33,518 nt of DNA from Sedimentisphaerales bacterium (GCA_016932095.1 JAFGDN010000052.1:1-33518), one strand, 5' to 3'; shown: positions 1 to 33,518, numbered from the stretch's first letter. Notes: generated by a model not told the origin, from the letters alone. Translations and numbers: made by a program.

Positions 1-225
1 AATATGAAAGGCGTCATCATTACAGGAGTCGAGGTCGGCTCGCAGTCCGATACAAAGGGGCTAAGGCCCGGCGTGCTTATTATGGAGGTCAACAGAAAGA
101 CAATTGAAAACGTAAGGGAATTCAATAAAGCAATGGAAGAAGCCGCCTCAACGGGCAAGGCATTGCTTTCCGTCAATGATGGTAATCGCGTCGGCCTGGT
201 CATTCTCAATTTGTCGAAAGAGTAG
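1..225 (+). CDS. C-terminal PDZ domain of HtrA/DegP-type serine protease (5' partial)
   Basis: Only the last 74 codons are inside the window; the open frame runs in from base 1, so the ATG at base 4 is most likely internal. The protein reads as a PDZ domain: a GVIITGVEVGS strand, then the typical 'GLRPGVLIMEVN' ligand-groove region, and a closing 'VGLVILNL' strand. This matches the second PDZ domain at the end of Do/DegP/DegQ periplasmic proteases, which degrade or refold damaged envelope proteins. The catalytic His-Asp-Ser domain would lie upstream and cannot be seen. A strong hairpin terminator follows. Another PDZ-ending periplasmic protein is possible. Confidence 0.8.
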   Translation, partial: NMKGVIITGVEVGSQSDTKGLRPGVLIMEVNRKTIENVREFNKAMEEAASTGKALLSVNDGNRVGLVILNLSKE

Positions 226-250
226 CAGACCGCCGGTAATAATTTTGCAC

Positions 251-281
251 AAAGCCCCGCCACGACGCGGGGCTTTTTCTT
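251..281 (+). terminator. Intrinsic terminator after the HtrA-like gene
   Basis: AAAGCCCCGC and GCGGGGCTTT form a 10-bp GC-rich stem around a six-base loop, followed directly by a T-rich tail. It starts 25 bases after the stop codon of the protease gene. Confidence 0.9.
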
Positions 282-327
282 TGACGAGATTTATGAGGGG
301 CCCGTGCGGTTTTTTTGAATTTGAGAG

Positions 328-356
328 TTGTCGTTAAGCAACAGCGGGGCTATACT
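328..356 (+). promoter_or_regulatory. Sigma70-like promoter for the MscS gene
   Basis: TTGTCG (328-333) and TATACT (351-356) are separated by exactly 17 bases, 42 bases upstream of the channel start codon and after the previous gene's terminator. An AAGGAG ribosome binding site lies about ten bases before the ATG at 398. Confidence 0.65.
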
Positions 357-397
357 GAAACCATTAGAGCATAAAGACCGGAAAGGAGTATATTGAA

Positions 398-1456
398 ATG
401 CAGACAATTCTTCAGAACTGGGAAAAAATCGCGTGGATTCTGGGCGTTCCGGCAGTTGCGGTCGCCGTCGCAATTATGGCCAATTTCATCTTCCTGAGAA
501 TCATCGGGAGAATCAGCCGGTATTCTAAGGACCTCCCCGCCGATTCGTTCACCAGGCGCTGCGGCAAAACCACTCGCTGGCTTTTTATCCTGCTTGCAGT
601 CCGCATCGTCATACCGATGATGGCGCTGCCGGAGAAGTTTTCGGAGCCGATTGACCATTTGCTCTCTTTGGCGCTCATCGCTTCGTTCGCGGCCATTTTA
701 ATAAAGCTGACATACGTCTTCGATGATTACATCCTGCAGCGCTTCGACGTGACCGTGCAGGATAATCTCAAAGCGAGGAAGATTCAAACCCAGCTCAATG
801 TGCTAAGAAGAATCTTCATTACAATCGTTATAGTGATTGCTCTTGCTTCTATGCTAATGACGTTCGAAAAGATTCGCGCCCTCGGCACGGCTATACTGGC
901 GTCTGCGGGCATAGTAGGCATTGTCGTCGGTATGGCCGCTCAAAAGACAATCGCCACGTTTTTGGCCGGGCTGCAAATCGCAATCACCCAGCCAATCAGA
1001 ATCGACGACGTCGTTATCGTCGAAAACGAATGGGGCAAAATCGAGGAGGTAACGCTCACCTACGTCGTCGTGCGAATCTGGGACCTCAGACGGCTGATTG
1101 TCCCGATTACCTACTTTATCGAAAAGCCCTTCCAGAACTGGACACGGGTATCTGCTGATTTGTTAGGCACCGTCTTTCTTTATGTCGATTACACCGTTGA
1201 CCCTGAGCCCGTCAGGACTGAGCTTCGCCGGCTTCTCGAAAGCTCAAAAGAATGGGATAAAAAGGTCTGCGTCGTCCAGCTAACAAATGCCTCCGAGCGC
1301 ACGGTCGAATTACGCGCCCTTATGAGCGCCGCAGACGCGTCGAGCTTGTTTTCGCTGCGATGTATGGTCAGGGAAAAGCTCATCGAGTTCATAAAGGACA
1401 AATACCCGGCCTCGCTGCCCAAACTCCGCGCGGAGCTCGAAAAATCGCCTATGTGA
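398..1456 (+). CDS. MscS-family mechanosensitive ion channel
   Basis: This 352-residue protein is a small-conductance mechanosensitive channel, which opens under membrane tension to release solutes during osmotic downshock. Four hydrophobic segments occupy roughly residues 12-35, 63-80, 88-108 and 143-160. They are followed by the Gly/Ala-rich pore helix around residues 165-198 (AILASAGIVGIVVGMAAQKT), the hallmark of the family. The cytosolic beta domain follows ('IRIDDVVIVENEWGKIEEV'), with the usual 'V.I.D.R.LIVPITYF' strand and then the alpha/beta C-terminal domain. The multi-helix N-terminus places it nearer YnaI/YbdG-like members than three-helix E. coli MscS. It has its own promoter and a good SD. 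The neighbouring restriction-modification locus is unrelated. Confidence 0.9.
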   Translation: MQTILQNWEKIAWILGVPAVAVAVAIMANFIFLRIIGRISRYSKDLPADSFTRRCGKTTRWLFILLAVRIVIPMMALPEKFSEPIDHLLSLALIASFAAILIKLTYVFDDYILQRFDVTVQDNLKARKIQTQLNVLRRIFITIVIVIALASMLMTFEKIRALGTAILASAGIVGIVVGMAAQKTIATFLAGLQIAITQPIRIDDVVIVENEWGKIEEVTLTYVVVRIWDLRRLIVPITYFIEKPFQNWTRVSADLLGTVFLYVDYTVDPEPVRTELRRLLESSKEWDKKVCVVQLTNASERTVELRALMSAADASSLFSLRCMVREKLIEFIKDKYPASLPKLRAELEKSPM

Positions 1457-1467
1457 CGGCATTTTTC

Positions 1468-1496
1468 TTGACGATTGCACCAAAACATTTATTATT
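1468..1496 (+). promoter_or_regulatory. Putative promoter for the DNA methyltransferase
   Basis: TTGACG at 1468-1473 is followed by TATTAT at 1490-1495 with a 16-base spacer, 34 bases before the methyltransferase ATG. The surrounding sequence turns AT-rich here, marking the left edge of the restriction-modification locus. Confidence 0.45.
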
Positions 1497-1529
1497 TCAA
1501 AAAAATAATGAACGAAAAAAGGCGTTTGA

Positions 1530-2735
1530 ATGGATTCACGCATAATACAACTTACTGGAGCATCCTTAAAATACGGTAATCTTAATATCCGTAATTGCGG
1601 TTTGGATTTCTTTCCTCAAGGAATTCTGGGGGGGCCAACACGTGACACCGCAAAAACGAAAATCATCATTCACCCCCTTGGTTTTTCAAACGAAATTGAG
1701 ACCGACATTCCCACCGACGGGCGAACTGGGAAACCGCGCTGGATTTTCAGGGAACGCGCATGGGTTAAACAATTTATGCGGACAAATCGCCTCACACCAA
1801 ACGCGAAAGTCATAATAACTCGCTTAAGTGAAGAAAGATATTTTATAGCACCGGCACATCATACCTATACACAACAATTATTTTCAACAGGTCTTTTGCC
1901 TATCCAGATGCAAAAATATTCGGACTCTATGAACTCTCCTTTTCGATATGCCGGCGGAAAATTCTATGCGAGAAAATTAATCCTCCAGCACATTCCACCT
2001 CATAAAAATTATTGTGAACCTTTTGCCGGCGGCGCGTCAATCTTCTTCGCGAAACCCAAAGCCGCTCAATCTCATCTTAATGACCTGGATGAAGAATTAA
2101 TGCGCGTATATCGTGTTATCCGGGACCAACCCGAAGATTTAATATCGTTTCTTACTGGAAAACCAGCTACCAAGGAGCTTCATTCTTATTATAAGAACGA
2201 GTTTCAACCAAAAACGTTGCTTGAGAAAGCGGCGAGATGGTATTACCTTAACCGAACTAGTTACTCCGGAATAATGAACATACAAAATTGCTACTGGGGA
2301 TATGGCGATAAATTTTCAAAGCGACCCGAAAACTGGCCTTGCAGTATAAGACAAGCATCACAAAAACTTCAGGGAGTAAAGCTAACGAATTATTCTTTTG
2401 AACGGGCGATTGAGGAATCGGAAGACGGCACTTTCTTATTTATAGATCCTCCTTATTTCAACGCAGACCAAGATAAGTTTTATACCTGTTCTTTCTCTAA
2501 AGAAGACCATTATCGCCTTCGGGAACTTCTTCATCGACACAGGAATCGTCTTCTGTTTCTTCTTACTTATGACGATTGTCCGGAGGTTAGAGAACTATAT
2601 TCTTGGGCGACGGGTTTATACAATAAAGAGTGGAATTATTGCATTAACAGAACCGACGACCAGAAAAATGGGACGAGTAGAAAGGGACAAAGATACAAGG
2701 GTAAAGAATTATTTATTCTTAATTATGTCATTTGA
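1530..2735 (+). CDS. D12-class DNA adenine-N6 methyltransferase with N-terminal DNA-binding-type extension
   Basis: This is the modification enzyme of a type II restriction-modification system, expected to methylate adenine in the target site. The catalytic half starts near residue 132 with 'SPFRYAGGKFYARK', and 'YCEPFAGGASIFF' is the SAM-binding motif I (FxGxG-like). 'DLDEELMRVYRVIRD' follows, and 'FLFIDPPYF' near residue 307 is the DPPY catalytic motif IV of N6-adenine enzymes. At 401 residues it is longer than the usual ~270-residue Dam-like enzymes because of about 125 extra N-terminal residues ('IIQLTGASLKYGNLNIR', 'TDIPTDGRTGKPRWIFRERAW'). I take these as a DNA-recognition domain; that is inference. 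The gene converges with the endonuclease gene. It is visibly more AT-rich than its neighbours, which suggests horizontal acquisition. Confidence 0.9.
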   Translation: MDSRIIQLTGASLKYGNLNIRNCGLDFFPQGILGGPTRDTAKTKIIIHPLGFSNEIETDIPTDGRTGKPRWIFRERAWVKQFMRTNRLTPNAKVIITRLSEERYFIAPAHHTYTQQLFSTGLLPIQMQKYSDSMNSPFRYAGGKFYARKLILQHIPPHKNYCEPFAGGASIFFAKPKAAQSHLNDLDEELMRVYRVIRDQPEDLISFLTGKPATKELHSYYKNEFQPKTLLEKAARWYYLNRTSYSGIMNIQNCYWGYGDKFSKRPENWPCSIRQASQKLQGVKLTNYSFERAIEESEDGTFLFIDPPYFNADQDKFYTCSFSKEDHYRLRELLHRHRNRLLFLLTYDDCPEVRELYSWATGLYNKEWNYCINRTDDQKNGTSRKGQRYKGKELFILNYVI

Positions 2736-2774
2736 AAGTGTTATGTACCCGCAATGATATATAACAATAAGTTC

Positions 2775-3500
2775 CTAACGTCCGCGTCTCCCTTTTACAA
2801 GGTTTGTAAGTGCTTCATTTAACATTCCTATTGGCTTCCAATTAGGGTCGCCTTTCAGTAACACAATCGGCGTCCGAGGTATAAATCCATCCTTGGCTAT
2901 ATCTTGTGGGAATACAAACCTTCAGTCACTATATGCATGTTCGAGAATTTCTTTTTCAGTGGATACCCCGTAGTGTTCAGAAACCACGTATAATACATCT
3001 TTATCGTGCAACAATTCCAACTCTGCTCCAAAAGTTTTACCCTGATACAATGCGTTAGACACATTGCATACAACAACGTCGAAAGAATCCACGCTGTAGC
3101 GGTCATTCGTTGTCCCCGCCAATCGGATATTACTCCTGCTTCTATGGCATTTAACATTGAAATGTGGGACTTTACATGACCGCGTTCCTTTTCGCATAGA
3201 ACCCCTAACGGCACTTTTACATTCGACCCTGAGAATCATACCGGTACGTCTGTGGGTTACCTGAATATCCTGATCCTGAAGCCCTGGTTGAGCGTTGAGG
3301 TTAAGTTTTTGAACCGTCCATTCGCTCGCTGAAAGATTACGGAGAACCTCCAAATATCCTTGATACTCTGTTGCTTTTCCTCGAATCATTGGAACGACCT
3401 TTTGGTCGTTGAGTATGTCAAATATGTAGTCGATGGGAACAGCGAAATTTTCGCAGTAGGTCTTGAGTTTTTGTCCTAATTCAATTGGTTCGATGCTCAT
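2775..3500 (-). pseudogene. PD-(D/E)XK type II restriction endonuclease interrupted by in-frame TGA
   Basis: The open frame gives 192 residues ending at a TGA (2922-2924). The same frame continues for 48 sense codons to a TAG at 2775-2777, ending only 39 bases from the convergent methyltransferase stop. The continuation looks like real protein (RFVFPQDIAKDG, then PIVLLKGDPNWKPIG, with a basic C-terminus). A single TGG-to-TGA change would restore a Trp in 'YSD-W-RFVFPQ'. The intact part carries a PD-(D/E)XK-like nuclease core: Asp78 in 'LQDQDIQV' and Glu93/Lys95 in 'LRVECKS'. Context (methyltransferase plus controller) supports a restriction enzyme. Its start overlaps the stop of the controller gene by four bases, giving translational coupling. 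It may be inactive, read through, or functional without the last 49 residues; a sequencing error is also possible. The recognition site cannot be read from the sequence. Confidence 0.75.
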
Positions 3501-3736
3501 TTACCCTCCAGAGGAAGACCTTTAACCAAGGAATTTACATTTAGCCCTAATGCTTTCGCAATCTTGCACAAAGTGAGAATAGAAATGTTTCTTTCCCCGC
3601 GTTCAATACCTCCAATATAACTTCTATCTAAATCGCACCGATATGCAAACTCTTCCTGTGACCAACCTCGCGCCTTCCTCGCAGCCCTGATTGTTTTGCC
3701 TAAGCGTTGAAGATTATTTTCAATAATTTGCCCCAT
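3497..3736 (-). CDS. Controller (C) protein of the restriction-modification system, XRE family
   Basis: A 79-residue, single-domain helix-turn-helix protein. Residues 12-70 form the five-helix XRE fold: 'LGKTIRAARKARGWSQEEFA' gives helices 1-2, and 'LDRSYIGGIERGERNIS' is the recognition helix, matching the typical controller-protein sequence almost word for word. C proteins dimerise on C-boxes next to their own promoter. They activate their own gene and the restriction gene, which delays restriction until the host DNA is methylated. Here the gene directly precedes the endonuclease and overlaps it by four bases, the classic C-R arrangement. A C-box-like operator sits just upstream. Confidence 0.88.
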   Translation of the reverse strand: MGQIIENNLQRLGKTIRAARKARGWSQEEFAYRCDLDRSYIGGIERGERNISILTLCKIAKALGLNVNSLVKGLPLEGK

Positions 3737-3762
3737 ATGAGAGGCAAACTTACTGCTGAGAT

Positions 3763-3785
3763 GACTATTTGTCCACCGACTATAA
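3763..3785 (-). promoter_or_regulatory. C-box-like operator upstream of the controller gene
   Basis: On the minus strand the sequence reads TATAGTC-GGTG-GACAAATAGTC, 27-49 bases before the controller ATG. It contains two ATAGTC half-sites 15 bases apart around a central GTG. This resembles what I recall of the Esp1396I-type C-box (TATAGTC-CGTG-TGATTATAGTC). The match is by eye. Confidence 0.6.
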
Positions 3786-3872
3786 TACCCATTATGGATT
3801 TCAAATTAGCCGCGCAACCACAACCGCTTAACGCTAACTCTCATACTTTTTTCTTCGCGTATATATGTTTGT

Positions 3873-4838
3873 ATGGTAAATTTTCTTGGTATGCTCAATA
3901 AGGCGCTTGCGTTTTACACGAAATATTTCGGCTTATGGGTGGTCGCATTCGGCATCCTGGCATATTATGCGCCGGGGCCTTTTGTCGCATTGAAAAGCTA
4001 CAACAAGGCGTTTTTCGCCGTCACGATGTTCGGCATAGGAGCTGTACTGTCTATCGATGATTTCAGGCACATTTTCAAAAACCCTATTATCGTGTTCATA
4101 GGTTCAACGGCACAGTTCACGATAATGCCTTTCGGCGCATTCGTCATAGCGAGGATTTTCGGCCTGCCGGCCGAGCTAACGGCGGGATTGATTCTGACTG
4201 GCTCCGCCCCCGGCGCAATGGCCAGCAACGTAACCAGCTACATCGCCAAAGCGGACGTCGCTTATTCCGTATCGCTGACGACCGTTTCAACGCTTTTGTG
4301 CCCACTTCTGACGCCAGGTCTGACCTGGCTTCTGGCCGACTCGAAAATCCCCGTCCCATTCTGGAAAATGGTATCCGACGTGCTGATTATGGTGATTCTT
4401 CCGCTCTTCGCCGGCTTCGCCGTTCGCCATTACTTTAAAAGGCAGGTCGAGCGAATCCTGCCCGTTTTCCCCGCAATTTCCGTTACTTTCATCATATTTA
4501 TCTGCTCGCTTGTAATTGCGCTCAACCGCGATTATTTGCCCGCCGCGACGGGGGCGGTCCTGGCAACGGTCTTCACGCTTAATCTTTTCGGTATGGCCTC
4601 GGGTTACGGAGTCGGCGCATTATTCCGAATGAACACCGCAAGAAAGCGAACTTTAGCCATAGAAATCGGCATGCAAAACGCCGGCCTCGGCAGCGCTTTG
4701 GCCCTGGAACACTTAGGCCCGAGGGCGGCTGTTCCCGCCGCGTTTTTTGTCTTTGTCTGCATCTTCACCGCCGCGATTGCCGCCGCCTTCTGGCAAAGGA
4801 CTCCCGAGCCGTGCATAAGTAAAATATCTGAACCTTAA
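3873..4838 (+). CDS. Bile acid:sodium symporter (BASS) family transporter
   Basis: A 321-residue membrane protein with about nine to ten hydrophobic segments and the two-domain repeat of the BASS fold. Characteristic motifs are 'FFAVTMFGIGAVLS' near the first helices, 'GLILTGSAPGAMASNVTSYIAKADVAYSVSLTTVSTL' (the SAPGGxxSN cross-over region), and 'EIGMQNAGLGSALA' near residue 265, the second conserved cross-over. Bacterial members carry bile acids, pantoate, keto acids or other organic anions with sodium; the substrate cannot be told here. Two start codons are possible (3873, or ATG 3891). Neither has a strong Shine-Dalgarno; I chose the longer one because both leave the first helix intact. 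Confidence 0.88.
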   Translation: MVNFLGMLNKALAFYTKYFGLWVVAFGILAYYAPGPFVALKSYNKAFFAVTMFGIGAVLSIDDFRHIFKNPIIVFIGSTAQFTIMPFGAFVIARIFGLPAELTAGLILTGSAPGAMASNVTSYIAKADVAYSVSLTTVSTLLCPLLTPGLTWLLADSKIPVPFWKMVSDVLIMVILPLFAGFAVRHYFKRQVERILPVFPAISVTFIIFICSLVIALNRDYLPAATGAVLATVFTLNLFGMASGYGVGALFRMNTARKRTLAIEIGMQNAGLGSALALEHLGPRAAVPAAFFVFVCIFTAAIAAAFWQRTPEPCISKISEP

Positions 4839-5126
4839 CCGCTGCGCATTACAGCAGTTACGCGAAAACTACATCAAAATCAGAGAATCGTCGTTCATAT
4901 CATGCGAACATAATATTCGCACGTTACGTATGTATAGGCAATTAACTCTGTCAGATTGAGCAGTTTGCCTATTCCCACCGAATCAGCGTCAATGTAAAAA
5001 TCTATAGCTCATGCATATTGCGGAGCATTTGAAATACAAAATCGTAGAAGCGAAAAGTAAATAGAGAACATAAGGGATTCGAAGCCGGGTGTGTTAGGCA
5101 CACGACTATGAAAGAACAGGCCGAAA
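4839..5126. other. Intergenic region with a short palindrome
   Basis: Non-coding. The only structure I see is TGCGAA (4903-4908) inverted against TTCGCA (4916-4921), an operator-sized dyad. No convincing promoter pair was found, although the glycosyltransferase gene must be transcribed from here. Confidence 0.4.
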
Positions 5127-6398
5127 ATGTTCAGAAATATAAAGACATTTATGCTGGGCTGGGAGTTTCCGCCGTTTATTAGCGGAGGCCTCGGAACGGC
5201 CTGTTACGGCCTGACGCGTGCGATGAGCCGGCTTGGAATGAAAATCACTTTTGTCCTGCCGAAATCGGACCCGTTGCAATTGTCGGCTGATGATGAGCCG
5301 TCATTACAAGAACCACTCGAAGAGCTGGAATTTCAAAACGTTAAATTCCGAGGGATAGCAGCACGTATTGCTCCCTACGGCGCCGTTCGGTCGGCTAATG
5401 TGAAAACAAGCGCCGCCGACAACCCAGGCAGTTCGAAGGTCGGTGCATTGACGTGCCTGGCCGGTTGCGATTACGGGCCGGAGATATTCGCTATCGTCAA
5501 CAGTTACGCCGACAAGGCCGTCGAAATAGCCGCAGGCGTGGATTTCGATATTATACACGCCCACGACTGGATGACCTTTCCCGCAGGGCTGGCCGTCGCC
5601 CAAAAAACCGGCAAACCCCTTGTTGTGCAGGTTCATTCAACGGAATTCGACCGCAGCGGCGAGCACGTCAATCAGCACATTTACGACATCGAGCGGGCGG
5701 GAATGCACGCAGCCGTGAAGGTCATCGCGGTGAGCAACTATACGAGAAATATAATCATCAGCCGATACGGCGTCCCGGCCGGTAAAGTCGAGGTGGCTTA
5801 CAACGGCGTCGAAAGAAACGGCAACGGCTCGAACGGTCATAACCTCGACGGCAAAAACGAAAAAATCGTCCTGTTCCTCGGACGAATAACAATGCAAAAA
5901 GGGCCTGAGTACTTCCTTCGGGCGGCTAAAAAGGTTTCGCAAAGATTGAACAACGTGAAGTTTATTATGGCCGGCGACGGCGATATGCTGTATCGAATCA
6001 TTGAAGAGGCCTGCCGGCTCGGTATAGGCCACAATGTTATGTTCACACGCTTCCTGCGGGGCGACGAAGTCGATAAGGCATACAGCCGGGCGGACCTATT
6101 CGTGATGTCATCGGTATCGGAGCCGTTCGGCATAGCCGCGCTTGAGGCGCTGCAGCACGGCGTGCCGGTCATCCTGAGCAAGAACTGCGGCGTAGCAGAG
6201 GTGCTTCACAATGCCCTTAAAGTCGATTTCTGGGACATCGACGAAATGGCCAACCAGATGTATGCGGTCCTGCAGCGTCCGGCTCTTCACAAGATGCTCA
6301 GTGAAAACGGGCACAGCGAGGCAAACAGGTTGCGCTGGGAAGATACCGCGGGCAAGGTAAAACAAATATATGAGCAGGTGCTGGCCGGGGTCGGATAG
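5127..6398 (+). CDS. Glycosyltransferase family 4, glycogen/starch-synthase-like
   Basis: A 423-residue GT-B enzyme. The N-terminal Rossmann domain opens with 'MLGWEFPPFISGGLGTACYGL', in which the GGLG loop binds the nucleotide-sugar diphosphate. 'FDIIHAHDWMTF' (about residue 143) is the His-Asp strand shared by starch synthases and GT4 enzymes. The C-terminal domain starts at 'IVLFLGRITMQKGPEYFL' (about 250). It carries 'MSSVSEPFGIAALEALQHGVPVI', the EPFGxxxLEA nucleotide-sugar binding signature. It probably transfers glucose from ADP- or UDP-glucose onto a glucan. The GH57 enzyme starts 20 bases downstream, giving a two-gene glucan operon. A Gly/Asn run (RNGNGSNGHNLDGKN) links the two domains. 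Start 5127 is the first in-frame ATG. Confidence 0.85.
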   Translation: MFRNIKTFMLGWEFPPFISGGLGTACYGLTRAMSRLGMKITFVLPKSDPLQLSADDEPSLQEPLEELEFQNVKFRGIAARIAPYGAVRSANVKTSAADNPGSSKVGALTCLAGCDYGPEIFAIVNSYADKAVEIAAGVDFDIIHAHDWMTFPAGLAVAQKTGKPLVVQVHSTEFDRSGEHVNQHIYDIERAGMHAAVKVIAVSNYTRNIIISRYGVPAGKVEVAYNGVERNGNGSNGHNLDGKNEKIVLFLGRITMQKGPEYFLRAAKKVSQRLNNVKFIMAGDGDMLYRIIEEACRLGIGHNVMFTRFLRGDEVDKAYSRADLFVMSSVSEPFGIAALEALQHGVPVILSKNCGVAEVLHNALKVDFWDIDEMANQMYAVLQRPALHKMLSENGHSEANRLRWEDTAGKVKQIYEQVLAGVG

Positions 6399-6418
6399 AA
6401 AAAAGCAGAGGAGAAAAA

Positions 6419-7684
6419 ATGGCTTCGATATGTTTTTACTTTCAGGTTCATCAGCCGTTCCGTTTGAGGCATTATACAATTTTTGATGCCGGGCAGGACT
6501 ACTTCGATGAGTTCAAAAATGCCCAGGTCTGCCAAAAGGTGGCAAAAAAGTGTTACCTGCCGACAAATGCCCTGTTGTTGGAATTAATTGAGAAATATAA
6601 CGGCAGGTTCAAGGTGGCGTTCAGCATAACGGGAGTAATGCTTGAGCAATTCACCAATTACGCCCCGGAGGTCCTCGAAAGCTTTAAAAAGCTGGCGAAG
6701 ACCGGCTGCGTCGAGTTCCTGGCCGAGACATATTATCACAGCTTGAGCTCCCTGTATTCGCGCAGTGAGTTCACCGAACAGGTCCAGAAGCATATCAGGA
6801 CAATCAACCGACTCTTCGGCCAGACGCCTCGCGTTTTCCGAAATACCGAGCTGATTTATAACAACACCCTGGCAAAAGCGATTGAGCAGATGGATTGCTT
6901 CGACGCCGTCCTGGCCGAAGGGGCGGACCATATCCTCGGTTATCGAAGCCCGAATTACGTTTATCGCCCCGTCAATTCGGACCGACTGAGCTTATTGCTC
7001 AAGAACTATCGCCTCAGCGACGATATCGCATTTCGTTTCTCTGAGAGAAACTGGAGCCAGTGGCCGATGACCGCGGACAAATTCGCCTATTGGGTCAACC
7101 AGGTCAACGGCAACGGCTACGTCGTCAACCTGTTTATGGATTACGAAACGTTCGGCGAGCATCAGTGGGAAGAAACAGGCATTTTTGACTTTTTGAGATG
7201 CTTACCCGCAGAAATCTTCAAACATCCCGATACCGACTTCAAGACCCCGTCGCAAGTCGTTAAAAGCTATAAGCCGGTGGGAACGCTCGATATTCACCGC
7301 CCGACAAGCTGGGCCGATATCGAACGCGACCTGTCCGCCTGGGTCGGTAATCCCCTCCAGAACAGCGCAATTGCCGAGCTGTATCGGCTTGAGCCGGCGG
7401 TCAAACAGACAAGAGACCCCAAACTCATCGATACCTGGAGAAAACTGCAGACCTCCGACCATTTTTATTATATGTGCACAAAATGGTTCGCCGACGGCGA
7501 CGTCCACAAGTATTTCAATCCCTACAACACGCCCTACGACGCATACATCAACTATATGAACGTCCTCGACAACCTCAGACAGCGATGCGCATCGGCACAG
7601 GCGGTAAGACCCATCGAACTGACCGAGGCCGGAATACCCGTTGCTCCAAAACCCCCGGCTCACCAGTATGCATCGATTCGATAA
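6419..7684 (+). CDS. GH57-family glycoside hydrolase (alpha-amylase/glucanotransferase type)
   Basis: A 421-residue GH57 enzyme acting on alpha-glucans such as glycogen or maltodextrin. The family's conserved regions are visible in order: 'CFYFQVHQPFR' (region 1), 'FSITGVMLEQ' (region 2), and 'VFRNTELIYNN' (region 3) with Glu144 as the expected nucleophile. Next come 'LFMDYETFGEHQW' (region 4) with Asp241 as the expected acid/base, and a C-terminal helical region with 'TSDHFYYMCTKWF' (region 5). The length fits the compact intracellular amylase-like members. The Shine-Dalgarno (GAGGAG, seven bases before the ATG) is strong. Pairing with a GT4 synthase suggests storage-glucan turnover. Branching or amylopullulanase activity cannot be separated from sequence alone. 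Confidence 0.9.
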   Translation: MASICFYFQVHQPFRLRHYTIFDAGQDYFDEFKNAQVCQKVAKKCYLPTNALLLELIEKYNGRFKVAFSITGVMLEQFTNYAPEVLESFKKLAKTGCVEFLAETYYHSLSSLYSRSEFTEQVQKHIRTINRLFGQTPRVFRNTELIYNNTLAKAIEQMDCFDAVLAEGADHILGYRSPNYVYRPVNSDRLSLLLKNYRLSDDIAFRFSERNWSQWPMTADKFAYWVNQVNGNGYVVNLFMDYETFGEHQWEETGIFDFLRCLPAEIFKHPDTDFKTPSQVVKSYKPVGTLDIHRPTSWADIERDLSAWVGNPLQNSAIAELYRLEPAVKQTRDPKLIDTWRKLQTSDHFYYMCTKWFADGDVHKYFNPYNTPYDAYINYMNVLDNLRQRCASAQAVRPIELTEAGIPVAPKPPAHQYASIR

Positions 7685-7738
7685 GATTAAGTATTAAGCT
7701 TTACACAGATTTTGCCTTATCTCGAAATCCTTGTCCAG

Positions 7739-7760
7739 ACGGTGTTTTTGCACCGTTTTT
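7739..7760 (+). terminator. Intrinsic terminator after the GH57 gene
   Basis: ACGGTG and CACCGT form a six-base-pair stem around a T-rich loop, followed by four Ts, 54 bases after the glycosidase stop codon. Confidence 0.7.
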
Positions 7761-7834
7761 CGCATCATAAAGAGCATTATAACCCTTAATCTGCTTCATA
7801 GAGCAAGAAAAAAACCCGATATAATGTCAGGGTA

Positions 7835-7958
7835 TCGGGGAATCAGGTTATCAGGTAGTGGTTATCAGGATAACAGGATAACAGGTCGTCAGCCGATAGG
7901 GTTTCCTGATTCCCTGATGTCCTGATTTCCACATCCTGATTTACTGGTTCTCTGATAA
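7835..7958. repeat. Cluster of ATCAGG/CCTGAT repeats forming a long hairpin
   Basis: The left half (7840-7885) holds repeated ATCAGG and ATAACAGG units. The right half (7904-7960) holds repeated CCTGAT units plus CTGATAACC. The two halves are inverted and could fold into an imperfect hairpin about 120 bases long. Units are 8-12 bases apart, with no spacers of regular length. It lies between the GH57 terminator and the pyr promoter. Confidence 0.7.
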
Positions 7959-7970
7959 CCTAAAACGGGC

Positions 7971-7999
7971 TTGTTCTTTTACAGGCAAACTGATATACT
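7971..7999 (+). promoter_or_regulatory. Sigma70-like promoter of the pyr operon
   Basis: TTGTTC (7971-7976) and TATACT (7994-7999) are separated by 17 bases. Transcription would start near 8006, giving a leader of only about 36 bases before pyrR. That is too short for a classical PyrR terminator/antiterminator leader. Confidence 0.7.
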
Positions 8000-8005
8000 T
8001 TTCCC

Positions 8006-8029
8006 ACCCCGATAACCTAAAAAGGGGGT
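8006..8029 (+). promoter_or_regulatory. Possible hairpin masking the pyrR ribosome binding site
   Basis: ACCCC (8006-8010) can pair with GGGGT (8025-8029) across a 14-base loop. The GGGGG run is the apparent Shine-Dalgarno of pyrR (ATG at 8042), so this small GC-only stem at the very 5' end of the transcript could limit translation. Inference only. Confidence 0.3.
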
Positions 8030-8041
8030 AAGAAACGATAA

Positions 8042-8569
8042 ATGAAGGTATTACTGAACTCCAGACAAATCGAACAAATCCTGAAAAAACTGTCGTCCCG
8101 TATTGTTGCCGGCACGCCGGAAGACGTCGAAATAGCCGTAATCGGAATCCGCAGCAGGGGTGAAATCCTGGCGCAACGCCTGGCGGCCATTTTAGCCAAA
8201 AAAATCAAAGGCGATGTTCCCTGCGGGACGCTCGATATTACCCTTTACCGAGACGACATAAACAGCCCCAAAAACGGCGTCCAGCCGAAGGTTCGCCCCA
8301 CGGAAATCGGCTTTAGTATAGACGATAAAATCATTATACTCGTTGACGACGTGCTTCATACCGGCCGGTCCGCGCGGGCGGCAATGGATGCCCTGATAGA
8401 CCTCGGCAGGCCAAACGCGATACGGCTGGCGGTCCTGGTTGACAGGTCCGGCAGAGAATTTCCCATACAGGCCGACTACGCGGGCTACAAAACAAATACA
8501 AAACCGGGTAAAATAGTCCAGGTATTGTTAAAAGAATCCGACGGCAAAGAACAGGTAGTCGTCGATTAA
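8042..8569 (+). CDS. pyrR: PyrR: pyr operon regulator / uracil phosphoribosyltransferase
   Basis: A 175-residue type I phosphoribosyltransferase. In characterised homologues PyrR binds pyr mRNA in response to UMP and also converts uracil plus PRPP to UMP. The PRPP-binding signature is 'IILVDDVLHTGRSARAA' with Asp102-Asp103. Other family marks are 'IGIRSRGEILAQRLA' (PyrR-specific loop), 'GTLDITLYRDD' and 'VLVDRSGREFPIQADYAG'. Length is normal for PyrR. It is the first gene of the operon with pyrB and pyrC. No long attenuator precedes it, so regulation may be translational, may act on downstream genes, or the protein may serve mainly for salvage. Confidence 0.93.
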   Translation: MKVLLNSRQIEQILKKLSSRIVAGTPEDVEIAVIGIRSRGEILAQRLAAILAKKIKGDVPCGTLDITLYRDDINSPKNGVQPKVRPTEIGFSIDDKIIILVDDVLHTGRSARAAMDALIDLGRPNAIRLAVLVDRSGREFPIQADYAGYKTNTKPGKIVQVLLKESDGKEQVVVD

Positions 8570-8601
8570 CCGGATACAAACGGATTGACGGTGCGACAGG
8601 T

Positions 8602-9573
8602 ATGGCGCATAAAACAAAAGAGTTCAAGTGGGAAAAAAAGCACCTGCTGGGCCTGCGAGAGCTTAGCCCCGATGAGATTAGTTACATTCTTGACACCGCC
8701 GCCGGCTTCGAGCAGATAAGCGCGCGGGCGGTCAAAAAGACGCCGCCGCTCCGAGGCAAGCTCGTGGTCAACCTCTTTTTCGAGGACAGCACCCGCACGC
8801 GAAACAGCTTCGCCCTCGCGGCCAGCCGATTAAGCGCAGACGTCGTCGAATTTACAAAAAACGACAGCTCCGTCAGCAAGGGCGAGACGCTTCTGGATAC
8901 CGCCCGCAACCTCGAGGCGATGGGTATCGATATTGTTGTAATCAGGCACGGCGCCGGCGGTGCACCCAAGCTGTTGAGCAAATATATCAACGCCTGCGTT
9001 GTCAACGCCGGCGACGGATACTGCGAACACCCGACGCAGGGTTTGCTCGACGTCTATACGATACGCAAGCTGCGGGGGTCGCTGAAGGGTCTCAAAATCG
9101 CCATAGTCGGCGATATCACACATTCAAGGGTCGCCCGCAGCGATATGTGGGCTATGACAAAGCTTGGGGCCAAGGTAACGTTTGTCGGGCCGCCGACGCT
9201 TCTTCCGCCAAACGTCGAGCAGCTTCCCGTTAAAGTAAGCTACTCGCTCGATGACGTCATCGAAAAAGTTGACGTGATAAACATGCTGCGAATCCAGTTC
9301 GAACGGATTGGCGGAAACCCCTTCCCGTCGGTTCGCGAGTATTCACATTATTTTGGTTTGACCGGCGAGCGTATGAAAAAGGCAAAGCCGGACATTCTCG
9401 TTATGCACCCCGGGCCAATCAACCGCGGGCTTGAAATCGAAAGCGAGGTTGCCGACGGGCGAAACAGCGTCATACTCCAGCAGGTATCCAACGGCATCGC
9501 CGTCCGTATGGCCGTATTATTCCTCGTCAACCAGGCCGCGGCGCAGCAGGTCAAACAAATTAAAGAAACCTGA
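8602..9573 (+). CDS. pyrB: Aspartate carbamoyltransferase, catalytic chain
   Basis: This enzyme joins carbamoyl phosphate and aspartate to N-carbamoyl-aspartate, the committed step of pyrimidine synthesis. The 323-residue protein has the carbamoyl-phosphate site 'FFEDSTRTRNSF' with S63-T-R-T-R67. 'VVIRHG' and 'CEHPTQGLLD' (His143-Pro-Thr-Gln) follow. The aspartate domain then shows 'IVGDITHSRVARSDMWAM', 'VINMLRIQFER' and 'HPGPINRGLEI'. Lengths and motifs are complete, and no regulatory pyrI gene is visible nearby. It starts 32 bases after pyrR with only a weak Shine-Dalgarno (ACAGG). Confidence 0.95.
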   Translation: MAHKTKEFKWEKKHLLGLRELSPDEISYILDTAAGFEQISARAVKKTPPLRGKLVVNLFFEDSTRTRNSFALAASRLSADVVEFTKNDSSVSKGETLLDTARNLEAMGIDIVVIRHGAGGAPKLLSKYINACVVNAGDGYCEHPTQGLLDVYTIRKLRGSLKGLKIAIVGDITHSRVARSDMWAMTKLGAKVTFVGPPTLLPPNVEQLPVKVSYSLDDVIEKVDVINMLRIQFERIGGNPFPSVREYSHYFGLTGERMKKAKPDILVMHPGPINRGLEIESEVADGRNSVILQQVSNGIAVRMAVLFLVNQAAAQQVKQIKET

Positions 9574-9605
9574 ACTTAAATATAAAAACCATTGAGGTCA
9601 AAAAA

Positions 9606-11420
9606 ATGAAAAAGTTTACAGGTATCATGGCGGCCGTGATGATGTTATGCGTCTGCCCGATAAGGGCGGCAAACATAATGGATTCGACAAGCTCACCACA
9701 GGTAGAAACCAGTGGCGTGCCAACGGAAGTAATCGTCTATCGCGGTCAGGCCCTGGTCATACGGACTATTGAAGCCGAACTGCCTGAGGGAAGCTCGGAA
9801 ATAATCGTGCGAGGGCTTCCTGATAAGCTAATCAACGATACGCTCAGCGCGCAGGCCCCGCAAGGCGTTACTATCTCAAGCGTCCGCTACCGGGAGAAAA
9901 AAACGGGCGAAGACAACCGACAGGAGGTCAAAGAGCTTGAAACGCGAATCGAGCAGTTCAGGAAAGACCAGTATGAAACCAGAAGGGAGCTGGAGATTTC
10001 AGGATGGATGTTTGACAGGTTCGGGCGATACTGGGACCTGCCGGCAGAAATCGGCCGTGCCGACCAGAACAGGCCTGCATTAGCGCCGGAAGACCTCGAA
10101 AAAATGGCGAGTTTTCTCGAAAAAAGAAGCTCAGAGTGGCACAAAAACAGGGTCAAAAATGAACTGAAGCAGCAGGAAATTGACAAGGAGCTTGGCAAAC
10201 TTGAGAAAAAATTAAACGAGCTTCGTTCGCAGGTCAGTAAATTTGAAAAAGAAGCGGTCATCAGTGTTACACAAAACCGTAAAGGCAGGGTCAATATAAA
10301 GCTTAGTTACATTGTCGGAGGAGCCAACTGGCTGCCGCAGTATAACATACGGGCGCATCAGGATAAAGCAACGGTATCGGTGGAATATAACGCTCTTGTG
10401 TTTCAAACCAGCGGCGAGGACTGGAACGACGTATCGGTGAAACTGTCAACGGCAGTGCCGGCGATGGTTGCCGCGTCGCCTGCCGTTGAACCGATGAAGG
10501 TAACACTCGGAAAAGCCGGTTCTGCTCCGCATACTGGAGCAAAAACCAGAGCGCTTGCGCCGGCAGCGGGGGTGCAAGTCCAGGAAGAGTATATGGACCT
10601 AAGCAGGCAGATGGACGAGTACCAGGCAAGGCGTCAACAGTCGGCAGCAAAAGGCAAATGGGGCCAGACGGAGCTTAATAAAGCGGCAATGGACAATCAG
10701 ATACTCGAATTACGGGCCGACAAAGATGCTGCACAGGTCATTCAGGCCAGGGCAAAACAGATAGCCCAGGTTGAGGGAATAAGCGTTACATACGATATTC
10801 CCGGCCGATTGTGGGTGCCCAGCAAAACCGAACAGCAGCTTGTCAATATCGCGTCGTTTGAGAGCAAGGCCGACTTCGTATTTGTCGGCTCGCCGATACT
10901 GACCAATTACGTTTACGTGGAAGGCCAAATTGCAAACGACAGTGATACAATTCTGCTGGCGGGGCCGGCCAGTATGTATCGAGACGTCGAGTTTGCCGGC
11001 AAAGGGCAGGTGGAAATGGTCACAAAGGGCGAAAAATTTACCGCTGGTTTTGGTGTTGACAGCCAGATTCGCATCAGCAGAGAGATGAAAGATAAAAAAG
11101 TCGATACACTGTTCGGCAACCGCATTGACAAGTTCGAGTATCGAATCGCCATAGAGAACTACAAGAATACACCCGTCCGGCTGCGACTGGTTGAACGAAT
11201 ACCCTATACCGAGGACAACAGAATTGAAATAAGGGAATTCGCGACAAATACACCCTTGTCAAAGGACCAGGATTACCTGAGAACCCTCAAGGACAAGGGA
11301 ATTTTAAGATGGGACATCGAGCTTGCGCCTAATGCGGTTTCGGATAAGGCGCGCGTCGTAACCTACGGCTACACAATGAAATACGACAATGAAATGCAGA
11401 TTCAGTCAACAGCAAGATAA
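9606..11420 (+). CDS. MuiA-like protein (DUF4140/DUF4139), secreted
   Basis: A 604-residue protein of the 'mucoidy inhibitor MuiA' family, whose biochemical role is unknown. An N-terminal signal peptide (about residues 1-21, 'MAAVMMLCVCPIRA') directs export. The DUF4140-type domain starts at 'GVPTEVIVYRGQALVIRT'. A Lys/Glu-rich coiled coil covers about residues 100-225. The DUF4139 beta domain begins at 'INIKLSYIVGGANWLPQYNI'-like sequence and ends near 'LRWDIELAPNAVSDKARVVTYGY'. A second charged segment (about 330-385) may be another coiled coil. It sits inside a pyrimidine operon, three bases before pyrC and 32 after pyrB, although nothing links it to pyrimidines. The Shine-Dalgarno is GAGGT. 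Confidence 0.85.
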   Translation: MKKFTGIMAAVMMLCVCPIRAANIMDSTSSPQVETSGVPTEVIVYRGQALVIRTIEAELPEGSSEIIVRGLPDKLINDTLSAQAPQGVTISSVRYREKKTGEDNRQEVKELETRIEQFRKDQYETRRELEISGWMFDRFGRYWDLPAEIGRADQNRPALAPEDLEKMASFLEKRSSEWHKNRVKNELKQQEIDKELGKLEKKLNELRSQVSKFEKEAVISVTQNRKGRVNIKLSYIVGGANWLPQYNIRAHQDKATVSVEYNALVFQTSGEDWNDVSVKLSTAVPAMVAASPAVEPMKVTLGKAGSAPHTGAKTRALAPAAGVQVQEEYMDLSRQMDEYQARRQQSAAKGKWGQTELNKAAMDNQILELRADKDAAQVIQARAKQIAQVEGISVTYDIPGRLWVPSKTEQQLVNIASFESKADFVFVGSPILTNYVYVEGQIANDSDTILLAGPASMYRDVEFAGKGQVEMVTKGEKFTAGFGVDSQIRISREMKDKKVDTLFGNRIDKFEYRIAIENYKNTPVRLRLVERIPYTEDNRIEIREFATNTPLSKDQDYLRTLKDKGILRWDIELAPNAVSDKARVVTYGYTMKYDNEMQIQSTAR

Positions 11421-11423
11421 TTT

Positions 11424-12716
11424 ATGAATCCAGAGCTTTTAATAAAAAACGGTCATGTAATCGACCCGGCGAACAGAATCAATAGAATATGCGACGTTCT
11501 TATCGCCGACGAGAAGTTCGTCGAGGTCGGCCGGGTCAAAAAGCCCGTTTCCAATACCCTTGACGCGACGGGCAAACTGGTTGTTCCGGGGCTTATCGAC
11601 ATACACGTTCACTTCCGCGAGCCGGGCGACGAGGAAGAAGAGACGATAGCCAGCGGCTCGGCTGCGGCGGTGGCGGCCGGCTTCACATCGGTTGTCTGTA
11701 TGCCCAATACGACCCCGCCAATCGAAAACGAAACCGACGTCGAATACGTCCACCGCAAGGCAAGAAAGGCGAGATTAACACACGTTTATACAATGGGGGC
11801 AATCACAAAGGGCAGGGCCGGAGTCGAGCTTGCCGAGATGGGTTTCATGTCGCAGGCGGGTGCGGTGGGCTTTACCGACGACGGCGACGGCGTCCAGGAC
11901 CCATCAGTAATGCTGCGGGCGCTCAAATACGCGCAAATGTTCAATACCGTCATCGCCCAGCACTGCCAGGACGATAAAATCGCGGGCCCGGGCGTAATGA
12001 ACTCGGGCTATTACTCGACGATACTGGGCCTGCCGGGGCTTGACCCGCTGGCCGAAGAGGCGATGCTTTGGCGGGATATCCAGCTTCTTAAAAAAATCAA
12101 GCCGGGCACCGCGCGATACCACGTCCAGCACATCTCAACCGCCGGCTCGGTCGAGCTTATAAGGGCCGCCAAAAAGCAGGGGCTTCCAATTACCTGTGAG
12201 GCAACGCCGCATCATTTGTTATTGACCGAAAAGTGCTGCGCCGAATACGACACAAACTACAAAGTCAACCCGCCGCTGCGAACCGAAAAAGACATAGAAT
12301 CCCTCAAAGAAGCCATTGCTGACGGGATAATTGATGCCCTCGTAACCGACCATGCGCCGCATTTGCAGAGCGAAAAAGAGCTTGAGTTCCTTGCGGCCCC
12401 GTTTGGCATAGCCAGTTTGGAATGCTCGCTTGGTCTATACGTCAAAGCCCTGATTGAGCCGGGTATCCTCGACTGGCCGGGGCTTATCCGGTTATTAACA
12501 GAAAAACCGGCCAAAATCATCGGCGTCAACAAGGGTTCTATGACGAAAGGCAAACAGGCCGACGTGACCATAATCGACCCCGAGGCAGAATATAAAATCG
12601 ACGTCCGTAAATTCCGCTCCAAATCCAGAAACTGCCCCTACAACGGCTGGCTGGTCAAAGGCAGGGTTGAAAAGACCATCGTCGGCGGCGAAATACGGTT
12701 TTCGGCAGAAGATTGA
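11424..12716 (+). CDS. pyrC: Dihydroorotase, type I
   Basis: This zinc enzyme cyclises N-carbamoyl-aspartate to dihydroorotate, the step after PyrB. The 430-residue length and motifs are those of class I dihydroorotases. The metal site is 'DIHVHFREPG' (His61, His63, Arg65), followed by 'AAGFTSVVCMPNTTPPIEN' for substrate binding, 'QHCQDD', 'HVQHIST' and 'EATPHHLLLT'. The catalytic Asp is in 'VTDHAPH' (Asp309). The first two codons after the MuiA-like stop (three-base gap) show translational coupling, and the next gene follows with another three-base gap. Confidence 0.95.
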   Translation: MNPELLIKNGHVIDPANRINRICDVLIADEKFVEVGRVKKPVSNTLDATGKLVVPGLIDIHVHFREPGDEEEETIASGSAAAVAAGFTSVVCMPNTTPPIENETDVEYVHRKARKARLTHVYTMGAITKGRAGVELAEMGFMSQAGAVGFTDDGDGVQDPSVMLRALKYAQMFNTVIAQHCQDDKIAGPGVMNSGYYSTILGLPGLDPLAEEAMLWRDIQLLKKIKPGTARYHVQHISTAGSVELIRAAKKQGLPITCEATPHHLLLTEKCCAEYDTNYKVNPPLRTEKDIESLKEAIADGIIDALVTDHAPHLQSEKELEFLAAPFGIASLECSLGLYVKALIEPGILDWPGLIRLLTEKPAKIIGVNKGSMTKGKQADVTIIDPEAEYKIDVRKFRSKSRNCPYNGWLVKGRVEKTIVGGEIRFSAED

Positions 12717-12719
12717 ACA

Positions 12720-13199
12720 ATGCCGACCATTATAGACGGGCATAATCTGTTGTGGGCCGTTCAAAACCTTGAAGACACGCCAGCCGTAACCGATGCTGCT
12801 CTTTGTCGAATCCTCGACGGCTACTTCGGCCTGAAAAGGGAGGCCGCTGAAATCATATTTGACGGGCCGGGACCGCTGAATAAATCCGAATTTGTAAATC
12901 TAAAGAATATTGAAGTTACTTTTTCGGGCCGGGCCACCGACTGCGACAACATTATCGAAGACAGAATCCTTGCCAGCACAGCGCCGAAACGACTGACCAT
13001 CGTCAGCACGGACCGCCGGCTGCGCAACGCCGCCGAGGCGAAAAAGGCAATATCTATAAAATGCGAGGACTTCTGGGACGAAGTGAAAAAACGACTGAGT
13101 AAACACAAGCCGGGCAACGAGCCGCCGGGCAAACGAAAAGGTCTGACCGAAAGCGAAACCGAACTGTGGCTCAAAGTATTCGGCATCGAGCAACAATAA
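12720..13199 (+). CDS. YacP-like NYN-domain ribonuclease (Rae1-type)
   Basis: A 159-residue PIN/NYN-fold protein. The acidic active-site residues are in 'TIIDGHNLLW' (Asp6), the middle 'RATDCDNIIEDRI', and 'LTIVSTDRRLRNAA'. The first and last are the family's signature strands. YacP/Rae1 is a ribosome-associated mRNA endonuclease in Bacillus; the same role here is inferred. A Lys/Pro-rich stretch (KHKPGNEPPGKRKG) links the core to a C-terminal helix. It lies between pyrC and the histidine kinase with a three-base gap upstream and no gap downstream (the kinase ATG begins on the next base). Confidence 0.82.
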   Translation: MPTIIDGHNLLWAVQNLEDTPAVTDAALCRILDGYFGLKREAAEIIFDGPGPLNKSEFVNLKNIEVTFSGRATDCDNIIEDRILASTAPKRLTIVSTDRRLRNAAEAKKAISIKCEDFWDEVKKRLSKHKPGNEPPGKRKGLTESETELWLKVFGIEQQ

Positions 13200-15572
13200 A
13201 TGAACTATTCAGAAAAAACAAAAGAGCAGCTTATAGAGGAGCTTAATCTCCTGCGGACGCTCATCGACACCCTGCCCGACCGCATATTCGTCAAGGATAC
13301 AAAGGGGCGATTTATTATCTGCAACAAGGCGGTGGTCGATGCCGCGGAAATATCCCCCCTCGAAGGGATAACAGGCAAGAGCGATTTTGACATTTATCCG
13401 CCGGAAAAAGCCGGGCAATATTACCGGCGAGAACAGGAAATAATCACAACCGGCCAGCCAATGGTCAACGAGGAGGTCTGCGGCATTCATCCCGCAACAG
13501 GAGAACCCTGGTGGAGTTTAAGCACAAAAATACCCTGGCGAAACGAGTCCGGCGAAATCATAGGCATCATCGGCGCAAACCGCGAAATTACAGGATGGAA
13601 GAAGATTGAGGAGGCGCTGAAGGAATCCGAACGCAGATACAAGGCGATATTTGAGGCGGCCAGAGAAGGAATTCTCGTCGCTGAGATTGAAACGAGACGG
13701 TTTAAGTACGCCAACCCGGCTATCTGCAAAATGTTAGGATATACCGCTGAAGAACTGCAAGAAATGGATGTGCAGGACATACATCCGAGAGAATCCCTTC
13801 CACAGATTTCCTCGGAATTCGAGGCCCAGGCAAGGGGCGAAAAAACATTAGTTCATAACATACCCTGTCTGCGAAAAAATGGAACCATATTTTATGCAGA
13901 CATCAATACAACAAACGTCGTGATAGACCAGACGCCTTGCAATGTGGGATTATTTACCGACATAACCCATCGAAAGCAGGCCGAAGACGCACTGCGGGAA
14001 AGTGAGCAGAGGTATCGTTTGCTGGTAGAACAACTGCCGGCCATTACTTACACCGCGGCGCTGGACGAAACGAGCACGACGCTCTACGTAAGCCCACAGG
14101 TCAGGCAGATTCTCGGCGTTACATCTGAGGATTACAGGTCCGACCCCGACCTGTGGATGAAACTCGTGCACCCGGAAGACCGAAAACGCGTTATGGACGA
14201 GATCGCGAAGTCGCATCGCACGGGCAGGCCTTTCAGCTCCGAATATAGAATGACCGCAAAAGACGGGCACATCGTCTGGATACGCGACGACGCTCGCATC
14301 GTGAAGGACTCGAGCGGCAAACCCTCATATCTGCAGGGCGTGATGTACGACATCACGGAAAGCAAAAAAGCGGCAGAGGAGCTGCAAAAAGCCCGCGCCG
14401 ACCTGGAGGCCCGCGTACAGCAGAGAACCGCCGCCCTCGCCAGGGCGATCAAAGAACTGCAGAAAGAAATCGCCGAGCGCAAGCGCGCCGAAGTATCGCT
14501 TCGTCAGGCCGAGGAGCGATTCAGAACCATATTCGAGAACGCCGTTGTCGGGATTTATCGCACCACCCCGGACGGGCAAATACTGATGGCGAACCCGGCG
14601 CTGATAAAATTAATGGGTTATAAATCCTTAGAGGAGCTGGCACAGCTTAATCTCGAAAAGGAGGGCTTTGACCCGTCGTCGCCGCGCTCCATATTCAAGC
14701 AGCGCATAGAAAAGGAAGGCAGTGTCAACGGGCTTGAATCCATCTGGATAAAACGCGACGGAACGCGGCTTTTCGTATCCGAAAACGCCTTTGCCGTAAG
14801 AGACGCCGAAGGCAAAATCCTTTATTACGAGGGCACGGCCCAGGATATCACCCAGCGTAAAGAGGCCGAAGAAAAACTCATCATTTATCAGCAGCATCTG
14901 CGTTCGCTGGCTGCGGAGCTTTCACTGGCCGAGGAGCGGCTCAAGCGAAAAATCGCCGCCGACCTGCACGATAACATCAGCCAGAATCTGGCCATATCCA
15001 AAATGAAGCTCGATTCGCTTGCCCAGAACGCCCGCCCGGAGCAGGTAGCCCCGCTCAAAGAGGTAACCGACCTTATTGCCCAGACAATCGAGGTTAGCCG
15101 GACGCTCACTTTTGAAATGAGCCCGCCGGTACTTTATGAGCTCGGTTTTGAGGCGGCCATCGGCTGGTTAGTCAATCAGACCAGGCAGCGATTCGGCATC
15201 AAAACAGGCGTTCTCGACGACGGCAAACCGAAACTTCTCAACGACGACGTCAAGGTCCTGCTGTTTACGGCGGTTCGCGAATTGCTGACCAATGTCGTCA
15301 AGCACGCAAAGGCCCGCTCGGTAAAGGTATCGATTCAGGCCATCCGGAACAAAATTTGCATAATAGTCGAGGACAACGGCGTTGGATTCGACGCGGCAGG
15401 CACAAACAGGGGTTTCGGCCTTTTTAATATATGCGAGCGGCTCGATTATATAGGCGGCAGAGTTGAGATTGACACAGGGGCTGGCCGGGGCACCCGCGTA
15501 ACACTGCTGGCGCCGCTGTTGAAATCCAAAAAGAAAAACTCTAAAATCAGGAAAAACAGGCGACAGGAGTAA
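13200..15572 (+). CDS. Soluble multi-PAS sensor histidine kinase (HisKA_3/NarL-partner type)
   Basis: A 790-residue kinase without membrane segments. Four PAS domains are visible: about 13-135 ('TLPDRIFVKDTKGRFIICN'), 148-265, 270-395 (PAS_3 type, 'RMTAKDGHIVWIRDDARIV') and 433-560. A coiled coil (about 392-432) lies before the fourth. The dimerisation/phosphoacceptor domain is HisKA_3 type, 'IAADLHDNISQNL' with His590. The ATPase domain has an N box 'ELLTNVVKHA' (about 694), G1 'DNGVGFD' (about 726) and G2 'GFGLFNICERL' (about 739). Because the PAS domains are cytosolic, the signal is probably internal (redox, small molecule, light); no cofactor residues can be assigned. The partner regulator starts five bases downstream. 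Confidence 0.92.
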   Translation: MNYSEKTKEQLIEELNLLRTLIDTLPDRIFVKDTKGRFIICNKAVVDAAEISPLEGITGKSDFDIYPPEKAGQYYRREQEIITTGQPMVNEEVCGIHPATGEPWWSLSTKIPWRNESGEIIGIIGANREITGWKKIEEALKESERRYKAIFEAAREGILVAEIETRRFKYANPAICKMLGYTAEELQEMDVQDIHPRESLPQISSEFEAQARGEKTLVHNIPCLRKNGTIFYADINTTNVVIDQTPCNVGLFTDITHRKQAEDALRESEQRYRLLVEQLPAITYTAALDETSTTLYVSPQVRQILGVTSEDYRSDPDLWMKLVHPEDRKRVMDEIAKSHRTGRPFSSEYRMTAKDGHIVWIRDDARIVKDSSGKPSYLQGVMYDITESKKAAEELQKARADLEARVQQRTAALARAIKELQKEIAERKRAEVSLRQAEERFRTIFENAVVGIYRTTPDGQILMANPALIKLMGYKSLEELAQLNLEKEGFDPSSPRSIFKQRIEKEGSVNGLESIWIKRDGTRLFVSENAFAVRDAEGKILYYEGTAQDITQRKEAEEKLIIYQQHLRSLAAELSLAEERLKRKIAADLHDNISQNLAISKMKLDSLAQNARPEQVAPLKEVTDLIAQTIEVSRTLTFEMSPPVLYELGFEAAIGWLVNQTRQRFGIKTGVLDDGKPKLLNDDVKVLLFTAVRELLTNVVKHAKARSVKVSIQAIRNKICIIVEDNGVGFDAAGTNRGFGLFNICERLDYIGGRVEIDTGAGRGTRVTLLAPLLKSKKKNSKIRKNRRQE

Positions 15573-15577
15573 ACAAA

Positions 15578-16231
15578 ATGAGCATAAGAGTTCTTTTGGC
15601 TGACGACCACAAAATCACGCGCCAGGGCCTTCGCTCGCTGCTTGAAAAGCAGACGGACATAGAGGTCGTGGCAGAGGCGGAAAACGGCCGGGCCGCCGTG
15701 CGCCTCGCGGCGGAAGTGGCGCCCGACGTCATTATTATGGATTTGACTATGCCCGACCTGAACGGCGTCGAGGCCACTCGCCAAATCCTCTCACAATCGC
15801 CCGACATCAAAATAATCGCGCTCTCTATGCACTCCGACGCGCTTTTTGTCACTGAAATGCTCAAAAGCGGGGCGGCCGGCTATCTGCTAAAAGATTGTGC
15901 GTTCGAGGAGCTTACACGGGCAATAAAAACCGTTATCGAGAAAAAAACCTATCTCAGCCCTTCCATTTCAGGCGTGGTTGTCGAGGATTATATCCACCGG
16001 CTTTCCAAAACCGATTTCGTCGATTTCGACGTCATCAGCGACAGGGAACGCGAGGTCCTTCAGCTTATGGCGGAGGGTAACTCAACCAAGCAAATCGCCC
16101 AGAAGCTGCACATCAGCGTCAAAACCGTCGAAACCCACCGCAGGCAGATTATGAACAAGCTCGACATCCACACGGTGGCCGAGCTGACAAAATATGCGAT
16201 ACGAAAAGGCCTTACGTCGCTCGATACGTAA
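15578..16231 (+). CDS. NarL/FixJ-family response regulator
   Basis: A 217-residue two-domain regulator. The receiver domain has the acidic pair Asp9-Asp10, phosphoacceptor Asp55 in 'VIIMDLTMPD', the switch Ser in 'IIALSMHSD' and Lys105 in 'GYLLKDCA'. The C-terminal LuxR-type helix-turn-helix is 'SDREREVLQLMAEGNSTKQIAQ' followed by the recognition helix 'SVKTVETHRRQIMNKL'. It is surely the partner of the kinase that ends five bases upstream. Target genes cannot be told. It ends the operon that begins with pyrR. Confidence 0.95.
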   Translation: MSIRVLLADDHKITRQGLRSLLEKQTDIEVVAEAENGRAAVRLAAEVAPDVIIMDLTMPDLNGVEATRQILSQSPDIKIIALSMHSDALFVTEMLKSGAAGYLLKDCAFEELTRAIKTVIEKKTYLSPSISGVVVEDYIHRLSKTDFVDFDVISDREREVLQLMAEGNSTKQIAQKLHISVKTVETHRRQIMNKLDIHTVAELTKYAIRKGLTSLDT

Positions 16232-16263
16232 AACCGGCGGCATTGCGGAAAACACAAAAAAAG

Positions 16264-16291
16264 ACAATTGGCATCGCTCAATGCCAATTGT
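16264..16291 (+). terminator. Perfect 11-bp stem-loop at the end of the pyr/two-component operon
   Basis: ACAATTGGCAT (16264-16274) is exactly inverted at 16281-16291 around the loop CGCTCA, 32 bases after the regulator's stop codon. There is no T run behind it, so it may stabilise the 3' end or work with Rho. Confidence 0.5.
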
Positions 16292-16403
16292 TATCCCGCC
16301 TCTCGAACCGCGGGCGAATGGTTCGCTCCACTCCTTCTGAGCTGTATTGTCGCAGGGAAAGTAACCGGTTCTTTGAAAAAGATTACCGTCCCCGAATATT
16401 TCC

Positions 16404-16754
16404 TCAGCCGGATTCCTTGCCTGTTCTCTTCCACCATTCGGCTTTTGCCGGCTCCTGCACTCTCTGTTCCCACTGCTCGTTGTTTTTACCGAACTGAACC
16501 TTATCTGCGCCTATGTCGAGAATTTTCACGTCGTGAATGGAATCGCCCTCGTGCAGAACCTGGTCTTCGATAAGAACGGTCGGCTCGTCTTCGCAGTACA
16601 GGATTGCCGTCACAACGCCGAAACGCGGGGCCGGACGCTCAATCATAACTTCCTTTTTTCCGTCTTTGGCCGCCTTTGTAGCGACCTTCCAGCCGAGCAT
16701 CGCGCATACGGCTATGGCCGCAATTATCAACCACTTCAGTGCTCCCTTGTCCAT
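16404..16754 (-). CDS. Small membrane-anchored protein, PilP-like C-terminal fold
   Basis: A 116-residue protein that I do not recognise with confidence. One N-terminal membrane helix ('ALKWLIIAAIAVCAMLGWKV', about residues 5-24) is followed by a basic linker. A small beta-rich domain then reads 'GVVTAILYCEDEPTVLIEDQVLHEGDSIHDVKILDIGADKVQF'. This pattern (processing strand, 'ptvlI...v..GD.I.d.kV..I....V.f') recalls the periplasmic domain of PilP/GspC-type secretion proteins; that is a resemblance, not an assignment. Its upstream region is occupied by the inverted-repeat element at 16764-16868, only nine bases before the ATG. Expression may therefore be driven from inside that element. Confidence 0.65.
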   Translation of the reverse strand: MDKGALKWLIIAAIAVCAMLGWKVATKAAKDGKKEVMIERPAPRFGVVTAILYCEDEPTVLIEDQVLHEGDSIHDVKILDIGADKVQFGKNNEQWEQRVQEPAKAEWWKRTGKESG

Positions 16755-16763
16755 ATTTTTTGT

Positions 16764-16868
16764 CCCAGCACCTATTTTGAGTTGTCAACACTGACTTTCT
16801 TATATTGCATCGGAACCGACACCAAATACCATTTGTAGTCAATACAACAGCTCAAAATAGGTGCTGGG
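16764..16868. mobile_element. MITE-like 105-bp element with perfect 18-bp terminal inverted repeats
   Basis: CCCAGCACCTATTTTGAG (16764-16781) is perfectly inverted at 16851-16868. The 69 bases between are AT-rich and non-coding. Size and structure fit a miniature transposable element moved by a transposase elsewhere. I see no clear target duplication. A 105-base RNA hairpin is the alternative. Confidence 0.55.
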
Positions 16869-17105
16869 CGCTGCTCCAAAAGGTTATTTTTTAAAGTTTT
16901 AACCGGAGACGCCTGTAAAAAATATCGGTCTTATCACAAGTCACCTTTATCATGACGTTTCAAGGCCCGATAACTCGACAGTCGTCCGAAAATCCTCCGA
17001 TTCACGCTGTTTTAGTTTACTATGTCTTCTCGTAGTAAATTATACGATGAGATTTCGCCGCCCCCTAATAAATTATTGATAATTTATGATGTGGCCGGCG
17101 AAGCT
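16869..17105. other. Intergenic region with one AT-rich palindrome
   Basis: No coding sequence is supported. The one clear structure is ATAAATTAT (17068-17076) perfectly inverted at 17079-17087 with a two-base centre, just beyond the stop of the minus-strand gene at 17106. It may be a 3'-end stem or an operator. Confidence 0.4.
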
Positions 17106-17678
17106 TTAGCTCACTTTGGATTGACGAGTATTGGTGAATTGAACTGATTCTACGTCATCCGCGATTCTGGGAGGACAGGAATCTGCGTATTCCTTTCCCG
17201 TTCGGCCGGCAAGCTCGGCCATCGCCTCGCGGCGTATCGTCTTGTCGAAAAAACCCTCCTTATCCAGGGTATATACCATTAACGCCCCGCTCGACAGTGC
17301 CCTCAGCTCCCGTCTGCGCATAAGCTCATAAAAGCACATGCTGCGCATAGCGACGTCGTGAGTATCAGCGGCTTCGGTTCGCTCTACGACCTCCACGAGA
17401 AACGCCCTGTCCAAAAGTCCCATCCCGCTTTTGAGATTTCGTTTTTTCTGTGGCTGGGTCGCTTTGCCGATTCCGTCTGCCGGGGCTTGCCCGTCAGCCC
17501 GATGACCTATTACGGTTTCTATGAGTTCGTCGTCGGCAGCCCGTTTGAAACGCCTGGCGCGCGACCTGGCTAACACATATACCCCCCAGCCGGCGGCCAA
17601 TGTCATAAACACCAGCAGTTGAACCCAGAACGTTTCCTCGCCGTCTCCTGCCGCGAGAAAAAATTGAGCATTATTCAC
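17106..17678 (-). CDS. Membrane-anchored protein of an unrecognised family (paralogue A)
   Basis: Function unknown. The preferred start is a GTG at 17678, because GGGGAGG lies eight bases upstream; a longer frame would begin at a TTG (17723) without a site. The resulting 190-residue protein has one membrane helix near the N-terminus ('FWVQLLVFMTLAAGWGVYVLA'), a basic linker and a soluble domain of about 85 residues. That domain includes 'GMGLLDRAFLVEVVERTEA', 'DVAMRSMCFYELMRRREL', 'SSGALMVYTLD' and 'REAMAELAGRTG'. It aligns along its whole length with the next gene upstream (17794-18180), so the two are tandem duplicates. The first has gained a membrane anchor, or the second has lost it. Confidence 0.65.
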   Translation of the reverse strand: MNNAQFFLAAGDGEETFWVQLLVFMTLAAGWGVYVLARSRARRFKRAADDELIETVIGHRADGQAPADGIGKATQPQKKRNLKSGMGLLDRAFLVEVVERTEAADTHDVAMRSMCFYELMRRRELRALSSGALMVYTLDKEGFFDKTIRREAMAELAGRTGKEYADSCPPRIADDVESVQFTNTRQSKVS

Positions 17679-17728
17679 ATTCACAACCTCCCCACGGCCG
17701 TATTTCGTCTGTCGGTTTCGCAACTCAT

Positions 17729-17777
17729 TTCGTGAAGCGGGACGCGTGAAGCGTATCTCGTGAAACGACGCTTCACG
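17729..17777. repeat. CGTGAAGCG repeat with inverted copy
   Basis: Several CGTGAAGCG/CGTGAAACG units run from 17731. CGTGAAGCGT (17745-17754) is perfectly inverted at 17768-17777 (ACGCTTCACG). It fills the gap between the two paralogous genes and looks like one of this genome's dispersed palindromic repeats. Confidence 0.6.
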
Positions 17778-17793
17778 AACGACAAGTGACGCT

Positions 17794-18180
17794 CTATGAG
17801 CTTTTCTGCTCGGTTCGCCTGTTCAGCTCTTTCATCGCGGCGCACTGGATTTCCTTGGTGTAAAGGCGTTTATCATCCACGGCGTAAACGGTCAGAGCGG
17901 AGCTGTCTATTTCACTCTGCTGGTTTCTGCGAAGCACCTCGTTGAAGCTGAGCTTCCTCATCGCGACGTCGTTTTTGTCGTCGCCGTCGGTGTTCTCTAT
18001 AACACCCAGCAGGAAATCCATCTCCAGCAGGTCCATACCGCCGCCCAGGTTTCTGCCGGCCCTTGTCTTTTTCTCCATTGATTCATCTCCTGACGTTTGT
18101 TGTTCACCGCCCAGTTCAACAATTTTACCGCCCGTGTTTCTTCTTACTTCAATCTTTCTTTCGCCCACGCCCCAGGCCAT
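17794..18180 (-). CDS. Soluble protein of an unrecognised family (paralogue B)
   Basis: A 128-residue protein of unknown function. I place the start at the ATG at 18180 because a textbook AAGGAGG sits seven bases upstream; the longer frame to 18249 has no such site. Residues about 48-125 match paralogue A: 'GMDLLEMDFLLGVIENTDG', 'NDVAMRKLSFNEVLRRNQQ', 'SSALTVYAVDD' and 'QCAAMKELNRRTE'. It has no membrane segment. The N-terminal 45 residues (GERKIEVRRNTGGKIVELGG) are charged and unlike A. A strong promoter precedes it, so it is probably the first gene of a short minus-strand operon. Confidence 0.7.
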   Translation of the reverse strand: MAWGVGERKIEVRRNTGGKIVELGGEQQTSGDESMEKKTRAGRNLGGGMDLLEMDFLLGVIENTDGDDKNDVAMRKLSFNEVLRRNQQSEIDSSALTVYAVDDKRLYTKEIQCAAMKELNRRTEQKSS

Positions 18181-18275
18181 TTTTGTGTCCTCCTTATCTT
18201 TAAATAATTCCAATAATCCATCATTGAATTTGTCATTACCGGCCGACAAAAGGCCGGCGCATCAATCTCGGCAAC

Positions 18276-18303
18276 ATTATACACCCGCCAGCCCGCCGGA
18301 CAA
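18276..18303 (-). promoter_or_regulatory. Sigma70-like promoter for the paralogue pair
   Basis: On the minus strand TTGTCC (18303-18298) and TATAAT (18281-18276) are 16 bases apart. A roughly 90-base leader follows, containing a CCGGCC/GGCCGG hairpin (about 18239-18257), before the ATG at 18180. Confidence 0.65.
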
Positions 18304-18342
18304 AAGAAAATCCAAATACGTCGATTATAAAAATCATTACAG

Positions 18343-19092
18343 TCAAAATCTTTTAACTTTGGCGTCGGGGCCGCGAAGGTAATTGGGCGTAAGGGTAAGG
18401 GGGTCGGCAAAAAGGCCTTGTTTGGCTAATTCCAGGCCCATTTTGTAAACGTTGGCCGATGAGGGATACCAATACTTTTCATCGAGGACCCGCACGTTTG
18501 GGGCGGCGAATTTGTCCTTGTAATAAACCAATCCCTCGCCGATAAGAGCGATTGACTTTTCACCGCCGAAACGACTCAATAACTCCTCCGCGTTCATAAG
18601 GGAATCCGGCAAAATCTTCCGCCAGGTTGTGTCTTGGGTCTGGGATTTTGGGTCTGGGGTCTTGTTGTAAACGGCAATGAAGAACTGGCCCCGCTTTGCG
18701 TCGAGGATTACCGCAAGTCGCTCAACCGTGCACGTGTCTTGCGTCTTGTGTCTTGTGTCTTGTGTCTTTCCGTTAAGGTTTGCGGCGATGATATCGAGGG
18801 TATCGACCGCCACAATTTTTGCTTGATTGGCGAGAGCAAACGATTTGGCCAGCGTTACGGCTATACGAAGACCCGTGAAGCTGCCGGGTCCGATTGATAC
18901 GTAAACCTGCTCAATGTCGGCGGGCTTTTTGCTGAATCGCTCCAACAGGCCGACAATGGCTGGAAATATCTCCGCGCTATGCCGCATCGGGCCTGAGAAT
19001 TGCTTCTCGGCCAGCAGTTTGGCGCCCTCAGCCAGGGCGACCGAACCCATTCGGCCGCTGGTCTCAACGGCCAGTATCAATGAGTTTTGCAT
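18343..19092 (-). CDS. tsaB: TsaB: tRNA threonylcarbamoyladenosine biosynthesis scaffold
   Basis: TsaB is the inactive ASKHA-fold partner that binds TsaD (with TsaE) to make the universal t6A37 modification of ANN-decoding tRNAs. Diagnostic motifs are 'LILAVETSGRMGSVAL' at the N-terminus, 'RHSAEIFPAIVGLL' and 'VSIGPGSFTGLRIAVTLAK'; the C-terminus ends in 'PNYLRGPDAKVK'. The frame is open from a TTG at 19158. Homologues begin a few residues before the first strand, so I use the ATG at 19092 (249 residues); 19107 is an alternative. The protein contains two odd segments, 'KTQDTRHKTQDT' and 'TPDPKSQTQDT', encoded by tandem DNA repeats that look like intergenic repeat material inserted in frame. 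A terminator lies just upstream of the gene. Confidence 0.9.
   Translation of the reverse strand: MQNSLILAVETSGRMGSVALAEGAKLLAEKQFSGPMRHSAEIFPAIVGLLERFSKKPADIEQVYVSIGPGSFTGLRIAVTLAKSFALANQAKIVAVDTLDIIAANLNGKTQDTRHKTQDTCTVERLAVILDAKRGQFFIAVYNKTPDPKSQTQDTTWRKILPDSLMNAEELLSRFGGEKSIALIGEGLVYYKDKFAAPNVRVLDEKYWYPSSANVYKMGLELAKQGLFADPLTLTPNYLRGPDAKVKRF
18631..18768. repeat. Tandem heptamers and GGTCTGGG repeats inside tsaB
   Basis: At 18734-18768, five heptamers follow one another (GTGTCTT, GCGTCTT, then GTGTCTT three times). At about 18631-18662, TCTTGGGTCTGG-type units recur. Both are read in frame by tsaB as KTQDT-like peptides. Confidence 0.8.
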
Positions 19093-19158
19093 CTCGTCGA
19101 TGTCCATCGATGTTATCATACCCGTCTCGACTCGGCTCGTCGAGACGAGGTCGGACAA

Positions 19159-19207
19159 AAAAATTCGCCCTGAACCGTTTACGGTTCAGGGCGAGTTGTT
19201 TTTTTCA
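19159..19207 (-). terminator. Strong hairpin terminator downstream of the DPNKP protein gene
   Basis: A perfect 13-bp GC-rich stem (19166-19178 with 19181-19193) around two bases. It is followed on the minus strand by a run of Ts (19165-19159) and is also T-rich on the plus side, so it can work in both directions. It separates the secreted-protein gene from tsaB. Confidence 0.9.
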
Positions 19208-19257
19208 TCAAACCCGTAACATTTCACAAAAAAGCGAAGCTGATTTCGTCATTAGAG

Positions 19258-19665
19258 TTAATTTTCGTCGTTCGGGTCAGCGGGCTTGTTCGGGTCGCAC
19301 GGCTTATTAGGGTCGTCGCCTTTCGGCTTGTCGGCGTCTTTTCCGGCATCAGCGGCACAGAGAGCGGTTTTGTTCTCCTCATTGGGCTCGTTTGGCTCAT
19401 TCGGCTCGTTGGCGTCGTCGCCTTCCGGCTCGTCTGTGTCGGCGTATGCGGTGAAGTCGCCTGCGCTGATTATGGGCACTTCATTTGGGTCCTCGGGCTT
19501 GTTCGGGTCAGCCGGTTTGTTCGGGTCGGTCGGTTCATTCGCGTCACCGGCCTCTTTATGTTGAGGACAGGTCAACTGGGTCGTGGAACTTACCGCCGGA
19601 CAGTTTGCAGCAGCAATTAAAACGAGCGCAACCACCGCCGGCACAATGACAAATTTAACCTTCAT
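19258..19665 (-). CDS. Secreted Asp/Pro/Asn-rich repeat protein
   Basis: Unknown function. This 135-residue protein starts with a signal peptide ('FVIVPAVVALVLIAAANCPA'). A cysteine at the expected cleavage region hints at a lipoprotein, although the lipobox is imperfect because Asn precedes the Cys. The rest is low complexity: repeats of DPNKPADPNKP, EPNEPNEPNE and DPNKPCDPNKPADPND, strongly acidic and Pro-rich. A short ordered-looking part (VPIISAGDFTAYAD) lies in the middle. Two or three cysteines remain after export. Such peptides may form an extended calcium-binding or cell-wall linker; that is a guess. A clear AAGGAG site precedes the ATG, and a strong terminator follows. Confidence 0.75.
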   Translation of the reverse strand: MKVKFVIVPAVVALVLIAAANCPAVSSTTQLTCPQHKEAGDANEPTDPNKPADPNKPEDPNEVPIISAGDFTAYADTDEPEGDDANEPNEPNEPNEENKTALCAADAGKDADKPKGDDPNKPCDPNKPADPNDEN

Positions 19666-20411
19666 TCATTTTTCTCCTTAAACTCTCTTATATTGTTCAG
19701 GTTTGAACCTTTATTGGTCCAAACCACACGTTCTAAAACTGCACGGTTATACACGTAACGCCATCAATACCAACCAGCGTCCGGAGTCATCACCGGCCTG
19801 ATATTCTACTTAGCCGGGTAAATATTGACAATGATAATGGGAAGCCACTCCAAACCGCCCTGCACCAATATTAAACTGCATTGCACAGCTTATTTTCAGA
19901 AGCACATATTTTAGCATAGTTGCCTGCAAATGCAAGAACTTTTTGACTTAATTCAACTGCACCTTACAGCAAACGAAGTTGTTATTTTGTCGTCTTGTTT
20001 GGCCTTCATAAGAAAAAATGAAATTTTTGCATAATAATAACCATCGGTCCTTTTTGTTCAAAAGCCCGTTTTTAAGCTGTAAATGCGGTTTTTAACCCCA
20101 AAAACGTTGCTGTATTAACAAATAATAAAAATTTTTAGTAAAATATAAATATTTTACTTGACATAAGTATCTTTGATAGTTAAAACATAAATGTTATTTG
20201 ATATATAAATAACAGCATCGAAATCAACACGGTGTCGCCTCGGCGAAGCCGCGAAGATTTGCATTCAAAGGGGGCTGTCAAAAGCAGGGATGTGAAAATA
20301 GCCCCCTCATACCTGAAATCGGCGCAACTCCTGGTCATACAGGACAGCCGACAGGGACGGAGTGCAGATAGAAGACACAAGACGGACGGTAAATGAAGAA
20401 AGGCGATTTCA
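19666..20411. other. Long AT-rich intergenic region before the phage-like island
   Basis: 746 bases between divergent genes with no credible coding sequence. It holds the promoter/palindrome at 20137-20186 and a leader stem, AGGGGGCT (20269-20276) inverted at 20300-20307. At 20361-20395 it carries an AAGACACAAGACGGACGG stretch related to the heptamer repeats in tsaB. The rest shows nothing I can name. Confidence 0.5.
20137..20186 (+). promoter_or_regulatory. Promoter with perfect 10-bp palindrome over the -35 region
   Basis: AGTAAAATAT is perfectly inverted two bases later (20137-20158). The palindrome runs into a consensus TTGACA (20158-20163), with TAAAAC (20181-20186) 17 bases on. This is a repressor-operator layout for the regulator gene at 20412. 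Confidence 0.5.
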
Positions 20412-20849
20412 ATGGCTAATAAAATTATTAAAAAAAGTAAATTTTCAGAGCTTTCGGAAAAGGTCCTTTTAAAAGACGGTTCTCAGGTGACTTATAACGG
20501 CCACATAGACCTGCTGCGGTGCAGGGCGGGTTTGCTAACCGGCAAAGACCGCCTGCTGATGCAGTTGTATTTAGACAAGGCAAACACTTACAGCCAGATG
20601 GCACGACTGGCAGGCGTCAACGAGGCAAACGTCGCCAGGCGCATTCACAAAATCATTCGCCGACTTCTCGACAGCCAGTTCATTACCTGCCTGAGAAACC
20701 GCGACAAGCTCACCGACCTCCAAATCGAAATCGCAAGGGATTATTTACTCGTGGGACTATCTATGGAGAAAATCTCGCAAAAGCACAACGTAACCTATTA
20801 CTCCGTCCGGAAAACATTGAGAAAAATCCAGCGGTTAACTGCGGTGTGA
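20412..20849 (+). CDS. Sigma-70 region-4-like DNA-binding regulator
   Basis: A 145-residue protein with two successive helix-turn-helix patterns: 'LDKANTYSQMARLAGVNEANVARRIHKI' (about residues 54-81) and 'DYLLVGLSMEKISQKHNVTYYSVRKTLRKI' (about 109-138). The second looks like the region 4 of sigma factors or a phage-type transcriptional regulator. No region 2 (core-binding) is present, so it is probably not a complete sigma factor. It is the first gene of the phage-like island and follows a long leader. It may control the island's genes (inference). Confidence 0.65.
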   Translation: MANKIIKKSKFSELSEKVLLKDGSQVTYNGHIDLLRCRAGLLTGKDRLLMQLYLDKANTYSQMARLAGVNEANVARRIHKIIRRLLDSQFITCLRNRDKLTDLQIEIARDYLLVGLSMEKISQKHNVTYYSVRKTLRKIQRLTAV

Positions 20850-20961
20850 AAAACCACCGCCCTTTTGCCGAGGGATCCAGCCCCGCGCCCGTCCCCGGCG
20901 ATGTCGCCGGGATAAACCTGGGATATTAGAAACGTATAACTTTTTTGAAAGGAGCAAAAGT

Positions 20962-21198
20962 ATGTTTCAATCAGAAAAACACAGCGAACGAGCCGACGAA
21001 TACACGCCCCGAATTTACGACGGCCAAACCGCCGTCCTCGACGTGAAAAGAAAAAAGAACAGGAAGTTCTGGAAACAGAGAAACGGCAGACAATGCACTG
21101 TAATTAGCTGCCATCGAAATGCCGCGATTGTTGCCATCCCGAGCTTAAATGAGCTCGTATTATGCCAAACAAATGAATTGCGACCTGCCGTCCTGTGA
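20962..21198 (+). CDS. Small basic protein, unknown
   Basis: A 78-residue protein with an excellent GAAAGGAG site nine bases before the ATG. Not recognised. The middle is rich in Lys/Arg ('DVKRKKNRKFWKQRNGRQ'). It is followed by beta-type sequence ('CTVISCHRNAAIVAIP', 'LVLCQTNELRPAVL') that suggests a small beta-barrel, perhaps nucleic-acid binding. It is flanked by the regulator gene and the AP2-like gene, in the same direction. Confidence 0.6.
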   Translation: MFQSEKHSERADEYTPRIYDGQTAVLDVKRKKNRKFWKQRNGRQCTVISCHRNAAIVAIPSLNELVLCQTNELRPAVL

Positions 21199-21260
21199 AA
21201 GAACAACCATAAAGGCCCCAAAAAACCAGTCCAGCCACATACTTTTGAAAGGATACCAAA

Positions 21261-21650
21261 ATGGAATCGAAAACGAACAGCAGCATAAACTTCGACATCG
21301 GTTATTTTGACACTGAAGAGGAGGCCGCATTGGCATACGACTGGGCCTCCAGAATTCTTTATGGCCCAGAGGCGCAGGTGAACTTCCCCGACGTTATCGT
21401 CCCGGCCGTCGCCGCCTTTATGATTCGCCATAGCGCGGGCGCACCCCTCCGCGTGGGATTTAATAAAAGAAATGGCGGCGGCTATCGTGAGTTTAAATGC
21501 CGAATCGCCAATCCCCGGAGGCCGTTCTATCTGGCAAATCAAAATCTCATCGTCGTAAAAACCAATTTGCTCCTCGGTTATCGGTGTATTCCCATCGAAG
21601 GCATAAAAATGCTCGAAATCGACGGCAATTCCTACAAAGTTGTCTCCTAA
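21261..21650 (+). CDS. Protein with a truncated AP2/ERF-like domain
   Basis: A 129-residue protein. Residues about 10-45 ('INFDIGYFDTEEEAALAYDWASRILYGPEAQVNFPD') match the last strand and the helix of the AP2 DNA-binding domain seen in phage HNH enzymes and plant ERF factors ('lGyFdTeEEAArAYD.aa...G..a.lNFP'). The first two strands of the domain, which contact DNA, are absent or replaced. The following 80 residues are not recognised. No HNH motif is present, so it may be a degenerate homing-type or recombination protein. AAAGGA precedes the ATG, and the ABC gene follows after 14 bases. Confidence 0.6.
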   Translation: MESKTNSSINFDIGYFDTEEEAALAYDWASRILYGPEAQVNFPDVIVPAVAAFMIRHSAGAPLRVGFNKRNGGGYREFKCRIANPRRPFYLANQNLIVVKTNLLLGYRCIPIEGIKMLEIDGNSYKVVS

Positions 21651-21664
21651 AGGCGCCCGCACTT

Positions 21665-22363
21665 ATGCGGAAATTCTCATTATCAAAGCAATTCCAGACC
21701 AATCCCCCGATTACAAGCCGTGTATCGACCGTGATGCGAATGTTCGGCCTAACGCTCGACCGATTAAAAAACGCCGCGAGCATACATAAGGCCGTTCTGG
21801 AAGTGCGGGAAGGCGACATCGTTTACATCACAGGGCCTTCGGGCTCGGGAAAATCCGTCCTCCTGAGAGAGCTGCTAAACGAAATTCCCGCCGGCGAACG
21901 TATCAGTATCGACGAGATAGAACTGCCCGCAGACAGGGCCGCTGTCGATTGCATCCATTTCGGCCAGACGGGTCAGACCTGTCTGACAGGTCAGACAAAG
22001 GCCCTCTCAACCGTCGAAACCCTTCGACTGCTGAGCATTTGCGGCATAAGCGACGCCTTCTGTATGCTGATCCCGCCCGCAAACCTCAGCGAGGGTCAAA
22101 AATATCGCTTTCGACTCGCCTGCTGCCTCGCGTCGGGGAAAAAATATGTCTTCGCCGACGAATTCGCAAGCTCCCTCGACCGAATTACCGCCGCCGTCAT
22201 CGCCTACAACGTCCGAAAATTTGCAAAGCGGACGGGCGTAACGTTCGTTCTCGCATCCAGCCACGAGGACATACTCGCCGATTTGCAGCCCGACGTGCTG
22301 GTCGTCAATAATTTCGCCTCCTTCGCAGAAGTGCTTTACAAAAAATTGAGAACGAAAAACTGA
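21665..22363 (+). CDS. Soluble ABC-type ATPase (N-terminal half of a split ABC-GNAT protein)
   Basis: A 232-residue ATPase without transporter partners. It has Walker A 'GPSGSGKS' (57-64), signature 'LSEGQKYRFRLA' (141-152), Walker B 'YVFADEF' with Asp165-Glu166, a D-loop 'SSLDR', and the switch His200 in 'ASSHEDI'. The start used (ATG 21665) follows the AP2-like stop; a longer frame to 21497 overlaps that gene. Residues about 100-112 (GQTGQTCLTGQT) come from a GTCAGAC/GTCTGAC repeat that looks inserted. In my memory of this family, the ATPase is continuous with the GNAT domain encoded just downstream. Here both reading frames are in register but separated by stops. A role in DNA modification or packaging is inferred from neighbours only. 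Confidence 0.8.
   Translation: MRKFSLSKQFQTNPPITSRVSTVMRMFGLTLDRLKNAASIHKAVLEVREGDIVYITGPSGSGKSVLLRELLNEIPAGERISIDEIELPADRAAVDCIHFGQTGQTCLTGQTKALSTVETLRLLSICGISDAFCMLIPPANLSEGQKYRFRLACCLASGKKYVFADEFASSLDRITAAVIAYNVRKFAKRTGVTFVLASSHEDILADLQPDVLVVNNFASFAEVLYKKLRTKN
21972..21996. repeat. GTCAGAC/GTCTGAC palindromic triplet inside the ABC gene
   Basis: GTCAGAC (21972-21978), GTCTGAC (21981-21987) and GTCAGAC (21990-21996) alternate with two-base spacers, giving a nine-base period. They are read in frame as a Gly-Gln-Thr-rich insert. Confidence 0.75.
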
Positions 22364-22428
22364 GAATTAAGAATTTGGAAGAAGACGAGCTTGTAATTCT
22401 AAATTCACAATTCTCAATTCTAAATTTG
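22343..22428. repeat. AT-rich inverted repeat between the ABC and GNAT genes
   Basis: The left part carries AATTGAGAAC and CTGAGAATTAAGAATT; the right part carries AATTCTAAATTCACAATTCTC followed by a second AATTCTAAATT. The arms are imperfectly inverted and contain the ABC stop codon and several other in-frame stops. A related stretch (GAATTCTCAACTCTAAATTC) precedes the large terminase near 29350. Confidence 0.65.
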
Positions 22429-22429
22429 T

Positions 22430-23233
22430 ATGAATACCTGCACTATCACTCGAAATCTTGAAATCGTCGCCGGCACGAAAGCCGATTACAAATCGCTTGC
22501 CCGTTATCACTATCGCGAGCACCAGCTCGGGCCATACTGTGCGATTTACGCCCTGAAGGGTCGCTTCCGAACCTCGACGCGTTTTGAGACCGTCGGCGTA
22601 ATCGTTTACGCGACGCCGACGGCCGGTGCGCAAATGCGAGACGCCGCGACCGGCGGCGTGCTGCGGGGACTGGATAAATGCACGCGACTCAAACTCATTA
22701 ACAAAAACATTCGAACCATCCGCCGGGTCATCATCGAGCCGAGGTTCCGCTCCCTGGGCCTGGCCGCCAGGTTAGTCAGCGATACTATGCCGCTCATGAA
22801 TGTTCCGTTTATCGAGGCCCTCGCGGTGATGGGGCAGGTCAATCCATTTTTCGAGAAGGCCGGTATGACACGCCTCGACCCGTCCGTATCTCCCGATTGC
22901 GCCCGCCTCATCGCGGCCTTCGGCGCCGTCGGCGTAGATGAGCAAGATTTGATTGACCCCGATGTAGTCCAGCAAAAACTGGACAAACTTCTCACCGCAG
23001 AGCACGCCGAGAACGCAGAGAAAAGGAAAATAAAAAATAATCTCTGCGGTCTCTGCGGCCTCCGCGGTGAATATGAGTTCATCGAACACGAGATGTCGCG
23101 TTTCCTTCAATCGTTTGGCCGACGCCGACTTATGCCGCCCGGCCTCGACCGCACAAAATTCATCCTCTCCAAACTCACCGACAGGCCCGTTTACTACTTC
23201 TGGCAAAACCAAAATCTCAAATTGAGGTTTTAA
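22430..23233 (+). CDS. GNAT-fold acyltransferase-like protein (C-terminal half of a split ABC-GNAT protein)
   Basis: A 267-residue protein. 'DYKSLARYHYREHQLGPYCAIYAL' (about 19-42) is followed by a strand 'ETVGVIVYATPT' and the acyl-CoA-binding turn 'VIIEPRFRSLGLAARLV' with R107-S-L-G110-L-A112 (the Q/RxxGxG/A pattern). 'VPFIEALAVMGQVNPFFEKAGM' completes the GNAT core. The 'xxYHY' element recalls the Mom family of phage DNA-modifying acyltransferases; that link is an inference. Residues about 188-214 (TAEHAENAEKRK...LCGLCGLRGE) are encoded by a dispersed palindromic repeat and are surely foreign to the fold. The reading frame matches that of the ABC gene 66 bases upstream, and the ParB-like gene starts four bases downstream. 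Confidence 0.75.
   Translation: MNTCTITRNLEIVAGTKADYKSLARYHYREHQLGPYCAIYALKGRFRTSTRFETVGVIVYATPTAGAQMRDAATGGVLRGLDKCTRLKLINKNIRTIRRVIIEPRFRSLGLAARLVSDTMPLMNVPFIEALAVMGQVNPFFEKAGMTRLDPSVSPDCARLIAAFGAVGVDEQDLIDPDVVQQKLDKLLTAEHAENAEKRKIKNNLCGLCGLRGEYEFIEHEMSRFLQSFGRRRLMPPGLDRTKFILSKLTDRPVYYFWQNQNLKLRF
22992..23070. repeat. Palindromic CACCGCAGAG repeat inserted in the GNAT gene
   Basis: Two 30-base arms (22992-23021 and 23041-23070) are inverted with 24 of 30 positions matching, around a 19-base A-rich loop. The right arm reappears at 29606-29635 inside terL with 28 of 30 bases identical. Confidence 0.85.
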
Positions 23234-23237
23234 AATT

Positions 23238-23882
23238 ATGAATCACAAAACACAATCAATCGCTATATGTAAGCTGCTCGCTAATCCCGCCAATCCAAAC
23301 GAGATGAGCGAGGAAAAATTCCGCAAACTGGTCCGAAATATCGAGCGCACAGGGCTTTATGAGCCGCTCATCGTCAGGCCCCACCCGCAAAAAAAAGACC
23401 ACTTCCAGATTATCAACGGCCATCACCGCGTAAAAGCGCTGGCCAAGCTCGGCAAAAAAGAAGCGGATTGCCTCGTCTGGAACGTCAATGACGAACAAAC
23501 CGCCGTGCTTCTGGCGACCCTGAACCGTCTCGGAGGCAGCGATGTGCCTGCCAAAAAAATCGACCTGCTCAAATCCCTCAAAGAACGCTTCAGCTCAGCC
23601 GAACTCGCTAAAATCCTCCCGCAAACCAGAAAGCAAATCGACCAGCTCATCAATCTGAAACGCAACCTGCCCCCCATAAAACCGGATACCCGGCCGTTCG
23701 CGATTCCTCTCGTGTTTTTCGTAACGCCCGAACAAAGCAAAACCATCGAAGAGGCGTTAAGCAAAATTCCCATACCGCCCGGCTTAACAAAAGCACAACA
23801 TCGCGCCGCTGCGCTTACGACAATTGCGGAATACTTTATCAAGCCGAGCGAAAAAAACTTCCGGTTTTCAAAATTTTTGTGA
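23238..23882 (+). CDS. ParB-like protein with N-terminal ParB/sulfiredoxin fold
   Basis: A 214-residue protein. The ParB N-terminal domain is clear: 'NPNEMSEEKFRKLVRNIERTG' (about 19-39), 'LYEPLIVRPHP', and 'FQIINGHHRVKALAKLG' with the GxxR box G61-H-H-R64. In ParB proteins this box binds CTP or ATP. A helical DNA-binding region with 'AELAKILPQTRKQIDQLINL' follows, then a C-terminal domain unlike the chromosome-segregation ParB dimer domain. It lacks a ParA partner. It sits four bases after the GNAT gene, making an ABC-GNAT-ParB cassette, so it may act in phage DNA handling or targeting of modification rather than segregation. Confidence 0.82.
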   Translation: MNHKTQSIAICKLLANPANPNEMSEEKFRKLVRNIERTGLYEPLIVRPHPQKKDHFQIINGHHRVKALAKLGKKEADCLVWNVNDEQTAVLLATLNRLGGSDVPAKKIDLLKSLKERFSSAELAKILPQTRKQIDQLINLKRNLPPIKPDTRPFAIPLVFFVTPEQSKTIEEALSKIPIPPGLTKAQHRAAALTTIAEYFIKPSEKNFRFSKFL

Positions 23883-24005
23883 AATTTTACTTGACTTTTT
23901 GCAGGTTTTGGGGTAGCTGTGTCATCCAACAGGTCAGGAATTTAACAGATGGAGATATTAGGTTGGCTTTACGCACTTTTGCAACTTTTTATGGAGGGCA
24001 TAAAA

Positions 24006-27000
24006 ATGAGTTCTTGGAAACAAAACGCTTGCATTGTGGCAGCAATATCCATTTGCTGCCTTATAATCAGCGCTTCATCAGCCGACTTCGAACAGTGGTC
24101 TCAGCCGCCAATTGAGGTTATTACCTACGTAGTCCCTGAGCCGGGTGCGCTCGGCCCTTCCTTGGGGGCGGTTCGGGATGCGAATTACCCGCCGGTCTGG
24201 TTCGATGAGTGGAACCGGTCTCAGCAATGTCACGGCGATGCCGACGGAAAATATGAGACAATTGCGAAATATCGGGTTTATTTCAGTGATTTTATGCTTT
24301 GGAGTCAATCGCTGGGAAAGGTTTACGACCCCTGCAAAGGCATCGGCTATCCAAATTATGAACCAAACGCTGATTCAACGCGCGACGGGCGAATAGATTA
24401 TCTCGACCTCCAGGAGATTGGTAATTGGTGGAGAGCCAAAGACCCGCCGGCCACCCCAAATGTTCCGGGAAACTGCATCGCAAGCCATCCCTGGGCGATT
24501 ATGCTTGCTGATAACTTCAGGTGGCAAAGTAACAGACCGATTATGTCGATACAATGGTGGGGTGCGTATCGACTATGGGAGGAGCCGAATATCCCCTCTG
24601 TTGAACCCGTGGCCTGGCAGATTGGTCTTTGGGATAACAGCCCCGATTCAAATAAGCCCTATGGATACGGCTGGGAATTTGGCAGACCTGGAAAACTATT
24701 GCAAAAACTTTCCATATCCGCGCCTCGCGTAAACATTGAATCAGCAGGAAAAAGCTTAAACCGGGTTGGATGGTTGCCTCCAGAATCGCTCTTTAGCTAT
24801 ACTGTGGCTCTTGAACCAAACGAGTTACTCTGGCCGGGAGAATTTGTCAGCGATAGCAATAGCTACTGGTTGAGTGTCCTGCCGATATATTCCCCGGATG
24901 TCAATCTTACGCACGTATGGGGTTGGCAAACCCGGCCGTGGCCCTGGTCGAAGACCTCGATAATGACGCGACTTTACGATGAGCCCCAGCCGGATACCGT
25001 CATAGATGCTAACTGGACACTGCCGATTCACGATTATAGTTGCTTGGAGTTAGGAGGAGATAACAGTTGTTACGATGCGTGGGACCTTACATTTGCATTA
25101 TACACCGATGCCAATCTTTTCAAATGGCAGCAGCCGTTTACAGGTATTCGTGACTGGCCCTACTATGAGGATATTACGTCACAGGCCGACTCATCTGGTT
25201 TTGGCATTGTGGCAGCAGATGACTGGCTATGCGAGAAAAATACGCCCGTTGTCGGCATAATCTGGTGGGGGTCTTATTTGGGTCTTCGGTACAATCCGGT
25301 TGAGACGATCAACCCGCCCATTGATGAACCAAATTACTTCCTTTTATCTATATGGACAAATCAAGACGCAAATGAGCCGGGGAATCCTTATGAGTTCAGT
25401 CATCCCGAACAAATTGTTTGGCAGTTCAAGGCGTATAATTACGATGAGCTGATGGTCGGATACGACAGATTCCCCGATTCCAATTCGGACCCGTGCGAGC
25501 CGGTCTTCAGATATTCCATCGAAATTCCTGAGCCGAACCGGTTCTACCAGCGGGAAGTCAACGGGATTTATTGGCTCAGCATAGCAGCAGTGTTCGAGGG
25601 CTTTTCGCCGAACTATCCCTGGGGCTGGACAAACCATCCATACGATTTTGGCGGCGACGCTGTCTCTGGTGTACTGCCGCAACGAGCATGGACGCAGGTT
25701 GCTGTCCCGGGAGTCGATATGTCATTTGCGCTGCTGACCGAGCCGAATGAGTGCAATCCATTCACAGATTATAACTATGACTGTCGTGTGGACTGGTTCG
25801 ACCTTGATATTTTTACCAAGCATTGGTTGTGGTTTTGTGAAGAATATCAAGGCCATACTGCTGATATGGATTGCGACGGCGATGTCGAATTCACAGACCT
25901 GGCAATCTTTGCACTGGACTGGCTCACGATTGATTTGGAATCCGCGATATGCGATGATTTTGACGGTGACGGGTACAGCCCGCTCGGAAGCTATTGCTGT
26001 CAATTCCCGGAGCCGGACTGTAACGATACCAACCCGAATGTAAATGCAGGTATTAGCGAGATATGCACCAACGGCATAGACGATGACTGCGACGGCTTAA
26101 CCGACTGCAACGATACTGATTGCTACTGCCCAGATGCCGACGGCGACGGATATGGCGCAACCGCTTCGCCGTGTTGCCCGTATGCGGGTATCGACTGTAA
26201 CGATAACGACCCCAATATAAATCCCGGCGCAACGGAAATCTGCGATAACGGCAAAGACGACGATTGCGACGGGTTTACCGACTGCGCAGACAGCCAGTGT
26301 GCCTGTGCCGACGCCGATGGCGACGGCTACGGCATAGTCGCTTCACCGTGTTGTCTGTATACAGGCATCGACTGCAACGACAACGACCCCAATATTCACC
26401 CTGGCGCAACTGAGGCCTGCACCAACGGCAAAGATGATGACTGCGACACGCTGATTGACTGCAACGACAGTGATTGTTCTTGCATCGATACGGACGGCGA
26501 CGGATACGGCGTAAACGTCTCGCCGTGTTGCCAGTATGCAGGCATCGACTGCAACGATAATGACCCGAACATTAATCCAGGCGCTGCTGAAATCTGCGAC
26601 GGCAAAGACAACGACTGCGACTCCATTATAGACAACGTCGATATGGACGATGACGGCTACATAGACCAGAACTGCGGCGGTAATGACTGTAACGACAACG
26701 ACCCGAACATTAACCCAGGCGCAACCGAACTCTGCACGAACGGCAAAGACGATAACTGCGACGGGTTTACCGACTGCGCAGACAGCCAGTGTGCCTGTGC
26801 CGACGCAGACGGCGACGGATATGGCACAACCACTTCGCCGTGTTGTCCGTATGCGGGTATCGACTGCAACGACAACGACCCCAATATCAATCCCGGAGCT
26901 ACTGAGGTCTGCAACAACGGCAAAGACGATGATTGCGACCTGCTGGTTGACTGCAACGACTCAGATTGCTCCGGCGACCCGTGTTGTCCGCCAAACTGGC

Positions 27001-27269
27001 CGGAATGCTGGGGCTGGCCTTACCAGTGTCACGGAGACGCAGATAATCAGACCGAAGGACCAATGAAATTCATTGTCTATACGCTCGACTTGCAAATACT
27101 TCAGGCCTCTTTCAACCGTGCTTATCCCCACCCGGAGTATAATCCCTGCGCCGATTTTGACAGAGACGGAGACGTCGATACAGCCGATTTGGATATCCTG
27201 CAGTCCAACTGGGGGGCAACATCGCTACCCACGTGTGAGCCTGGAGGCACCTGGCCTCCGTCGCCGTGA
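24006..27269 (+). CDS. Giant secreted protein with dockerin-like and MopE-type repeats
   Basis: A protein of 1087 residues from the ATG at 24006 (GGAGG seven bases upstream); an earlier in-frame ATG at 23949 lacks a site and would bury the signal peptide ('NACIVAAISICCLIISASSA'). Two related beta domains of planctomycete type appear: one with 'FEQWSQPPIEV' and 'MLADNFRW...IQWWGAY' (to ~190), one with 'FKWQQPF' and 'VAADDWLC...IIWWGSY' (about 369-423). Dockerin-like segments lie near 75-140 (inside the first domain), 583-642 and 1006-1074, with calcium-loop patterns such as 'DFDRDGDVDTADLDIL'. Between about 672 and 995 are six copies of the MopE-like motif DCNDNDPNINPGATEICDNGKDDDCDG. It is probably calcium-binding and cell-surface; its place in a phage-like island suggests cargo. 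Confidence 0.85.
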   Translation: MSSWKQNACIVAAISICCLIISASSADFEQWSQPPIEVITYVVPEPGALGPSLGAVRDANYPPVWFDEWNRSQQCHGDADGKYETIAKYRVYFSDFMLWSQSLGKVYDPCKGIGYPNYEPNADSTRDGRIDYLDLQEIGNWWRAKDPPATPNVPGNCIASHPWAIMLADNFRWQSNRPIMSIQWWGAYRLWEEPNIPSVEPVAWQIGLWDNSPDSNKPYGYGWEFGRPGKLLQKLSISAPRVNIESAGKSLNRVGWLPPESLFSYTVALEPNELLWPGEFVSDSNSYWLSVLPIYSPDVNLTHVWGWQTRPWPWSKTSIMTRLYDEPQPDTVIDANWTLPIHDYSCLELGGDNSCYDAWDLTFALYTDANLFKWQQPFTGIRDWPYYEDITSQADSSGFGIVAADDWLCEKNTPVVGIIWWGSYLGLRYNPVETINPPIDEPNYFLLSIWTNQDANEPGNPYEFSHPEQIVWQFKAYNYDELMVGYDRFPDSNSDPCEPVFRYSIEIPEPNRFYQREVNGIYWLSIAAVFEGFSPNYPWGWTNHPYDFGGDAVSGVLPQRAWTQVAVPGVDMSFALLTEPNECNPFTDYNYDCRVDWFDLDIFTKHWLWFCEEYQGHTADMDCDGDVEFTDLAIFALDWLTIDLESAICDDFDGDGYSPLGSYCCQFPEPDCNDTNPNVNAGISEICTNGIDDDCDGLTDCNDTDCYCPDADGDGYGATASPCCPYAGIDCNDNDPNINPGATEICDNGKDDDCDGFTDCADSQCACADADGDGYGIVASPCCLYTGIDCNDNDPNIHPGATEACTNGKDDDCDTLIDCNDSDCSCIDTDGDGYGVNVSPCCQYAGIDCNDNDPNINPGAAEICDGKDNDCDSIIDNVDMDDDGYIDQNCGGNDCNDNDPNINPGATELCTNGKDDNCDGFTDCADSQCACADADGDGYGTTTSPCCPYAGIDCNDNDPNINPGATEVCNNGKDDDCDLLVDCNDSDCSGDPCCPPNWPECWGWPYQCHGDADNQTEGPMKFIVYTLDLQILQASFNRAYPHPEYNPCADFDRDGDVDTADLDILQSNWGATSLPTCEPGGTWPPSP
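26265..26806. repeat. Near-identical DNA copies within the MopE repeats
   Basis: Fifty bases at 26265-26314 recur exactly at 26757-26806, and flanking repeat units are also closely similar. The match exceeds what the protein repeat needs, suggesting recent duplication or gene conversion. Confidence 0.8.
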
Positions 27270-27378
27270 TAACTAACACGAGAAGGCATGAACAATAATA
27301 CGCCGCACCCACGGAAAATCCCTGTATTCGGTGAGTCCATCTGTGCCTTGCGCTTTTATCACTTCAGGAGGTTAAAAC

Positions 27379-27819
27379 ATGCCAGAAAGAAACACTATTA
27401 CGAAAAGACAACAGGCTGTGCTCGATGACTTGTTCGTAGAAAGATACGACGAAAATCGTGTGCTCGATAAGCACAACGTCAGCCGCCGGCTCTTCGAGAA
27501 ATGGCTTTCAAATGAAACCTTCACGGACGAGTTCGAACGTCGCCTCAATGCCGCCCGCAGGCAAACTGACCTCATACTCGCCCGTTGTGCCGGCTTCGCC
27601 GCAGTAAAACTCGTGGAGTTGACCGATTCGACAAATCCAGAAACCGCCCGAAAGGCCTGCCTCGACATCATCACCCTTTTGCGACCCGGCTCACGGCAGC
27701 CCGACTCGACACCCGACGACCCCGCCAACCATCCCGCAGAATTACCCCCTGATGTCGCCTCCCGCCTCCTGTCGGCTTTGGCATTGGGTAACCAGTCGCG
27801 AGCAACGAGTGACAAATAA
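27379..27819 (+). CDS. Terminase small subunit-like HTH protein
   Basis: A 146-residue protein with a very good site (CAGGAGG, eight bases before the ATG). Residues about 6-50 form a helix-turn-helix ('KRQQAVLDDLFVERYDENRV' then 'HNVSRRLFEKWLSNETFTDE'). A helical region with 'AARRQTDLILARCAGFAAVKLVELT' and 'ETARKACLDIITLL' follows, as in phBC6A51-type and other small terminases, which recognise viral DNA for packaging. The Pro-rich C-terminus (DSTPDDPANHPAELPPD) may bind the large subunit. The large terminase lies 1.6 kb downstream, separated by rpiB and an orphan gene. Another HTH role is possible. Confidence 0.65.
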   Translation: MPERNTITKRQQAVLDDLFVERYDENRVLDKHNVSRRLFEKWLSNETFTDEFERRLNAARRQTDLILARCAGFAAVKLVELTDSTNPETARKACLDIITLLRPGSRQPDSTPDDPANHPAELPPDVASRLLSALALGNQSRATSDK

Positions 27820-27830
27820 CCGGCAATAAA

Positions 27831-27887
27831 AAAGCCAGACACTCGCTCCTTTAGCTTACGCAATATTTTGTCGGGCGGTCTGGCTTT
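27831..27887 (+). terminator. Hairpin terminator-like stem after the small terminase gene
   Basis: AAAGCCAGAC (27831-27840) is perfectly inverted at 27878-27887 (GTCTGGCTTT), with a 37-base loop. The stem starts 11 bases after the stop codon and is flanked by an A run and Ts. Confidence 0.6.
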
Positions 27888-27933
27888 AGCGTACAAACTT
27901 GTCTGTTCTCTTGTCTGACTTTTCGTCTTCCTT

Positions 27934-27974
27934 CCCGGCGCGCCTCGCCTGGGTGTTCCGGCGGGCGCGCCGGG
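27934..27974. repeat. Perfect 11-bp GC hairpin
   Basis: CCCGGCGCGCC (27934-27944) is perfectly inverted at 27964-27974 around a 19-base loop. It is the second of three consecutive hairpins between the small terminase gene and rpiB. Confidence 0.7.
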
Positions 27975-28064
27975 TTAATCACTATCCTCCATAAAAAATA
28001 TACGCTACGTTTAACTAAATGAGAAATGACGCAGATGAAAACCACGCGGCCCCAAACGCCTGTA

Positions 28065-28124
28065 AAGAGAGACGAGAGCCCTCTTGTCTCGCCCTCGCTT
28101 TCTGTTACAGGGCTCGTCTCTCTT
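28065..28124. repeat. Long hairpin, 16-bp stem with two-base bulge
   Basis: 28065-28082 (AAGAGAGACGAG-AG-CCCT) pairs with 28109-28124 (AGGGCTCGTCTCTCTT) around a pyrimidine-rich loop. It is the third in the series; its function is unknown. Confidence 0.7.
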
Positions 28125-28232
28125 AACAATAGCAGGTCAAATCCATTCTGTTTGCTGCTGGTTTCTTTTCCATTTAAAGTATAAGACACGTTTGGCGCCG
28201 CCGTGAAGAAAACCTAAGAAAAATTTAGCCGT

Positions 28233-28260
28233 TTGATTGGAAAAGAGGATAATGTATAAT
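28233..28260 (+). promoter_or_regulatory. Promoter for rpiB
   Basis: TTGATT (28233-28238) and a perfect TATAAT (28255-28260) with a 16-base spacer, 79 bases before the rpiB start. The gene therefore has a leader of about 70 bases. Confidence 0.7.
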
Positions 28261-28288
28261 CAGCGTAAAGGTATGCATTGAATAATCG

Positions 28289-28326
28289 AAAACCCCCGGG
28301 TTCATACTGGGGGTTTTAATCCCGGG
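28289..28326 (+). promoter_or_regulatory. Mutually exclusive hairpins in the rpiB leader
   Basis: AAAACCCCC (28289-28297) pairs with GGGGGTTTT (28309-28317), a terminator-like stem. Alternatively CCCGGG at 28295-28300 pairs with CCCGGG at 28321-28326, directly next to the AAAGGA Shine-Dalgarno (28327-28332). The two stems share bases, so the leader could act as a switch. Confidence 0.4.
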
Positions 28327-28339
28327 AAAGGACAAAACA

Positions 28340-28771
28340 ATGAAAATAGCTATCGGCTCGGACCACGCGGGTTTCAATTATAAAGAGCAAATCAAAAAAT
28401 GGCTCATCGAAAAGGGCCATCAGGTCAGGGACTTCGGCGCCGATTCCGATAAGTCCTGCGATTACCCCGATTTCATCAGGCCCGTCGCAAAGGCCGTTGC
28501 CGCCGGCACATACGAACGCGGCATCGTCCTCGGCGGCTCAGGCAACGGCGAAGCAATCACCGCCAATCGCGTCAAAGGCGTCCGCTGCGCCATCGCCTGG
28601 GACCTGCGTTCCGCACGGCTCAGCCGCGCCCACAACGACGCCAACGTCCTGTCCTTGGGCGAGCGTATGATGGCAATTTCAGAGGCCCTCGAAATCGTCG
28701 AACTCTGGCTTAATACCCCCTTCGATGGCGGCCGGCACCTCGCACGCATTCAAAAAATCGACGCCGAATAA
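28340..28771 (+). CDS. rpiB: Ribose-5-phosphate isomerase B
   Basis: RpiB converts ribulose-5-phosphate to ribose-5-phosphate in the pentose phosphate pathway. The 143-residue length is typical. Motifs are complete: 'IAIGSDHAGFNYKEQIKKWL' (phosphate site), 'DYPDFIRPVA', 'RGIVLGGSGNGEAITANRVKGVRCA' (the Cys or Ser at the GGSG turn is Ser here) and 'RLSRAHNDANVLSLGERM'. Classical RpiB has a catalytic Cys in 'GTGiG'; members with GSGNG, as here, form a known variant often annotated RpiB/LacA-like. It has its own promoter and leader and is a metabolic gene between phage-like genes. It is either host DNA left between insertions or cargo. Confidence 0.9.
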   Translation: MKIAIGSDHAGFNYKEQIKKWLIEKGHQVRDFGADSDKSCDYPDFIRPVAKAVAAGTYERGIVLGGSGNGEAITANRVKGVRCAIAWDLRSARLSRAHNDANVLSLGERMMAISEALEIVELWLNTPFDGGRHLARIQKIDAE

Positions 28772-28816
28772 GCTACCCGAATATGTTTAACAATTAGGAA
28801 AGTCACTAAAAATATT

Positions 28817-29317
28817 ATGGCAAAATTAAAGGCGATAAAGAAGGATATACAAACACAAAAGTACGCGAAATTTTACAGCAAATTACAAAAGCTTCTTTAC
28901 AGATTTCCAAAAGACAAATCATTTAGCACTCAAGACCGGCAACATCTTTCATTATGTCTTGCTGAGCTTTATTTCAAGTCAAATCACTTAAATAAAGTCA
29001 TAAAAAAAATTTCTGAAACTAACCTTAAGTTGGACGAAAAGCATTGTAATTCTATCACAAGCAACCTGATTGACTTGCAGATTGATATCTATACGGAAAT
29101 GGTCGATTGGATTAAGGACCTTAAAAAACTACTCAAAACCTTGATTAATATTATAGAAAATTCAGACCCTGAAAAACGCACTTTTATCGCTGAAACAAAT
29201 GTTCGCATTTCCATGAAAAGGGCAAATAGCCTTTTGAAAAAAATAGAGTATTATTATCCTCCTAAAAAGAATAGGAATAAACGTAAACAGTTTAACAGCA
29301 ATTCAAACCGCACATGA
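28817..29317 (+). CDS. Lys-rich helical protein, unknown
   Basis: A 166-residue protein that I do not recognise. It is almost all alpha-helical in appearance, with heptad-like stretches ('DLQIDIYTEMVDWIKDLKKLLKTLINII') and a basic, Asn-rich tail ('PPKKNRNKRKQFNSNSNRT'). The N-terminal half ('YAKFYSKLQKLLYRF', 'LCLAELYFKSNHLNKVI') could be a TPR-like helical repeat. The DNA is clearly more AT-rich than the flanking rpiB and terL, pointing to separate acquisition. The Shine-Dalgarno is weak (AGGAAAG, distant). Confidence 0.6.
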   Translation: MAKLKAIKKDIQTQKYAKFYSKLQKLLYRFPKDKSFSTQDRQHLSLCLAELYFKSNHLNKVIKKISETNLKLDEKHCNSITSNLIDLQIDIYTEMVDWIKDLKKLLKTLINIIENSDPEKRTFIAETNVRISMKRANSLLKKIEYYYPPKKNRNKRKQFNSNSNRT

Positions 29318-29388
29318 GAAGGCAGGATTGGCTCAGATAATTTCAGTTTTGAATTCTCAACTCTAAATTCATCATTCACGGAGGCAAT

Positions 29389-30960
29389 ATGACCCAGCCA
29401 GAATCACTATCTTTACAGAATCAAACCGATACCTTGTCCGCAAATCACATCTATGAATCCCTTCGGCGGACAAGACCCAGCTCAAAACAGGACCTCAAAA
29501 ACTATATCAAGGTCTTCCTCAATATCGATGTCCCCGCTCAGCAAATCTGCACGGAACATTCCGCCCCTCTTGATTATCTCTGGCACGCTTTCAATTCTGA
29601 TTTTATCTCTGCGGTCTCTGCGAGCTCCGCGGTGAAATTCTTAAACGGCGACTGCGTCGTCTGGGCCAACCGGGGCGGAGGCAAAACCGACCTCGCCGCC
29701 GTCGCCACCCTCCTCGATTGCGTCTTCAAACCCGATTGCCAGGTGCGAATCCTCGCCGGCTCAGAAGACCAGGCAGGCAGAATGTATCAATACCTCACCG
29801 CCTTCCTGCGAAACGGCTTCGAAAAATTCCTCGCAGGCCCCGTCCGAAAAACCGGCTGCCGGTTCCTCAATGGCTCATCCGTGGACGTCCTCACCCAATC
29901 GCAATCAAGCGTCCGCGGCCAGCACATCCAGAAGCTCCGCTGCGACGAGGTCGAGCTTTTCGACCCCGACGTCTTCAACGCCGCAAAATTCACCACGCAA
30001 AGCACCGCTCACGTCGTCGCCGCGCTCGAATCCATCTCCACAATGCACAAACCCTACGGCCTTATGCAAAAACTGGTGTCCTCTGTCATTGCGAGTCCTG
30101 AACAGCTTCCTGTTCAGGGCGAAGCAATCTCAATCCGTCCTCCGTCATCTGTCTTCCGTCCTCCGCTCTTCAAATGGTGCCTCTGGGAAACAATCGAAAA
30201 ATGCACCGACAGAAACTGCTCACAATGTCCCCTCTGGTCCGACTGCGCAGGCAGGGCAAAGCACGCCGCCGGCTACCTTAAAATCGACGACTGCATCACC
30301 CAGATGCGTCGCTCCAGCCGAGCCGCCTGGGAAGCTGAAATGCTCTGCCTCAAACCAAACCTCGAAAACGTCGTCTTCGACCAGTTCGCTCCCGCCGTCC
30401 ACATCGCACCCGTCGATTACGACCCCAACCTGCCCTTATACCGCTCGCTCGATTTCGGCTTCACAAATCCCTTTGTCTGCCTCTGGATTCAGGTCGACAA
30501 AGCAGGCGTCGTCCGCGTTATCGACGAATACTATCGCAGCCGCGCCACAATCGACGTCCACGCCGCCGAGCTGAAATCCAGAACCCCCTATGGCGAGAGC
30601 CGCGTCATCGCAACCTTCTGCGACCCCGCCGGTGCAGGTGCTAACGACGTTACCGGCACAAGCGCAGTCCGCGAATTGCGTTCATTAGGCATAAACGTCC
30701 GCTACCGCAGAAGCGGTATCGCCGAAGGTATCGAGTCAATCCGCCGCGCCCTCCGCGACGGCTCAGGCCTGTCTCACCTCATAATCTCTCCCAAATGCCT
30801 CCGCTTAATCGAAGCCCTGACCTGCTATCACTATCCTGATACTCATACCCCCGACGAACTCCCCTTAAAGGATGGCCTGTTCGACCACCCCATCGACGCA
30901 CTCCGTTACTTCTTCATAAATTACGCCAGGCCTATAAAAAATTCACAAAGACTATATTGA
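29389..30960 (+). CDS. Phage terminase large subunit (TerL)
   Basis: A 523-residue DNA-packaging motor, start supported by CGGAGG. The ATPase half has Walker A 'ANRGGGKT' (93-100), 'VRILAGSEDQAGRMYQYL', and Walker B 'LRCDEVELF' with Asp186-Glu187. The nuclease half has 'RSLDFGFTNPFVCLW' (Asp355), 'FCDPAGAGANDV' (Asp412) and 'HPIDALRYFF' (Asp503), the acidic triad of the RNase H-like fold. All catalytic residues appear intact. A Cys-rich insert 'CTDRNCSQCPLWSDC' (C272, C277, C280, C286) could hold zinc or an Fe-S cluster. Two repeat-derived peptides are present: 'ISAVSASSAVK' (about 73-83) and 'VIASPEQLPVQGEAISIRPPSSVFRPP' (about 234-260). No portal, protease or capsid gene follows. Confidence 0.92.
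   Translation: MTQPESLSLQNQTDTLSANHIYESLRRTRPSSKQDLKNYIKVFLNIDVPAQQICTEHSAPLDYLWHAFNSDFISAVSASSAVKFLNGDCVVWANRGGGKTDLAAVATLLDCVFKPDCQVRILAGSEDQAGRMYQYLTAFLRNGFEKFLAGPVRKTGCRFLNGSSVDVLTQSQSSVRGQHIQKLRCDEVELFDPDVFNAAKFTTQSTAHVVAALESISTMHKPYGLMQKLVSSVIASPEQLPVQGEAISIRPPSSVFRPPLFKWCLWETIEKCTDRNCSQCPLWSDCAGRAKHAAGYLKIDDCITQMRRSSRAAWEAEMLCLKPNLENVVFDQFAPAVHIAPVDYDPNLPLYRSLDFGFTNPFVCLWIQVDKAGVVRVIDEYYRSRATIDVHAAELKSRTPYGESRVIATFCDPAGAGANDVTGTSAVRELRSLGINVRYRRSGIAEGIESIRRALRDGSGLSHLIISPKCLRLIEALTCYHYPDTHTPDELPLKDGLFDHPIDALRYFFINYARPIKNSQRLY
29606..29635 (+). repeat. Copy of the CTCTGCGG dispersed repeat inside terL
   Basis: These 30 bases match 23041-23070 (in the GNAT gene) at 28 positions. It is read in frame as SAVSASSAV, shortly before the Walker A loop. 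Confidence 0.85.
30086..30168. repeat. Palindromic element plus TCCGTC repeats inside terL
   Basis: TCCTGAACAG/CTGTTCAGGG arms lie inside an outer ATTGC (30088-30092)/GCAAT (30124-30128) pair. CCGTC/CTCCG repeats follow at about 30134-30168. All are read in frame and separate the ATPase part from the Cys-rich insert. Confidence 0.75.
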
Positions 30961-31013
30961 ACCAATATCTGAAAACCGCATTAATAGCACATTGAAAAAA
31001 AATTGAAGAACTA

Positions 31014-31050
31014 TTGACTTTTTGCCGACGTGTTATATAATATATATAAC
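31014..31050 (+). promoter_or_regulatory. Promoter with palindromic operator for the XRE/ImmA pair
   Basis: TTGACT (31014-31019) and TATAAT (31036-31041) have a 16-base spacer. GTTATATA (31032-31039) is perfectly inverted at 31043-31050 (TATATAAC), covering the -10 box, which fits autorepression by the XRE protein encoded 16 bases downstream. Confidence 0.75.
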
Positions 31051-31066
31051 AGTGAAAGGGTGAAAA

Positions 31067-31456
31067 ATGGGCGCGGAGCACGAAAATAGAACGTTTGGAA
31101 AATTGTTAAAAAAATTGAGGATTGAGGAAGCCAAAATAGGTCTCAGAGCGTTTGCTAGTATGATTAACATGAAACCATCGAATCTTAGCAACATTGAAAC
31201 AGGGCGTATTGCCCCGCCCGCCAGCAGTGAGGCTATAAAAACAATATGTGACTCTCTTGGCCTGTCTAGTAACGATCCGCACAGAGAAAAGCTGTTCGAT
31301 TTGGCTGCAAAATCCAAAAATCGAATACCGGCTGACGTTGCAGATGCGGTTAAAAAACAGAGGGGTATTCCCGTGCTTGTAAGAACCGTAGCCAATAAGC
31401 AACTCAGCGAAAAGAAGCTTCGAGAGCTTGCCGAATATATAAAGAAGTTTTATTAA
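31067..31456 (+). CDS. XRE-family transcriptional regulator (partner of ImmA-like protease)
   Basis: A 129-residue regulator. The helix-turn-helix spans about residues 11-65: 'FGKLLKKLRIEEAKIGLRAFASMINMKPSNLSNIETGRI'. A C-terminal arm follows ('LSEKKLRELAEYIKKFY') that may dimerise or touch the partner. In XRE-ImmA/IrrE pairs the protease cleaves or releases the repressor after stress; in mobile elements this triggers excision or replication. The partner gene starts ten bases downstream. A perfect palindrome over its own -10 box suggests autorepression. Confidence 0.85.
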   Translation: MGAEHENRTFGKLLKKLRIEEAKIGLRAFASMINMKPSNLSNIETGRIAPPASSEAIKTICDSLGLSSNDPHREKLFDLAAKSKNRIPADVADAVKKQRGIPVLVRTVANKQLSEKKLRELAEYIKKFY

Positions 31457-31466
31457 GGAATGGTAA

Positions 31467-32114
31467 ATGGATCCGTCGCATGGATGCAGATATTCCAAAC
31501 GTGAAATTGAATTAATAGCTTTGGATGTTCTCAAAAAAGAATACCCTAACAAACTTTCAAGACCAATCGACATAGATCGCATCGTTTACAATCATGGCGG
31601 AGTGGACGATATACGACCAATTCCTCTGCTTGAAGACAAATTTCAGGTGTCCGCAATATTGTATGTAAAAGAAAATGGAAAAGCTGATATACTCGTCGAT
31701 GAAGATACATTGGATTTCCAGCATACTCGCGCCAGCTTTTCCATCGCTCATGAGTTTGGCCATATTGTTCTTCACAAGGAAGTATGGAGCCGTTGCAAAA
31801 CCATAGAGGATTCAATTGCCCTTCATCGACGTATAAATCGCAGCTACAAATTCATAGAGGGGACGGCTAATTGGTTTGCTGGCGCCATATTAGTGCCATT
31901 CCCGATCTTGGGAAAAGACGTTCGGGAAATTTACGCCGGTTTGGTAAAGATATATGGATTCGATGCGGACCTGATTTGCCATAAAATGTATAGCGACTTG
32001 GCTAAAGGATATGGCGTATCGCCGGAAGCAATGCGGATACGGCTAAGTGTCCTCGATATCCAGAAAAAGATTGAGTCCGCGCTTCATTACAAATCACCTT
32101 ACATTGGACCGTAA
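31467..32114 (+). CDS. ImmA/IrrE-family metallopeptidase
   Basis: A 215-residue zinc protease. The active site is 'IAHEFGHIVLHKEV' with H95-E96-F-G-H99. The third ligand is expected to be Glu131 in 'FIEGTANWFAGAILVP'. An N-terminal part ('PIDIDRIVYNHGGVDDIRPIP') and a helical C-terminus ('KGYGVSPEAMRIRLSVLD') are typical of the family (DUF955). It probably cleaves the XRE repressor encoded just upstream. Together they could be the switch of a mobile element or a toxin-antitoxin-like pair. Directly after it comes the remnant of a second terminase 3' end. Confidence 0.88.
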   Translation: MDPSHGCRYSKREIELIALDVLKKEYPNKLSRPIDIDRIVYNHGGVDDIRPIPLLEDKFQVSAILYVKENGKADILVDEDTLDFQHTRASFSIAHEFGHIVLHKEVWSRCKTIEDSIALHRRINRSYKFIEGTANWFAGAILVPFPILGKDVREIYAGLVKIYGFDADLICHKMYSDLAKGYGVSPEAMRIRLSVLDIQKKIESALHYKSPYIGP

Positions 32115-32128
32115 AGCTGTTTGGCTTT

Positions 32129-32254
32129 ATGATCTATTCTTATAGTGATGAGCTGCCCTTAAAAGATGGCCTATGCGACCACCCCATCGACGCCTTACGT
32201 TACTTCTTCATTAATTACTCCGTCAAAACTTCGACCATCCGGAAATATTATTAA
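32129..32254 (+). pseudogene. Remnant of a second TerL gene (3' end)
   Basis: From 32147 the frame reads 'DELPLKDGLCDHPIDALRYF' and ends in 'YFFINYSVKTSTIRKYY', matching the last residues of the intact TerL (30853-30960). Over 72 bases 62 are identical, and almost all differences are synonymous. The piece therefore comes from a related, once-functional terminase rather than a fresh copy. An ATG at 32129 allows a 41-codon frame, but no ribosome binding site is seen. Confidence 0.75.
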
Positions 32255-32473
32255 GGGGCCATTTTTCCAACACAACTGCAAATGGTCTCCTGCCGACTCA
32301 ATTTCAATATACTTCCTGACCCTGTCCTGATTTTCAAGCCGTTTCGCCGTAACTTCCTCGATTTCCCAGCACGTTCCGGCAATTCCTTTGAGATTTCCAA
32401 ATATGACAATATTTTCACAAAGACCCCGAACCTCTCACTCCCTTCCTCGTAGAAATCACCGAACGATGACCAC
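32255..32473. other. Non-coding stretch after the TerL remnant
   Basis: No gene I can support. Open frames exist on both strands but look like random composition, without ribosome binding sites. It may be decayed phage DNA. Confidence 0.4.
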
Positions 32474-32524
32474 GGGCTGGCGTGTTCTCTCCTCTCCTCC
32501 CTCCTGACGCCAGCCCAATTTTTT
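32474..32524 (+). terminator. Hairpin with CCUCC-rich loop and T tail (copy 1)
   Basis: GGGCTGGCGT (32474-32483) is perfectly inverted at 32507-32516, with a 23-base pyrimidine loop rich in CTCC and followed by TTTTTT. It resembles the hairpin at 32864-32919 in stem, loop and tail. Confidence 0.65.
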
Positions 32525-32744
32525 GCGTGATTTTGAAACAAGGAGGCAAGACAAGGGAAGGGAGTGGGCGATTGTAAGTATTTGAGATATAAAGGGTTAC
32601 GGCAGGCGGCGGTCATACTTTAATCTTAAATAACAGGGCATATCATATAACAGCGGGATTGAGGGTTTGGGCTTAAATTTCTTAAAAAAACGGGTTTTTT
32701 CGGCGAGTTTCAGTAAAAAATGAGCGTCGGCAGGTAAAATTTTC

Positions 32745-32773
32745 TTGCGAAAATCATAAAATTGTGCTAAAAT
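32745..32773 (+). promoter_or_regulatory. Orphan promoter upstream of the hairpin RNA
   Basis: TTGCGA (32745-32750) and TAAAAT (32768-32773) with a 17-base spacer. No gene follows, but a strong terminator lies about 140 bases downstream. Confidence 0.5.
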
Positions 32774-32779
32774 TGTATT

Positions 32780-32920
32780 CGTAGATGAGGCGAGAATTTG
32801 CCTGTGAGTCATACATATCAAAGGGCTTTTTTTTGCCGAAGTAATATGTTTACTTTAGCCAACAACAGGGCTGGGATATCTCGCTTTCTCCCCTCCCTCC
32901 GACCCAGTCCTGTTTTTTTC
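32780..32920 (+). ncRNA. Candidate small RNA with anti-Shine-Dalgarno loop
   Basis: The predicted transcript starts about seven bases after the TAAAAT box. It ends in a 12-bp stem (32864-32875 with 32903-32914, one G-U pair), a 27-base loop containing CCCCTCCCTCC, and a run of seven Ts. The CCUCC loop is complementary to Shine-Dalgarno sequences, as in the 'cuckoo' small RNAs of alphaproteobacteria. Inference from structure only. Confidence 0.4.
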
Positions 32921-32938
32921 TGCGCTGAAACAGCCGAT

Positions 32939-33047
32939 TAACCACAGATTGCGCAGATTTTCACGGATTTTTTTAAGCCGCAGAGAGTAAAGAGCACAAG
33001 AGCAAAAGTCAAAAGTAACCACAGATTGGCACGGGTTTTCACGGATT
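32939..33047. repeat. Two copies of a TAACCACAGATT dispersed repeat
   Basis: 32939-32969 and 33016-33047 share TAACCACAGATT and TTTTCACGGATT with small changes between. The spacer holds a CCGCAGAGAGTAAAGAG stretch like the CTCTGCGG family in the GNAT and terL genes. Confidence 0.75.
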
Positions 33048-33130
33048 CGGTCAAAAAGTATATAAGTATATGCGTATATACCTATCGAGTGATTCAAGAG
33101 GTGTGGTTTTTTAGACACGGAGATGAAATA

Positions 33131-33165
33131 GGGATGAGGGATGAGGGATGAGGGATGAGTGATGA
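33131..33165. repeat. Tandem heptamer GGGATGA x4 plus one variant
   Basis: Four exact GGGATGA units followed by GTGATGA, 35 bases in all. It has the same unit length and number as the GTGTCTT array in tsaB. Confidence 0.9.
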
Positions 33166-33518
33166 GTTGGGGAAGTAATGCAAAAAGCAAAAAGTAAATG
33201 GCAAAAATGCGGAATCGCAACGCGACGAATTTTAATTCCTTCGACTATGCTCCCCTGCCAACTGCTTGCAGGGGCAGGCAGGACATAGTTGACAACGAAA
33301 ACGTGGGGATTTATAGTTAATTTGGTAGAAATTAAGGCCGGAAGGGGATGAACCGCACAAAGAAGGCGGGGAAATCTTGCCCAGATTAACAGATTGCATT
33401 TGATAGAAAATACCTCATAGTAACAAGTTCAGTTTTTTTGAAATTTTGTTGAAAAAAAGCGATAACATATTGCAAAGTTGTGGACTTCTATTTATAGTGT
33501 AACTGTTTCCCGATTTTC
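33166..33518. other. Non-coding right end with one palindrome
   Basis: No gene is supported. ACTATG (33244-33249)/CATAGT (33284-33289) enclose CCCCTGC (33252-33258 region)/GCAGGGG (33268-33274), another palindromic repeat unit. The last 150 bases are AT-rich without visible structure. Confidence 0.5.

Follow-up and report, generated by a model that had tools for sequence, protein, structure and literature searches.

The operon and its phage counterparts

The window, as we call the whole 33,518-nucleotide stretch of DNA analyzed here, comes from a planctomycete, probably of the order Sedimentisphaerales in the class Phycisphaerae. It contains an operon on the plus strand with the full order HTH-ABC-GNAT-ParB-TerS-(RpiB)-TerL (20412-30960), with the following genes and features:

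20412..20849, plus strand: HTH/sigma-70 region-4-like DNA-binding protein, which opens the conserved operon (TIGR02937 sigma70-ECF, 2.4e-8; UPF0122, 7e-6)
21665..22363, plus strand: soluble ABC ATPase, 232 aa (phrog_293, 2.4e-30; Pfam ABC_tran, 3.9e-12)
22430..23233, plus strand: GNAT acyltransferase, 267 aa (phrog_886, 5.9e-12; Pfam match weak, 0.1)
22979..23077, plus strand: copy of a dispersed repeat, in frame within the GNAT gene (about residues 184 to 214; from alignment)
23238..23882, plus strand: ParB-like protein, 214 aa (ParB_N PF02195, 2.3e-10; phrog_498/723, about 5e-16)
23949-27269, strand not stated: large secreted-looking protein, between the ParB-like and TerS genes
27379..27819, plus strand: TerS-like protein, terminase small subunit (phrog_2538, 0.0034, a weak match)
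28340..28771, plus strand: RpiB-like housekeeping gene, between TerS and TerL
29389..30960, plus strand: TerL, terminase large subunit (phrog_2, 5.3e-20; Terminase_6C, 8.8e-6)

The name RpiB is one that we presume for the gene at 28340..28771, which was recognized from its translation. Elsewhere in the window, XRE and ImmA/IrrE-like genes lie 3' of TerL, and a restriction-modification pair is found at 1530-3500, 18 kb off and outside the operon.

A sequence-only reading of this DNA had singled out the ABC, GNAT, and ParB-like genes as a cassette that may modify DNA. The three genes are real: they are open reading frames on the plus strand with family matches and signs of purifying selection. 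Their association is beyond chance, with gene order kept in more than 60 loci and dN/dS values of 0.05 to 0.27 among genus mates. The four-base spacing that had been ascribed to them applies to the gap between the GNAT and ParB-like genes; the gap between the ABC and GNAT genes is 66 bases. The trio itself stands, but the operon is larger, and its HTH, TerS-like, and TerL genes had been overlooked. The HTH gene lies immediately 5' of the ABC gene in most loci of the order and in a genome of another family (G098), the TerS-like gene keeps its place between ParB and TerL in most loci of the order, and RpiB adjoins one of the two terminase genes even in families that are distant. In alignments the N60-G61-x-x-R64 motif of the ParB-like protein is invariant or nearly so, as are the intact ATPase (K99-T100, D186-E187) and nuclease (D355, D412, D503) residues of TerL. 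The Walker A, LSEGQ signature, and Walker B motifs of the ABC protein are also intact, with motif residues invariant or nearly so.

The AF2 model of the ABC protein (pLDDT 89.8) has a transporter-type NBD fold. Its best match is the heme exporter HrtA (Z 20.1), and FtsE, MacB, LolD, and the soluble PhnK match it as well. A soluble ATPase of the SMC/ABC type had been proposed; soluble and ABC are both borne out, but the model is a transporter-type ATPase domain, and an SMC-like ATPase is disfavored because no SMC, Rad50, or UvrA chain is among the 50 matches listed for it. An ABC transporter was rejected despite the type of the ATPase domain because no membrane-domain gene is a conserved neighbor. 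Likewise, a ParABS partition system was rejected because, although the ParB_N domain is present, ParA is absent among the conserved neighbors. The earlier statement that the trio has neither a transporter partner nor a ParA thus agrees with the conserved neighborhood, in which neither a permease nor a ParA gene occurs.

A tblastn search of 50,697 phage records with the GNAT and ABC proteins revealed homologues of these two in several phages, among them the SSU5-type phage-plasmids, Pseudomonas phage nickie, Rhizobium phage RHph_X66, and Stenotrophomonas phage BUCTxx99. The gene order in four phage regions is ParB-ParB-ABC-(small)-GNAT-(small)-TerS-TerL-portal...capsid (in SSU5 it spans the record ends). 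The trio lies immediately 5' of packaging genes in these phages and is therefore a phage module adjoining packaging genes. The cassette of the window fits this phrog_293/phrog_886 ABC-GNAT-ParB module in its family matches, its ParB-like partner, and its position upstream of terminase. SSU5-type phage-plasmids and nickie carry homologous ABC (phrog_293), GNAT (phrog_886), and ParB-like genes 5' of TerS-TerL-portal-capsid, but they are replicating phages with two ParB-like genes, in the order ParB-ParB-ABC-GNAT rather than the ABC-GNAT-ParB found here, and identities are 24 to 39%. That ABC and GNAT form a unit, as had been suggested, is supported by their fusion into a single polypeptide in further families of Phycisphaerae and, it seems, in Gordonia phage Jace, in which a 364-aa ABC protein adjoins a ParB-like gene. 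The same pairing, fused in some Phycisphaerae, is seen in the 'MK0520' ABC-acetyltransferase annotation of phages and in the ABC-coupled GNATs of jumbo phages described in PMC7824862; no measured activity came to light for either.

Portal and capsid genes on another contig

The host genome (G000) also carries a capsid cluster, on a different contig (C81, locus L175; strands not stated) from the packaging locus:

48213-49763: portal (PF05133, 3.4e-17; phrog_64, 1.5e-24)
49773-50327: scaffold (PF06810, 8.7e-7)
50384-51538: SU10-type major capsid protein (PF17236, 6.8e-84)
past the capsid gene to about 60881: about ten conserved small and mid-sized genes, many without known function

A terminase without a capsid had been considered from sporadic HK97 matches, and this idea was dropped because a conserved neighbor in several loci is an SU10-type capsid (PF17236, 1e-90). 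An SPP1-type portal match (PF05133) lies 1 to 3 kb upstream of the capsid gene in nearly all cases, and the portal-scaffold-capsid cluster recurs in sampled loci of six families (f1, f2, f3, f4, f5, and f7). No lysis gene was recognized with security, only a weak spanin-like 85-aa protein.

The order was sampled through 61 relatives, mostly metagenome assemblies, with 33 good genomes (completeness of 90% or more and contamination no higher than 5%). TerL was found in 54 of the 61 relatives, at 49 to 80% identity, and in 32 of the 33 good genomes; the corresponding counts were 49 and 30 for GNAT, 48 and 26 for the SU10-type capsid, and 42 and 24 for the SPP1-type portal. The capsid was single copy in each genome and absent from all 14 control genomes, and the genes of the element are usually single copy per genome. 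As a gauge of sporadic prophages, an HK97 portal was found in 3 and an HK97 capsid in 8 of the 33 good genomes. Within 20-kb neighborhoods the order HTH-ABC-GNAT-ParB-TerS-(RpiB)-TerL is seen in families f1, f4, and f5; in most f2 and f7 genomes TerL is 15 to 45 kb from GNAT.

Among 248 genomes of the class, 123 had strong TerL matches, 108 had the capsid, and 160 had GNAT profile matches. TerL and capsid occurred together in 100 genomes, TerL alone in 23, capsid alone in 8, and neither in 117 (Fisher p 3e-36, a value that ignores shared ancestry). The 23 genomes with TerL and no detected capsid may reflect loss, assembly gaps, or divergence. In other families of the class GNAT lies 5' of TerL and is at times fused to ABC (421 aa in G098). 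Full-length TerL orthologues were confined to the class in the phylum sample; seven genomes outside it had weak TerL matches, which in six cases covered just the C-terminal nuclease half.

It is conceivable that these genes specify a particle domesticated for some other use than DNA transfer, such as PBSX-like killing, regulated lysis, or a DNA-degradation device. PBSX packages host DNA without injecting it, according to PMC12946183, and many genes past the capsid have no known function. However, no contractile-tail or tailocin gene families were recognized in the capsid cluster, and few parts of the element are conserved as well as the portal and capsid. Such a use is considered quite unlikely.

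Inheritance of the element and comparison with gene transfer agents

On trees of TerL, capsid, and GNAT, built as quick searches (with one long-branch warning, for GNAT), the family label had to change 7, 6, and 4 times, respectively. The minima are 6, 5, and 4, and the means for shuffled labels are 14.4, 12.9, and 15.2. The gene at 8602-9573 of the window, recognized from its translation, is presumably the host aspartate carbamoyltransferase (ATCase). Identity to the window for TerL and for ATCase correlated at 0.90 (42 genomes), and for GNAT and ATCase at 0.86 (38 genomes). Pairwise identities among TerL, capsid, GNAT, portal, and ABC correlated at 0.84 to 0.92 (Spearman; 0 of 2,000 permutations).

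Among genus mates, with only unsaturated dS considered, dN/dS was 0.05 to 0.27 for the cassette genes and 0.09 to 0.27 for the capsid cluster; single values were 0.05 to 0.12 for TerL, 0.10 for the capsid, 0.09 for the portal, and 0.11 to 0.26 for GNAT. The capsid gene lies within 25 kb of the packaging locus in 15 of 20 order genomes, a sample in which short distances are favored because most of the genomes were picked for having both loci on one contig. Closed genomes are the unbiased part of this sample: the loci are close in G048 and G019, intermediate in G058, and far apart in G039, G044, and G004, with distances of 0.16 to 1.1 Mb in G039, G044, G058, and G004. The loci in several closed genomes would probably be too far apart to fit together in one particle, if its head capacity is an ordinary one.

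These genes, which are clearly phage derived, could be imagined to belong to ordinary prophages, left by a single family of phages that often infects Phycisphaerae, with the window holding a decayed copy. The XRE and ImmA/IrrE-like genes 3' of TerL would be in keeping with this, as would contigs from a viral collection (L217 and L218) whose capsids are 62 to 67% identical and which may be true viral relatives. A further contig in that collection (L219), with a capsid 80% identical and the whole cluster, probably represents bacterial DNA miscalled as viral, as do others of its type, and a search of viral contigs with GNAT alone gave no match. However, prophages would not be expected to show the observed congruence with host families and with host ATCase, the usually single copy with genes spread over distant loci, the RpiB gene at the same embedded place in distant families, and purifying selection on all genes. 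This explanation is highly improbable.

These results suggest that the cassette is probably the packaging locus of a particle system that was domesticated from a tailed phage. The system would most likely be a gene transfer agent (GTA), inherited vertically in Phycisphaerae. GTAs are defined by, among other features, caudoviricete ancestry, endogenization, often in several loci, and mostly vertical inheritance, and further by the element not being packaged whole, by the packaging of mostly random host DNA, and by delivery to other cells (PMC9662315). As judged from their sequences, the TerL, portal, capsid, and scaffold genes appear to encode caudoviricete-derived particle proteins. The element is endogenized in several loci, as separate contigs here and the separations in closed genomes indicate, and the near-minimal changes of family label and the ATCase correlations are those of vertical inheritance and codiversification with the host.

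RcGTA, BaGTA, and BhGTA are likewise caudovirus derived, endogenized over several loci, and vertically inherited, and the Brachyspira GTA (BhGTA) resembles the Phycisphaerae element in having a single-copy TerL outside the capsid cluster (PMC9662315). The element differs from all three in host phylum, in its spread through a whole class, and in a packaging locus with ABC, GNAT, and ParB. It also has a PF17236 SU10-type capsid and an SPP1-type portal, in contrast to the HK97-type capsid of the alphaproteobacterial RcGTA and BaGTA (PMC9662315). Of recent analogues, FpGTA of Faecalibacterium comes closest. FpGTA has one operon with the TerS, TerL, portal, scaffold, and capsid genes and a second, distant operon, about 125 kb away in one strain; it is probably short tailed and is nearly ubiquitous in the genus (PMC12946183). 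FpGTA differs in belonging to Bacillota and in its genus-level spread, and the text consulted makes no mention of an ABC/GNAT/ParB module. Its particles are known from microscopy and proteomics (PMC12946183); the Phycisphaerae element is described here from its genes.

The scarcity of GTAs outside Alphaproteobacteria is stressed in PMC12946183. A literature search, with most subscription journals outside its scope, found no report of a GTA-like element in Planctomycetes or Phycisphaerae. GTAs are known in few lineages, and a class-wide planctomycete system that combines an SU10-type head with accessory packaging enzymes of its own would be an addition to them. If the GTA interpretation is true, programmed DNA exchange by domesticated phages would have originated early in a further deep lineage and been retained by selection, and the little-studied Phycisphaerae would have their own route for passing DNA among cells.

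GNAT structure and the possible role of the ABC-GNAT-ParB module

The AF2 model of the product of 22430..23233 (pLDDT 92.8) leaves the predicted GNAT fold certain. The acyl-CoA motif, R107-x-x-G110-x-A112, is present and is common to GNATs in general. H27, Y28, R70, R99, R107, and E129 were invariant in a first alignment, and H27-Y28 was nearly invariant in a wider one. The HY motif, which the sequence-only reading took to be Mom-like, was invariant in 32 homologues, including those of phages. The best PDB matches by Foldseek are NAT10, Naa50, and AtaT (about 1e-4). Phage Mu Mom has a GNAT fold like that of the model, as had been predicted, and comparison by VIA-align with the S124A variant (8bv8_A) gave Z 12.2 and rmsd 3.7 over 146 residues. 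However, ordinary GNATs match equally well (glyphosate acetyltransferase, 12.9; NAA60, 12.7; RimI, 12.2), and Mom is less than 1 Z from many of them (N-terminal and small-molecule acetyltransferases, Z 12 to 12.9). No Mom family match to the GNAT was found in Pfam or NCBIfam. Because Mom ties with ordinary GNATs, the fold neither proves nor disproves Mom-like chemistry, which is possible for the modeled protein.

One explanation for the cassette is that it is a Mom-like DNA-base acylation module that marks self DNA for restriction avoidance or genome guarding, and that its terminase neighborhood is a by-product of phage origin. Beyond the Mom fold match and the invariant HY motif, DNA-base acylation has been predicted in print for the ABC-coupled GNATs of phages, including those of jumbo phages (PMC7824862), and the best match of the ParB-like protein, phrog_498, is a phage methyltransferase-linked family. 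Families f9 and f19 also have a fused ABC::GNAT protein but neither TerL nor capsid. Four loci examined in them have no common neighbors, except for one gene in two closely related f9 genomes. For this reason above all, the ABC-GNAT pair should not be tied to packaging alone; it can serve without a particle. Yet Mom is tied with ordinary GNATs, PADLOC found no matching defense system for the trio (only weak superfamily matches), and the order with TerS and TerL is conserved. In addition, near-universal, single-copy, vertical inheritance is unlike that of mobile defense systems. The base-acylation module is accordingly an unlikely account of the cassette. The earlier suggestion of base modification does agree with membership in a phage-derived family with predicted DNA-base acylation, but that prediction is already present in PMC7824862, and the system is in this respect not undescribed. 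Genome guarding fits poorly because the cassette is terminase linked and the genome carries a matching capsid and portal.

If the cassette is instead the packaging locus of a GTA, TerS and TerL would cut chromosomal DNA and pump it into the SU10-type head by way of the portal, and a subset of cells would release the particles. ABC, GNAT, and ParB, which stay beside terminase in phages and in this element alike, probably make either the DNA or the motor ready. With less assurance than for the TerS/TerL step, it may be proposed that they prepare the DNA or the terminase for packaging, or license one of the two. In this proposal the ParB-like clamp would load on DNA, the ATP-gated ABC dimer would position GNAT, and GNAT would acylate either a base of the DNA or one of the packaging proteins. 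The complete scheme, in which an ATP-gated ABC-GNAT loaded by a ParB clamp acylates DNA bases or terminase and so chooses DNA for a class-wide planctomycete GTA particle, is tentative and rather doubtful. If true, it would be a modification-licensed packaging motor, which is not known in other gene transfer agents. The function of the phage ABC-GNAT proteins is a predicted one, whereas the Phycisphaerae pair is tied to a terminase and capsid that are probably domesticated. The element offers a tractable cellular setting for asking what role the widespread ABC-GNAT-ParB phage module plays.

The dispersed repeat within the GNAT gene of the window is missing in most relatives, and further copies of it occur elsewhere in the host and in related genomes.

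Stand-alone ABC::GNAT fusions

Stand-alone proteins of 471 to 510 amino acids in which the ABC and GNAT parts are fused were found at loci L204-L207, which belong to families f9 and f19. The fusion was conserved inside these families (85% in f9 and about 48% for f9 versus f19), and the genes neighbouring it at L204-L207 were almost entirely unshared. Both terminase and capsid were undetected in f9 and f19.

Repeats and gene fragments

The GNAT gene carries an in-frame insertion of a dispersed repeat (window 22979-23077, about residues 184-214), further copies of which were found on contig C43 of the same genome (G000) and in the genus mate G002. A related 32-base piece lies within TerL (window 29605-29636). 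Fragments of the TerL C-terminus were found downstream of TerL (window 32144-32230, 79% identical) and on another contig (G000:C75:2469-2594, 62% identical). These fragments point to partial duplication.

Other genes in the window

Further features were located at the following positions:

1530-2735 and 2922-3500: two convergent genes that make up a type II restriction-modification pair, one matching MTase_II (PADLOC, 6.1e-77) and the other REase_II (PADLOC, 4.6e-21)
20962-21650, between HTH and ABC: two small ORFs
31067-32114, directly 3' of TerL: XRE-type regulator, then an ImmA/IrrE-like peptidase

One of the small ORFs has an AP2-like stretch (PF00847, 0.024) and matches phrog_99 HNH endonuclease (1.9e-4). 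In the neighbourhood comparison, both were absent from the conserved operon of relatives. The XRE and ImmA/IrrE-like pair, which includes a PADLOC match to capP (2.9e-14), is also close to the cassette at a relative's locus (L047), on the opposite strand.

Capsid relatives and interrupted capsid genes

The capsid proteins encoded on two IMG/VR viral contigs (L217 and L218) share 62-67% identity with their bacterial counterpart. Apart from the capsid, the gene content of these contigs differs from that of the bacterial element. The two contigs are candidates for the nearest living virus relatives.

In three members of the class (G061, G210, and G246), the capsid gene matches are interrupted by 7-12 kb of other DNA, which might represent an insertion, an intron-like element, or a rearrangement.
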